Assembly: GCA_947095535.1 (NCBI GenBank)
Contig: OX352772.1
Coordinates: 101,548,307-101,612,306, forward strand
Direction: 5' to 3'
Origin: Poecilobothrus nobilitatus
Taxonomy: Eukaryota; Arthropoda; Insecta; Diptera; Dolichopodidae
Length of the DNA: 64,000 nt
Made by a program: the position numbers and the translations under genes. Position 1 is the first letter of the stretch, and the number at the start of each line of letters is the position of its first letter. The notes under the pieces were generated by a model, which was not told the origin of the DNA, did no database searches, and worked only from the letters and a program-made list of their open reading frames with translations. Of the stretch, positions 1 through 64,000 are shown piece after piece.

Positions 1-294
1 CATTTATATATATAAGAAATTTAATACACACTAGAATAAGCGTTCTATTTTAAAAATAAAACAAAAATAAAACAAAATTACAAAAAATTACAAAAAATTA
101 AAAAAAAATAGATAAATAGAAATCAAGTAATATTAAAATATGTAATTGAAAATCATATTAGATAAAAACAAAAATTTTAATAGAATACAAGAATTAATAT
201 CTGTATAAAAGCAAACAATTAAAAAAAAAACTGGAAATTTTAAACTGAGCAAAAAAAAAAATTTAATAATAATAATATAATAGAATAGAATACA

Positions 295-410
295 TCAAAT
301 GTAACAGCCACACCCGAGAGGGAAAGGCTGCACCGCTTGCCATACACATTGTATGTGTACGGGAAGCTTTTCGTAAATAAATAAATAAATAAATTAATTT
401 ACATAAACTT
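295..410 (+). repeat. Possible 3' tail of a non-LTR retroelement
   Basis: A short GC-richer island (about 303-370) in very AT-rich DNA contains an imperfect hairpin (ATACACAT...ATGTGTA) and ends in a (TAAA)n run at about 374-392. A structured 3' end followed by a simple A-rich tail is typical of LINE/SINE ends. No coding part is visible. The rest of 1-760 shows only AT-rich sequence with no gene that I can support. Confidence 0.3.
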
Positions 411-767
411 TTCACTTTAAAATACTTACTTGGTCTAATGATGAAATTACAAATAATATTTGTAAATTAAAATTTTTTGATATCTCGTTTGTCTCAATGC
501 ACCGTTATAAATTTTTGTTTTTATTTTTTCATACGTAAATATACAAAATATATACAAACACGCATAGATTATACATACATATTTTCATACAGTAGAAAAA
601 ATTGCAAGTGTATGAAAATCGAAATCCAATAATTATTATATGTAATTATTATTTAGTATAACTTTTTATATAATTTATAAAAATTTGACAAATTATATAT
701 TATATATACATAGGTACCGAATATAAATGTGAGAAAAATATTTCAAGTATAGGTTTATCTCTATAAT

Positions 768-2527
768 TAAAACGAGGAAGAGTGCAGTAGAGTAGACTGT
801 GTCAACTCTGGGATACCCGTATGAACGCAATATATCCTGTTTCTATAAAACTTGATCATCTTTTAAAAACATTCAGAGTTTTAGTACCGAACTACAGAGA
901 TATATTTATGTAAATTGTGGAGTTGTATGATAGCTACCCGAATCTATTGCGCCTAGCTTCATTAAGTTCCAAGAAATGCAAAAAGCCTGAACCGGCTGCT
1001 TTAGACCATTCAAATTTTACAAAAGTTTTTGGCATGCAACTCGACACTTTTTCACTAAATTTCAGATAGCTAGCTTCAATAGACACTGAGTTATTTTCAT
1101 TTAAAAAGATAAGTTGTATGGCAACTATCCGAACCTGTCATATCATCACAACAAAATTTTACAGAAGTTGTTGCCATAAAACTCGATCATCATTTGCAAA
1201 ATTTCAGATACCTAGATTGAATAGACACTGGGTTATTTCCATTTAAAGAAAGAAGTTGTATGGCAGCTACTCGAACCCGGCGGCCGAAAATGCTGGAGTT
1301 AAATAGCAAAACTAACAATTTTGTAAAAGTGACGTAAAAAAAATTTCAGCCTCCTAACTCCTTTATTTTTTGAGTTATCGTGCGGACGGACACTGAGTTA
1401 TTTTCATTTAAAAAGAGAAGTTGTATGGCAGCTACCCGAACCCGTCGCACCACCACAACCAAATTTTGCAGAAGTTGTTGCCATAAAACTTGATCATCAT
1501 TCGCAAAATTTCAGATACCTAGATTGAATAGACACTGGGTTATTTCTATTTAAAGAAAGACGTTGTATGGCAGCTAATCGAACCCGGGGACAGAAAATGC
1601 TGGAGTTAAATAGCAAAACTAACAATTTTACAAAAGTAACGTAAAAAAATTTTCAGCCTCCTAGCTCCTCTATTTTTTGAGTTATCGTGCGGACGGACAC
1701 TGAGTTCTTTTCATTTAAAAAGAGATTTTGTATGGCAGCTACCCGAACCCGTCGCACCAGCACAACCAAATTTTGTAGAAGTTGTTGCCATAAAACTTGA
1801 TCATCATTTGCAAGATTTCAGACGCCTAGCTTTATTAACTTCCAAGAGGTGCAAGAAGCCTGAACCGGCTGTTCTAGGCCAAACAAATTTTACAAAAGTT
1901 GTTGGCATATAACTCGACACTTCTTTACTAAATTTCAGATTCCTAGCTTCAATAAACACTGAGTTATTCTCATTTAACCGGATAAGTTGTATGGCAGCTA
2001 CCCGAACCCGCCGCACCACCACAACCAAATTTTACAAAAGTTGTTGCCATAAAACTTGATCATCATTTGCAAAATTTCAGACGCCTAGCTTCATTAGGTT
2101 CCAAGAGGTGCAAGAAGTCTGAACCGGCTGCTCTAGACCAACCAAATTTTACAGAAGTTGTTGCCATAAAACTTGATCATCATTTGCAAAATTTCAGAAA
2201 CCTAGCTTGAATAGATACTGAGTTATTTCTATATAAAGATAGAAGTTGAAAATGTTGGATTTGGATATAAAGAAAGAAAATGTTGGATTTAAATAGCAAA
2301 ACTAACAATTTTGCAAAAGTGACGTAAAAAAAATTTCAGCCCCCTAGCTCCTTTTTTTTTTGAGTTATCGTGCGGACGGACGGACGTACATGGCTTAATC
2401 GACTCAGAATTCGATTCTGAGCCGATCCATACCTTTGACACTATATCTAGCTCGACTCCTTTAAGGTGTCACAAACGTAATGGCAAATTTATTATACCCT
2501 TGAACATAGTTCATACGGGTATAAATA
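768..2527. repeat. Dipteran mini-me/DINE-like interspersed repeat with internal tandem array
   Basis: The repeat starts with an AAAACGAGGAAG block followed by GATACCCGTATG. It ends with a GGACGGACGG run, a TCGACTCAGAATTC block and the ends TATACCC...CGGGTATA. These features recall INE-1/DINE-1/mini-me repeats of flies, which carry a GTCC-type microsatellite; that family assignment is from memory and tentative. The inside is a degenerate array in which TTGTATGGCAGCTACCCGAA recurs at about 1112, 1256, 1422, 1563, 1729 and 1986. The 141-144 and 166 bp spacings alternate, so the higher-order unit is about 310 bp. A 74-codon ORF on the minus strand inside it is a by-product of the array. Confidence 0.55.
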
Positions 2528-2558
2528 TACAATATGTAAGAATTACAATTTTGTTTGC

Positions 2559-3031
2559 AGAATTTGGATATATTGGAAGTTAATGCATTGAAATATTTTA
2601 GTGGTTACATAGCCGATAAAATATCTTCCAACTGTACCAAATGTAAAGAGGTGTTGATAGAAAAATAATCAGTCCTAGAACTTCCCTCAGATATTTTTAT
2701 GAAATTTAAAACATATCTTTCTTATAATGAGAACGTACTTAAAGAGCCAAGCAAAGGTTTTTTTAATATATGCGAATATCAATTTAAATGTTTTGAAACA
2801 TTATTTAAAAATAATTTCTCCAAAAAAAATTTAAAAGCGTATATTAAAAATAAAATAATTAAACAAACCAACGATCGGCATCCTTACTGGTTTGATTTCA
2901 ATGACGACTCTTATCAACACAAAATAGAAATTTTAGATTTCTTTAATAATTTTAATTAGAAGAAATTGCAAATGGATGACTGAAAAAGTCCTTCATTCAA
3001 ATGTAGCTGCAGAAAGGATGAAAATTTAAAA
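2559..3031 (+). pseudogene. Transposase C-terminal fragment (possibly P/THAP9-like)
   Basis: The fragment starts just after a good splice acceptor (TTTGTTTGCAG, ending 2558). It encodes a block with N-A-L-K-Y-F-S-G-Y-I-A and then a C-x-x-C pair before a stop at about 2667. A longer open stretch follows (2699-2959, 86 codons), and similar coding appears to go on past 2959 in another frame. The N-A-x-x-Y-x-x-G-Y-x-x-x-K...C-x-x-C pattern is what I associate with the C-terminal part of P-superfamily/THAP9-type transposases. No catalytic domain or terminal repeats are visible, so this is an isolated 3' exon remnant. The family call is tentative. Confidence 0.4.
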
Positions 3032-3544
3032 AAAATTAAAAAATAACGGTAAGTTTTTTTTGGAAGCTTTTGGAAGTGTTTTTTTTAATACATCCTTCAT
3101 TTGATTAAAAACTATAAAAACCGAACCAAAACATTAAATTCTTATAAATACATACATATATGTATATATGATATAGATTCGTAAATAATATAGATCAACA
3201 ATAAAAAATTAAACAAATTCTTCTACTCGTATTTTGATTAAAGTTTAAAAACTTCTTTTTTACGAATATTAAATTAAAACACATTGCCACATTGCTTATA
3301 CATAATTAAAAAACAACAACAGGTTGAGTATTTATTTCATTGATAAAAAATTATAAAAAATATTAGAATAGAAAATGATGCTCTTTTTACAATAACAAAT
3401 TCTGTACATAAAATGTACACATCAATATTACATACAAAAAAAAAGTAAATCGCACACTGTACAAACTCATACTATAATAAATTATCAATAGTATACACAA
3501 AAAAGCGAACAGTGGGTAAATAAAATATAACGACAAAGAATTTT
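3032..3544. other. AT-rich intergenic DNA
   Basis: No ORF with recognisable similarity, no repeat boundaries and no RNA gene are visible here. Short TA and A runs only. Confidence 0.5.
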
Positions 3545-5135
3545 TTATACCCGTACGATAGGATCGGGTATAATAAAATTACTCCTCCGTTTGTAACACC
3601 TCGAAATAAGTGAGCTAGATATACCTTCAAAGGTATGGATCGGATCAGAAAAAAATTCTAAGACTTTTGAGCCATGTCCGTCCGTCCGTCGGTCAGCACG
3701 CTAACTCAAAAACTAAGAAAGCTAGAATCTTGAAATTTACACAAAATATTCTGGGAATAATTTGTAGGTTCCCTATTTTTATTGGTTGAGTTTGGACCAA
3801 ACCTTAGGGTAGCTCTTGAACACTTAACTTTTAGATCCCCACAATTTTTTTGAAATAGAGCTATGAAATTTTAACTGCTGATAGATATCACAAAAATATT
3901 AATTTTATTTTTAATAACTTTTTTTTGTAACCCCACCCGTTACGGAGCTACAAGCCCCAAAGGTTCAAAAAAGCTCTATATTTAAATTGTTATAGCACAA
4001 GTTGTATAAAGTATTTTTTCATTTTGAAAACTCCAAACGATTACTACTTTTATTAGATTTAAAAGTATATATACAATAAATATATAGTTGTGACATACGG
4101 TGTCTTAATTTACCGTTATGCGAAACTAAAATTTTGCAAAATCCTTTAACCCTTCTATCTTCTAAACGGTTTAAGTTAGAAACTTGAAATTTTGACAATA
4201 AGTATAAAAATAAGTATGAGTCATTTCAGAAATTTTTTTTGTATCACCCCCCGTTTAGGAGCTGTAAGGGGTCAAAAACTGAAAATTTCCTATTTTTAAA
4301 CACCTGTAACTTGAACACCTGTTAAAATTTTTTTGAAGTAATACACAAAAATTAAAGCTTCAACATTATACTCTTATTTCTGTTAACAACTTTTTTTAAT
4401 AATATAGGGTTACTTTATAATTGACGAAAGTGTTACTTGATTTTTTCATATTTTCTAACAAATTTCTTTAACGAATTTTTTCCATTTTGTTTTACTCGAT
4501 AATTTGAAATTGTTGAGGATATAATGCGTAGTACAAAAAAATGTAATTAAATAAACAACATAACGGTTGCTTGAAGAATTTTTATTTATATGATATTGAT
4601 ATATATACATACTTATATAATATCATGTTTATTTACATTATCGTATATGTCACTAGTGAATGAATGATTAGAGTATAGATGTATATTATATAGCGCCGTA
4701 TTTACATACATATATGTATTTTATTGTACTTATAAGAAATTATTCTGTCAATGGAATATTTAAATATAATATATAATAATATTTAAAATTATATTTACTA
4801 TTTTGTACTAAGTAAATTTAATATAAATTTACCGCTTAGTATTAAATGGTACTATAGAATATATGAAAAAGTTTTGGATTGATAATCGTTATGTGGAAAG
4901 TTAAAATCTGTTTTTGAAGAATGTATAAATATATAGTTTGAATATATATACAACCCATAGTTCTAGAAATTATGAAATTTACCCAAATTATTTTAAAATA
5001 CTAAAATATTAAAAAAAATAATATTGTAAGCAGAGATATAGATAGATATTGACAGGCTGTGAACATACTAACGGTTCGTAGGGGTATCTAAGAGTTGACA
5101 AAGGCAACTGTATTCTTCCTCGTTTTCTTATTTAT
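3545..5135. repeat. Second mini-me/DINE-like repeat, inverted relative to the one at 768-2527
   Basis: It begins with TATACCCGTACGATAGGATC then GGGTATAATA, and has GTCCGTCCGTCGGTCAGCACG near 3675. It ends at about 5100-5135 with GGGGTATCTAAGAGTTGAC and TTCCTCGTTTT, which is the reverse complement of the start of the 768-2527 repeat. The interior has recurring 'GTTACGGAGCTACAAGCCCC'-type blocks (about 3945 and 4250), showing internal tandem structure. No protein is encoded. Confidence 0.5.
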
Positions 5136-5259
5136 TTTCATTTCCTCGTTTTATTATGTTTAAAATCTCTTATTATTATATTTCTATTTAAATCTAAGTT
5201 GAAACATTTTTATTACGATGACCAGATGTTAAAATTGCAGGAATAGTGAGACTAACTTT

Positions 5260-5412
5260 TTATGTACGTCTTGGAAATCTACTTCTATCACGTCCGTATT
5301 CTCCACAATGACTTTTCCTTGCTGATCTGTAAGCATATTCCCATACATGTATAACGTGAATTTCTTGTTTAATGTTGAAGTGAACTTTTTTAGTTTTGTT
5401 ATTTAAATTCAT
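5260..5412 (-). CDS. 50-aa PPP1R15/GADD34-like PP1-binding domain protein
   Basis: ATG at 5412-5410, TAA at 5262-5260. After about 8 residues the product has a K-V-H-F motif (RVxF-type PP1 docking), then an H-V-x-x-V-W-type block, an A-R-K block and R-D-R-S-R-F-P-R-R near the C terminus. This order matches the C-terminal core of animal PPP1R15 (GADD34/CReP), which brings PP1 to phosphorylated eIF2alpha and restores translation. Here the domain is almost the whole protein, as in the short GADD34-like proteins of some large DNA viruses. The Trp usually found in the G-P-W-E-type segment is Cys. It lies 27 bp downstream of, and co-oriented with, the decayed 188-aa Polinton gene, so it is probably cargo of Polinton B. 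Polinton A has no counterpart. Function is inferred. Confidence 0.6.
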   Translation of the reverse strand: MNLNNKTKKVHFNIKQEIHVIHVWEYAYRSARKSHCGEYGRDRSRFPRRT

Positions 5413-5439
5413 ATCGTGCAAGTATGAAAATTGAAATTC

Positions 5440-6508
5440 TTAATCTAACATTTTTTCTTTTAAAAGATACATCTAAACGTTATAACAATTTTGAACGACA
5501 CATCTGAAATTGTTGTTTTATAAGTGTATAGGATAATTTGAGTTAAAGTTATCAATCATTTGCAATGACGGCGAGTTTCTGCTTAGATCTTCTATTTTAA
5601 CACTCTCAATGTAATTTTGAAGAAATATATTTTTTGTTCTCCTTTAACATACATTTTTTCAGCTGACTTTAAATAGTGTTTTAATATACATTTTACATCT
5701 AAATATTTAGATATGAAATATAATAACAACTAAACCGTTATTCTATTTAAGTCCATTTATTTTACTTTCAGTATTGCTTATTTTATTCACTAGTATTGCT
5801 TATTTTATTTCATATCCTAACTAAGTTTCTTCTGCGGAGGATAGTGCTTTGAAGTGATACACAGTTGGAATTAAACTTCCTTTTTGAACTATGGCTAACT
5901 CTTTTAGGAAATATTGCTTTCATGAATGAATGAAGAATGAATGAATGAAGAATGAATGAATGAAGAATGAATGAATGAAGAATGAATGAATGAAGAATGA
6001 ATGAATGAAGAATGAATGAATGAAGAATGAATGAATGAAGAATGAATGAATGAATGAATGAAGAATGAATGAAGAATGAATGAATGAATGAATGAAGAAT
6101 GAATGAATGAATGAAGAATGAATGAATGAAGAATGAATGAATGAAGAATGAATGAATGAAGAATGAATGAATGAAGAATGAATGAATGAAGAATGAATGA
6201 ATGAAGAATGAATGAATGAAGAATGAATGAAGAATGAATGAATGAAGAATGAATGAATGAATGAAGAATGAATGAATTAATGAAGAATAAATGAATGAAT
6301 GAAGAATGAATGAATGAATGAAGAATGAATGAATGAATGAATGAATGAATGAAGAATGAATGAATGAATGAAGAATGAATGAATGAAGAATGAATGAATG
6401 TAGAATGAATGAATGAAGAATGAATGAATGACGAATGAATGAATGAAGAATGCTCCATAGAATAACTAAATTTACATTTATATTCACTTCGGGAAACGTT
6501 CTTTTCAT
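5440..6508 (-). pseudogene. Decayed Polinton 188-aa accessory gene (element B)
   Basis: The start (MKRTFPEVNINVNL...) and the downstream part (5440-5920) align with the intact gene at 24539-25105, including the same C-terminal K-E-K-M-L-D and TAA. Between codons about 20 and 55 of the gene, a large GAATGAATGAA-type microsatellite (5925-6452) replaces normal sequence. Other stops and indels follow in the 3' half. The 232-codon ORF seen across the repeat (Ser-Phe-Ile-His-rich) is an artefact of the microsatellite and not a real protein. See the entry for 24539-25105 for what can be said of the intact protein. Confidence 0.8.
5925..6452. repeat. GAAT-based microsatellite (about 15-bp higher-order unit)
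   Basis: About 530 bp of GAATGAATGAATGAA-type units: runs of GAAT separated by GAA, mostly 15 bp, with some 19-bp variants and few point changes. It lies within the decayed 188-aa gene. The minus strand contains no stop in two frames, which makes long spurious ORFs. Confidence 0.95.
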
Positions 6509-6533
6509 ATAAATATAGGTTAGCAGAGTTATT

Positions 6534-7248
6534 TTTTAACTAATACAACTATGCTGTTTTACAAGTTTACTATGATGATGGCGGGTCCATCATGCTGTGT
6601 AAAACCACTTTTATTCATAATTTAATAAAATATAAAAAAGAAAATATACAACCACATATTAATAGAATAATTTCGTGTAATCCAGACAAAAATGTCGTTC
6701 CAAAATAAATCAAAGATGTGGAATATATTAACACTATTCCAAATTTTAATCATAATCAAAAACCTTTGTTAATTATTATCGATGATATGCTGTTAAATTC
6801 TCATGATAAGTATATATGTGATCTATTTACTAGAGGATGACATCATAGAAATTTATCTGTAATATTGGTAACACAAAATGTTTTTCACCAGGTTCAATTT
6901 TCAAGAGATATTTCAATTAACTGTAAATATTGAGTAGGTACTTTTCAAAAATCCAAGAGATAAATCTAAGTTAATATCTGCACCTCTAGCTTGCCAAATA
7001 TATCCCAATCAAATCAAAGTATTTGAAAAAGTATATAATAATGTGACGGCAGTCCCATATGGCTTTATATTAATAGATCTTACTCAAGACGTCAATGATA
7101 TATTTCGATTAAAAAGTGATGTATTTGGAAAAGGTTTGTGTTATATTAGAGATCAGATAGGTATTAGAGATCAATTAGAATAATTTGGACAGGAATATGA
7201 AAGTTTGAAGACCAATCGACATATATTGCACCTATTAAAAAGCTCTAA
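6534..7248 (+). pseudogene. Decayed Polinton packaging ATPase (element B)
   Basis: Homologous over its full length to the ATPase at 28321-29019. The P-loop region reads G-P-S-C-C and then loses one base (about 6600), shifting the frame exactly at the Walker A lysine/threonine. The Walker B region (I-I-I-D-D-M) is still recognisable at about 6775-6790. Several in-frame stops follow (for example near 6708 and 6838), and there is a short direct duplication at about 7148-7180. It ends with the same K-K-L-stop as the intact copy. Confidence 0.8.
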
Positions 7249-7520
7249 ACCAAAATTTCAGAAAGTAATTATAACACATTGTGACCTGAAGTAATAATTA
7301 ACATTTTGCGAAATCTCTTTAAATATTTTAAAAGGTAATTATAACCTGAGTAAAAAAGCAACAACCCAATTACCAAAGTATAAAAAAGAATTAAGATCAC
7401 TTAGTTGCCGGAAAATATCTACAAATAGCAAAATAAAAATCATTATTCAAAGTGGTGAATTTTTACCTACACTTCTTCAGTACAGTACTATCAGGGATAA
7501 TCGGAAATTTTATAAAATGA
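7192..7520 (+). pseudogene. Decayed Polinton 111-aa hydrophobic-tail protein (element B)
   Basis: Overlaps the end of the ATPase remnant in another frame, as in Polinton A. It aligns with the gene at 23553-23888 (LHLLKSSKPKFQKVII...). Frameshifts and a stop are visible around 7290-7300, and the conserved R-G-G-F-L-P region is degraded. It ends in TGA at 7518-7520, overlapping the ATG of the next gene. Confidence 0.7.
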
Positions 7521-8083
7521 ATAATACAACATTTAATAAAATGATAATTTTAAAACCTGAGATTTATTAGAAAATGTAGCAAAATGCGGACGTTGAACTT
7601 AATGAGTTGGATAAAAATATGAATAAAATATTGTTAAATAAACATCTCACGGACACTCAAAAATGGTATTTATGCAGACAAAATCTATTTAAAATAAGAA
7701 ACAAAAATAGAGTACTTCCTAAAAATAAAGAGGAGAAAGTAAAAAGTACGGAAACAAAAGTTACTCAAACTCGTGAAAAACCAATGTATATAGATACGGA
7801 AGCTCAATTGCATTTTCCTGAATATAAGAATGTTGGAATACAAGTTTATCTTGAAGAAGAAGAAGTATATGAAAAAGAAGCTATTGAAGTATTTGATGAT
7901 GAAATTCCAGAAAATGTTTTAACAAAAAGCCCACCAACGAAAAAAGAGGAAACTATAAATAGAAAAGAGTTGAATAATTCATCAAGACGTGTTTAAAGGT
8001 CAGCAGCAGGTAATACTCAAACAGAACTTAATTTTCCAATTCGTAAAAATAAATTCGCAAGCTCATGGGCAATATATAAATAA
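7517..8083 (+). pseudogene. Decayed Polinton 229-aa gene (element B)
   Basis: Aligns with 22867-23556, starting with M-N-N-T-T-F-N-K-M-I. It has stops near 7568 and 7577, an open middle part (7607-7996), an internal deletion of about 40 codons after E-N-V-L-T-K, and a stop at 7994-7996 before the conserved C terminus. Function of the family is unknown to me. Confidence 0.75.
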
Positions 8084-8084
8084 A

Positions 8085-8932
8085 TGATGAATTTTATGTC
8101 ACTTTATTCGTTGATTCATCCAGAAAATTCATTATCATCTTTTACAAATAAAATGAATAAATAAAGTGTAATTTAAGGTGGAAAGTCGGTATTTTAGAAA
8201 TGTATGTTAATGATTTCGTTCCAAATGTGTATTGTGAAAAATGGGAAAAAAGTACTCAAATATTTATACACCTTTAAAAGATATAATAGAAGTTCGAACA
8301 TTATATATTCCATACATAGGAAAACAAATGATATGCCACTGGAAAGTTCTACTACTAACACTAATTCAAAATATACACCCATTTAATAGGATTACAAGAA
8401 AAGAAGTTGAACGACAGTTGATTTGGCGAATTTTTAATTTTATAAACGATGAAGTTCATTATACACAATCAGCAAAAGTTGAGGAGATGCCTAAAAATAT
8501 AAGTTACACTACAATATGTGTTACTAGGCCTAAAATAGATATAAAATTAAGAGTAAATTACGCTTATACCCTTGAAGGACTTTTTCAATCAAGTATCTTC
8601 GAAAGTTACAGATTTTAAAAAATATAAATCACGTGTAATAGAAGCTTTCAAAACTTTAATAGATAGTGTACAGTTGATACCAATTATTAAACCAGATATA
8701 TTTTTTATATACACAGATATAATTGAACCGTAAAAAATAGGAGATAAAGATGTAAGGTGTTTAAGATCTGTTAACATAAAAAATGCTTTCACCGATACTG
8801 TAAAAGAATTGAGTAATATTCAATATTGCAACGTGAAGAAATCATTTAATAACAGTTCATTAGTGATGCAAAATAAGCTTTTCCAATAGTTCATTTCCAA
8901 CAAAAATTGTATTACATTTTAAAAAAGTATAA
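8085..8932 (+). pseudogene. Decayed Polinton minor capsid (penton-like) gene (element B)
   Basis: Aligns with the intact minor capsid gene at 21968-22885 from N-D-E-F-Y-x-x-L to the C-terminal K-I-V-L-H-F-K-K-V and stop. The reading frame is broken several times; the longest open part is 8241-8618, with a shift near 8590 and a small deletion near 8860. Confidence 0.75.
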
Positions 8933-8969
8933 ATAAAAGCGATTTTACAAAACTATATATTATTTCATT

Positions 8970-9205
8970 TTATTCATTACGGAGAGAATATACTATAGGT
9001 ATTATTTTATTCAATCTGCTAGAGGACTTGATCATATCGGCCCTTTATAACATTCAAACGTATCTTTTCAAAAAAGTCGTGGAATGAGTTAGCTTTTTGA
9101 GGAACTTTTTAGATATTTGAAACCATTATTTACTTCAGGCGCTGATATTTTGAAAAAAGAGGTTATTAACTCTGGTATCCATGCTTTATCTGATATTATA
9201 ACCCT
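8970..9205 (+). pseudogene. Truncated Polinton 146-aa capsid-associated gene (element B)
   Basis: Matches the first 75 or so codons of 21481-21921 (R-x-Y-Y-R-Y-Y-F-x-Q-S, G-P-L, F-R-Y-L-K-P-L-F-T-S-G and S-D-I). Similarity stops abruptly at about 9205, which marks the break point of a deletion that removed MCP, protease and integrase of element B. Confidence 0.65.
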
Positions 9206-9545
9206 GCCCTTTCGGATGGGAAAAAATGTAAGTCATGCTTGGTTGGTAGGTCAAGAACTTGTTTTGATTGTTTTGGTTTAGGTTTTAAGTTAGGTTGTAT
9301 GTGTGGGTTGTTAACTTATAAATTCCAAATAGTTTTATAGTAGGAAGTGAAGGTTGTTCATATTGTGTAGTTGTCAGGCAGGGTTAATGAACTGAACAAT
9401 TGATTTTATGTGTCTTGGTTTCTATAAGCCAAACATTTGTTTTGGTTGTGGTTTTAAGTTAGGTTGTATGTGTGGGTTGTTAACTTATAAGTTCCAAATG
9501 TATAGTAGGAAGTCAAGTGTTAAGCAATTTAAAGTAGGTCGGCCC
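9206..9545. repeat. Unclassified sequence with a 75-bp direct repeat
   Basis: The block TTTTAAGTTAGGTTGTATGT...GTTGTTAACTTATAA occurs at about 9282-9350 and again at about 9450-9515 (spacing about 169 bp). It sits exactly at the deletion break of Polinton B and may be part of an inserted element. No ORF. Confidence 0.4.
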
Positions 9546-9882
9546 TAAACAAAACTGTATACCTGCTTTAAACACTAGGCGCACATATAAAAGTAGTAAG
9601 AAAATTTCTTATATCAAAATAAAAAAACAGAAAAAAAATTTTATTTTTAAATCTACAGAGCATCTTTAAAATTGAAAAGAAAAAAAATTTTCCATTTAAA
9701 GGAAATGAAAATAAAAAGCTTGTTCTTTATAATAGCATGCTTACATGAAAATGTGGTCTCTTCTGAATAGATCTCTCTTAATATTTTAGATTTGTGTTTT
9801 TCTACTTTAAGAATTTATAGAAAAAAAGATAAAATGAAAGTCATTAATTAACTGACTGCCTGTGGTGTAAGATATTATTATA
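9546..9882. repeat. Decayed Polinton subterminal repeat module
   Basis: Contains GTATACCTGCTTTAAACACTA then GGCGCACATATAAAAGTAGTAAG. This resembles the module GTATACTTGGCTTAAGTAAT...GGCGCATATGAAAAGTAG found three times in the left end of Polinton A (11268, 11516, 12118). The following GAAAGTCATTAATTAACTG block also matches the modules. It is probably a leftover of a Polinton end. Confidence 0.45.
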
Positions 9883-10856
9883 CCCATTCGATAAGGATAG
9901 GGTGTATTAAAATTGCTTCTCCGTTTGTTTCACTAGGTACCTTCGGGTAGCTCTCGAACACCTAACTTTTAGATCCCCACATTTTTTTGAAATAGAGCCA
10001 TGCAATTTTAACTGCTGATAGATATCATAAAAATATTAATTTTATTTTTTACAACATTTTTCTGTAGCCCCCCTGTAAACCCATTACGCTGCTACAACCC
10101 CTCAAACTTTGAAAAAGCCCTATTTTTAAATTCATGTGTCTCATGTTCGGATTTTTTCAATTAGTAAACGTCCTTCGACAGTTATTTTTTTTAAATTTTT
10201 AAATTAGTATCAAAATTATACAATTTTTTTAAATTTAGTATTTAAATTTACCGTTATGTGAAAACCAAATTTTGCATAATACTTCTACCTTCATAGCTCC
10301 GGCACGCTTTTAAATAGAGGCTTGAAATTTTAAGAAAAGAAGAAAATTTTTTCGGACCACTCCCTATTTATGAGCTATTAGGGCTCAAAAATTGAAAATT
10401 TCCTATTTGTAAACACCTGTAACTTAAGCACCTGTACACATTTTACTTCGGAAAAATATAAAAATTAAAGCTACAGTAATATATTTTTACGTGTGTTAAA
10501 GGTTTCTTACGTGTGTTAAAGGTTTTTTTCATAACTCCGGAATGCCTTTAGATAGGAACCTGAAATTTTGAGACAAGAGAGAACTTTTAGAATTAATATA
10601 AGTTCCCTTAGAAATATTTTGCACCACTCCTGTTTAAAAAATATTAAGGATGAAAAATTTAAAATTTGCTATTTTAAGGCACCTGTACAAATTTTCTTTC
10701 GCAAGACATAAAAATTAAAGCTCCAGTAATATATTTTTACGTGTGTTAACGGTTTTTCTTAGTAATACAGGGTTCCGGACTTACAACCCCTCAAAATTCC
10801 AGAAAAGTCATATTTTCACATCTTTTATACCCGTACGATAAGGATCGGGTATATTA
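9883..10856. repeat. Mini-me/DINE-like repeat(s)
   Basis: Begins TATACCCATTCGATAAGGAT with internal blocks shared with 3545-5135 ('GGTAGCTCTCGAACACCTAA', 'TTTTGAAATAGAGCCATG'). Related internal blocks repeat at about 10300-10500 and 10530-10750. A second TATACCCGTACGATAAGGAT end starts at about 10827 and abuts the polB fragment. No protein. Confidence 0.5.
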
Positions 10857-11106
10857 AATTGCTTTTGTACAGTACATTTTGTAGGCGTAGTTCTTGGGAC
10901 CGCCACTTACAAATTCTGTAATATAACTTCCTATTGCATAACATTCTAATTCGTCAGTCATGTTTCCTATAAATTCGCCTATTTGTGGTTCATATTCTCC
11001 TTCTCGGCTAATATACAACACTGAATAGGTGTCATAATATAATAATAATAATATAATACTATCCAGCTCCTCTAGATAACTGTAAAGCTGAAGACGAGCA
11101 TGTGTT
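10857..11106 (-). pseudogene. PolB C-terminal fragment of Polinton B
   Basis: The minus strand encodes a segment matching the region around polymerase motif C of the PolB at 12642-15911: A-R-L-x-L-Y-S-Y-L, then Y-Y-D-T-Y-S (intact family form Y-x-D-T-D-S), then G-E-Y-E-P-Q and F-V-S-G-G-P-K-N-Y-A-Y-K. The second catalytic Asp is Tyr and a short insertion lies just before the motif. It ends at the mini-me repeat on the left and at the TGTGTT target duplication of Polinton A on the right; the upstream part of the same gene resumes at 26031. Confidence 0.85.
11101..11106. other. Left target-site duplication of Polinton A (TGTGTT)
   Basis: TGTGTT directly precedes AGTAGATAGG; the same six bases directly follow CCTATCTACT at 26031-26036. 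Six-base duplications are the rule for Polintons. Confidence 0.9.
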
Positions 11107-11320
11107 AGTAGATAGGTAGGCACTTGGGCCAGACAGGTCAGTAGGTCAAGGCCACCCGGAAGTAGGTCAAACTGTAATTAGGTCAGACAGGAGTAGGTTA
11201 ACGACGTAAAATTAGGTCAGACAGGCGGCGGCGACCGTCAGACAACTCTTGTTATTTATAAGGATTGTATACTTGTTTTAAGTAATAGGTAAACATGGAA
11301 AAACAGTAAGAAAAATATTT
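11107..11320. repeat. Left terminal inverted repeat of Polinton A
   Basis: The first about 45 bp are a near-perfect inverted match to the right end (26030 leftwards). Beyond that, similarity continues with indels, including the GGCGGCGACCGTCAG / GGCGGCGATCGTCAG block and the GTATACTTG...TAAGTAATAGG module. It holds one TCAAGGCCA site (11146-11154) beside ACCCGGAAGT. Confidence 0.9.
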
Positions 11321-12641
11321 TTTTTATGCTTGCAAATTTTAAGATGTTGTTGTTTGTTGTTTTTTTATTTGTTGTTTTTTCTTTCGTTTTTTTTTTATGA
11401 AGTATTTAAAGAAGAGGAAAGAAAAACCATTAATTAATTGTTATGTAAGAATGTTGAAAAAAAAAACAAGAAATCAAAAATATCTAACGTGGTACAGGTC
11501 TACTTCTTATTGATGTATACTTGGCTTAAGTAATAGGCGCATATGAAAAGTAGAAACAAAAAATGGTTAATGAATGTAAAAGGAAAAAAATAAAAAAAGT
11601 TTAAACGTACAAGATAAAACAATTTTAAAAGGTACAACCCATCTTTAAAATTCATAAAGAAAAAGTGCAAACCTGTTTTTCTGTCTACATAATGATCAAA
11701 CCATTGAAAAAAATTTATGCGATTTTAGATGTACCTAACTATTTGTGTTGTTTTTTTTTTTTTTTTTTTTTTTTTCTACTTTAACTATTTAAAGAAGTTA
11801 AAAGAAAAAAACTAATGATTATTGTCGGTGTGTCATGTAAGATATTTTTTGTTTGTAAGAATGTTCAAAAAAAAATATGAATGAAAAGAACTTAACGACT
11901 AACATGTTGCTTAAGTGCATTGTATGTTGCCTAATCTGTGAAGAATAAAAAAAGAAAAAAAATCAAGTCAGGTTAATTGTATTTGTCACCTATTTTGAAA
12001 ACAAGAATATAAAAATAAAACAGATTTATTCTGTGTTCAAGAAAAAAATATGAATAAAAAGAAAACAACAAGAAATCAAAAATATCTAACGTGGTACAGG
12101 TATACTTCTTGTTGATGTATACTTAGCTTAAGTAATAGGCATATATGAAAAGAATAAGAAAAAATACTTTATAAAATTTAAAGAGAAAAATGAAAACAGA
12201 ACAAAAGGATGTGTAACTACGTTTCTTTAAAATTTTAAAACTAATTTTAAAAAAATTAAAAGAAAAAGTGCAAACTGGTTTTTAAATGTTACAGAAAGAT
12301 TCAACCTTGACAAAATTGATGCAATTTTGAGATGCTTTTATTTCTTCTTGTTATCTTTTTTCTATGAAGTATTTAAAGAAGATGAAAGAAAAAAATTCTT
12401 AGTATCACCGTATAAGATTTTATTGTTATGTAAGAATGTTGAAAAAAAAACAAAGGAATAAAAGCGATTCAAAATAAGTTACGAGTAATTGCTTTTTTTA
12501 AAGTAACAAGCAAGACATTATGTATAAATTGTGTAAAAAGTTAAAAAATTGTTAATAGAGTGAAAATTCTAGGATTAGAAACGTTCGCGATTGGTTGTCT
12601 TAATAAAATAAAAATCGGAAATTAAAAAAAAAGAAATTAAA
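11321..12641. repeat. Left subterminal region with tandem modules
   Basis: The block AACAAGAAATCAAAAATATC...TAACGTGGTACAGG...TAAGTAATAGGC occurs at about 11464-11545 and 12067-12145, and a shorter form at 11268. Between them are recurring 'GTGCAAAC(C)TG', 'TATTTAAAGAAG' and 'TGTAAGAATGTT' blocks. The right end (25110-25850) carries the same blocks in inverted order. No ORF is supported here; polB starts at 12642. Confidence 0.75.
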
Positions 12642-15600
12642 ATGAATACAGAAAAATTCACAATAAAATCAATAAAATCAGTGAATGTAAAACGATTCAA
12701 CATTTTTGGAAAAAAATTGGAGTTTATAATAAATGCAGTACCAGACTACAAAGATCCAATAGATTGGATTAAAACCGGTATTGAAGAATTATTCAGCAAT
12801 TTACTTGAAAATGTTGATCCTACTGACAAAATTGGTGTCACTTTTGGATGCCAAAGTTTTCATGAACGTGGTCCAGCCTGGATCAATTTTAAAGAAGCAA
12901 AAGATCTTGACATTTCGGAAATTTGGGAAGTTATTTCAAACATTTTTCAAAGCAACTCCGAAGGGTTATCTACAGATACGTTCTGTATAAATGTTACATA
13001 TATACGATATAAACAGTCGTGTTTCTTTTGTAAATCATCTCCAGCATGTGACGTAAATTTTCCAAATATTAAATGTGATGTATGCAATCGAAGTTTTAAA
13101 GGTCAAACTTGTTTTGATAATCATAAAGCAACATCATCTACAAATAAAAAATCTATTTGTACTCTTATAAATTCCTGTACAAAATGCTTTAAAGTATACA
13201 GAACCGATGTAAATCATATATGCTATGGACATTTGTGTAAAAACTGTAATATAAATGTAGCTTCAGACCACCAATGCTTTATTACACCGTGTAAAGAATT
13301 AGCTGAACTTAAAAATATATTATATATTTTCTACGATCTCGAAACAACTCAAGATGATATCATCGGGGAGAAACTTCATGAAGGTGTTGCAATAGGGGAT
13401 ATAATTGAACATCAGCCTGATTTATGTATTTTTGAACAACGTTGCACGCATTGTATATTGTCTAATGTTGAAAGATGAAATTTTTGTGGACTTCGAGAAC
13501 ATGTGTTGAAACAAAATCCAATACAAATGTTCTTAGAATATATACTCAACCAAAGAAAGATATTTCATAAAGTTGTAGTTATTGCACATAACGGACAAGC
13601 ATTTGATAATCAGTTTTTATTAAACTATATCTTAGAGAAAACCATCATCAAACCAAAACTAATTATGAGGGGAACAAAGATAATTTTAATGCTGTTAGAT
13701 AACGTGAAATTTATTGATTCACTAAACTATTTTCCAATGCCGTTATCTAGTTTAACGAAGGCATTTGATTTAGATATAAATTTAAAAAGAGGATATTTTC
13801 CTCATATGTTTAATCGTAAAAATAATATAAAATATAATGGAAAGTTACCCGATCAGAAATATTACTGTTATAATTCAATGAGTGCATCAGAAAGAAAACA
13901 ATTTCTTGAATGGTATGAAGAAAATAAAAACAAGTCTTTTAACCTCCAAAAGGAACTTGTAGAATATTGTATGAATGACGTAAAAATTTTGACAGCAGCC
14001 TGTATTAAATTCAGACAGCTATTTTTGGAAGAATGTAAGGTTGAGCCATTTTTAGAGGCCACTACAATTGCATCAGCGTGTAATTTGGTTTTTAGAAGGA
14101 ATTTTTTAAAACCGTATACAATTGGACTTATACCTAAACAAGGATATCGCTTATCAGAAAACCAGTCAATCATTGCCATAAAATGGTTAATGTGGGAAGA
14201 AAAACGAAGAAAAATAAAAATTCAGCATAGTGGTAACGGAAAGGAAAAAGTAATTTTTGGTCTTCGTGTTGACGGATATTGCACAGACACAAAACAAATA
14301 TTTGAGTTTTATGGCTGTTATTACCATGGCCATCCAAAATGTTTCAAAAATAATAATAATAAAAAATATGAAACACGTTATGAGGCTACATTATCCAAAG
14401 CCAATAAATTACGCTCTATAGGTTATCAAGTAATTGAAAAGTGGGAGTGTGAATTTCGAAACGAAATGAGATCAAAAGAATACATAGAATTTTTCGCAAA
14501 ATTGGAGAACGAAAGTTTGATACCACTAAAACCACGTGATGCGTTTTATGGCGGTAGAACAGGAAACACAAGAACATATTATAAATGTGCGCCTGGTCAA
14601 AAAATAATGTATATAGATATATGCTCACTATATCCTTGGGTGTGTAAATATGGAAAATTCCCAGTGGGTCATCCAAAAGTTCATGTTGGAAAAATTGAAT
14701 GCAATAAATTAAATTTAAATGATACTGAAGGATTAATAAAGGCATTGATACTTCCCCCAGAAAAACTCCATCACCCGGTTTTGTCTATAAATCAAAATAA
14801 TAAGCTAATGTTTTCCTGCTGTCAAACATGTAGTTTGGAAATGAATAATGATGACTGCTCGCATGACAATCGTAGTAGGTCAATTTTAGGAACGTGGGTT
14901 ATAGATGAAGTAAGAGAAGCTGTTAAACAGGGATACAAAATTGTGGAAATATACGAGGTATGGGAGTATACTGTTAAACAATTTAATCCCCTTACATCAC
15001 AACAACAAATGATGAACAAGTTCCTTAAAATTAAACAAGAAGCTTCTGGCTGGCCTAGCTTTTGCAAAACACCAAAGGAAAAGTGCAAATATTTAGAAAA
15101 ATTTTCGAAAGTAGAAGGCATAAATTTACAGTTTAACGATATAGAAAAAAATCCTGGACTTAGATCATTAGCTAAGTTAATGTTAAACTCTTTCTGGGGT
15201 AAATTTGGACAGAGAGAAAATCAATCAAAAACTGAAATAATAAATGAGCCTTATGAATTATTTACTATTCTTACTGATCCTTCGAAGAATGTAAATCAAA
15301 TAACTCCAATAAACGAAAAAACAGTTTTGGTAAATTGGGAATACAAAGAAGAAACAGCTGAATCATTATTAACAGTTAACGTTTGCATAGCTGCTTACAC
15401 TACCACACAAGCTCGTTTAAAATTGTATTCTTACTTAAACAATTTAAAAGAACGAGTTTTGTATTACGATACAGATTCAATAATATATGTAGCACGTGAA
15501 GGAGAATATAACCCTCCAACTGGAGTTTTCATAGGAGATATGACAGATGAGCTTGAAGAATATGGAATTGGAAGCTATATTACAGAATTTGTTAGTGGTG

Positions 15601-15911
15601 GTGCAAAGAACTATGCATACAAAATATATAGTACCAACTCCAAATGCGAAAAAACTGTTTGCAAAGTGAAAGGTATTCGTTTAAATTACAACGCTTCACA
15701 AGAAATAAATTTTGGCTCTATGAAACAATTAGTTAAAAAATTAAACAACTTTCAACAAATAAATATAACATTTCCCAGTATTCGCCGAACATACGATCAC
15801 AGAGTCATCACTGTTCCTGAAATAAAGTCATATCGAATAAATTCCAGAAAACGAGTTTTTGCAGATGATTATACTTCAGTTCCTTATGGCTTCAAAAAGA
15901 AAAAAATTTAA
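12642..15911 (+). CDS. polB: Polinton family B DNA polymerase, one in-frame TGA
   Basis: Protein-primed DNA polymerase that would replicate the element; about 1,089 codons, usual for Polintons. In order: a Cys/His-rich region (residues about 125-220, with C-x-x-C-K and C-x-x-C pairs); exonuclease I Y-D-L-E-T at about 230; TGA at codon 279 (13476-13478); exonuclease II H-N-G-Q-A-F-D-N at about 315; exonuclease III Y-C-M-N-D; a V-D-G-Y...F-Y-G-C-Y-Y-H-G block; polymerase motif A D-I-C-S-L-Y-P; motif B K-L-M-L-N-S-F-W-G-K-F-G; and motif C Y-Y-D-T-D-S. The TGA lies where a Cys would fit a C-x-x-C-G pair (residue before N-F-C-G), and the frame is otherwise open. It is either a one-base nonsense change or a base-call error. 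All catalytic residues downstream are intact. Confidence 0.93.
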
Positions 15912-16030
15912 AAAATTATTGTTAATATGTATATTGTAAAAATTTTGTATTAAACTATTAAATTACAGCATTAAACAAAATCTTTTAATTTTACCGTTTT
16001 TAATTTTCAGAATATAGCCAAAAAATTATT

Positions 16031-16045
16031 TACATATATATATCA

Positions 16046-16081
<36 letters not shown>
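16031..16081. repeat. TA microsatellite
   Basis: Interrupted (TA)n run between polB and the integrase. Confidence 0.9.
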
Positions 16082-16082
<1 letters not shown>

Positions 16083-16128
16083 CTGATTTTATTCAAATTC
16101 ACATTTGCAGTTTAACTCTTCAATAATA

Positions 16129-17051
16129 ATGTCAAAAGCACAAATAGTATCTGAAATTCATCGTCCAGTTAGACGTAGATTTCGGAGACGAAAAATATCT
16201 CAAAGAGGGTTAAATGATACATGGGAAATTGATCTTGTAGATATGTCGGCCTATCAAAAAGTAAATAATGGATACAAGTTTCTCTTAACTGTTATCGATA
16301 TATTTTCAAAATATGCATATGCCGAAAAAGTTAAATCAAAGGCAGCAGATGACGTAGTTAAAAGTATGGAAAAGATTTTTAAAAGGGAGGGGAAGTCTCC
16401 AAAAAATATTCATTCTGACCAGGGAAAAGAATTTTTCAACAAAAATTCCAAAATTTAATGAAAAGCTATAAAATAAATCACTATCATACTTATTCAGAAA
16501 TGAAGGCTAGTGTTTGTGAAAGGTTTAACAGAACATTAAAATCAATTATGTGGAAACAGTTTAGTTTACAAGGAAATTTTAAATGGATAGAATTTTTACC
16601 AAAACTAATTGAAAAATATAATAACACAAAACATAGTACAATTAAGTTAAAACCAAACCAAGTTACATCACAAAATGAAAAACAAATTCTTCGTTCAATT
16701 TATAATTACCCTAAAATATTTAATAAGGGAAAATTTAATGTTGATGATTTTGTTAGAATTGCAAGGTCTAAAGGTACTTTTCAAAAAGGATATGAACCTA
16801 ACTATTCAACTGAAGTTTTTAAAATAGCTTTCAAAAACAAGACAGACCCGATTACATATAGTTTAAAAGATTATAAAAATAAATTAGTTCGTGGTGGCTT
16901 CTATGAACAGGAACTGACTAGTGTCAAAAACCCCAATGCTTATTTAATTGAAAAAATTTTACAACGAAAAGGCAATAAAGTATATGTGAAATATTTAGGT
17001 TTTGATAATAGTCATAATCAATGGATAAGTAAATATCATATTCTTTCATAA
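16129..17051 (+). CDS. int: Polinton integrase (DDE, chromodomain), one frameshift
   Basis: Retroviral-type integrase that would insert the element and make its 6-bp duplication. A basic N-terminal stretch (R-R-R-F-R-R-R) is followed by the rve core: D in W-E-I-D-L-V-D-M, D in H-S-D-Q-G-K-E-F, and E in S-V-C-E-R-F-N-R-T. A C-terminal chromodomain follows (Y-L-I-E-K-I-L...V-K-Y-L-G-F-D...W-I). A single-base indel in an A-rich stretch near 16440-16455 moves the frame between the second and third catalytic residues, so the two open parts are 16105-16458 and 16458-17051. First ATG at 16129, preceded by an acceptor-like TTTGCAG. The stop is followed by tandem repeats. Confidence 0.9.
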
Positions 17052-17480
17052 AAAGTGTAATAAGAATTTATGTAGAAAATTTTTTCTTAACTTTAGAGCA
17101 CTATTAAATGCAACAATGTTGTAAAAATGTTGTAAAAATGGTAAAATAGAAAAAATAAAAAGAGAAAAATATTTACTAATAAAAATAAATAATTTAGGAA
17201 TAGGTAAATAAAAAAATAATATTCTTTCATAAAAAAGTATAATTAGAATTTATGTAAAAGATTTTTTCTTAACTTTAGAACACTGTTAAATGCAACAATG
17301 TTGCAAATATGTTAATAGAAAAAATAAAAAATAGAAATATATTTACTAATAAAAATAAATAATTTAGGAATAGGTAAATAAAAAATAATATTCTTTCATA
17401 AAAAAGTATAATTGGAATTTATGTAGAAGAGTTTTCTTAAATTTAGAACACTGTTAAATGCAACAATGTTGCGAAAAATG
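17036..17480. repeat. Tandem repeat starting at the integrase stop codon
   Basis: A unit of about 170-180 bp beginning ATATTCTTTCATAAAA occurs at about 17037, 17219 and 17389 (2.5 copies). Each includes TTAAATGCAACAATGTTG and AATTTAGGAATAGGTAAATA. The first copy includes the last codons and stop of the integrase. Confidence 0.85.
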
Positions 17481-17717
17481 TTATATAAAAAAATTATAGT
17501 TTTATTATTATCAATTAGAATTTATTACATTAATAAACAACTTACTTTACAACTTTTTGTTTTTAATTAGTTTTCTTAAGGATTTTGATTTCTAAACATT
17601 GATAATACAATTTTTTAGAAGAAAAATTTAGTATAAATAAAGTCGAATTTTTCTTAAGATATGTCAATTCAAAGACAGAGCTCAACATAATAATAATACA
17701 GAAAAAAGGAAGCAAAA

Positions 17718-18281
17718 ATGGAAAACACAGCAGAAATTTTCGCCTACGCTCAGCAAATAGAGCCAACACAGGAGTTAGCCCCAATTAAACGGAAAAGAAT
17801 AAGAACTCAACAGGAATCGCAGCCACTTCATCAACAACAACATCATCATCATCATCATCAACAACAACAACAACAACCATAACAGCAACAACATCAACAA
17901 TTTCAACAACAACAACAAGAAGAAATCATTCTTCTTCAAGAAGAAGAACCACCAACAAAAAAAAGCTTCAAAGAAGCTTTTAATAACAAAAATTTGGAAA
18001 CTAGAAAAAGTTTCCTAAAAACTAAAGATATGGAGCAAGATGCTCTATATCATATAATAAATGTTAAGCAAATAAAGACCATTTATGGTCTTAAGTGGGT
18101 CTTTGAGACCCGCAATTTAATTATATTTGTACCTCAAAAATATTCTGATATTTTTGAGAATTTAGATTTTGTAAAAGAAATAAAAGAAAAAGAACATTTT
18201 GTATATAAAGATAAAAATTTAAATTTAAATATTATAGATATATCTGAGTCGTTTGGTAAAATATATGCAAATTACCAATAA
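17718..18281 (+). CDS. Polinton Q/H-rich protein with conserved C-terminal domain, in-frame TAA
   Basis: One frame runs from ATG 17718 to TAA 18279-18281 (187 codons). It has a short N-terminal part with a basic K-R-K-R-I-R patch (possible nuclear signal), a His run and a poly-Gln tract, then a conserved-looking domain (ALYHIINVKQIKTIYGLKW...IFVPQKYSDIF...). The TAA at 17880-17882 lies in the CAA repeats and is one base from CAA. The domain, with its x-T-x-Y-G and L/V-P-x-x-Y pattern, occurs in small proteins of other insect Polintons. A single-strand DNA-binding role is possible but I cannot show it. It is third in the plus-strand half, after PolB and integrase. Confidence 0.65.
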
Positions 18282-18429
18282 AAGATGTAAATTGGTTTAT
18301 AGTTATATAAGTTTTTATTATTCATAAATAAATATAAATTTCAAAAAAGGTATAAATTTCTTTTATTTAGTTGCTTTATTTTTCAGATTCATGTTTAAAT
18401 GTACTTAATGTTAATATGTATATGTAGTT

Positions 18430-18620
18430 ATAAATTGGATTTATTTAATTTTCTTCGTAAAAACACAGGTATTTCATAAAAGAGCCGAGAAAAATTACAT
18501 CATACATTAAATTTTTGAACTGGAATAAAAATACTTACTTTTAACTCTACTTTTAACCTTGTAACATTCTTTTCTTTACAGATCTATATGAATTTCTTTT
18601 ACTATTTTAGATCTTGGCAT
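18430..18620 (-). repeat. Partial duplicate of the 3' end of the 181-aa gene
   Basis: This stretch repeats 18755-18895 (GTATTTCATAAAAGAG...GAGAAAAATTA...TTTTTGAAC-GGAATA), about 320 bp downstream in gene sense. It contains only the last 45 or so codons, diverged and no longer open. The remaining sequence between 18282 and 18743 shows nothing else. Confidence 0.75.
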
Positions 18621-18743
18621 GATTTTTAATGGGATATCAGTGATGAAGAAGGAGATCCAGATTATTTAGAAATTATACCAAATTTATAAAATAACAAATT
18701 ATACCTAATTTATAAATAATGAAATAAATAACAAATTATATAG

Positions 18744-19289
18744 TTACAAAATTGTTTTATTTAATATCTTTTTTTTTTTTTGTAAAAATACAGGTATTTC
18801 ATAAAAGAGTCGAGAAAAATTAAATCGTATATTAAATTTTTGAACCGGAATATAAATCTCTTCTTTCAACTTTGCAACATTCTTTTCTTCACAGGTCTTT
18901 ATGTATTTTTTAACATATTCCTTTACATTTGGCTCTGCAGTTTTATTATATGCAACTACTGCATGTAGGAAATCAATCAAACTGTAAAACTCGTCAGCTT
19001 CCTCTTTGTTAATGCTAAGATTCTGTCCTACTGTAGATTTTAATCCACTTTGTAAACATAATTTTGAATTTTTAATTGACTGCTTGGAAAATTTTTTATG
19101 AAATAGGTCATAAAATTTACACCATTCATGATATTTTAAAATAATTGGTTTCATTCCAATCCAATGAAAAACACTTGCAACTTCAAAAAAATCTGTGTCA
19201 AATCCGACAACTATTTTTAATGTGTGACTTCTGTTGAGAAAGTATGTATAACTCAGCAACAAATTAATGCTAGGACTTTGCTCTTCCAT
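18744..19289 (-). CDS. Polinton unknown protein, 181 aa
   Basis: First gene of the right-hand minus-strand block in map order, so the last to be read; 26 bp downstream of the protease gene. I do not recognise the family. The N terminus has a moderately hydrophobic segment (L-L-L-S-Y-T-Y-F-L). Then come G-F-D-T-D-F-F-E-V, W-C-K-F-Y-D-L-F and a Lys-rich region at 125-145, ending in a basic tail with K-K-K-K. No transmembrane helix or enzyme motif is evident. The last 45 or so codons have a diverged duplicate at 18430-18620. Confidence 0.75.
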   Translation of the reverse strand: MEEQSPSINLLLSYTYFLNRSHTLKIVVGFDTDFFEVASVFHWIGMKPIILKYHEWCKFYDLFHKKFSKQSIKNSKLCLQSGLKSTVGQNLSINKEEADEFYSLIDFLHAVVAYNKTAEPNVKEYVKKYIKTCEEKNVAKLKEEIYIPVQKFNIRFNFSRLFYEIPVFLQKKKKILNKTIL

Positions 19290-19315
19290 TATTTTAATTA
19301 CACTAAAGTTTATTA

Positions 19316-19810
19316 TTAAATGTTATATCTCTTAGGAAGACATGATTGAGAAATATTATAATTTTCAAATATATGGTGAAAAGTATTTATTATATTTTTG
19401 TCATTTTCTATATGATTTTCTTTATTAAATTGTTTTAAAAAAGCGTTCATACTATAACCGCAACATCTATACCATGTATAAACACAACAATATTGCCCAC
19501 AAACATCTGAATAGTTACTTTGTAACTGTTTCTTATTAAAAATTATACATTGATTTTTTAAGTAACTTAAAATTTCTAATTTATCTGGTTTTCTACCAAA
19601 CGAATCAAAATATTCAACACAGCCATTCTTTGGCTTAAAAATAGCAAACCAATGTGTTCCCGGATCTTTTGATTTATCAGTGTTTACAATTAAAAAAGTT
19701 TGTTTTTCAATTATTCTGGGGAGTTGATCCAGAGCAAAAACTCCTTTAAAAAATTTACGTGTGTGTATGTTACATCTTAATACGTCACTTATCTCTAGGG
19801 TATTCATCAA
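19316..19810 (-). CDS. pro: Adenain-like cysteine protease
   Basis: Capsid maturation protease of the Ulp1/adenovirus protease clan, expected to process virion proteins. 164 aa. The catalytic His is in D-P-G-T-H-W-F-A (residue about 53). The acidic residue of the triad is probably in V-E-Y-F-D-S-F-G (about 70-77). The oxyanion Gln is probably in the Q-S-N-Y region and the nucleophile Cys in D-V-C-G-Q-Y-C (about 105-110). Overlaps the upstream 110-aa gene by 4 bp (ATGA), which suggests coupled expression of the minus-strand block. The frame is intact. Confidence 0.9.
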   Translation of the reverse strand: MMNTLEISDVLRCNIHTRKFFKGVFALDQLPRIIEKQTFLIVNTDKSKDPGTHWFAIFKPKNGCVEYFDSFGRKPDKLEILSYLKNQCIIFNKKQLQSNYSDVCGQYCCVYTWYRCCGYSMNAFLKQFNKENHIENDKNIINTFHHIFENYNISQSCLPKRYNI

Positions 19811-20139
19811 TCAAATTGATTTAAGTCATATACTTTAGTTGTTTCTTTAATATAATTAGATAAAAACTCTTTTTTGATTTTTTTATTTGTTATAATAACA
19901 TCAAATTTTTCTAGTATTTGACAGAGCTCTTTATTTATTTTATCGTTGTACACAGTTCCAAAAGAGTAATTATCAAAATTATCATTTATAAAATCCCTAG
20001 TTGGAAATTTATACTTGAGCTCTTTTACAAACTTTTTACAAGGTTCTTTAAAACCAACTATACAAATATCTTTCGCAAACAAGGTATTATTATCATCACT
20101 ACAAAATGTTACATCCAGAAGTGCACAAGACAGTGACAT
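19807..20139 (-). CDS. Polinton unknown protein, 110 aa
   Basis: Lies between MCP and protease; its stop overlaps the protease ATG. No family recognised. The layout (hydrophobic strand L-L-D-V-T-F, then K-D-I-C-I-V-G-F, a middle N-x-x-Y-x-F-G, and a C-terminal I-L-x-K-F-D-V-I-I-T-N-K-K-I-K-K-E-F-L segment) resembles, by eye, the layout of the 188-aa protein at 24539-25105 (V-D-L-Q-F...K-E-L-A-I-L...I-Y-V-K-G-E-Q-K-L-F-L). An RNase H-like fold is a guess that needs a profile search. Confidence 0.7.
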   Translation of the reverse strand: MSLSCALLDVTFCSDDNNTLFAKDICIVGFKEPCKKFVKELKYKFPTRDFINDNFDNYSFGTVYNDKINKELCQILEKFDVIITNKKIKKEFLSNYIKETTKVYDLNQFD

Positions 20140-20176
20140 TTTGTCAAATATTCAAATTTACTTTTATATATGCTAT

Positions 20177-21478
20177 TTATAGGTTTAAGAATATATTTCG
20201 GTTTTTATCAATTTGTAAACTTGCATCAAATTCTCCATAAACAATAGCAGTCAGTGTAGATGTAAGTGGTTTTGATAGTCTTTCCTCAATTCTAACTGTA
20301 CCTTGATTTAGTAGACCTTGACACACTTCATTTCCTGATGAATCTGGAGTAAAATCAAAAGCTAGAATGAAAAACCCATTACTAAACATGGTTTTTGTTA
20401 TCTGATGACCTTTATCATTATGGTAAATTCCAGTTCCCGAAAAAAGTGTACTGTATGCTCTTGTACAGCAATTATTTTCATCTGAAAAACTGGTTTCAAT
20501 TGCTGAATTAGGTATTTGAACACCATTTACGTTTAACACAAATTGTGAAATATCAAAATGTTTAAAATTGTATGGGTTTTTTGACCTTTTTCCAGAGTAA
20601 CCTGTATTTTCTGTCATGGAAAAAATGATTGTGTTTAGCAAATGTCCAATAAAAACATTATCAAGTGATATTGATGAACTATTCTGTGGAATGGTAAAAG
20701 TTTTTACCTCTACCCGTTTGTAATTGTATTTGGCATTAGTTTTTTCCAATACAGCATTATGTGCTAATAGCACACTAGGATTAATTGTTACATGTCTCAT
20801 AAATAAAGTGGCTTCTAAAATTTTTAGTTGAGATTCATCAGTATCATCTGCAAAGAGGTAAAAATCTGGTTTTTCTAATGTTAGGACAACTCGAACATCG
20901 ACATTGTTTATGAGAAGTGTAGGTTGGTTAAACATATCTAAATGTAATTTCCCCATAAGTTCTACTACATTGCTATTTTGGTATAATTTTTGACGTTCTT
21001 TTGAACCACTATTATCTGTTTTTGCTATATTTGGCTTATCTAGCATCCATCCACCACACTCCAAATGCGTTGTAGCGGCATCCGTACGATAATTTAACAA
21101 TGATTCAATATAAGCTCTGTAATGATAATTGCCATCTGATGGAGATATATTCTTTCCATTTAGTTGAACATTACATTGTTTTATTAATGAATGTAACATA
21201 TTATTAACCACACTTGGTTGTTGTATAGGTGTTCCATCAGTTTTTTTATCTTTATTCCATTGAGTTCCATCTTTTTTTAAAATTTGTACTTTTAATTTTA
21301 GATATGTCGAAGACAAGCCTCTATCTGTATCACCGTGCCCTAGTGAAACAAATTCTATGACAGACGGATTATCTAAAGAAGCAATAGGGTTATAGGAAAC
21401 CTCTTCAGATCGTAAAATACTTGACTGAATAGGCTGTGTTTTAAAAATATCAAGCTCTGATTTCATACATTCAATCAT
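20177..21478 (-). CDS. mcp: Major capsid protein (double jelly-roll)
   Basis: 433 aa, frame intact. The N terminus (M-K-S-E-L-D-I-F...Q-S-S-I), the S-L-x-N-P-S-V-I-E-F segment, the N-N-M-L-H-S-L-I segment with V-x-L-N-G-K, and Y-H-Y-R-A-Y-I-E-S-L-L-N-Y match my memory of the F54H12.2-like proteins. Those are recognised as the double-jelly-roll MCP of Polintons, related to the MCPs of virophages and other eukaryotic PRD1-adeno-lineage viruses. It would form the pseudo-hexameric capsomers. It sits between the 110-aa gene (37 bp) and the 146-aa gene (2 bp). This gene is missing from the decayed element B. Confidence 0.85.
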   Translation of the reverse strand: MIECMKSELDIFKTQPIQSSILRSEEVSYNPIASLDNPSVIEFVSLGHGDTDRGLSSTYLKLKVQILKKDGTQWNKDKKTDGTPIQQPSVVNNMLHSLIKQCNVQLNGKNISPSDGNYHYRAYIESLLNYRTDAATTHLECGGWMLDKPNIAKTDNSGSKERQKLYQNSNVVELMGKLHLDMFNQPTLLINNVDVRVVLTLEKPDFYLFADDTDESQLKILEATLFMRHVTINPSVLLAHNAVLEKTNAKYNYKRVEVKTFTIPQNSSSISLDNVFIGHLLNTIIFSMTENTGYSGKRSKNPYNFKHFDISQFVLNVNGVQIPNSAIETSFSDENNCCTRAYSTLFSGTGIYHNDKGHQITKTMFSNGFFILAFDFTPDSSGNEVCQGLLNQGTVRIEERLSKPLTSTLTAIVYGEFDASLQIDKNRNIFLNL

Positions 21479-21480
21479 AA

Positions 21481-21921
21481 TTATTCAAAAATATCTTTTT
21501 GTTTGTTTTTGTTATTAACTTTGCGTCGCTTCGACGTAAAATAATTCAAATTATTAATGAGAGGTCTTTTTATAGATTTTCTTCGTTTTCTTTTGCCTTG
21601 TCCATACATTTCATTGAGTTTCCGAACTGCACCTCGTCTTACATTTTTCATTATCTCTTTACTTCGATCTTGAACCACTTCTTTTACATTTGCCCCTGTG
21701 GCAATATCAGATAATGCATTAATACCAGAGTTAATAACCTCTTTTTTAAATATATTAGTTCCAGACGTAAATATTGGTTTTAAATATCTAAAAAGACCAC
21801 CGAAAAAGCTCCCTAACCCTCGTCCCTTTTGGTAAGGTACAATTGAGTGTAACAAAGGACCAATATCCTCAAGACCTTTTCCTGATTGAACTAAATAATA
21901 TTTGTAGTACGCTCTCTCCAT
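21481..21921 (-). CDS. Small basic capsid-associated protein, 146 aa
   Basis: The N-terminal third is Gly-rich and amphipathic (G-R-G-L-G-S-F-F-G-G-L-F-R-Y-L-K-P). The C-terminal third is very basic with nuclear-signal-like clusters (K-R-K-R-R-K, S-K-R-R-K). This hydrophobic-plus-basic design recalls small core or membrane-active proteins of adenoviruses and is common in Polinton capsid blocks; the exact family is not certain. Starts 46 bp after the minor capsid gene and ends 2 bp before MCP. A truncated homologue is at 8970-9205. Confidence 0.75.
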   Translation of the reverse strand: MERAYYKYYLVQSGKGLEDIGPLLHSIVPYQKGRGLGSFFGGLFRYLKPIFTSGTNIFKKEVINSGINALSDIATGANVKEVVQDRSKEIMKNVRRGAVRKLNEMYGQGKRKRRKSIKRPLINNLNYFTSKRRKVNNKNKQKDIFE

Positions 21922-21967
21922 AATGAATAAAATAAAATAATATATAGTTTTGTAAAATCGCTTTTAT

Positions 21968-22885
21968 TTATACTTTTTTAAAATGTAATACAATTTTTGT
22001 TGGAATTGAACTATTGGAAAAGTTTATTTTGTATCCATATTTATCACATAAAAGTAATGAAATGTTATTAAATGATTTCTCCACATTGCAATATTGAATA
22101 TTACTGAATTCTTTTACAGTATCAGTGAAAGAATTTTGTATGTTAACAGATCTTAAACACCTTATATCTTTATCACCTAGTTTTTGCGGTTCAATTATAT
22201 CTGTGTATATAAAAAACATATCTGGTTTACTAATGGGAATCAATTGTACACTATCTATAAAAGTTTTGAAAGCTTCTATTACACGTGATTTATATTTTTT
22301 AAAATCTGTAACTTTAAAAGATACTTGATTGAAACATGTTGTCAAAAGTCCTTCGAGGGTATAAGCGTAATTTGCTCTTATTTTTATACCTATTTTAGGC
22401 TTAGTAACACATATTGTGGTGTAACTTAAATTTTTAGGCATCTCCTCAGCTTTTATTGGTTGTGTATAATGAACTTCATCGTTTATAAAATTAAAAATTC
22501 CCCAAATCAACTGTCGTTCAACTTCTTTTCTTGTAAACCTATTAAGTGGGCGTATATTTTGAATTAGTGTTGGTAGTAGAAAAACTTTCCAGTCGCATAT
22601 CATTTGTTTTTCTATGTATGGAATATATGATGTTCCAACCCCTATCATATCTTTCTGCATACCTTTAATAAATATTTGAGTACTTTTTTCCCATTCTTCA
22701 CCATACACATTTGGAACGAAATCATTAACATACATTTCTGAAATACCGACTTTCCACCTTGAATCACACATGTATTTATTCATTTTATTTGTAAAAGATG
22801 ATAATGAATTTTCTGGATAATAGTTCATAGATGAATCACTGAGTAAAGTGGCATAAAATTCATCATTTACTTGTATGTTGTCCAT
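21968..22885 (-). CDS. Minor capsid protein (penton-like, single jelly-roll)
   Basis: 305 aa, frame intact. The N terminus (F-Y-A-T-L-L-S-D-S-S-M-N-Y-Y-P-E-N-S-L-S then F-T and W-K-V-G-I-S-E-M) and the C terminus (I-V-L-H-F-K) follow the signature I know from Polinton minor capsid/penton proteins, which occupy the vertices. The start overlaps the end of the 229-aa gene by 19 bp in another frame. The left edge of the 4.5-kb tandem duplication cuts through codon 20 of this gene, so only its first 20 codons are repeated (27323-27382). Confidence 0.85.
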   Translation of the reverse strand: MDNIQVNDEFYATLLSDSSMNYYPENSLSSFTNKMNKYMCDSRWKVGISEMYVNDFVPNVYGEEWEKSTQIFIKGMQKDMIGVGTSYIPYIEKQMICDWKVFLLPTLIQNIRPLNRFTRKEVERQLIWGIFNFINDEVHYTQPIKAEEMPKNLSYTTICVTKPKIGIKIRANYAYTLEGLLTTCFNQVSFKVTDFKKYKSRVIEAFKTFIDSVQLIPISKPDMFFIYTDIIEPQKLGDKDIRCLRSVNIQNSFTDTVKEFSNIQYCNVEKSFNNISLLLCDKYGYKINFSNSSIPTKIVLHFKKV

Positions 22886-23556
22886 GAGCTTGCGGATTTA
22901 TTCTTACGAATTGGAAAATTAAGTTCTGTTTGAGTATTACCTACTGCTGACCTTAAAACACGTCTTGATGAATTATTCAACTCTTTGATATTTATAGTTT
23001 TTTCTTTTTTCGTTGGTGGGCTTGGGCTATCTAAAGGAACAGTTATAATGTCCCCTGTATCAGTTTCAAAAATTTGTACATTTTGATTTCTAATTGATTT
23101 TCTTTTTCTAAGGCGTTCTCCAACTGAAGCAGCTGACAATGCTTTTGTTAAAACATTTTCCTGAATTTCATCATCAAATACTTCGTCATCAGCTTCTTTT
23201 TCATATACTTCTTCTTCTTCAGGAACAACTTGTATTCCTACATTCTTATATTCAGGATAATGCGATTGAGCTTCCGCATCTATATACATTGGTTTTGCAC
23301 GAGTTTGAGTACCTTTTGTTTCCGTAATTTTTACTTTCTCCTCTTTATTTCTAGGAAGTACTCTATTTTTGTTTCTTATTTTAAATAAATTTTGTCTGTA
23401 TAAATACCATTTTTGAGTGTCTGTTAGATATTTATTTAACAATATTTTTTTCATATTTTTATCCAACTCATTTAATTCAAAGTCTGCATTTTGTTTCATT
23501 TTCTCATAAATCTCGGGTTTTAGTATAATCATTTTGTTAAATGTTGTATTATTCAT
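22867..23556 (-). CDS. Polinton unknown protein, 229 aa (acidic/Ser-rich middle)
   Basis: The N-terminal part has the L-D-K-N-M-K-K-I-L pattern followed by T-D-T-Q-K-W-Y-L-Y, seen in a family of Polinton proteins located beside the capsid genes. The middle is acidic (E-E-E-E-V-Y, D-D-E-V-F-D-D-E), with a G-E-R-L-R-K-R-K-S basic patch after it. The C terminus is basic and probably disordered. No function known to me. Overlaps the minor capsid gene by 19 bp and the 111-aa gene by 4 bp (ATGA). An identical copy is at 27364-28053 and a decayed one at 7517-8083. Confidence 0.8.
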   Translation of the reverse strand: MNNTTFNKMIILKPEIYEKMKQNADFELNELDKNMKKILLNKYLTDTQKWYLYRQNLFKIRNKNRVLPRNKEEKVKITETKGTQTRAKPMYIDAEAQSHYPEYKNVGIQVVPEEEEVYEKEADDEVFDDEIQENVLTKALSAASVGERLRKRKSIRNQNVQIFETDTGDIITVPLDSPSPPTKKEKTINIKELNNSSRRVLRSAVGNTQTELNFPIRKNKSASSWTTYK

Positions 23557-23888
23557 TTTATAAAATTTCCGATTATCCCTGATAGTACTGCACCAAGAAG
23601 TGTAGGTAAAAATCCACCACGTTGAATAATGATTTTTCTTTTATTATTTATAGATTTTTGGCGGCAAATGAGGGATCTCAATTCCTTTTTATACTTTCGT
23701 AATTGGGTTGTTGATTTTTTACTTAGATTACAATTACCTTTTAAAATATTTAAAGCAATTTCACAAAATGTTTTGATTACTTCAGGGTCACAATGTTTTA
23801 TAATTACTATCTGAAATTTCGGTTTAGAGCTTTTTAATAGGTGCAATATATGACGGTTGACCTTCAAACGTTTCATATTCTTTGCCAA
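23553..23888 (-). CDS. Polinton 111-aa protein with R-G-G-F-L-P hydrophobic tail
   Basis: The pattern L-x-x-L-L-K-S-S-K-P-K...I-K-H-C-D-P-E-V-I-K-T-F-C-E-x-A-L-N-I-L-K-G-N, then a Lys/Arg-rich stretch and a hydrophobic C terminus after R-G-G-F-L-P, is typical of a small protein found next to Polinton capsid genes. Its role is not established; the tail could be membrane-active or a virion-associated segment. It overlaps the ATPase 3' end by 65 bp in another frame. Confidence 0.8.
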   Translation of the reverse strand: MAKNMKRLKVNRHILHLLKSSKPKFQIVIIKHCDPEVIKTFCEIALNILKGNCNLSKKSTTQLRKYKKELRSLICRQKSINNKRKIIIQRGGFLPTLLGAVLSGIIGNFIK

Positions 23889-24521
23889 ATTGTTCTAATT
23901 GATCTCTTGTACAAAAACACAAACCTTTTCCAAATATATCACTTCTTAATCGAAATATATCATTAACGTCTTGAGTAAGATCTATTAATATATACCCGTA
24001 TGGTTCTGACGTCACTTCATTATATACTTTTTCAAATGCTTTGATTTGATTGGGATATATTTGGCGAGCTAGAGGTAATATCTGCGATTTATCTCTTGGA
24101 TTTTTGAAAAGTACTAGATATTTACAGTTAAGCGAAATATCTTTTGAAAATTTACCCTGGTGAAAAACATTTTGTGTTACAAATATTACAGATAAATTTC
24201 TATGGTGTGATCCTCTAGTAAATAAATCACATACATACTTATCATGGGAATTTAACATCATATCATCGATAATAATTAACAAAGGTTCTTTATTGTCATT
24301 AAAATCCGGAATAGTGTTACTATATTCCACATCTTTTAAATATTTTGGAACGGCATTTTTGTCTGGATTACACCAAATAATTTTATTAATATGTGGTTGT
24401 ATATTTCCTTTTTATACTTTATTAAATTATGAATAAAAGTGGTTTTACCACAGCATGATGGCCCCGCTACCATCATTGTAAATGGATAAAATAGCATAGT
24501 TGTATTAGTTAAAAATAGCAC
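23824..24521 (-). CDS. Packaging ATPase (FtsK/HerA type), frameshifted copy
   Basis: DNA-packaging ATPase of the A32/FtsK-HerA group. Walker A G-P-S-C-C-G-K-T-T-F-I-H is near residues 20-30 and Walker B L-L-I-I-I-D-D-M-M near 80. In this copy one base is missing in a homopolymer stretch at about 24408 (minus-strand A run), so the open parts are 24336-24521 and 23824-24330. The second tandem copy (28321-29019) is identical apart from this site and is intact. Confidence 0.9.
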
Positions 24522-24538
24522 TGTTAACCTATATTTAT

Positions 24539-25105
24539 ATGAAAAGCTCTTTTGCCGAAGTGAATATAAATGTAAATTTATTTATTCTAATGAGTATTCT
24601 TACACAAACCGTCGACATGGTTAAACGAGTTCTCATAGTTGACCTACAATTTTTACAAGGAAATGAAAAGCAATATTTCCTAAAAGAATTAGCCATACTT
24701 GAAAAAGGAAGTTTAATTCCAACTGTCTATCACTTCAAAGCACCGTACCCCTCAGAGGAACTTAGTCCGGATATGAAATATAATAACCAGTATTGCGAAA
24801 ATAAAATAAATGGACTTAAATGGAATAACGGTCTAGTTGAATATTTAGATGTAAAATGCATATTAAAACACTATTTAGAGTCAGCTGAAAACATTTATGT
24901 AAAAGGAGAACAAAAACTATTCCTTCAAAAGTACATTGACAGTGATAAAATAGAAGATTTAAGCAGAAACTTGCCGTCATTACAAAAGATTGATAACTTT
25001 AAATCAAATTGTCCTATACACTTATTAAACAACAATTTCAGATGTGCTGTTAAAAATTGTTATAATGTATATATGTATCTTTTAAAAGAAAAAATGTTAG
25101 ATTAA
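24539..25105 (+). CDS. Polinton accessory protein, 188 aa (possible RNase H-like fold)
   Basis: Divergent from the ATPase (17 bp between start codons), so a shared bidirectional promoter is likely. The frame is intact. After about 28 residues comes a hydrophobic strand V-L-I-V-D-L-Q-F-L followed by K-E-L-A-I-L. Then H-F-K-A-P-Y-P, N-G-L-K-W-N-N-G-L-V-E-Y, I-Y-V-K-G-E-Q-K-L-F-L and two Cys-containing segments near the end. Similar proteins occur widely in arthropod Polintons; the Asp strand and the K-G...K-x-x-F-L segment suggest a DnaQ/RNase H-like fold, but this is my inference. If translation starts at the internal Met near 24619, the protein is 161 aa. Duplicated at 29037-29603; decayed homologue at 5440-6508. 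Confidence 0.75.
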   Translation: MKSSFAEVNINVNLFILMSILTQTVDMVKRVLIVDLQFLQGNEKQYFLKELAILEKGSLIPTVYHFKAPYPSEELSPDMKYNNQYCENKINGLKWNNGLVEYLDVKCILKHYLESAENIYVKGEQKLFLQKYIDSDKIEDLSRNLPSLQKIDNFKSNCPIHLLNNNFRCAVKNCYNVYMYLLKEKMLD

Positions 25106-25849
25106 AACAGCACAGATTTCTATAAAATTGTAAAATATTTTTAAATAAAAAATTATTTCAAACATATAAATAAATTTGTTTTATTTTTTTTTTTTAACAC
25201 AACATAAGAATACATCTTTTTTGTTCTACATTCTTACATATCAATAAAATCTTAAAATACTAATAATTTTTTCTTTCCTCTTCTTTAAATATTTCATCAG
25301 AACAAAAAAGAAAAGAAAAAAATTCATCTCAAAATATCAATTTGGTCAAGGTTGATTCAGATTTAAAAACCAGCTTTGCACTTTTTTCTTTTAATTTTAA
25401 AAATTCGCATAGGTACACTTAATTTGTTTAAATTTTTCTCTTTACATTTTATAAAAACGCATTTTTTCTTACTATATCCATTTACGCCTATTACTTAAAC
25501 CACATGTTAGATATTTTTGATTTTCTGTTTGTTTTCTTTTTATTCATATTTTTGTCAACATTCTTACATAACAATAAAATCTTATACGGTGATACTCGCA
25601 ATTAATTAATGGTTTTTATTTCCTCTTCTTTAAATACTTCATAAAAAAAAGAAAAAACAAGAAAAAAAGAAAAAAAATGCATCTCAAAATTGCATTAATT
25701 TTGTTGATTCTTCATCTAAGATGTAAAAAACCAGTTTGCACTTTTTTAAATTTTAAAGAAACGTATAGGTACATTTTTTTCTCTTTACATTGTATGAAAA
25801 AGCATTTTTTTTTTCCTACTATTTTCCTGCATACCTATTACTTAAACCA
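25106..25849. repeat. Right subterminal region of Polinton A
   Basis: Carries the left-end modules in inverted order: 'CCTATTACTTAAACCA' at about 25490 and 25845, 'CAGTTTGCACTTTTT' / 'CAGCTTTGCACTTTTT' at about 25370 and 25730, and 'AACATTCTTACATA' at about 25225 and 25560. The short ORF at 25677 is part of this repeat and not a gene. Confidence 0.7.
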
Positions 25850-26030
25850 AGTATACAATCTTTATAAACAACTGACGATCGCCGCCAGTCTGACTTACTT
25901 TTAAAATGACCTTGACATACTTCCTGTCTGGCCTTCCGGGTGACCTTGACCTACTTCTGGGTGACCTTGACCTACTTCCGGTTGACCTTGACCTACTGAC
26001 CTGTCTGGCCCAAGTGCCTACCTATCTACT
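25850..26030. repeat. Right terminal inverted repeat of Polinton A
   Basis: Inverted match of 11107-11320, ending GCCTACCTATCTACT. It contains a 21-bp tandem repeat (TGACCTTGACCTACTTCYGGG-like) that the left end shows only partly. Confidence 0.9.
25907..25991 (-). promoter_or_regulatory. Cluster of four TCAAGGTCA sites (nuclear-receptor-type)
   Basis: TGACCTTGA (reverse TCAAGGTCA) at 25907, 25941, 25962 and 25983. TCAAGGTCA fits the FTZ-F1/ERR monomer site (YCAAGGYCR). Three of the sites are spaced 21 bp because they lie in a minisatellite, and CCGGAAGT (ETS-like core) lies between some of them. A regulatory role is inferred from the motif only. Confidence 0.45.
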
Positions 26031-26036
26031 TGTGTT
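26031..26036. other. Right target-site duplication of Polinton A (TGTGTT)
   Basis: Identical to 11101-11106; interrupts the polB frame of element B. Confidence 0.9.
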
Positions 26037-27112
26037 GTTGTTTAAGCAGCGATACTTATGTTGACGGTAGATCAAGAAGTTACTGCTTTTTCGTTATATT
26101 TCCAGCTAACCACTATGTTTTCTTCATTTACTGGAAATATGTGACATACTTCTACAGAGGGGTTCGTTATTAACTCTTAAAGTTTAAAAGGTTGATTTAT
26201 AATGGTGGTTTATTGTTTATTTTCCCTTTGCCCAAATTTCCCCCATAATGAGTTTAAAATAATCTTAGCAAAAGATCTCACACCACTATACTTTATCATA
26301 TTCTAATTTAATTTCTTCCTTCCCAAACTTCATAATTTCGTTTTCCCAAACTTCATAAATATTTAAAAGTTTATACCCTTTTTCAATTGCTTTTTTAATT
26401 TCATCAATTAGCCAAGTTCCTACTGTTGCTCTTTCATCGCCTATATGTTCACAGTATTGTCCTTGATATTTTTGTTCACTACAAGTGTTACATAGTGAGA
26501 ACATCAATTTATTATTTTGTTTGAAAGGTAACACGGGGTGTAATAGATTTGTTGGTGGTAAGATTTTACATTTAATAATACCGTCAATAGTCATTCTGTT
26601 TATCTTGGAGCAGGTATCTTCTCCAACATAAATCTTAGGATGGTTTATGCGAAATTTACCTCGTTTGCAAACATATGGCTATAAGGAACGTACATCTGTA
26701 TTTAATTAATGTATTTAATTTTTTCTGCTTGTTTACATTTATAATATGTGTAATTATTTCCCGTCCTTCCGCCATAAAATGCATTCTTCCGCCATAAACG
26801 AGGATTTAAAGGAACTACATTATTAATGAATAATTTTCTAAATATCTCATATTTTAATTGTGTCTCATTAGGTCCCGGAATTCACATTCCCACATCTCAA
26901 TAACTTTATATCCACGTGATTTTATAAACTCTGATCTCATTAATGTTGTTTCATATCGTAGATTCAAAGTATCGCCAGAGTTATCATGTAATGGTACATC
27001 CCTCTGGTTTGTTAAACATTTTGGACGTCCATGATAATAGCAACCGTAAAATTCAAATATTTCTTTAGTATCTTCGCAAAATCCATCGAGCCTAACATTT
27101 CCAATTTGTTAT
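26031..27112 (-). pseudogene. PolB middle part of Polinton B, copy 1
   Basis: On the minus strand, from right to left: E-F-Y-G-C-Y-Y-H-G-R-P-K-C-L (about 27030), E-M-W-E-C-E-F-R (about 26890), an A-F-Y-G-G-R-T-G-like block (about 26770), a 102-codon open part with P-V-L-P-F-K-Q-N-N-K-L-M-F and T-W-L-I-D-E-I (26286-26594), and V-S-W-K-Y-N-E-K-A (about 26115). These follow PolB of element A in order but are clearly diverged, with several stops and shifts. Similarity ends at the TGTGTT duplication and continues at 11106 going left. The N-terminal third is missing to the right of 27112. Confidence 0.88.
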
Positions 27113-27363
27113 TTAGACCATGACTATAATGTAAGTTAGTTTTGGATCAGGGTTTTTAAAACAAAACACTTTTTTACCAATTTATTTTCAATTTACCTCT
27201 TGGTTTTAATTACTTAATTTAATTTAATTAAGTGTCTTACAATATTTTTGGTTCTATTTATATCTAGAATTTTTGTGAGCAGATTTATGGTTTTTTACAT
27301 TTTAGTTTTCTTGCTAAGTTTACATAGATGAATCACTGAGTAAAGTGGCATAAAATTCATCAT

Positions 27364-28053
27364 TTACTTGTATGTTGTCCATGAGCTTGCGGATTTATTC
27401 TTACGAATTGGAAAATTAAGTTCTGTTTGAGTATTACCTACTGCTGACCTTAAAACACGTCTTGATGAATTATTCAACTCTTTGATATTTATAGTTTTTT
27501 CTTTTTTCGTTGGTGGGCTTGGGCTATCTAAAGGAACAGTTATAATGTCCCCTGTATCAGTTTCAAAAATTTGTACATTTTGATTTCTAATTGATTTTCT
27601 TTTTCTAAGGCGTTCTCCAACTGAAGCAGCTGACAATGCTTTTGTTAAAACATTTTCCTGAATTTCATCATCAAATACTTCGTCATCAGCTTCTTTTTCA
27701 TATACTTCTTCTTCTTCAGGAACAACTTGTATTCCTACATTCTTATATTCAGGATAATGCGATTGAGCTTCCGCATCTATATACATTGGTTTTGCACGAG
27801 TTTGAGTACCTTTTGTTTCCGTAATTTTTACTTTCTCCTCTTTATTTCTAGGAAGTACTCTATTTTTGTTTCTTATTTTAAATAAATTTTGTCTGTATAA
27901 ATACCATTTTTGAGTGTCTGTTAGATATTTATTTAACAATATTTTTTTCATATTTTTATCCAACTCATTTAATTCAAAGTCTGCATTTTGTTTCATTTTC
28001 TCATAAATCTCGGGTTTTAGTATAATCATTTTGTTAAATGTTGTATTATTCAT
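27364..28053 (-). CDS. Polinton 229-aa protein, duplicate copy
   Basis: Same protein as 22867-23556, residue for residue. Its downstream partner (minor capsid gene) is cut after 20 codons at the duplication junction, so it is separated from the rest of the capsid block. Confidence 0.8.
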   Translation of the reverse strand: MNNTTFNKMIILKPEIYEKMKQNADFELNELDKNMKKILLNKYLTDTQKWYLYRQNLFKIRNKNRVLPRNKEEKVKITETKGTQTRAKPMYIDAEAQSHYPEYKNVGIQVVPEEEEVYEKEADDEVFDDEIQENVLTKALSAASVGERLRKRKSIRNQNVQIFETDTGDIITVPLDSPSPPTKKEKTINIKELNNSSRRVLRSAVGNTQTELNFPIRKNKSASSWTTYK

Positions 28054-28385
28054 TTTATAAAATTTCCGATTATCCCTGATAGTACTGCACCAAGAAGTGT
28101 AGGTAAAAATCCACCACGTTGAATAATGATTTTTCTTTTATTATTTATAGATTTTTGGCGGCAAATGAGGGATCTCAATTCCTTTTTATACTTTCGTAAT
28201 TGGGTTGTTGATTTTTTACTTAGATTACAATTACCTTTTAAAATATTTAAAGCAATTTCACAAAATGTTTTGATTACTTCAGGGTCACAATGTTTTATAA
28301 TTACTTTCTGAAATTTCGGTTTAGAGCTTTTTAATAGGTGCAATATATGACGGTTGACCTTCAAACGTTTCATATTCTTTGCCAA
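28050..28385 (-). CDS. Polinton 111-aa protein, duplicate copy
   Basis: Same as 23553-23888 except one residue (Lys in place of Ile within K-P-K-F-Q-x-V-I-I). The decayed element B copy also has Lys here, so Lys is probably ancestral and the Ile in copy 1 derived or an error. Confidence 0.8.
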   Translation of the reverse strand: MAKNMKRLKVNRHILHLLKSSKPKFQKVIIKHCDPEVIKTFCEIALNILKGNCNLSKKSTTQLRKYKKELRSLICRQKSINNKRKIIIQRGGFLPTLLGAVLSGIIGNFIK

Positions 28386-29019
28386 ATTGTTCTAATTGAT
28401 CTCTTGTACAAAAACACAAACCTTTTCCAAATATATCACTTCTTAATCGAAATATATCATTAACGTCTTGAGTAAGATCTATTAATATATACCCGTATGG
28501 TTCTGACGTCACTTCATTATATACTTTTTCAAATGCTTTGATTTGATTGGGATATATTTGGCGAGCTAGAGGTAATATCTGCGATTTATCTCTTGGATTT
28601 TTGAAAAGTACTAGATATTTACAGTTAAGCGAAATATCTTTTGAAAATTTACCCTGGTGAAAAACATTTTGTGTTACAAATATTACAGATAAATTTCTAT
28701 GGTGTGATCCTCTAGTAAATAAATCACATACATACTTATCATGGGAATTTAACATCATATCATCGATAATAATTAACAAAGGTTCTTTATTGTCATTAAA
28801 ATCCGGAATAGTGTTACTATATTCCACATCTTTTAAATATTTTGGAACGGCATTTTTGTCTGGATTACACCAAATAATTTTATTAATATGTGGTTGTATA
28901 TTTTCTTTTTTATACTTTATTAAATTATGAATAAAAGTGGTTTTACCACAGCATGATGGCCCCGCTACCATCATTGTAAATGGATAAAATAGCATAGTTG
29001 TATTAGTTAAAAATAGCAC
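28321..29019 (-). CDS. Packaging ATPase (FtsK/HerA type), intact copy
   Basis: 232 aa, intact. Walker A G-P-S-C-C-G-K-T-T-F at about residues 20-29, Walker B L-I-I-I-D-D-M at about 78-84, and an F-V-T-Q-N segment (sensor-like) at about 117. It powers packaging of element DNA into capsids in the model of Polintons as virus-like elements. Divergent from the 188-aa gene by 17 bp; the end overlaps the 111-aa gene by 65 bp. Confidence 0.93.
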   Translation of the reverse strand: MLFLTNTTMLFYPFTMMVAGPSCCGKTTFIHNLIKYKKENIQPHINKIIWCNPDKNAVPKYLKDVEYSNTIPDFNDNKEPLLIIIDDMMLNSHDKYVCDLFTRGSHHRNLSVIFVTQNVFHQGKFSKDISLNCKYLVLFKNPRDKSQILPLARQIYPNQIKAFEKVYNEVTSEPYGYILIDLTQDVNDIFRLRSDIFGKGLCFCTRDQLEQFGKEYETFEGQPSYIAPIKKL

Positions 29020-29036
29020 TGTTAACCTATATTTAT

Positions 29037-29603
29037 ATGAAAAGCTCTTTTGCCGAAGTGAATATAAATGTAAATTTATTTATTCTAATGAGTATTCTTA
29101 CACAAACCGTCGACATGGTTAAACGAGTTCTCATAGTTGACCTACAATTTTTACAAGGAAATGAAAAGCAATATTTCCTAAAAGAATTAGCCATACTTGA
29201 AAAAGGAAGTTTAATTCCAACTGTCTATCACTTCAAAGCACCGTACCCCTCAGAGGAACTTAGTCCGGATATGAAATATAATAACCAGTATTGCGAAAAT
29301 AAAATAAATGGACTTAAATGGAATAACGGTCTAGTTGAATATTTAGATGTAAAATGCATATTAAAACACTATTTAGAGTCAGCTGAAAACATTTATGTAA
29401 AAGGAGAACAAAAACTATTCCTTCAAAAGTACATTGACAGTGATAAAATAGAAGATTTAAGCAGAAACTTGCCGTCATTACAAAAGATTGATAACTTTAA
29501 ATCAAATTGTCCTATACACTTATTAAACAACAATTTCAGATGTGCTGTTAAAAATTGTTATAATGTATATATGTATCTTTTAAAAGAAAAAATGTTAGAT
29601 TAA
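29037..29603 (+). CDS. Polinton 188-aa accessory protein, duplicate copy
   Basis: Identical to 24539-25105. See that entry for motifs. Confidence 0.75.
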   Translation: MKSSFAEVNINVNLFILMSILTQTVDMVKRVLIVDLQFLQGNEKQYFLKELAILEKGSLIPTVYHFKAPYPSEELSPDMKYNNQYCENKINGLKWNNGLVEYLDVKCILKHYLESAENIYVKGEQKLFLQKYIDSDKIEDLSRNLPSLQKIDNFKSNCPIHLLNNNFRCAVKNCYNVYMYLLKEKMLD

Positions 29604-30426
29604 AACAGCACAGATTTCTATAAAATTGTAAAATATTTTTAAATAAAAAATTATTTCAAACATATAAATAAATTTGTTTTATTTTTTTTTTTTAACACAA
29701 CATAAGAATACATCTTTTTTGTTCTACATTCTTACATATCAATAAAATCTTAAAATACTAATAATTTTTTCTTTCCTCTTCTTTAAATATTTCATCAGAA
29801 CAAAAAAGAAAAGAAAAAAATTCATCTCAAAATATCAATTTGGTCAAGGTTGATTCAGATTTAAAAACCAGCTTTGCACTTTTTTCTTTTAATTTTAAAA
29901 ATTCGCATAGGTACACTTAATTTGTTTAAATTTTTCTCTTTACATTTTATAAAAACGCATTTTTTCTTACTATATCCATTTACGCCTATTACTTAAACCA
30001 CATGTTAGATATTTTTGATTTTCTGTTTGTTTTCTTTTTATTCATATTTTTGTCAACATTCTTACATAACAATAAAATCTCAAAATTGCATTAATTTTGT
30101 TGATTCTTCATCTAAGATGTAAAAAACCAGTTTGCACTTTTTTAAATTTTAAAGAAACGTATAGGTACATTTTTTTCTCTTTACATTGTATGAAAAAGCA
30201 TTTTTTTTTTCCTACTATTTTCCTGCATACCTATTACTTAAACCAAGTATACAATCTTTATAAACAACTGACGATCGCCGCCAGTCTGACTTACTTTTAA
30301 AATGACCTTGACATACTTCCTGTCTGGCCTTCCGGGTGACCTTGACCTACTTCTGGGTGACCTTGACCTACTTCCGGTTGACCTTGACCTACTGACCTGT
30401 CTGGCCCAAGTGCCTACCTATCTACT
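29604..30426. repeat. Duplicate right end of Polinton A (subterminal region and TIR)
   Basis: Same as 25106-26030 minus about 101 bp. The inverted terminus ends at 30426 and is again followed by TGTGTT and the polB fragment. The TCAAGGTCA cluster is repeated. Confidence 0.9.
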
Positions 30427-31508
30427 TGTGTTGTTGTTTAAGCAGCGATACTTATGTTGACGGTAGATCAAGAAGTTACTGCTTTTTCGTTATATTTCCA
30501 GCTAACCACTATGTTTTCTTCATTTACTGGAAATATGTGACATACTTCTACAGAGGGGTTCGTTATTAACTCTTAAAGTTTAAAAGGTTGATTTATAATG
30601 GTGGTTTATTGTTTATTTTCCCTTTGCCCAAATTTCCCCCATAATGAGTTTAAAATAATCTTAGCAAAAGATCTCACACCACTATACTTTATCATATTCT
30701 AATTTAATTTCTTCCTTCCCAAACTTCATAATTTCGTTTTCCCAAACTTCATAAATATTTAAAAGTTTATACCCTTTTTCAATTGCTTTTTTAATTTCAT
30801 CAATTAGCCAAGTTCCTACTGTTGCTCTTTCATCGCCTATATGTTCACAGTATTGTCCTTGATATTTTTGTTCACTACAAGTGTTACATAGTGAGAACAT
30901 CAATTTATTATTTTGTTTGAAAGGTAACACGGGGTGTAATAGATTTGTTGGTGGTAAGATTTTACATTTAATAATACCGTCAATAGTCATTCTGTTTATC
31001 TTGGAGCAGGTATCTTCTCCAACATAAATCTTAGGATGGTTTATGCGAAATTTACCTCGTTTGCAAACATATGGCTATAAGGAACGTACATCTGTATTTA
31101 ATTAATGTATTTAATTTTTTCTGCTTGTTTACATTTATAATATGTGTAATTATTTCCCGTCCTTCCGCCATAAAATGCATTCTTCCGCCATAAACGAGGA
31201 TTTAAAGGAACTACATTATTAATGAATAATTTTCTAAATATCTCATATTTTAATTGTGTCTCATTAGGTCCCGGAATTCACATTCCCACATCTCAATAAC
31301 TTTATATCCACGTGATTTTATAAACTCTGATCTCATTAATGTTGTTTCATATCGTAGATTCAAAGTATCGCCAGAGTTATCATGTAATGGTACATCCCTC
31401 TGGTTTGTTAAACATTTTGGACGTCCATGATAATAGCAACCGTAAAATTCAAATATTTCTTTAGTATCTTCGCAAAATCCATCGAGCCTAACATTTCCAA
31501 TTTGTTAT
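30427..31508 (-). pseudogene. PolB middle part of Polinton B, copy 2
   Basis: Duplicate of 26031-27112, with the same open part (30682-30990) and the same breaks. Confidence 0.85.
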
Positions 31509-32399
31509 TTAGACCATGACTATAATGTAAGTTAGTTTTGGATCAGGGTTTTTAAAACAAAACACTTTTTTACCAATTTATTTTCAATTTACCTCTTGGT
31601 TTTAATTACTTAATTTAATTTAATTAAGTGTCTTACAATATTTTTGGTTCTATTTATATCTAGAATTTTTGTGAGCAGATTTATGGTTTTTTACATTTTA
31701 GTTTTCTTGCTAAGTTTACAATTTCATTTAGCTTTACAGTTTCTTACTTTTTCTTTCTATTTTTTATTATTTAATATTGCAATTTCCTACCTAAACGGTA
31801 TTGACCTAAAAACCTTTTTTATATTGAACATATGGTTATTTTTGCTCTTATTATTTTGACATTGAATTTTTTAAACATAACATATGGTATTACTTTCTTT
31901 TTTCCATAATTAGTCACAATATTCTTTTGTTTACTTTTTTTTTTGTTTCAATTTTAACTTTAATATTTTTTACAATTAGTCATAATATTTTGATTTTGTT
32001 ACCTTAATCTAATTTTTTATTTTGTTTTTTCTTTTAACATAACATTGTTGTTGTTATCAAATTTTAACACTTTGTTTTCATTACTTTTGTTTTTGTTTCT
32101 TATAATTGCATTAAAGTTCATTAATTTGTTTGCGTAATCAAAATATTTTAATAACATAATATTTAATACAAAATTTTATTCTAATTATAAAAGTGCTTAC
32201 TAGTGCTTAAAATTATTAAATAATATCAAAAATAATATCAGTCTTAAGTTATTTATAAATTCAAGTTTAGGTTGGGTATTATTGAATAATTACAAATGTT
32301 ACAATATAATATTTATAATTAGCTTAATAAGATTTATTGTTACAATATAATAATTAGGATAGTTTTTCTTATAATTAGGTTAATAAGATTTTTTGTTAA
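31509..32399. other. AT/T-rich DNA, possibly a decayed LTR of the gypsy-type remnant to its right
   Basis: No gene. A pyrimidine tract CCCTTCCCCCTTT (about 32400-32412), read on minus as a purine tract, would be the PPT of the minus-strand element at 32400-34999; the following minus-strand sequence would then be its 3' LTR. Two 30-bp direct repeats (TTATAATTAGSTTAATAAGA-like, about 32310 and 32372) are visible. I found no matching LTR on the right, so the boundaries are unknown. Confidence 0.35.
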
Positions 32400-32932
32400 C
32401 CCTTCCCCCTTTAAATCAAATGTCCGTGTAAAATTGTGTTGTGTTGATTGTTTTTGTTGTATTGAGTCTTTTGTTCCTGGTTACCTTTGCTGGTGACGTG
32501 ATTTGAACAGCTGTTTGATCTGAATTTATTTTTGCTGACTTAATTTGGGGTGTTGTGTGTTTTATATTTTTGTTTCCTCTGTTGTTGTTGGTATGGTTTG
32601 TAGTGCTGTCTGATCTAAATCTATTGTTGTTGACGTACCTTGAAATGTTTTTAGATGGATATTTCTTATTTCTTTATTTTTATTTATGTTAGTATTTGTT
32701 TTGCGATTTTTTAATTGGTTTATTCCATCACTTCTGGTTTGTTGTTGATTATGTTTTTACTCTGTTTTTTTGCCTTTATGCAAATAACTGTCGTTACTAG
32801 AAGCAAGCAGGTTATTAATATGAATGTTCCTATACCAATGATGCCGAGTATCTGCTCGGTAAACGCTCTTTCCTTTAACAATTTAATTTCTTTTGTATTA
32901 TTTATGTGAATTGATAGTTCTTGTTGTATATC

Positions 32933-34075
32933 TTATCTGATGATTTGTGGTTGTAGAATAGTTGGAAATATTTTGACTGTTGAAATTTTTTTTGATGAGT
33001 AGGCTATGTCATTTATCATTACAGTGGTATTTTGGAATATTATTAAGTATGTCCCCTTGATATTTTCATTGTCGGCTGTTATTGTTCCCACAAAATGGTT
33101 TAATAAAATGATGTTGTTTGTAATTCGATGTACGAAAATATTGGTGATATTGCATATTGATTTCTTCTTTTTCAGGATATTTGGAATACAGGTAGAGTTA
33201 ACTAAATCTATTATTTCTTTTTTATTACAAATGGTTACTGAATTTATATTTTTACAAGTTACCATTCCATAAACTTTTTTGTAATTTGTTATTGTTAGAA
33301 TTCGATCGCGATCTATTTTTACTACAGTGTTATTTATTTTTAATGATTTTATTAGTAAATTTTCAAAAATATCTTTTCTGGTTAATGGTATTTCTAAAAT
33401 ATAAAGCAAGCAAGTTCCGTTAGTAATAACTTTAATGTTAGCAAAACCTAATTCCCTATTTCCATTTCTATAGGGAAAATTTTCATTATCTAAAGTTTTG
33501 GTTAAAATTTCAATTTCAGATTTTGACAATAGTATGGAATTCACTACCCCTATTTTGGCCCAGTGAATTGCATATTTTAGGTTAACAACCTCTTCTTTAA
33601 TTGGTTTTAATTTATATTGTATTTTAAAAGCGGATTGGTTATTGAATCCTAACCCTAATTTAATAATTCCTAAAATATTGTTTGTTATTTCTGTTATATT
33701 GCTTATCCTATCATTATAAACCTTATTTATTATTACCTGTTTATTATTATTCCTTTTGATCATAACGTAATCATCATAATCGGAGTTACTTGCTAACCAA
33801 GCTGTTCCAATATCATTTATAGTTCTTGGCTTACGGTGTGCATTGAATTCGTCTAGATACTCTTGTATTTGCGTAGCCTCGTGTTCTGGGTATGGGTAAA
33901 GTGGATGTGATTTGGAATCGTCTTCTGATTAAAGAGTCAATCTCCCTTAGTGAAGATTGGAGGATTTCAAAATTGGTTATTTGGATTAGTCTAACGTTTC
34001 CTGCTTGAATTTTTGCTTTACTTATAATCATTATTACCGTGTCTGATTCTGTGTAAGCCAAAATTTGGAAATCAA
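32933..34075 (-). pseudogene. Errantivirus-type env remnant
   Basis: N-terminal part open at 33831-34061, then a shift, then 276 codons open (32933-33763). The C-terminal segment G-T-Y-L-I-I-F-Q-N...M-I-N-D-I-A-Y-S-S matches in layout the env of element 1 here (N-I-L-I-H-Y-D-N-C...Q-I-N-D-I-I-Y-S-S). The end after Q-P-Q-I-I-R lacks a transmembrane segment in frame, so the protein is broken. Several Asn-x-Ser/Thr sites are visible. Confidence 0.6.
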
Positions 34076-34099
34076 AATGTTTTTTGAATTTATTATTGC

Positions 34100-34999
34100 T
34101 TCTGGTGCTTCTTCATCCAAATTTATTGATACTTTTATTGATTGTCTTTGAATTCTCTGATCTGTGATTTTGATTGAAATTTGGTCTATATGGAACTATA
34201 TTGTTGTTTTTCCATCCAATGTTAAGATTCTTTGAAAAATGATGTGGAAAGTTGCGGGAACTGTTTCTATGTGAAACCCAAGGTATTTCACCTTGCTGTT
34301 CATCTGCCCTTCTTTTGGTTGCATATCTTCCAAATTCGTGCACAGATGTAGTGCTTGGGGAAGATTTTTGAGTTGACTTATGCTCAACAATTGTGGTAGA
34401 TTTCCATTCAATCCTCTAATAAAAGCACCGAGTTCTTTTTGCCTATGATTTTTCACCATGGCTGTAAACGCATCTGGCCTTAGTCCCATTGAGGGAAGTT
34501 TCTCGAGTATCATTGAAAGGTTGCTTCCTTGCTCTTGCTTCCTTGTTTCATTGTGCATCTTTGATGTTCCAAGGTGTTTATATCCTTTTGTCGGCATAAT
34601 GGAGTGGACCTCCAGCAGTCAGTTATTTTTCCCAGCATAATGGTGTGTTATATGGTGCTAAGACTTGTGAGCTTCACCCGTGATTTTGTTACGTACCCCT
34701 ATAACAATTCCGTAATATTTGGGGGTCCGTCTTAAATGACTATAAGCATTTATTATGTCCACGTTTCGTCTCTATGACCCGTATTCCCCGGGTTCACCCG
34801 AGAAGTGTTGTAAACTTTTGACCACGTCCGGTATCCTATCCATATCCTCCAGATCATAGTCAAATTCGAAGTCCATTACTGAACCGTAATCTTCCACATC
34901 ATTGTCTTGTTGCCAATTATTTCAATTAGTTCTTCCATTTTCTTCTCATAATATTCTTCTGATTGTATCTATTATATTTGTGTCATTTTCGTTTGGCAT
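34100..34999 (-). pseudogene. Gypsy-group gag remnant
   Basis: Start ATG at 34999-34997 (minus). In pieces across three frames it has a V-V-K-S-L-Q-H-F-S-G-E-P-G-E segment, R-R-T-P-K-Y-Y-G-I-V, and then the open part 34196-34597 with A-F-I-R-G-L-N-G-N-L-P-Q-L-L-S-I, a hallmark of gypsy/mdg-type gag. The C-terminal part is in another frame (34113-34343). Stops at about 34950 and 34760 and shifts break it. Confidence 0.65.
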
Positions 35000-36475
35000 A
35001 ATTACCCTCCTCTTGTACTGAGCTTAGATTTTGTCTCCCAAGTTCGGGTGTAGAGGCCACCATCCCCGGTCTTTCAAAAAGTAAAGTGGGTGCTATTTGT
35101 GCAAAAATAAGTGAAAACAAATTTATTTGAAGGACACCAAGAGGTATTTCTCTTAGATACAAAAATAAAATAGGGAGAGGTAAAAGGAGATATTAAAAAG
35201 AAATTTTGTGAAATAAAATTAAACTATTACAAGTTCCTTAGATAACTTGAAAATAAAAATGATGTATTAAATAATTACTTGCTTGTTTTAGAAAAATATT
35301 AAAAATTTGATTTTACGAGTATTTATTTTCTTTTTTAATTTTTAATTTTAATTTTCTTTCTTTATACTTTAATAGGATTGAATTGTCAACTCTATAATTT
35401 CAATTTTTTAATTCGAATCCTTAATTTCTTCTTTAATATTTTATTTTCTTTCTGTATCTTAACTGTTTGTAATGGGCAGTATAATCCTCGGTATCAGATA
35501 CTATTTTGGACATTACAAAAATCTTATATCTTAATTCTTTTTTTTATGTAAAAATATTTGAAAATTTGTTTTAAAGATACAATGTTTTAATAAGCAAAAA
35601 TTTATTCTAAAAAAATTTTAATTATAATCAAAAAATTCTATTATGTGACTAAAATTTAGAAATTAATAAATATTGCTAGATACTACTAAAACTACTCATT
35701 GCATGTTAATAAATGATTCATAAAATTGAAATAATTTTTTGTTTTTTTTTGTTTTTATACAATCTACAATACTATAAAATAATGCTATTACTATGGATCC
35801 AATGTACTTTTTTTATTTTTCCGCGGTATACAATTTTTAATATCTTTTTTTTTTTTTTTTAATTTTATATCTTTTATTTTATTTTTTTTCTTTTGGCCTT
35901 TTTTTTTATAAAAATTTTTTTAGATTCTCCTTTTTGCCATACAGATGTGAGTACTTATTGACGGGTTCACTATGAAATATTTTTAATAATTGATAATTTT
36001 ATTCTCTTTTTTTGCCTTTCTTTTTTTTATTTTTTTTTTTATAAAATTTTTCTAGATTCCCTTTTTCGCCATACAGATGTGGGTACTTATTGAGGGCTTC
36101 ACTATAAGATTTTCTTACGTTTAATTTTTCAATGCGCTATATATGTTTTATTATAATTTTTTTTTATATTTCTTTTGGCCTTTTATTTGTTTATATTGAC
36201 GGACGGTAGAATGTCTTACTTTCCGTAAATTATTGTATATTATACTGTACCTTTGTATTGGGTCTGAGTTCCGAAATTTTTTTGTATTTTATTCTAATAA
36301 TTGTTGTAATAATCGAAAAAAATTTACTTACGATTGACAATCTGAATACGTTATTTTTATTTTTTTTTTTATTTTATATGAATTTTAAATATAATTTATT
36401 TCATTACAATTTTATTTTTACAATCACATTTTACGATAGTTTTAAGTACTAGTATATAACTATATATTATTTTTT

Positions 36476-37620
36476 TTACGGCCGTAGCATAAGCTGTGTG
36501 GCCTTATAATTTTTAAAATTTTGTTTGACTTTTTATTTTTTTTATCCTTTTTTTTTAATTCTTTTTATTAACAATTCTATTATTTTTAGTTAATATTAAT
36601 TTCTTCATTACAAGAAGAAATTAATATTAGCTATTAGGATTATATAGAACAATATATTCTCAATGCATTTTTACATTTTCATATATCAAATAATAGAATG
36701 AAATAAAATAATTTCAAATTTTTTTTTTTTTTAAATTTATAATAGCTCTATATCTAAACAATTCAAAAATTTTTATAATAATAATAAATAGTTTAATTCA
36801 TAAGATTTATTTTAATTTTCATAATTTTTTTTTTTTTTTTTACAATTTTAATTACATTACATTAATATCCATTATTATTTTCTCTATTCCTATTTCATTC
36901 CTGTTTTGTTCCTAAAACCATAAGGTTTTATTTATATGTTTATGGTATTAAACTTTCGCTCTGAGGTATTTACAAAGGTATATAGTTTTTTATTCAATGA
37001 TTTGTTGATAGATATATTTTAATTTGCTATCAATATTTTTTAATTCATCGGACGTTCATTAAATTTTTTTAGGCAGTTAAATAAGCAATTGTTTTTTTGG
37101 TTTGTACTTCTGAATACATTCAAATAAAAATTGGATTTATTTCTCGTGTTGTAAGAATGTATATCTATTGCTCTGTTTAAGATAAAATTGTGTTTTATCT
37201 TATTATTTATGATTTTAAATGCCAGCGTGAACAATTCCGCTCTTGTATTTTACTGAGGCTTTCATATTTATCATTGTACAGCAAATTACTGGGAATTAAT
37301 ATTGGGAAATTGCAAATTATTTTAATTGCTTTCTTATTTAGGATTTCTTGCTCGTTAAGCATCAACATAGGCGCGTTGCTCCAGATAAGGTTTAAGTACG
37401 TAAAGTGCGATAAGATATACGATGAATAGAACATGTATAGTGCCTTTCCAGAGAAATAGTTTTTAAGCCTTTTTAGGATAAATATATATGAGATTATTTT
37501 CCTAGTTGCGTGGGTAACATGTTCAGACCACTTCATTTTGCTATCAATTACTAAGCCGAGGTAATTGAAAGTTTTAACTATTTCAATGATATTATCTTTA
37601 TATTCAAAGGAAACATTATT
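36476..37620 (-). pseudogene. LINE 3'-part remnant, copy 1
   Basis: Minus strand. The open part 37207-37536 has I-F-I-L-K-R-L-K-N-Y-F-S-G-K-A-L-Y and L-T-Y-L-N-L-I-W-S-N-A-P-type segments, as in the thumb region of fly non-LTR reverse transcriptases. The next part (37040-37234) has H-S-Y-N-T-R-N-K-S-N-F-Y. A 3' UTR-like stretch then ends at GCTACGGCCGT followed by an A run (about 36476). The 5' part (RT core, endonuclease) is missing: a typical 5' truncation. Confidence 0.65.
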
Positions 37621-37813
37621 ATGTTAACATTATTGTTACATATTTACTTTATGGTTTAATGATTTGAATTGTTAGCTATTCTTTCAAATTTTTTATGCAT
37701 GTTGTTTTTAAATACTTTTTAAAAATAGTTGAACAGTGATATATGTTGATGTGTATATTAAAAAAATACATATGTATGTGCTTGGATTTTTTAGATTAGA
37801 TTGATATTGCTCG

Positions 37814-38237
37814 AGTTATGTGACCAGCACACAACCACATCCACATCAACATTATATTTTTTTATATAAACTTTGTATCAATAAATATTAAAATCAATAA
37901 ACCTAAATGAACTTTGTAAATTTCGAAATATTAAAATATTTGTTAAATTAAATTTAAACTTAAAAATGCAAATCTTGCATTTATATTAGTATGTTCTTAT
38001 TATTAATTAATTAACGTTCAAATTGCGAATTAAGCATTTCTTTTATAACTGTTTTTATAATGTAATTGATTTTTATTAATATGTTGAAATAGATTAAATT
38101 GTAAACCTTGCATATTTTATAATATATAAATACCTGTAGAATTAAAGAAAGAAATCAATCAAGTTTTGACAATAAATTGTTCATTATTAAATAAAAATTG
38201 TTTTTTTTTACAACCTTTTTAAAAGGAAAACATATTT
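37814..38237 (+). repeat. 5' LTR of element 1
   Basis: Begins AGTTATGTGACCAGC and ends ACATATTT, with the final T probably shared with the PBS. A TATATAAATA box is at about 38123-38132, followed by the likely transcription start; AATAAA-type signals are near 37870-37900. Confidence 0.93.
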
Positions 38238-38254
38238 GGCGCAGTCGGTAGGAT
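38237..38254 (+). promoter_or_regulatory. Primer binding site, tRNA-Ser
   Basis: TGGCGCAGTCGGTAGGAT is complementary to the 3' end (with CCA) of the insect tRNA-Ser family, as in 17.6/297-type elements. Confidence 0.9.
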
Positions 38255-38592
38255 AGGCAAAATCTATCCTCTTTTGAAAATAGTGAAGTAAAAACGCGAC
38301 CGTTTATCGCTATAAAAACTTAACTATAATAAAAACAAAACACTAATAAACTAAATTTATATTAAAACTGTGAATTAAGCCATAATCATACCTAAGGTGA
38401 GGCTGCCTTGGGCACAGTTTACTAATAATATAAATTAATAACAATTATAATAAAGTGAGTGTTTTGTGCTAAAAGTGAAAAGTGAAAAGTGAAAGTAAAA
38501 TCAACGGATAATTGATCAAGAACTTCAAATCACATTCATAAAAGCAGACAACGAAGATAGATTTAGGTGTCAACCTTTAATTGCCTATATCA

Positions 38593-38630
38593 ATGAACAA
38601 CAAAAACATCATCAACTTGGTTCTGTAAGT
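38593..38630 (+). other. Candidate env leader exon and splice donor
   Basis: ATG at 38593 opens ten codons plus two bases to a perfect donor CT|GTAAGT (38625-38630). An acceptor (ATTTCAG, ending 43739) lies 34 bp before the env ATG, and the phases fit so that the env frame is entered. The leader plus the first codons after the acceptor are hydrophobic, as a signal peptide would be. This is the way errantiviruses make env mRNA; not shown by transcript data here. Confidence 0.5.
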
Positions 38631-38702
38631 AAATTTTATGGTAAACTAAATTTTCTTTTATATTAAGCGTAAATTGTTACTTATTAAGAATATATAATAT
38701 AT

Positions 38703-40171
38703 ATGCCCAAAAGAAAACATAACCCTTTTATTTCTACCATTAAAGAAAAACTTTTAAAAAATAGTGGTAATTTGAACATTAATTTAGAAATCGGCACAGG
38801 TTCAGATATTTCTGACGGTTTATCAGAAAATAATTTGAGTCTTGAAAATATTTTAAATAATTCATTTATATCTGGCGGATTACCAGATAATTCTTTAAAT
38901 ATCTCAAATAAAAATACTTCTAACAATTTTAATTCTCTCAAATCGCCTATCCATTGGTGTAATTTAAATATGAATAATGAAAATGGAATTCCAGGTCCTG
39001 CACCTGTTCCTGTTTTACCTCAAGCTCACTTGTAATGATATATATAATCAATTAAGAATCCCTGACGCTATTAAAGATTTGCCAAAATTTGATGGCAATC
39101 CACGACTTTTGCATGACTTCTTAGGGAATATTGACGAAATTTTAGACTTAATTTCTTGTACTAGTGGTACTAGCTATGGACAACTACTTTTGAGAGCTAT
39201 TCGCAATAAAATTGTGGGTCCTGCTAACGAGGTACTCAATATGTATGGTACGCCGTTGAACTGGGACAATATTAAAGAAAACTTAATCCTTCATTACTCA
39301 GACAAAAGAAATGAAACGTCACTAATTCGGGACTTACACAAAATGAGACAAAATAGTACGACTGTTGAAAAATTTTATAGTGACATAATCGAAATTCTCT
39401 CTAGTATAACAAATCATATTAACATCCATGAAAATGATCGTAGTGTCATTCAAGCCAAAAGAAAATTATATGAAGAAATGAGCCTTAATGCATTTCTCAC
39501 CGGTTTAAGAGAACCCCTAGGTTCAACAATTCGTGCCATGAAACCAAGTTCATTAGCAGAAGCATTCTCCTTCTGTATTAAAGAACAAAACATTTTTTAT
39601 AATAAATCCGACTCTCAAAACAATTCAATAAATAAATCTAATAATTCAGTAAGAAATAACAATATTAATTTAAATAGATCAAATAATTTTCAGCCAAAAC
39701 CTTTCTTCTCTCAATCAAATAATTTTCAGTCAAAACCTTTCTTCTCTCAATCAAATAATTTTCAATCAAAACCTTTCTTTTCTCAATCAAATAATTTCCA
39801 GCCAAAACCTTTTCGTTTCTCAGACCTTTCGGTGACCATTTTCACCTCAATTTAAACCACCTTTTCAGCAGCAACAAAGATTCGGAAACTTCCATAACCA
39901 ACAACAAAATGGGACTCAACGTCCTGAACCAATGGACATTCCGCCATCGACACGTTACTTAAGAAATTCCGAACGACCTCAAGTTAAACCAAATTTTACT
40001 AGCAAAGAACTTTTCCATATAACAGAAGAAGATGGACCATTAGCACCTGATATTGAAGTAAATAGTTCCCCTTATCAAGATTTAGATCAATTTTATGAAT
40101 ACCAACCTACTTTTGAAAATAATTCCGAAAATTTTATCAAACCAGCCTCTATGACCCAATCGGATACATAG
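38703..40171 (+). pseudogene. gag: gag of element 1, two frameshifts
   Basis: Starts M-P-K-R-K-H. The frame changes at about 39010-39035 and again at about 39825-39840. The middle part (38977-39855) has the gypsy-type capsid region (L-P-K-F-D-G-N-P-R...L-N-W-D-N-I...L-I-R-D-L-H-K-M-R-Q...F-L-T-G-L-R-E-P-L-G-S). No CCHC zinc knuckle, as usual in errantiviruses. A 12-residue repeat (S-N-N-F-Q-P/S-K-P-F-F-S-Q) is present four times at about 39680-39815. The last part (39932-40171) overlaps pol in the -1 frame. Confidence 0.85.
40129..40135 (+). promoter_or_regulatory. Candidate -1 frameshift site of element 1
   Basis: A AAT TTT in the gag frame, upstream of the gag stop at 40169; the pol frame is open from here. 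The form is that of known -1 slippery heptamers. No downstream pseudoknot was modelled. Confidence 0.4.
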
Positions 40172-43100
40172 ATTTAAACAAACATGGTGATTCGTTACCA
40201 TATATTATGATATCTTCGCCATTTGGTCGCTCCTTGAGATTCCTAATTGACACAGGGGCCTCTACTTCTTTTATAAACCCTGAATTTACTACCCACTTCA
40301 AAACAATAGAAACAAAACCCGTAATTATATCAACTGTATTTAATCAACATAAATTAGATAAGCAAGTTTTAATTCCAAAATTTCACGAATTCAAACAAAA
40401 TGGATTTATTCGTTTCCTAATATTTCGGTTTCATAAATATTTTGACGGTTTACTTGGATTAGATGTATTACAATCTTTAAATTGTAAAATTGACTTAGAG
40501 AATCATGTTCTCGCAACCGAAAATTCCGTATTACCTTTATATCTTAAACCCAATCTCGTATCAGAAAAGTTTAGTATTCCAGCAAAATCAAAGGTTATTT
40601 GTAAATTACCTGTAGATATTAAAAACGGTGAAATTTTCATACAAAAAGTTCAATTAAAACCAAATTTTATTATTTCTGAAGGAATATATACTTGTAAAAA
40701 TTGGTATAGCAATATTGAAATTATAAACTTAGATAATTATGAACAAAATCTTTATTTAGAACAACCAATAAAAGTCGAAAACTATTTGTCACAAAATTTT
40801 ATTGAAATAAATAATTTTAATGTCCAGCCCGTTGAGTTTGAAAAAGTTAAAACTTCTAAAAACTTACTAGATCTTATCAGAACTGACCATTTAAATGACC
40901 AAGAAAAAAAGGGAATAATTAAAGTATGTAAAGAATTTGACGAAATATTCTTTAGAGAGGGTACAAACTTAAGTTTTACGAACGAAGTTAAACATAGTAT
41001 CAAAACTACGGACGATATACCAATATATACGAAGTCGTACAGGTATCCATATGTACATAAACAAGAAGTCAAACGTCAAATTAACGACATGCTTGAACAA
41101 GGTATTATAAGACCTTCTTACTCTCCCTGGAGTTCACCCGTTTGGGTTGTGCCAAAAAAGTTGGACGCCAGTGGGAAACAAAAATGGCGTCTGGTAATAG
41201 ACTACAGAAAGTTAAATGAAAAGACAATAAGCGACAAATATCCGATCCCAAATATTACTGATATATTGGATAAGTTAGGAAAATGTATGTATTTTAGTAC
41301 TCTCGATTTGGCTAGTGGGTTCCACCAAATTGAAATGAAATCCGAAGATATTCAAAAAACTGCTTTTACGGTAGAAGGCGGACATTTCGAGTACGTTCGT
41401 ATGCCCTTCGGACTCAAAAATGCTCCAAGTACCTTTCAACGTGAAATGGACAACGTTCTTAATGAACTTCAAGGTACTATCTGTCTCGTTTATTTAAACG
41501 ATATAATAATTTATTCAACTTCACTGCAGGAACATCTTGAAAGTATTAGAAAAGTATTCCAAGCACTTCAAAAAGCTAACCTTAAAGTGCAATTAGATAA
41601 AAGTGAATTTTTACCTAAAGAAATTGAATTTCTCGGGCATGTTGTAACCACTGAAGGAATAAAACCCAATCCTTCTAAAATACGAGCAATTAAACAATTC
41701 CCAATTCCAAAGACTCCAAAAGATATAAAAGCATATTCTTGGACTCCTTGGTTATTACAGGAAGTTCATTAAAGATTTTTCAAAACTGACAAAACCTCTG
41801 ACTTCATTTCTAAAAAAGGGTAAAACTATAGAACACAATGAAAATTTTATTAAAACTTTCCAACTATGTAAGGATTTATTGAGTAATGATCCGTTATTAC
41901 AATACCCAGATTTCAATAAACCATTTGTGTTAACAACTGACGCGAGTAACTACGCTGTAGGCGCAGTTCTATCTCAAGGACCAATAGGTAGTGACAGACC
42001 TATATGTTACGCTAGCAGAACCTTGACAGATTCAGAAATTAATTATTCTACAATAGAAAAAGAGCTATTAGCGATAGTCTGGGCAACAAAATATTTTACG
42101 CCCTATCTTTTCCGAAGAAAATTTAAAATCGTTACAGATCATAAACCGCTAACTTGGATAATGAGTTTAAAAGATCCAAATTCAAGATTAGTCCGGTGGC
42201 GTCTGAAATTAGAGGAATATGACTACGAAGTTATTTACAAAAAAGGAAGTCTAAATTAAAATGCGGATGCGTTAAGTAGAATAAGAATTGAAAATATTAT
42301 ACCAATACCTGAGGAAATTAATACAAATGAATGCGAAATTAACACCGATGCTGCTACCATACATACATACATACTACATACTACATACTACCATACATAC
42401 ATACCATACATTCAGCCCAAGAAGACATGGGCGACGGCATTTATATTTCTGAGAGACCTATTAATGAATTTGCCCCACAAATAATTTTTGAGGAAACAAA
42501 CGAAACTCCTTCCAACGAATTAAAAATGCTCTTTAAAAATAAACAATGGAGAACTATTAAAATGACTAACTTCTCAGAAGATAATATGATACAGTTATTT
42601 AAAAAATTTATAGCACCAAATCGTTTAAACGCAATTTTCACAAAAAATAATGATATATTTAAATTAATACAAAATATTTATTCTAAATATTTCTCTCAAT
42701 CAAAATTATTTAAGTTAATAAGATGTACTGACTTACTAGAAGACATAACAGAAACAGACAAACAAGACGAACTTATTAACGAATATCATACTAATAATAA
42801 CCATCGTGGTATCAATGAAACATTCCAACATTTAAAACGAAAATTCTATTTTCCCTTTATGAAAACCAAAATTGTTAAAATAATTAACAACTGCGAAACT
42901 TGTCAGACAATGAAATATGACAGACATCCACAAATAATTAAACATTTAATTCCGGAAATCCCTAATAAACCTTTAGATATAATCCACATAGATGTTTATA
43001 GCATAAATAATCAACAAATTCTAACAGTTATTGATAAATTTTCTAAATTTGCTTCCGCTTATACCCTAATTTCTAGAAATAGCCTTACAGTTATTAAATT

Positions 43101-43802
43101 TCTTAAACATTTTATGAGCCTTCACGGCATACCTAAAAAATTAATTGCAGACTCTGCTACTGAATTCACTTCTATAATATTTAAAGATTTTTGTAAACAA
43201 TACAAAATAGAACTTCATCATACATCCATCCAACAAAGCACTAGCAACTCACCCGTAGAAAGGCTACATTCGACTTTAACTGAAATTTACAGAATTATCC
43301 ATGAAAAATTAAAAAATAGAGACCATGACGAAATCCTTTCAGAAACCCTTATTACATATAACAATGCAATCCACTCTAGTACTCAATATACCCCTTATGA
43401 AATATTTTATGGTAAAACTTATCAATTTGAAAAGCAAAATTATCAAACTATTCACGAATATTTAGAAAAACTTCAAGAATTTCAAACTGAACTTTTCCCT
43501 CAAATCAAAAATCATCTTGAACAAAAAAGTACAAAAAATATAGAAAAAATAAATGAAACCAGAAAAGACCCCCCCGAACTAAAAGAAGGTACCATCATAT
43601 ATAGAACAGAAAATCGTCGTAATAAATTAAAACCAAAATTTTCTAAACATAAAGCAAAAAAAATAATCATGTCACTATAATTACTAACAAAAATAAAAAA
43701 TTTCATAAATCGAAAATTAAAAAGAAATCAAAATTTCAGACTTCTGACAACCTACCCGATAATAGGCCAGAAGATGGAAATACAAGACCTGACGAACAAT
43801 AA
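40136..43802 (+). pseudogene. pol: pol of element 1 (PR-RT-RH-IN), broken and RT site mutated
   Basis: Protease L-I-D-T-G-A-S (about 40245). Reverse transcriptase from about 41040, with [11 protein letters not shown]; the catalytic box reads Y-L-N-D (41491-41502) in place of Y-L-D-D. A frameshift near 41730 is followed by RNase H (L-T-T-D-A-S, 41930). There is an in-frame TAA at 42257-42259 just before N-A-D-A-L-S-R, and a CATA-type microsatellite (42359-42416) that shifts the frame. Integrase 42427-43680 has the H-H-C-C finger, D in I-H-I-D-V-Y, D in I-A-D-S-A-T-E-F and E in S-P-V-E-R-L-H. A last shift near 43650 precedes a short C-terminal tail ending 43802, which overlaps env. Confidence 0.9.
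42359..42416. repeat. CATA/CATACTA microsatellite in pol
   Basis: Irregular CATACATACTACATAC-type repeats between the RNase H and integrase parts; the expansion disrupts the frame. Confidence 0.85.
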
Positions 43803-45351
43803 CGGTATTTTATTAATGAATCTTGGAACAACTAAAATAATCCATGGATATACAAACTTCCTTCATGTAGTTAGACTAAATTCATATGAACAAAGTATAG
43901 AACAAATTCAAAACTCATTAAATTCTTTTCCAAAAACAACAGCAATTGAACGTTCTTTAAACATAACGAATCTTAAATTCGACGAATTAAAATTGAAATA
44001 TAATTTACTAATACCTAGTTTTAGAATAAAACGTGGACTGATCAATGGGCTTGGCACATTAATAAAAAAAATAACAGGCAATTTAGACGACGACGACGCT
44101 ATTAAACTAAATAAACAAATAGATGAACTAATAATTAATGACAAAAATATTAAAGATGAAATTAACCAGCAAGCTATTTTAAATAATCAAATGATAGAAC
44201 GATTTGAGAATGTAACCGATCATATAAATAAACAACAAGAAGTAATTTTCCAAAATTTGAAATATCATCAAGATTCAATAGACAATAGCATCAGACAATC
44301 TGAAAATAATTTTATAAGTTTCCAATATCTAAATGAAATAAATTATCATATAGACTTCCTTAACAATCACTTAAATAACATAGCTGAAACTGTAGTTTTA
44401 GCCAAATTAAATCTAATTTCTAAACAAATTTTAAATCCATCAGAACTTTCGGAGATATTCGAAACTTTTAAAAATCAAAATTTTAATATTAAATCTATAG
44501 AACATATATATGAATTACTTAAATTACAAGCGTACTATAATAATACAAATATTATTTTTAATGTTCAAATTCCTAATATTTCTAAATTATCCTACTCCTT
44601 ATTTCATATCATAACCTTACCTATTAATAATACTAAATCCATAATATTAAAACAACCATATATTCTAATGAGTAATAATAGTACGTTTTATATAAATGAA
44701 AAGTGTTCAAAAATAGAAAGCACTTACCTTTGCTCTGAACCAGTTCATCAAGAACCTAATCTATGCATTGAAAATTTAATAAAAAATAAACCTGCTAAAT
44801 GTGAATTACAAGAATTAGAGAAATCAGTAGAAATTTACACACCCGAACCTGGCTACATCATCTTAATAAATGTTCCTGAAACAAAAATACAAACAAGCTG
44901 TAATCCAAATATCAACAATTTAAAGGGAAATATACTTATTCACTATGATAATTGCCAAATTCAAATTAACGATATTATTTACTCTTCATTAGAAAATTAT
45001 CATTGGGATGAAATGAATATCCATCCTACAACTTTCAACGGAGTAAATATCACTTTCACTCATAATAGCACAAAATTAACAACACTCAAAAACTATCAAT
45101 TTATCAAAAGGAAAATTACAGATACTCGACAAACTTACACATATCAGGACAACTTTCAAATTATAATAATTGCAATATTAATCATATTTTTTATACTTAT
45201 AGCATTCCAAATATATAATTACAAAATTTTCGCTAAAAGGAGAGCCTATCATACAGCAACAGCTTCAGTCATTCCTATTGCTACTACTTCAGTTGTTCCA
45301 ACCATAACAAACCCAGATGTTCCACCCAAACAAAAATTTATTTGGCCGTAA
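43774..45351 (+). CDS. env: Envelope protein (errantivirus env), intact frame
   Basis: 525 aa from the first ATG. The envelope would mediate entry in infectious errantiviruses. Visible: the conserved N-terminal I-L-L-M-N-L-G-T-T-K segment; a furin-type R-I-K-R site (44023-44034, residues 84-87) followed by G-L-I-N-G-L-G as fusion-peptide start; a long coiled-coil-like region (about 105-190); Cys-rich ectodomain (about 300-345); and a transmembrane helix (about 460-482) followed by a basic K-R-R and short tail. The first ATG gives no signal peptide; a spliced leader (38593-38624 to 43740) would supply one. It ends 20 bp before the 3' LTR. It is the only intact gene of element 1. Confidence 0.9.
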   Translation: MEIQDLTNNNGILLMNLGTTKIIHGYTNFLHVVRLNSYEQSIEQIQNSLNSFPKTTAIERSLNITNLKFDELKLKYNLLIPSFRIKRGLINGLGTLIKKITGNLDDDDAIKLNKQIDELIINDKNIKDEINQQAILNNQMIERFENVTDHINKQQEVIFQNLKYHQDSIDNSIRQSENNFISFQYLNEINYHIDFLNNHLNNIAETVVLAKLNLISKQILNPSELSEIFETFKNQNFNIKSIEHIYELLKLQAYYNNTNIIFNVQIPNISKLSYSLFHIITLPINNTKSIILKQPYILMSNNSTFYINEKCSKIESTYLCSEPVHQEPNLCIENLIKNKPAKCELQELEKSVEIYTPEPGYIILINVPETKIQTSCNPNINNLKGNILIHYDNCQIQINDIIYSSLENYHWDEMNIHPTTFNGVNITFTHNSTKLTTLKNYQFIKRKITDTRQTYTYQDNFQIIIIAILIIFFILIAFQIYNYKIFAKRRAYHTATASVIPIATTSVVPTITNPDVPPKQKFIWP

Positions 45352-45360
45352 CATCCATCT

Positions 45361-45371
45361 AAGAGGGGAGA
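45361..45371 (+). promoter_or_regulatory. Polypurine tract of element 1
   Basis: AAGAGGGGAGA directly before the 3' LTR start AGTTATG. Confidence 0.85.
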
Positions 45372-45794
45372 AGTTATGTGACCAGCACACAACCACAACC
45401 ACATCAACATTATATTTTTTTATATAAACTTTGTATCAATAAATATTAAAATCAATAAACCTAAATGAACTTTGTAAATTTCGAAATATTAAAATATTTG
45501 TTAAATTAAATTTAAACTTAAAAATGCAAATCTTGCATTTATATTAGTATGTTCTTATTATTAATTAATTAACGTTCAAATTGCGAATTAAGCATTTCTT
45601 TTATAACTGTTTTTATAATGTAATTGATTTTTATTAATATGTTGAAATAGATTAAATTGTAAACCTTGCATATTTTATAATATATAAATACCTGTAGAAT
45701 TAAAGAAAGAAATCAATCAAGTTTTGGCAATAAATTGTTCATTATTAAATAGAAATTGTTTTTTTTCCAACTTTTTTAAAAGGAAAACATATTT
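45372..45794 (+). repeat. 3' LTR of element 1
   Basis: Same start and end as the 5' LTR; the few visible differences are base changes near 45402, 45727 and 45752 and small changes in the T run near 45765. Confidence 0.93.
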
Positions 45795-46324
45795 CTCGCT
45801 TGGAATATAAGTACGGAATTTGACAAAGGATTCTATTATACATTATCAAAATATTGTAGATTAGATTTTAACATTAGTTGACGTACGCATGATGCATGCA
45901 TGTTAATTTTTATGCATTATAGTTAAACCCAAAATATATCTATATATTACAATAAATAGTTGCACTTACCACGTGACCATAAAATTTTCTTACTAACCAA
46001 ACACATACATATAAATAAATTTACTAAAATTTATTCAAATTGTGGATAGAAGTTTTCTCTTGCGCAAGAAAGACAAAAAATAAAATACATACTGTTATTT
46101 TTAGAAGAATTTGATGTTTTATTCAATTAGTTATGGCATCTTTTTAAAAAACTTCTGTGCATATAAAAAAAACAATTAAAATTTGTTTAACTGGAATTTA
46201 TTACTACAAATGCAGCACACTATGTCTATTCTCAAATTCTTTTACAGATTTGTTAACGTTTTTTACAATAAAATATAGCTTATTCTATATATAATTGAAA
46301 TCATTTTTTAAATTGTAAAATAAT

Positions 46325-47102
46325 TTATATTCTACATTTTTTCAGTTTCAGTTCAAACGGATTAACTAAATAAGCTTTATTATATTCTTTAAAACCTGTG
46401 AACTGCAAATAAATATTTTGATCAACAATTAACTTATGATATGCTTTATACTTTTTCAACAAATAACCGCCAAAGTAATAAAATGCATTTGCTTCTCCAA
46501 AATTCCATAGCTTTGCCTTTGTAGGCACAATTTATATGAAATATATATGAATTTTGTAATGCTTCTTTAGGTAATAGATCTATATTATACAAATCAGGAA
46601 TTTTAACATTTTCTGTTGGCTCACAGTTTGTGGCTTCTGTTATTTTTCGATATATTTGGCAGACAAAGAATTTTTAAATAAGCACATAACCTGATAAGGG
46701 GCCAATAGTTTTGTATTTCTACCACGTTTACGTAAATTGACTGATTTCATATCATCCAGCCTATCCAGCAGCCAACCTTTTACAACTTGTAATTTCGAGG
46801 TTACAATTAAGTAATTTTTTTCTGCCTCAAATTGTGTATTTGATACAAGATTTCTCATTTCTTTTAAAAAATTAATTTGATTTTCGTTCGCAAAAAATGA
46901 TCTTTTAAATTTTTTATTTCATTAAATTTTGAGGAATTGAAAATATCAAATAATTAATCGAATTTTTGAGCAACTTTCTCCGTATTAATTGTAATAGAAC
47001 TTGTAAATTTTGCTTCAATTTTCTGCCAAATTTTGAAAACATATTATATATTAGAAAAGTTTTTTCTACATACGCAAAACACGCTTGAAATTTTGCTCGC
47101 AA
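46325..47102 (-). pseudogene. Transposase remnant (possibly P-like), copy 1
   Basis: Three short open parts on minus (46914-47102, 46640-46858, 46325-46528) in series. The last has N-A-F-Y-Y-F-G-G-Y-L-L-K-K, comparable to the N-A-x-K-Y-F-S-G-Y-I-A-x-K block at 2559-2670. The middle one has W-L-L-D-R-L-D-D-M-K. No active-site region or termini seen; the superfamily is uncertain. Sequence from 45799 to 46324 and 47103 to 48040 is AT-rich with no gene that I can support. Confidence 0.4.
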
Positions 47103-48039
47103 TCAGATCAGCTTTATCCAGATTTTTCAATTACATAGTTTTTCGAAAAATATGTTGTGATTTTGTATTTATATTATATGACGAATTGAGAAAAATTTAG
47201 AATTTTTTACCTTTCATCATTTTTTATTGATATATGAAAATGATTGCCATAGTGGTATGACTTTAAAAACCGCAAATCATAATTTTTAACCATTTGTTAT
47301 TCTACAATAATAATTAATATACCAAAATAAAAAATGTAGGATACTTAACTTAAATTTATTTTTATTTTTATAGGTTTATTATAAATACATTTAAACATTT
47401 TCGGCAAATAATATACGAATATGGAAGTATGTTTATATCAATTAAATTTTAAATATTTCACAATATAACAACACTTATAAGTTATAATATTTTTCGTATA
47501 ACAACAATTGATAATACTTTTCGCACACTTTATACTCATTTGATAAATTTTTACACTTGGCAGATAAAAATCTATTATAAAAAACTGATTTCAATACCAC
47601 ATATTCCTATTCGATTACATTGATAACTAATACATAAATAATTTCAATAGGTAGCTATGTTCAAAATCATTGTAAAAATACAAATACAGCAATGTTTTCT
47701 ATCTTATAGTTTTTTTTATACAATATTGGAAATGAAAAAAAGGGAAGTACGTTCTACCTGTTTTTACAAATTAAAAGTTGTGTTGTAAGAAAATGCATTA
47801 GGTTTAGTAAAAAGAGAGTATTAAAGCTTGTTTTCATGAGAAACTTCGTAGATATTACCGCAATTTTAGAAAGAGAAAAAACTATAGTGTATTACCAATG
47901 GGAAAGAGGGAGAAAAAAATATGTATATACTCAGAAATATCGTTGAAAAAAGCAGATAAAATACTTCTCTAAAGAATTTATAGAGGATATTCAGCTAATT
48001 TATGGACGATATTCAGCAAAATAAAAATATCGTTGTACG

Positions 48040-48466
48040 TTGTGTAGAGTGTAAGATACACGCTTCAACAACGTTTAGAAATTGTTAAATTCTCATTTGA
48101 TGAACATTTTTATCGAAAAATTTTATTCAGTGTTGAAGCTCATTTTTGGTTAAATAGTTATGTAAACAAACCGGATTACAGAATTTGGAGTGATGAAAAT
48201 CCACACGAAACTGTTCAGACACCATTACATCCAGATAAAGTCACTGTGTGGTGTGCAATTCATCCTGGTGGAGTGATTGGTCCATATTTCTTTGAAGAAT
48301 ATGGTCGAAGAGTAACAGTCAATGGAGAACGATACAGAACAATGTTAAATGATTTTTTTTCCAAGCTGTTGTTGAGAATAATCAGGAAGATATGTGATTT
48401 TCATAAAACGGTGTCACCTGCCACACAGTCACCTTAATAATCGATTTATTGAAAACAAAATTTGTG
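48040..48466 (+). pseudogene. Tc1/mariner-type transposase fragment, cut at duplication junction
   Basis: Codes for S-V-E-A-H-F-W-L...Y-V-N-K...W-S-D-E-N-P-H, then V-T-V-W-C-A-I-H-P-G-G-V-I-G-P-Y-F-F-E. This is the segment between the first and second catalytic Asp in IS630/Tc1/mariner transposases common in insects. First Asp position is not intact (E-A-H-F preceded by V), a stop lies at 48435, and the expected Q-D-G-A motif reads stop-N-G-V. The 3' part is missing because the unit ends at 48466. Confidence 0.7.
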
Positions 48467-49792
48467 CCATTTGTGCAAAAATAAGTGAAAACAAATTTAT
48501 TTGAAGGACACTAAGAGGTATTTCTCTTAGATCCAAAAATAAAATAGGGAGAGGTAAAAGGAGATATTAAAAAGAAATTTTATGAAACAAAATTAAACTA
48601 TTACAAATTCCTTAGATAACTTGAAAATAAAAATGATGTATTAAATAATTACTTGCTTGTTTTAGAAAAATATTAAAAATTTGATTTATTTTCTTTTTTA
48701 ATTTTTAATTTTAATTTTCTTTCTTTATACTTTAATAGGATTGAATTGTCAACTCTATAATTTCAATTTTTTAATTCGAATCCTTAATTTCTTCTTTAAT
48801 ATTTTATTTTCTTTCTGTATCTTAACTGTTTGTAATGGGCAGTATAATCCTCGGTATCAGATACTATTTTGGACATTACAAAAATTTTATATCTTAATTC
48901 TTTTTTTTATGTAAAAATATTTGAAAATTTGTTTTAAAGATACAATGTTTTAATAAGCAAAAATTTATTCTAAAAAAATTTTAATTATAATCAAAAAATT
49001 CTATTATGTGACTAAAATTTAGAAATTAATAAATATTGCTAGATACTACTAAAACTACTCATTGCATGTTAATAAATGATTCATAAAATTGAAATAATTT
49101 TTTTTTTTTTTTTGTTTTTATACAATCTACAATACTATAAAATAATGCTATTACTATGGATCCAATGTACTTTTTTTATTTTTCCGCGGTACACAATTTT
49201 TAATATCTTTTTTTTTATAAAAATTTTTTTAGATTCTCCTTTTCGCCCTACAGATGTGAGTACTTATTGACGGGTTCACTATGAAATATTTTTAATAATT
49301 GATAATTTTATTCTCTTTTTTTGCCTTTCTTTTATTATTATTTTTTTTTTTTTTTTATAAAATTTTTCTAGATTCCCTTTTTCGCCATACAGATGTGGGT
49401 ACTTATTGAGGGCTTCACTATAAGATTTTCTTACGTTTAATTTTTCAATGCAGTATATATGTTTTATTATAATTTTTTTTTATATTTCTTTTGGCCTTTT
49501 ATTTGATTATATTAACGGACGGTAGAATGTCTTACTTTCCGTAAATTATTGTATATTATACAGTACCTTTGTATTGGGTCTGAGTTCCGAAATTTTTTTG
49601 TATTTTATTCTAATAATTGTTGTAATAATCGAAAAAAATTTACTTAGGATTGACAATCTGAATACGTTATTTTTATTTTTTTTTTTATTTTATATGAATT
49701 TTAAATATAATTTATTCAATTACAATTTTATTTTTACAATCACATTTTACGATAGTTCTAAGTACTAGTATATAACTATATATTAATTTTTT

Positions 49793-50935
49793 TACGGCCG
49801 TAGCATAAGCTGTGTGGCCTTATAATTTTTAAAATTTTGTTTGACTTTTTATTTTTTTTATCCTTTTTTTTTAATTCTTTTTATTAACAATTCTATTATT
49901 TTTAGTTAATATTAATTTCTTCATTACAAATATATAGGATTATATAGAACAATATATTCTCAATACACATACTTAATGCATTTTTACATTTTCATATATC
50001 AAATAATAGAATGAAATAAAATAATTTCAAATTTTTTTTTTTTTAAATTTATAATAGCTCTATATCTAAACAATTCAAAAAATTTTATAATAATAATAAA
50101 TAGTTTAATTCATAAGATTTATTTTAATTTTCATAATTTTTTTTTTTTGTTTTTTACAATTTTAATTACATTACATTAATATCCATTATTATTTTCTCTA
50201 TTCCTATTTCATTCCTGTTTTGTTCCTAAAACCATAAGGTTTTATTTAAATGTTTATGGTATTAAACTTTCGCTCTGAGGTATTTACAAAGGTATATAGT
50301 TTTTTATTCAATGATTTGTTGATAGATATATTTTAATTTGCTATCAATATTTTTTAATTCATCGGAAGTTCATTAAATTTTTTTAGGCAGTTAAACAAGC
50401 AATTGTTTTTTTGGTTTGTACTTCTGAATACATTCAAATAAAAATTGGATTTATTTCTCGTGTTGTGAGAATGTATATCTATTGCTCTGTTTAAGATAAA
50501 ATTGTGTTTTATCTTATTATTTATGATTTTAAATGCCAGCGTGAACAATTCCGCTCTTGTATTTTACTGAGGCTTTCATATTTATCATTGGACAGCAAAT
50601 TACTGGGAATTAATATTGGGAAATTGCAAATTATTTTAATTGCTTTCTTATTTAGGATTTCTTGCTCGTTAAGCATCAACATAGGCGCGTTGCTCCAGAT
50701 AAGGTTTAAGTACGTAAAGTGCGATAAGATATACGATGAATAGATCATGTACAGTGCCTTTCCAGAGAAATAGTTTTTAAGCCTTTTTAGGATAAATATA
50801 TATGGGATTATTTTCCTAGTTTCGTGGGTAACATGTTCAGACCACTTCATTTTGCTATCAATTACTAAGCCGAGGTAATTGAAAGTTTTAACTATTTCAA
50901 TGATATTATCTTTATATTCAAAGGAAACATTATTA
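49793..50935 (-). pseudogene. LINE 3'-part remnant, copy 2
   Basis: Duplicate of 36476-37620, with the same two open parts (50521-50850 and 50354-50548) and a few base changes. Confidence 0.65.
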
Positions 50936-51218
50936 TGTTAACATTATTGTTACATATTTACTTTATGGTTTAATGATTTGAATTGTTAGCTATTCTTTCA
51001 AATTTTTTATGCATGTTGTTTTTAAATACTTTTTAAAAATAGTTGAACAGTGATATATGTTGATGTGTATATTAAAAAAATACATATGTATGTGCTTGGA
51101 TTTTTTAGATTAGATTGATATTGCTCGCTTGGAATATAAGTACGGAATTTGACAGAGGATTCTGTTATACATTATCAAAATATTGTAGCTTAGGTTTTAA
51201 CATTAGTTGACGTACGCA

Positions 51219-51982
51219 AGTTACGTATTCGTCTGATAATCCACCTGTTGAAAATACAACAACGTCAGCAATACCTTGCTATTATCCAAATAAATTCCAT
51301 TCCCACAAAAATAACAGACGCTAAATTTGCATTTCCTGTTATTGCCAAATAATAGAATTTATCATTTGCAATAACTTAAAATATATATATCAGATTTCAA
51401 TCTAATTACATTTAAATTATTAACCAATAATTTAAATATAAAGTTAATATCATATTTTGTCTGGAATAATAAAATTACTTCTTATTAAATTGATTATGAA
51501 ATAATTTAAAATACAGTTTCCCACAATAAATAGTATTGCTCGAATTACACCAAAAAGTTAAATTTGTTTTTGTAATTAAATTATTATAAAATTATTAAAT
51601 GATCATATTACAAAAGTAATATTCAAAATAAGTTGTATAATCAAAATAATGCGTTTGTATAATAATTTTAATAATAAGTTTCTCACGTCCAAAATAGCTG
51701 AACTAACATAATTTATAATATAAATAGGACGATAATTAGAATAAGAAACGAGTTGTTAAATTGTAAATTGTTAATCAAGACATGAGTTGTTAAATTGTAA
51801 TTCGTTAATCAAGACCTGACATGGCCAAGTATAATAAAACATACTAAATTGTTTGTGTTAATAAAATATTGTATTTGTCTCGTAAATTTCAATATAAAAA
51901 TAAAGTTCGTAAGAAATAATAAATAAAGTTAAAAAACGGTAGTTTTATTTTTTTAAGAATATCGTAGTAGAACTATAAAACT
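51219..51982 (+). repeat. 5' LTR of element 2
   Basis: Starts AGTTACGTATTCGTC, ends CTATAAAACT with its last T shared with the PBS. Its first 106 bp equal the coding sequence of the env C terminus, because the env stop lies within the 3' LTR. Confidence 0.93.
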
Positions 51983-51999
51983 GGCGCAGTCGGTAGGAT
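51982..51999 (+). promoter_or_regulatory. Primer binding site, tRNA-Ser
   Basis: TGGCGCAGTCGGTAGGAT, the same 18 bases as in element 1. Confidence 0.9.
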
Positions 52000-52382
52000 A
52001 ACTCAAATTAAGAACTTTTTAAATATTTTTCGTGAAACAAGACTTTCTCTTCGCATTCCTTAAGTGACTCTGCTTAAGGCACGAAAAATATACAAAGAGT
52101 TATCTAGTGATACGAATCGCATAATAAAATCGGTCAATAACAAAATAAAATTATAAAAATTTTTTGTTAACTCCGGTAATAAACAAAATAAACAAAAATA
52201 AATTCAATAACTATAAACATTAACTACAAGTGGAAACATAGAGAAAAATTAGCTCGCAGACACAAGCTTTAGTTAAAATAAAATAATAAATGTGTTTTTC
52301 ATAAACGGCAACATAGAATTTTACAAGTTAATTCGTAGAAACAAGTTAAGAAAAACCACAAAAACTCAAAGGATCCAGCCTT

Positions 52383-53624
52383 ATGAACACATTCGACAAA
52401 AATAGAGATTTACAAGAACAAGACAATATGGAACAACAATATCAAGACCAACTAGTAACACAACAACGTCAACTAGAACAACAACAACAACAAATACAAG
52501 AGCTCTTGGAGACAATTAGAAATCTTCAGGCAGCACAAAACAGAACTCCAGTCGCAGTTCCAGCCCCAGTACAAATAAATCAAACTTCAATGGAGGCAAT
52601 ACACCGTAACATAAAATTCATGTCTACATTCACCGGTAAAGGAGATGTCAGCATTAACTCTTTCATCAGCAGTATAGAGTATCAACTATCAACAGTAAAC
52701 AGCATCGAACATAGACAGGCCATAACTAGGGCAATATTTTTCGAAAAAATCCAAGGAGAAGCTAAAAATTGCATAATAAACCTTCCGGATCCATCAAAAT
52801 GGGAAGAAATCAAAACAATCCTGAAACTAAGATACAAACCAGAAGTGGAACCCTGTGAAATCTACAAAATGGTATCAAACTTAAAAGCAAATTCGGTAAG
52901 TGAATTATCTATTATTGTACAAAACATTAAATATAAGTCTGACGAAATACAAGTGTATTACAAAGATCAAGATTATATAGATTTAAGTAACGTTGATAGT
53001 TTGTTAATAAATACTATAAAAGAAATGACACAAGGAATTTTGTTAGAAAAAATTTATAATGAAAAAGAGTTAGGAACTATTATTGCTATAATGAGGCATC
53101 GTAGGTACGAAGACTCATGTATTAGAAAAGAATACAATAAAATGAGTCATAACCAAAAAGGTTTTAATCAAAGTAAAAATTTTCGATATAACTCTACGGC
53201 CTATAATAATGAACTTTCTAAGAAGTTTTCAAATAATAATAACAAAGCAAGTAGTTATTTAGATAATAACAGAATAGGGCAAAATAGATATTCAAGTAAT
53301 AATAATAACAATAACTCTGGGCAATTCCGCCGTTGTCACCAATGGTCAGGAAACTTTAGGAACAATCCAGGCAAAAATCGCCAACAACAGGATTACCCTA
53401 GACAAGGATCGGGTGAGCCGATGGAAATCGAGAACATCCAACAAAGGTCGGGCAATCGTAGGAAAAATCCGGGCCAAGATCGTCAGCAACAGGATTATCC
53501 TGAAGAAGAACCGACTAATGCCGAAGAGGACCAAAATATACAAGTTAGGAAAAATAATTTATATATAAATAAAACTAATGACCATAAAACTTCCGATAGC
53601 CATCTAGATTTTTTTACAAACTAG
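52383..53624 (+). CDS. gag: Gag of element 2, intact
   Basis: 413 aa. The Gln-rich N terminus (residues about 12-50) is likely a coiled coil. The capsid region has F-M-S-T-F-T-G-K-G-D...F-I-S-S-I-E-Y and L-R-Y-K-P. The Asn-rich C-terminal third holds two copies of an R-Q-Q-Q-D-Y-P module and no CCHC finger. Ends with TAG in a stretch that overlaps pol (-1). Confidence 0.9.
   Translation: MNTFDKNRDLQEQDNMEQQYQDQLVTQQRQLEQQQQQIQELLETIRNLQAAQNRTPVAVPAPVQINQTSMEAIHRNIKFMSTFTGKGDVSINSFISSIEYQLSTVNSIEHRQAITRAIFFEKIQGEAKNCIINLPDPSKWEEIKTILKLRYKPEVEPCEIYKMVSNLKANSVSELSIIVQNIKYKSDEIQVYYKDQDYIDLSNVDSLLINTIKEMTQGILLEKIYNEKELGTIIAIMRHRRYEDSCIRKEYNKMSHNQKGFNQSKNFRYNSTAYNNELSKKFSNNNNKASSYLDNNRIGQNRYSSNNNNNNSGQFRRCHQWSGNFRNNPGKNRQQQDYPRQGSGEPMEIENIQQRSGNRRKNPGQDRQQQDYPEEEPTNAEEDQNIQVRKNNLYINKTNDHKTSDSHLDFFTN
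53609..53615 (+). promoter_or_regulatory. Candidate -1 frameshift site of element 2
   Basis: T TTT TTT in the gag frame, three codons before the gag stop; after a -1 shift the frame runs directly into the protease. Matches the general X XXY YYZ rule. Confidence 0.5.
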
Positions 53625-56600
53625 CCTCGGAGTTAACTATTATTAAAATCACAATTGAAAATAGGAAATTTTTAGCTTTAATTGATTCAGGATCAAGCTT
53701 TAGTATAATCGATGATAGAATAAAAGGATTCAAAAAAGTTAAAATCGAACCCGTATATTATTCAACTATCAATAAAAAGGATAGTATTAATTTCGAAGTT
53801 CATACAAGAACGCCAATAGAATTTAAAATGCCACCAAATGCATTAACTAGGTGGAAAGTAAAAAATTTACCGAACAGAAAATATCACATGATAATAGGTT
53901 CTGATTTACTAAATAATTTAGGAGGAATAATAGATTTTGAAAAACAAATTATAAACATTAATGAACAAGGGATAAAATTTGAAAACTCTCCATATAATTT
54001 TAAAGAAATTTGTACGTTAGAAGCAATAGATCCAAGAATGAAATTATTACAAATGGATCATCTCAATTTGAACGAACGATCAGAAATAGAAAAATTAGTT
54101 AAAAGGTTTGCCAAATTATTTTTTAAAGAGGGGGATATACTGACGCATACGACAGAAGTAAAACATGAAATAGTGACAACAACTGATCAAGCCATTAACT
54201 CGAAATTATATAGGTATCCCCCAAAACATGAAGAATAGGTAAGAAGACAAATAGCAGAAATGGAAACACAAGGAATAATTAGAAAAAGTAACTCTCGATA
54301 TTCTAGTCCCTTAATAGTAGTACCGAAAAAGACAGACAACTCAGGACAGAAAAAATTTAGGATTGTAATAGATTATAGAAGATTAAACGAAGTGACGGTA
54401 GACGATAAATTCCCTCTACCAAATATTGACTCAATACTGGATAAATTAGGTAAGGCTCAGTATTTCACAACATTAGATCTGGCAAAGGGTTATCATCAAA
54501 TATCTATAAAAGAAGAAGACAAAGAAAAGACAGCATTTGTGACGCCACATGGCTTGTATGAATTCAATAGGATGCCGTTTGGGCTTAAGAACGCCCCAGC
54601 GACGTTTCAGCGCCTAATGAATAATATCCTAAGGGATTATATTAACAGGGTATGTGTAGTGTATCTGGACGATATACTTATATTCAGTACCTCACTCGAA
54701 GAGCATATTAGGGCATTACAAAATATTTTTAAAATTTTGGAAGACAAAAATATAAAAATTCAAATAGACAAATGTAACTTTATGAGAAGAGAAACGGAAT
54801 TTTTAGGACATATCCTAACAAAGGATGGACTAAAACCTAACCCAAATAAAATTAAAATTATTCAAGACTTACCACTACCTAAAACTGAAAGACAAATTAA
54901 AAGTTTCCTAGGATTAACTGGCTATTATCGTAAATTTGTGAAAGATTACGCGAAAATCGCACAACCTATAACAAAATATTTAAGAAAAAACACTAAAATT
55001 AACATAAACGATCCTAACTATATTACAGCATTCGAGAAGTTAAAATCAGTAATAATAAGCCATCCGGTAATAAAATACCCAAACTTTGATAGACCGTTTA
55101 CCCTAACAACTGATGCATCAAACTATGCTATCGGTGCAGTCCTGTCACAAGAGGGACACCCAGTTTGTTTCGCGTCGCGAACTCTAAATAATCACGAACG
55201 AAATTACTCAGCAACAGATAAAGAGTTTCTCGCAATTATGTGGTCGGTGAACTACTTTCGACCATACCTTTACGGTTACAAATTTAAAATATTAACGGAC
55301 CATCAGCCTATTAAATATTTACATGCAAAATACAAAGGAAAAGATTTATCACCTAGACACCAAAGGTGGTTGCTAAAATTAGTGTGAATACCAATTCGAA
55401 ATAGAATATCTAAAAGGAAAAGAAAACCGCGTAGCTGACTTTTTAAGTAGAATTGAAAATAGAAACGAAAAAATTAACGAAGAAAATGAGAAAGAATGGA
55501 TAGAATCGATAAATATACTAAATATCGAGGATGATGTTACGATGGCAACAGTACACTCCGCGGAAGAGGAACTGCTAGGCCATATCAATATTAAAGAAGG
55601 AATAGTCAACATATATAAAACACAAATCATTCTTACAAATAATAAAATTTTAGAAATAGAAAATATCTTAGGTAGAAAAATAATTTACATAGCAGAATAT
55701 GACTTTGATAATTTAAATGATATTTTAAGAAGATACATTAAAAAGGGCATAACCGGTATATACTCAGAGTTATCAGATCATAAATATAATATTGTACAAA
55801 ATAAAATTATTGAGCTATTTTCAAACGATAAAAGTATTAAATTTATTAAATGTTCCTATAGAGCACAGGAAATAGGAACTGAAGTAGAAATAGTTAAGCA
55901 AATTTCATTATACCATGTAAAAGAAAGTTACCACTCGGGTATCCAAGAAACGTATAATCAATTGAAATATAAAATATATTATCCCAAACTATTGGAGATA
56001 ATTCAAATTGTCATTAATCAATGTGAAATCTGCCAACAGGTCAAATATGATAGAAGACCTATTAGACCTAAATATAATATAACTGAAACACCTAGTGATA
56101 TAAATCAAATTATTCACGTTGATACTTATGTGATAATGAAATGCTCATATTTAACAATAATCGACAAGTTCTCTAAATTTGGATCTGCATATTATTTATC
56201 GGATAGGAATCAATTAACTATAGTAGAAACGTTAGAAGAACATTTTGCAAGGGTTGATGGGTAAACCTAATAAAATTATAGCGGATAACGAATTTAAAGC
56301 ACTGCAAATAAAGAACTACTTACAGGAAGAAAATATAGCATTACACTTGACTAAACCAAATAGTCATACTGGAAACGGGGATGTTGAACGTTTTCATAAT
56401 TCTCTAGCTGAGAAATTTAGAATTTTAAAACAGACTGAAAAGGGTTTATCATGTAGGCAAATAATTCAAAGAGCTGTTAGGAATTATAATGAAAGATTCT
56501 ATTCAAGCATAAAAGATGTACCAACAAATGTACAGAATAGGATTTCAAATTACAAAAAAATTAAGGAAACAATTATGAAAAATAAGTTAAGTAAAATAGA

Positions 56601-56811
56601 AAAACTGAATAAAAAACGCGAAGATTATACCGAAAGTAGGTCGACAGGTTTTATTAAAAACTATAAAGCAATCAGGCACAAAGAGCAACCTAAATATAAA
56701 AAATTAAATTTAGATAGAGTACATGTAACGAATATTAAAAGACCATTAAAATTTTCAGATACTGATCATACTGACGATACTGACAATAACTGTCCAAAAA
56801 GTAACCGCTAA
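53616..56811 (+). pseudogene. pol: pol of element 2 (PR-RT-RH-IN), one stop and two shifts
   Basis: Protease L-I-D-S-G-S-S (about 53676). In-frame TAG at 54236-54238, just before the RT domain. The RT is open (54260-55387) with F-R-I-V-I-D-Y-R-R-L-N and intact Y-L-D-D (54662-54673). RNase H has L-T-T-D-A-S-N-Y and T-D-H-Q-P. A +1 shift lies at about 55380-55386. The integrase H-H-C-C finger follows (C-E-I-C-Q-Q-V), D in I-H-V-D-T-Y, a shift at about 56250-56258, then D in I-I-A-D-N-E-F and E in G-D-V-E-R-F-H-N-S-L. Catalytic residues are intact; only frame breaks are seen. Confidence 0.9.
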
Positions 56812-56854
56812 CTTATTAGAAATAAACAACATAAATTCAGATAGATTTTTACAA

Positions 56855-57662
56855 ATTACAGTATCTTAAATTAGGCTTAGCACAATTCAAAGAAAGCTCA
56901 TTATTAATGGCAATAAAAATACCAAAAAAAATTAAATTAATACAATTAGAAATAATAGTTCCTATCCCAAATAAAGAAAATAAAGAAATAGACTTTATAA
57001 ATGAATTCATATTTACATTTAATAATAAAACTTATAAATATGAAAAAGTAAAAACTTTAAATGAATTAAATTTAAGTAAGCATTGTATATTTAAAAACAA
57101 CTGTCAATTATTAAAAAATACATTAACAGAAATTGTAAATATAGACAAAGAAACAATTTTAATTAAAAACGCTAATAAATTAAAGATAAATCAAACATGT
57201 GACAATAGAAATATAGTTATATCAGACAATGTGCTGATTCACTTTAACAATTGTACACTTAGGATAATGGATCATTATTTTTCAAATGTAAAACAAGTAT
57301 TTCAAGAAAGGTTCTATTATTCATTAAACCAAACATATAATTTTAAAAATAAGATAACATTTGATGAAATTGTATTAGAAAATGAAAAAAATATGAACAT
57401 TGTACACAAGTTAAGAGTTCATAAACATATATCTTATATGCTTGATATAATAATTTTTGTAATTGGAATAATTGGAGCAATTATATTATTGAAAAAATAT
57501 GGTTACTTTAAAATTAATAATAGAATTCAGGAGAATTCTAATCTAAAGAAGGGAGAAGTTACGTATTCGTCTGATAATCCACCTGTTGAAAATACAACAA
57601 CGTCAGCAATACCTTGCTATTATCCAAATAAATTCCATTCCCACAAAAATAACAGACGCTAA
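56855..57662 (+). pseudogene. env: env of element 2, N-terminally truncated
   Basis: The open part 56907-57662 (251 codons) equals the C-terminal half of an errantivirus env: P-L-P-N-K-E-type segment, Cys residues, V-L-I-H-F-N-N-C-T-L-R-I-M-D, and a transmembrane helix I-I-I-F-V-I-G-I-I-G-A-I-I-L-L. No furin site or fusion peptide remains. The coding region runs 106 bp into the 3' LTR. Env similarity starts almost immediately after the pol stop, so about half of env has been lost by deletion. Confidence 0.8.
57545..57556 (+). promoter_or_regulatory. Polypurine tract of element 2
   Basis: AAAGAAGGGAGA immediately before AGTTACGT; it lies within the env reading frame. Confidence 0.85.
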
Positions 57663-58320
57663 ATTTGCATTTCCTGTTATTGCCAAATAATAGAATTTAT
57701 CATTTGCAATAACTTAAAATATATATATCAGATTTCAATCTAATTACATTTAAATTATTAACCAACAATTTAAATATAAAGTTAATATCATATTTTGTCT
57801 GGAATAATAAAATTACTTCTTATTAAATTGATTATGAAATAATTTAAAATACAGTTTCCCACAATAAATATTATTGCTCGAATTACACCAAAAAGTTAAA
57901 TTTGTTTTTGTAATTAAATTATTATAAAATTATTAAATGATCATATTACAAAAGTAATATTCAAAATAAGTTGTATAATCAAAATAATGCGTTTGTATAA
58001 TAATTTTAATAATAAGTTTCTCACGTCCAAAATAGCTGAACTAACATAATTTATAATATAAATAGGACGATAATTAGAATAAGAAATGAGTTGTTAAATT
58101 GTAAATTGTTAATCAAGACATGAGTTGTTAAATTGTAATTCGTTAATCAAGACCTGACATGGTCAAGTATAATAAAACATACTAAATTGTTTGTGTTAAT
58201 AAAATATTGTACTTGTCTCGTAAATTTCAATATAAAAATAAAGTTCGTAAGAAATAATAAATATAGTTAAAAAACGGTAGTTTTATTTTTTTAAGAATAT
58301 CGTAGTTGAACTATAAAACT
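57557..58320 (+). repeat. 3' LTR of element 2
   Basis: 764 bp, seven visible substitutions relative to the 5' LTR. First 106 bp encode the env C-terminal tail. Confidence 0.93.
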
Positions 58321-58759
58321 CGCATGATGCATGCATGTTAATTTTTATGCATTATAGTTAAACCCAAAATATATCTATATATTACAATAAATAGTTGCAC
58401 TTACCACGTGACCATAAAATTTTCTTACTAACCAAACACATACATATAAATAAATTTACTAAAATTTATTCAAATTGTGGATAGAAGTTTTCTCTTGCGC
58501 AAGAAAGACAAAAAATAAAATACATACTGTTATTTTTAGAAGAATTTGATGTTTTATGCAATTAGTTATGGCATCTTTTTAAAAAACTTCTGTGCATATA
58601 AAAAAAACAATTAAAATTTGTTTAACTGGAATTTATTACTACAAATGCAGCACACTATGTCTATTCTCAAATTCTTTTACAGATTTGTTAACGTTTTTTA
58701 CAATAAAATATAGCTTATTCTATATATAATTGAAATCATTTTTTAAATTGTAAAATAAT

Positions 58760-59537
58760 TTATATTCTACATTTTTTCAGTTTCAGTTCAAACGGATTAA
58801 CTAAATGAGCTTTATTATATTCTTTAAAACCTGTGAACTGCAAATAAATATTTTGATCAACAATTAACTTATGATATGCTTTATACTTTTTCAACAAATA
58901 ACCGCCAAAGTAATAAAATGCATTTGCTTCTCCAAAATTCCATAGCTTTGCCTTTGTAGGCACAATTTATATTAAATATATATGAATTTTGTAATGCTTC
59001 TTTAGGTAATAGATCTATATTATACAAATCAGGAATTTTAACATTTTCTGTTGGCTTACAGTTTGTGGCTTCTGTTATTTTTCGATATATTTGGCAGACA
59101 AAGAATTTTTAAATAAGCACATAAACTGATAAGGGGCCAATAGTTTTGTATTTCTACCACGTTTACGTAAATTGACTGATTTCATATCATCCAGCCTATC
59201 CAGCAGCCAACCTTTTACAACTTTTAATTTCGAGGTTACAATTAAGTAATTTTTTTCTGCCTCAAATTGTGTATTTGATACAAGATTTCTCATTTCTTTT
59301 AAAAAATTAATTTGATTTTCGTTCGCAAAAAATGATCTTTTAAATTTTTTATTTCATTAAATTTTGAGGAATTGAAAATATCAAATAATTAATCGAATTT
59401 TTGAGCAACTTTCTCCGTATTAATTGTAATAGAACTTGTAAATTTTGCTTCAATTTTCTGCCAAATTTTGAAAATATATTATATATTAGAAAAGTTTTTT
59501 CTACATACGCAAAAAACGCTTGAAATTTTACTCGCAA
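58760..59537 (-). pseudogene. Transposase remnant (possibly P-like), copy 2
   Basis: Duplicate of 46325-47102 with a few substitutions and the same three open parts. Sequence from 58325 to 58759 and 59538 to 60470 shows no gene. Confidence 0.4.
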
Positions 59538-60469
59538 TCAGATCAGCTTTATCCAGATTTTTCAATTACATAGTTTTTCGAAAAATATGTTGTGATTTTG
59601 TATTTATATTATATGACGAATTGAGAAAAATTTAGAATTTTTTACCTTTCATCATTTTTTAGTGATATATGAAAACATAAACTGCATAAACTATCTTTTA
59701 GACTTTAAAAACCGCAAATCATAATTTTTAACCATTTCTTATTCTACAATAATAATTAATATACCAAAATAAAAAATGTAGGATATTTAACTTAAATTTA
59801 TTTTTATTTTTATAGGTTGATTATAAATACATTTAAACATTTTCGGCAAATAATATACGAATATGTAAGTATGTTTATATCAATTAAATTTTAAATATTT
59901 CACAATATAACAACACTTATAAGTTATAATATTTTTCGTATAACAACAATTGATAATACTTTTCGCACACTTTATACTCAATTGATAAATATTTACACTT
60001 GGCAGATAAAAATCTATTATAAAAAACTGATTTCAATACCACATATTCCTATTCGATTACATTGATAACTAATACATAAATAATTTCAATAGGTAGCTAT
60101 GTTAAAAATCATTGTAAAAATACAAATCAGCAATGTTTTCTATCTTATAGTTTTTTTTATACAATATTGGAAATGAAAAAAAGGGAAGTACGTTCTACCA
60201 GTTTTTACAAATTAAAAGGTGTGTTGTAAGAAAATGCATTAGGTTTAGTAAAAAGAGAGTATTAAAGCTTGTTTTCATGAGAAACTTCGTAGATATTATC
60301 GCAATTTTAGAAAGAGAAAAAACTATAGTGTATTACCAATGGGAAAGAGGGAGAAAAAAATATGTATATACTAAGAAATATCGTTGATAAAAGCAGATAA
60401 AATACTTCTCTAAAGAATTTATAGAAGATATTCAGCTAATTTATGGACGATATTCAGCAAAATAAAAAT

Positions 60470-61015
60470 ATCGTTGTACGTTGTGTAGAGTAGTAAGATA
60501 CACGCTTCAACGACGTTTAGAAATTGTTAAATTCTCATTTGATGAACATTTTTATCGAAAAATTTTATTCAGTGTTGAAGCTCATTTTTGGTTAAATAGT
60601 TATGTAAACAAACCGGATTACAGAATTTGGAGTGATGAAAATCCACACGAAACTGTTCAGACACCATTACATCCAGATAAAGTCACTGTGTGTGGAGTGA
60701 TTGGTCCATATTTCTTTGAAGAATATGGTCGAAGAGTAACAGTCAATGGAGAACGATACAGAACAATGTTAAATGATTTTTTTTCCCCGCTGTTGTTGAG
60801 AATAATCAGGAAGATATGTGATTTCCATAAAACGGTGTCACCTGCCACACAGTCACCTTAATAATCGATTTATTGAAAACAAAATTTTGTGATGAAATTA
60901 TCTCAAGAAATGTTCCAGTTAATTATCCTCCCAGGTCGTTCTATTTAACACCTTTTGATTTCTTTCTTTGAGGATATGTTAATTGGGCTGTGTTCATTGG
61001 GCTGACAGAATGCAG
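60470..61015 (+). pseudogene. Tc1/mariner-type transposase fragment, longer copy
   Basis: Same as 48040-48466 but with a 12-bp deletion that removes W-C-A-I-type codons (near 60690), and continuing past 60891 with I-S-R-N-V-P-V...P-P-R-S-F-Y-L-T-P-F-D-F-F-L and stop. The last motif is the third catalytic region, in which the expected Asp is Tyr. Inactive. Confidence 0.7.
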
Positions 61016-61309
61016 TAGATACTTACGGAGAAGTCGTGGTGATTACTTGAATGATGTTATTTTCCATACATAATTGCATAATGTAACCTTTCAAATTAAA
61101 AAAAATTTTGGTCGCACTGAATAATTTGTGTTTTTTTTTATTTTTAAATTGTATAATCCCTAAAGGGAAAACCATATATCTTTGTGGGTCCGAAAAGAGT
61201 CCGAAAAACAAACCTGAATATTTTAGAAAATTTCAATATTCCATCCAAAAATATTTTTTAATTTTTAGAAAAATGTTTTTCTAAACAAAAAACAAGTAAA
61301 AGTAACAGT

Positions 61310-62350
61310 AAGTCGATGCAACCGACTTATTTATACCCTACACCTAAAAAATTCAAATTAAATTAAAAATCCATAAGTTATTTTAGTTAGGTATTTAATA
61401 TAACCTAAAAAAAATAAATGCTTTTACAACCTTTGTACAAAATTTCAGATTTATATCTTTATTAAATTCGAAAATATGCTTGTTAGGTCTTGGGAAGAGT
61501 GTGAAGGCAAGCGGACCACCACCCCAATTCATCTCAAATTTTAGAGACATCAACAGGGTAGAACATTCTTATATTAAATTTCAAGTTTATATATTTATTA
61601 ATTTCGAAGATATACTTGCTTGGTCTTAGGAGTTGTGTGGCAAATATCCGAACAACCATTCTAATTCATCTTAAATTTTGGACAAATCAGGGATTCAGGA
61701 AACAACACCTTAGTACCAAATTTGAAGTTTCTATCTTTATTTATTTCTAAGATATGCTTGTTCGGTTTTGGGAGTTGTATGGGAGGTACCCGAACGACCA
61801 CTCCAATTCATCTCAAATTTTAGGCAAATCAGGGATTTAGGAAAGAGCACCCTCGTATCAAATATGAAGTTCCTATCTTTATTAATTTCAAAGATAGGCT
61901 TGTTCGGTTTTGGGATTTGTATGGCAGGTATTCGAACAACCACTCCAATTCATCTCAAATTTTGGGGATATCAAGGATTCAGAAAAACACACCCTCGTAC
62001 AAAATTTTAAGTTTCTATCTTTATTAATTTCGAAAATATGCGTATTAGGTTTTGGGAGTTGTATGGGAGGTACTCGAACGCATGGTCCGATTTCGCCCAT
62101 TTACAATCCCCGTCTTACCTTAGTCATTGTTAACCTACAGTATAAATTTCATCAAGATAGCATCATTATTTTTTGAGTTATCGTGCGTACGGACGGACGG
62201 ACGGACGGACGGACATCGCTAAATCGACTCAAGCGGTGATCCTGATTCAGAATATATATACATGTCTATACCTAACTCGTTTGCTTTTGGTGGTTACAAA
62301 CACCATACCAAAGTTAATATACCCTATACTTAATGTGTAGGGTATAATAA
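61310..62350. repeat. Mini-me-like repeat with 140-bp tandem array
   Basis: Opens GTCGATGCAACCGACTTATT then TATACCCTACACC; ends with a (GGAC)n run (62188-62213), AAATCGACTCAAGCGGTGAT and GGGTATAATA. The inside has about five units of 133-141 bp with AATTCATCTCAAATTTT (61531, 61664, 61804, 61945) and TTGTATGGGAGGTACYCGAA-like blocks. Overlapping ORFs on both strands at 61737-62176 come from this array. Confidence 0.6.
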
Positions 62351-64000
62351 AAATAAAAACAAATAGATCTCCGTTACAATTTACATCACACTTAAGCAAT
62401 ATTATAATAAAATTTTGTTAGCCTTCAAATATTATGCATTTTTTGTGTAAATTTATTCTTTTTGAGATGAGGATGAGATCTATAAAATTACCTTTTAAAA
62501 TTATAAAGAACAACATTATGATTTATGATTGTTTGTGATGTGATGCATAGATAGATAGATAGATAGTAATGTAATGTATGGTATGTTAAAATTAATTTTT
62601 AGAAAAAAAAAAAAATTAGTTCGAAGAAAATGAATTATGAACAGAATGAATGAATGAAAAAATAATTTTTTTTCTTTTGCTTTTCTTATGATTTTTTTCT
62701 TTCCTTTTATCGCCGCCCGTAACTATCGTAGTTTGAACAAATACAAATATTTTCAATGCGACTTCTTTATTTGTTATATGTTCCTTGCTATAATCGACAT
62801 CTTATTCAAATGATTTACGCGTTTACAACTATAATTTCACACAGCCTTTAACTTGTAGAAAATTAAAGTACATATGTATAAAGAATTTTGATTTTTGATT
62901 TCTGATAAATTATTATTTCTAATTTACTAAAAAAAATGTATACTTATGTACCTATTTATTATTTAAAGAACAAAATATTGTAAAAAAAACAAAAATATTT
63001 GGTCATGCATGCTATGTAAGAGCCTTACCATTATAGAAAAACCGTATTTTTACCATAATGAGTAAAAAATAATGACATTTTATGATTTTATTCATTTAAT
63101 AAAAATTGTAAGAAATATTTTACTAAGTTGTAATTTATATAACCATTTTAAATTATATCATTCCCCTTGGAAAACCCATTATATGTAGTAAATTAAGATC
63201 AAATTTACTGAATGTATAATTATATTATAATTATAGATATGTATGTAATTCTTTCTAGATAGCAGAATTGTTAAAAGTATTTGTTTTATATTGAATAAGG
63301 TAGGTACATAGTTAGTTAGTCATATTAAAAAACAGAAATTAAAAATTTTTTAAATTAAGAAGGTATTTTTTAAAACAAAAAATATTCGGCCCGAAACGGT
63401 TAAAAACCTTACTATATCTTTACAAAAAAAAAATTAAATCAAAAAGAAACAACTCCATACAAAACAAAAAAGTTATATTAATGCACGATATTTATAACAA
63501 CGCCTTTACAGCTTACAAGCTGGGACATTCAACGAAAACTTTGAAAAAAAAAGGTTAATGTATATAAAATAAATTGTGTGTTCCGATCCGACTTGTAAAA
63601 TATTTAGGCTTCGTTTATAAAATATTTTAAAATTTTATATATTTTTTTTTTTATAACTGATGTATGGTAATACATACATACATACATATGGATACAGATA
63701 TTCCCCTCGTAACACTCTTATATTTTATTTTTAGAATATGTACATAGAATACAGATATTCCTCTTCTAATACTTTTAGAAATTATTTAAAAAAAATTTGA
63801 GAATTTTGTACGATATTGATCCGATAAGCTTCACCTGATCAACCATTTTTAGCACATTACAGCCCCTCTATATTTAGCTACCTTACAGCCCTTCAAAATT
63901 GCAGGAAAGTCTTTTCACATTTTTTCTTATTACAAAAAATTACTAAAATTTTATTTTTTAAATTTTTGTGCAAGTTACAATTCTAAACGTTTGTATTGTC
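62351..64000. other. AT-rich intergenic DNA
   Basis: No gene seen. A (GATA)n microsatellite is at about 62545-62568. The last 170 bp (63830-64000) share 'TTACAGCCC(C)TC' and 'AAAATTGCAGGAAAGTC' blocks with the repeat at about 10775-10815, so another mini-me-like repeat probably runs out of the window. Confidence 0.5.

What the first reader, a model, noticed from the sequence alone, without database searches (positions are those of the whole stretch)
5260..5412. GADD34/PPP1R15-like mini-protein next to Polinton genes
A 50-codon ORF too short for usual gene finders is made almost only of the PP1-binding, eIF2alpha-phosphatase-targeting core: K-V-H-F docking motif, W-containing block, A-R-K, then R-D-R-S-R-F-x-R-R. 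It lies 27 bp downstream of and co-oriented with the decayed Polinton 188-aa gene. Compact GADD34-like proteins are known in some large DNA viruses as counter-measures to PKR-type translation shut-off. A Polinton with such a gene would suggest that these elements met, or still meet, host translational defence as viruses do. I do not know of a report of this in Polintons.
Basis: partly seen in the sequence, partly recalled or inferred. Interest (0 to 1): 0.9.

Follow-up and report, generated by a model that had tools for sequence, protein, structure and literature searches.

The report
Broken stress-response mimic beside a Polinton
Next to the last gene of a decayed virus-like transposon (a Polinton) in this genome lies a broken copy of the short protein core that animals, and a few large viruses, use to switch protein synthesis back on during stress; it hints that some Polintons once carried such a counter-defence gene, but this copy is dead and only one was seen.

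Summary
The 50-codon ORF is real (minus strand 5412-5260, 27 bp after the stop of a decayed Polinton 188-aa gene, same strand) and PPP1R15/GADD34-like beyond chance: 23.6 bits with a PPP1R15A+B profile, against 4.9 for the next of 1839 window segments and at most 11.0 in 150 simulated windows. It is not a mini-protein by design: past its stop the same frame runs on for 21 codons that match the end of the PPP1R15 core in register (shuffle p 0.0003 against PPP1R15B, weak against PPP1R15A). So it is the front of a ~70-codon core broken by an in-frame stop, with Cys at the invariant Trp582 position. Neighbouring Polinton genes are equally broken (17 stops, 22 frameshifts in 1057 codons). The younger Polinton lacks it: similarity ends at the 188-aa stop codon. 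Best reading: fossil of a compact PPP1R15-core gene in the terminal arm of one Polinton lineage. Main rival: a host PPP1R15 fragment that ended up there. Other copies would decide; the genome search did not complete (16 requests, last) and the protein database was off.

The parts
5260..5412 (-). 50-codon ORF: PP1-binding half plus the start of the actin/substrate half of a PPP1R15-like core
   Evidence: translation; PDB phmmer PPP1R15A E=0.0041; 23.6 bits with a PPP1R15A+B profile against 4.9 for the next segment
5260..5262 (-). in-frame stop that interrupts the core
5197..5259 (-). 21 codons after the stop, same frame, matching the C-terminal end of the PPP1R15 core in register
   Evidence: score 13 to PPP1R15B and 2 to PPP1R15A; shuffle p 0.0003 against PPP1R15B; 29 of 34263 window 21-mers as good; no PDB hit on its own
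5194..5196 (-). next in-frame stop, close to where the PPP1R15 core ends in animals
   Evidence: core 555-621 of human PPP1R15A, homology dropping off at 622, from PMC8500838 and PMC4394351 passages
5440..6508 (-). decayed copy of the Polinton 188-aa gene, split by a 15-bp tandem array (5922-6452)
   Evidence: 82.5% identity of 5440-5920 to 25105-24667; 5 stops and 4 frameshifts in 163 aligned codons; array
6446..9200 (+). rest of the decayed Polinton right arm: packaging-ATPase gene and the genes behind it, all five that were compared being broken
   Evidence: 86.9-92.4% identical to the young Polinton, 77.4% in the last gene stretch
24539..25105 (+). intact 188-aa gene of the younger Polinton, without a PPP1R15-like ORF behind it (duplicate at 29037-29603)

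Best explanation
The ORF is the front part of a dead, compact PPP1R15-core gene that belonged to the terminal arm of one Polinton lineage, between the 188-aa gene and the terminal repeat. Inferred function of its intact ancestor: like the known viral PPP1R15 mimics, it would have held host PP1 through K-V-x-F and the conserved Arg, brought in G-actin with the C-terminal helices, and so dephosphorylated eIF2alpha to keep translation going when host eIF2alpha kinases fired during Polinton replication. Shown: sequence relatedness, position, strand, spacing, the in-frame stop and the decay of its neighbours. Inferred: membership of the Polinton, origin by capture from an animal host, and the function. 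The copy present now most likely does nothing; if the 50 residues were made they might bind PP1 without directing it to eIF2alpha.
For: PPP1R15 relation. Same strand, 27 bp behind the 188-aa gene; gaps or overlaps between adjacent ORFs in the young Polinton are -71 to 67 bp (8 pairs, some ORF starts not fixed). Only 8 residues precede the K-V-x-F motif, as in compact viral forms (short DP71L is 70-72 residues with V16 and F18 in the motif; PMC5346070), whereas mammalian PPP1R15s have more than 600 residues and Drosophila's is about half that (PMC8500838, PMC4394351). Polinton identity is 17/20, 17/20 and 20/20 in the last 60 bases up to the 188-aa stop and 6/20, 8/20, 8/20 after it: a break at a gene boundary fits a swap of terminal modules in a living element better than random truncation. 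Neighbours are decayed to a degree that fits one stop in about 71 codons (2.6 disruptions expected, P of at most one 0.26). Longest A run behind it is 6 (down to 4401), so no sign of a retrocopy tail.
Against: One copy only. The younger Polinton lacks it. Beyond it no terminal inverted repeat was recognised: a loose comparison gave only AT-rich matches, the best 62% identical, E=2e-5 and in the reverse orientation, so nothing shows that the element extended past it. Pfam PP1c_bdg misses. The test of the post-stop piece was run after the resemblance had been seen by eye, and it is strong against PPP1R15B only. No relative in IMG/VR scans with the ORF or two PPP1R15 patterns nor in prokaryote genome contigs; none of these scans had a positive control that hit.
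Confidence: 0.58

Rival explanations
1. A piece of the host PPP1R15 gene (last exon or truncated retrocopy) was joined to the broken end of a Polinton, or inserted behind the 188-aa gene, and was never a Polinton gene.
For: Only the conserved core is left and the frame ends about where animal PPP1R15 cores end; Polinton similarity stops abruptly and does not recognisably resume; the young Polinton lacks it.
Against: The join would have to fall, by chance, right behind a stop codon and bring a fragment in the same orientation with an ATG just before its motif; no A tract behind it (longest run 6); by eye no AG with a pyrimidine tract, as a splice acceptor would have, in the 27 bp before the ATG.
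Confidence: 0.3
2. The 50-codon ORF is a still-used mini-protein, taken over by the host or kept by the element, that binds PP1.
For: 50 codons are open while neighbours are broken; K-V-x-F, the PP1-pocket Arg and the R591/F592/R594/R595 equivalents are kept.
Against: Chance of no disruption in 50 codons at the neighbours' rate is 0.16, so openness is no sign of use; Cys at the invariant Trp582 position; the lost C-terminal part is needed in DP71L for eIF2alpha dephosphorylation, though not for PP1 binding (PMC5346070); similarity continues past the stop, so the stop is a breakage.
Confidence: 0.08
3. Chance resemblance of an AT-rich ORF.
For: Pfam PP1c_bdg gives no hit.
Against: 23.6 bits against at most 11.0 in 150 simulated windows, plus an in-register match behind the stop.
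Confidence: 0.02

Closest known systems
Animal PPP1R15 (GADD34/PPP1R15A, CReP/PPP1R15B, Drosophila dPPP1R15), conserved core 555-621 of human PPP1R15A
   Same: K-V-x-F, Trp570, Arg578, R-D-R-S-R-F and R-R in identical spacing; in-register L-T and H-R residues behind the stop
   Different: no N-terminal region, in-frame stop inside the core, Cys at invariant Trp582, Val at the Trp616 position
Viral compact PPP1R15 mimics (DP71L of African swine fever virus, ICP34.5 of herpes simplex virus)
   Same: core only, with a few residues before the PP1 motif, as in short DP71L (PMC5346070 passages)
   Different: sits beside a Polinton in an animal-type genome; broken; no such gene in a Polinton came up in the paper searches
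Polinton/Maverick elements
   Same: younger copy: Pfam hits for PolB, A32-type ATPase and, below the cut-off, adenovirus-type protease; the decayed copy has the same right arm
   Different: the terminal arm behind the 188-aa gene does not align to that of the younger copy

Membership tests
PPP1R15 core | K-V-x-F PP1 docking motif | tested here: met
   K-V-H-F, residues 9-12
PPP1R15 core | conserved Arg for the PP1 Arg pocket (human 578) | tested here: met
   Arg34 in exact register; role from PMC4394352 passages, mouse numbering 571 there
PPP1R15 core | invariant Trp582 | tested here: not met
   Cys36; importance of the Trp from PMC8500838 passages
PPP1R15 core | substrate/actin residues R591, F592, R594, R595 | tested here: met
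   all four present; roles from PMC8500838
PPP1R15 core | uninterrupted C-terminal part to about residue 619-621 | tested here: not met
   in-frame stop at the position of residue 597; the rest only behind it
PPP1R15 core | Pfam PP1c_bdg (PF10488) profile match | tested here: not met
   no hit for the ORF; the 42-residue PPP1R15A counterpart 23.6 bits, cut-off 26.1
PPP1R15 core | promotes eIF2alpha dephosphorylation with PP1 and G-actin | not testable with these tools
   bench assay needed
Polinton gene | lies between the terminal inverted repeats | tested here: inconclusive
   no repeat recognised left of 5440; similarity of the decayed element to the young one ends near 9200 on the other side
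Polinton gene | same strand and tight spacing with a Polinton gene | tested here: met
   27 bp behind the 188-aa stop; -71 to 67 bp between adjacent ORFs of the young element (8 pairs)
Polinton gene | present in related copies | tested here: not met
   absent from 2 of 2 other right arms in the window, which are duplicates of one another; rest of the genome not searchable

The most novel reading that the evidence does not exclude
Some Polintons carry, in a swappable terminal module, a compact PPP1R15-type activator of eIF2alpha dephosphorylation, so these 'transposons' faced host translational shut-off as viruses do; this locus is a fossil of one, and intact copies exist in other elements or species.
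Probability: 0.42. Interest if true: 0.85.

Novelty: new member of a known kind. Interest (0 to 1): 0.55.

Why it matters
Whether Polintons are real viruses in animals is open: for Mavericks, particles 'have not been observed' (PMC8097293, start of abstract in the listing). A gene of the kind that large DNA viruses use to undo host translational shut-off would be indirect evidence that they replicate against a cellular stress or antiviral response. It also gives a precise, cheap search: PPP1R15 cores behind the 188-aa gene of related Polintons.

Tried and rejected
Pfam and PHROGs scans of the ORF: no PPP1R15 hit. The post-stop piece alone against PDB sequences: none. Viral-contig scans: ORF (17), two PPP1R15 DNA patterns (31, 49), 188-aa protein (32), ATPase (33), PolB (41), the capsid-position ORF 20177-21484 (42): no relative; prokaryote genome contigs with the ORF: none (43). 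AlphaFold2 without relatives: 188-aa protein mean pLDDT 42.5, too poor to search with (69); ORF mean pLDDT 71.1 with one helix 4-35 (70), given no weight because the core is described as natively unstructured (PMC4394352 passages). Fold searches were not run. Passages of PMC6431247 were read for earlier reports of Polinton cargo and not used. Rejected: chance resemblance; a 50-residue gene by design; retrocopy (no A tract).

Full report
What is there. On the minus strand, 5412..5260 encodes 50 residues and a stop. Read in the same direction, the stop codon of a decayed copy of the Polinton 188-aa gene lies at 5442-5440, 27 bp before the ATG. The intact 188-aa gene is in a younger Polinton in the same window (24539-25105) and in a duplicate of its right arm (29037-29603).

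Is it PPP1R15? phmmer against all PDB sequences finds, with E up to 10, two distinct sequences, both PPP1R15A (E=0.0041 and 0.006). Residues line up without gaps: 17 of 43 identical between human 554 and 596, including K555, V556, F558, W570, A577-R578, R587-D588-R589-S590-R591-F592 and R594-R595. A profile of the PPP1R15A and PPP1R15B stretches printed ranks this segment first of 1839 six-frame segments in the window (23.6 bits, next 4.9); the best of 150 windows simulated with the same dinucleotide frequencies reached 11.0. Pfam PP1c_bdg gives nothing, but the PPP1R15A counterpart stretch itself stays below that profile's cut-off. The relation is real; the Pfam miss is reported as a miss.

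Is it a mini-protein? No. Behind its stop the same frame stays open for 21 codons (5259-5197). Placed where the first part dictates, this piece scores 13 against PPP1R15B and 2 against PPP1R15A (BLOSUM62), with I, L, T, H and R shared with one or both; 0.03% of 100000 shuffles and 29 of 34263 open 21-codon stretches of the window do as well against PPP1R15B (0.022% and 20 of 34263 for the sum of both), and the other frames score below zero. The resemblance had been seen by eye before the test; only the register was fixed beforehand. On its own the piece has no PDB hit. The frame then ends at 5196-5194, near the point where PPP1R15 homology ends in animals (residue 621-622; PMC8500838 and PMC4394351, passages read). 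So the whole ~70-codon core is there, broken once. The position of the invariant Trp582, which matters for substrate dephosphorylation (PMC8500838, passages), holds Cys. In the viral mimic DP71L, residues 52-66 are needed for eIF2alpha dephosphorylation but not for PP1 binding (PMC5346070, abstract and passages); by the alignment they correspond to the part behind the stop here. The 50 residues, if made, might therefore hold PP1 without serving eIF2alpha (inference).

How decayed are the neighbours? Six genes of the young Polinton (1232 codons as delimited, 1057 aligned) compared with the decayed arm show 17 stops and 22 frameshifting indels; differences by codon position are 90, 85 and 126. 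One gene stretch (64 codons, 8/7/26) supplies about half of the third-position excess. The decay is thus mostly neutral. At that rate 50 codons stay open with probability 0.16 and 71 codons carry at most one disruption with probability 0.26: the core looks as dead as its neighbours, and the open 50 codons are no sign of selection.

Is it a Polinton gene? For: strand, 27-bp spacing (-71 to 67 bp between adjacent ORFs in the young element, 8 pairs, some ORF starts not fixed), a start codon 8 residues before the PP1 motif, and a break of similarity exactly at the 188-aa stop codon (20/20 identical just before, 6/20 just after). Because the coding parts are still 77-92% alike, an unrelated arm behind the stop means an exchange or loss of a module, not slow drift (inference). 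Against: the young arm has no such gene; beyond the core only AT-rich matches of about 60% identity to the young arm were found, the best in reverse orientation, so no terminal repeat is recognised; and there is one copy. A host PPP1R15 fragment joined there by accident cannot be excluded.

What could not be done. The search of the window's own genome did not complete in 16 identical requests (last), the large protein database was switched off, and the viral and prokaryote collections gave no relatives. The host species, the host's own PPP1R15 gene and copy number are therefore unknown here; dN/dS could not be measured.

Literature. Full-text searches for Polinton with GADD34, adintovirus with GADD34, and Maverick with PPP1R15 found 0 papers each; Polinton with eIF2 found 3, of which I saw only titles and the starts of abstracts (two on giant viruses, one on a sea anemone transcriptome). 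Broader searches were seen as listings only, apart from the five papers named by their calls. Only open-licence PMC papers are covered. Viral mimics in African swine fever virus and herpesviruses are known (PMC5346070, PMC8500838).

Noticed in passing
5922-6452: A 15-bp tandem array (about 35 copies, ATGAATGAATGAAGA) has expanded inside the decayed 188-aa gene.
   Followed up: partly
11107-26030: A nearly complete younger Polinton: PolB in two frames (Pfam), integrase-like and capsid-position ORFs (named by eye), protease (Peptidase_C5, below cut-off), A32-type ATPase (scanned in the duplicate copy), imperfect terminal inverted repeats.
   Followed up: partly
24401-26300 and 28902-30696: The right arm of the younger Polinton is duplicated at 99.9-100% identity over two pieces, so the second copy is recent.
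   Followed up: partly
24539-25105: The 188-aa Polinton protein matches no Pfam or PHROGs family at the cut-offs used; a low-confidence model is mixed helix and strand.
   Followed up: partly
38974-45351 and 52350-57662: Two gypsy/errantivirus-like elements with long gag, pol and envelope-like ORFs (judged by eye).
   Followed up: no
3801-4386 and 9939-10499: A 72% direct repeat lies on both sides of the decayed Polinton arm; it may be an old satellite into which the element went.
   Followed up: no
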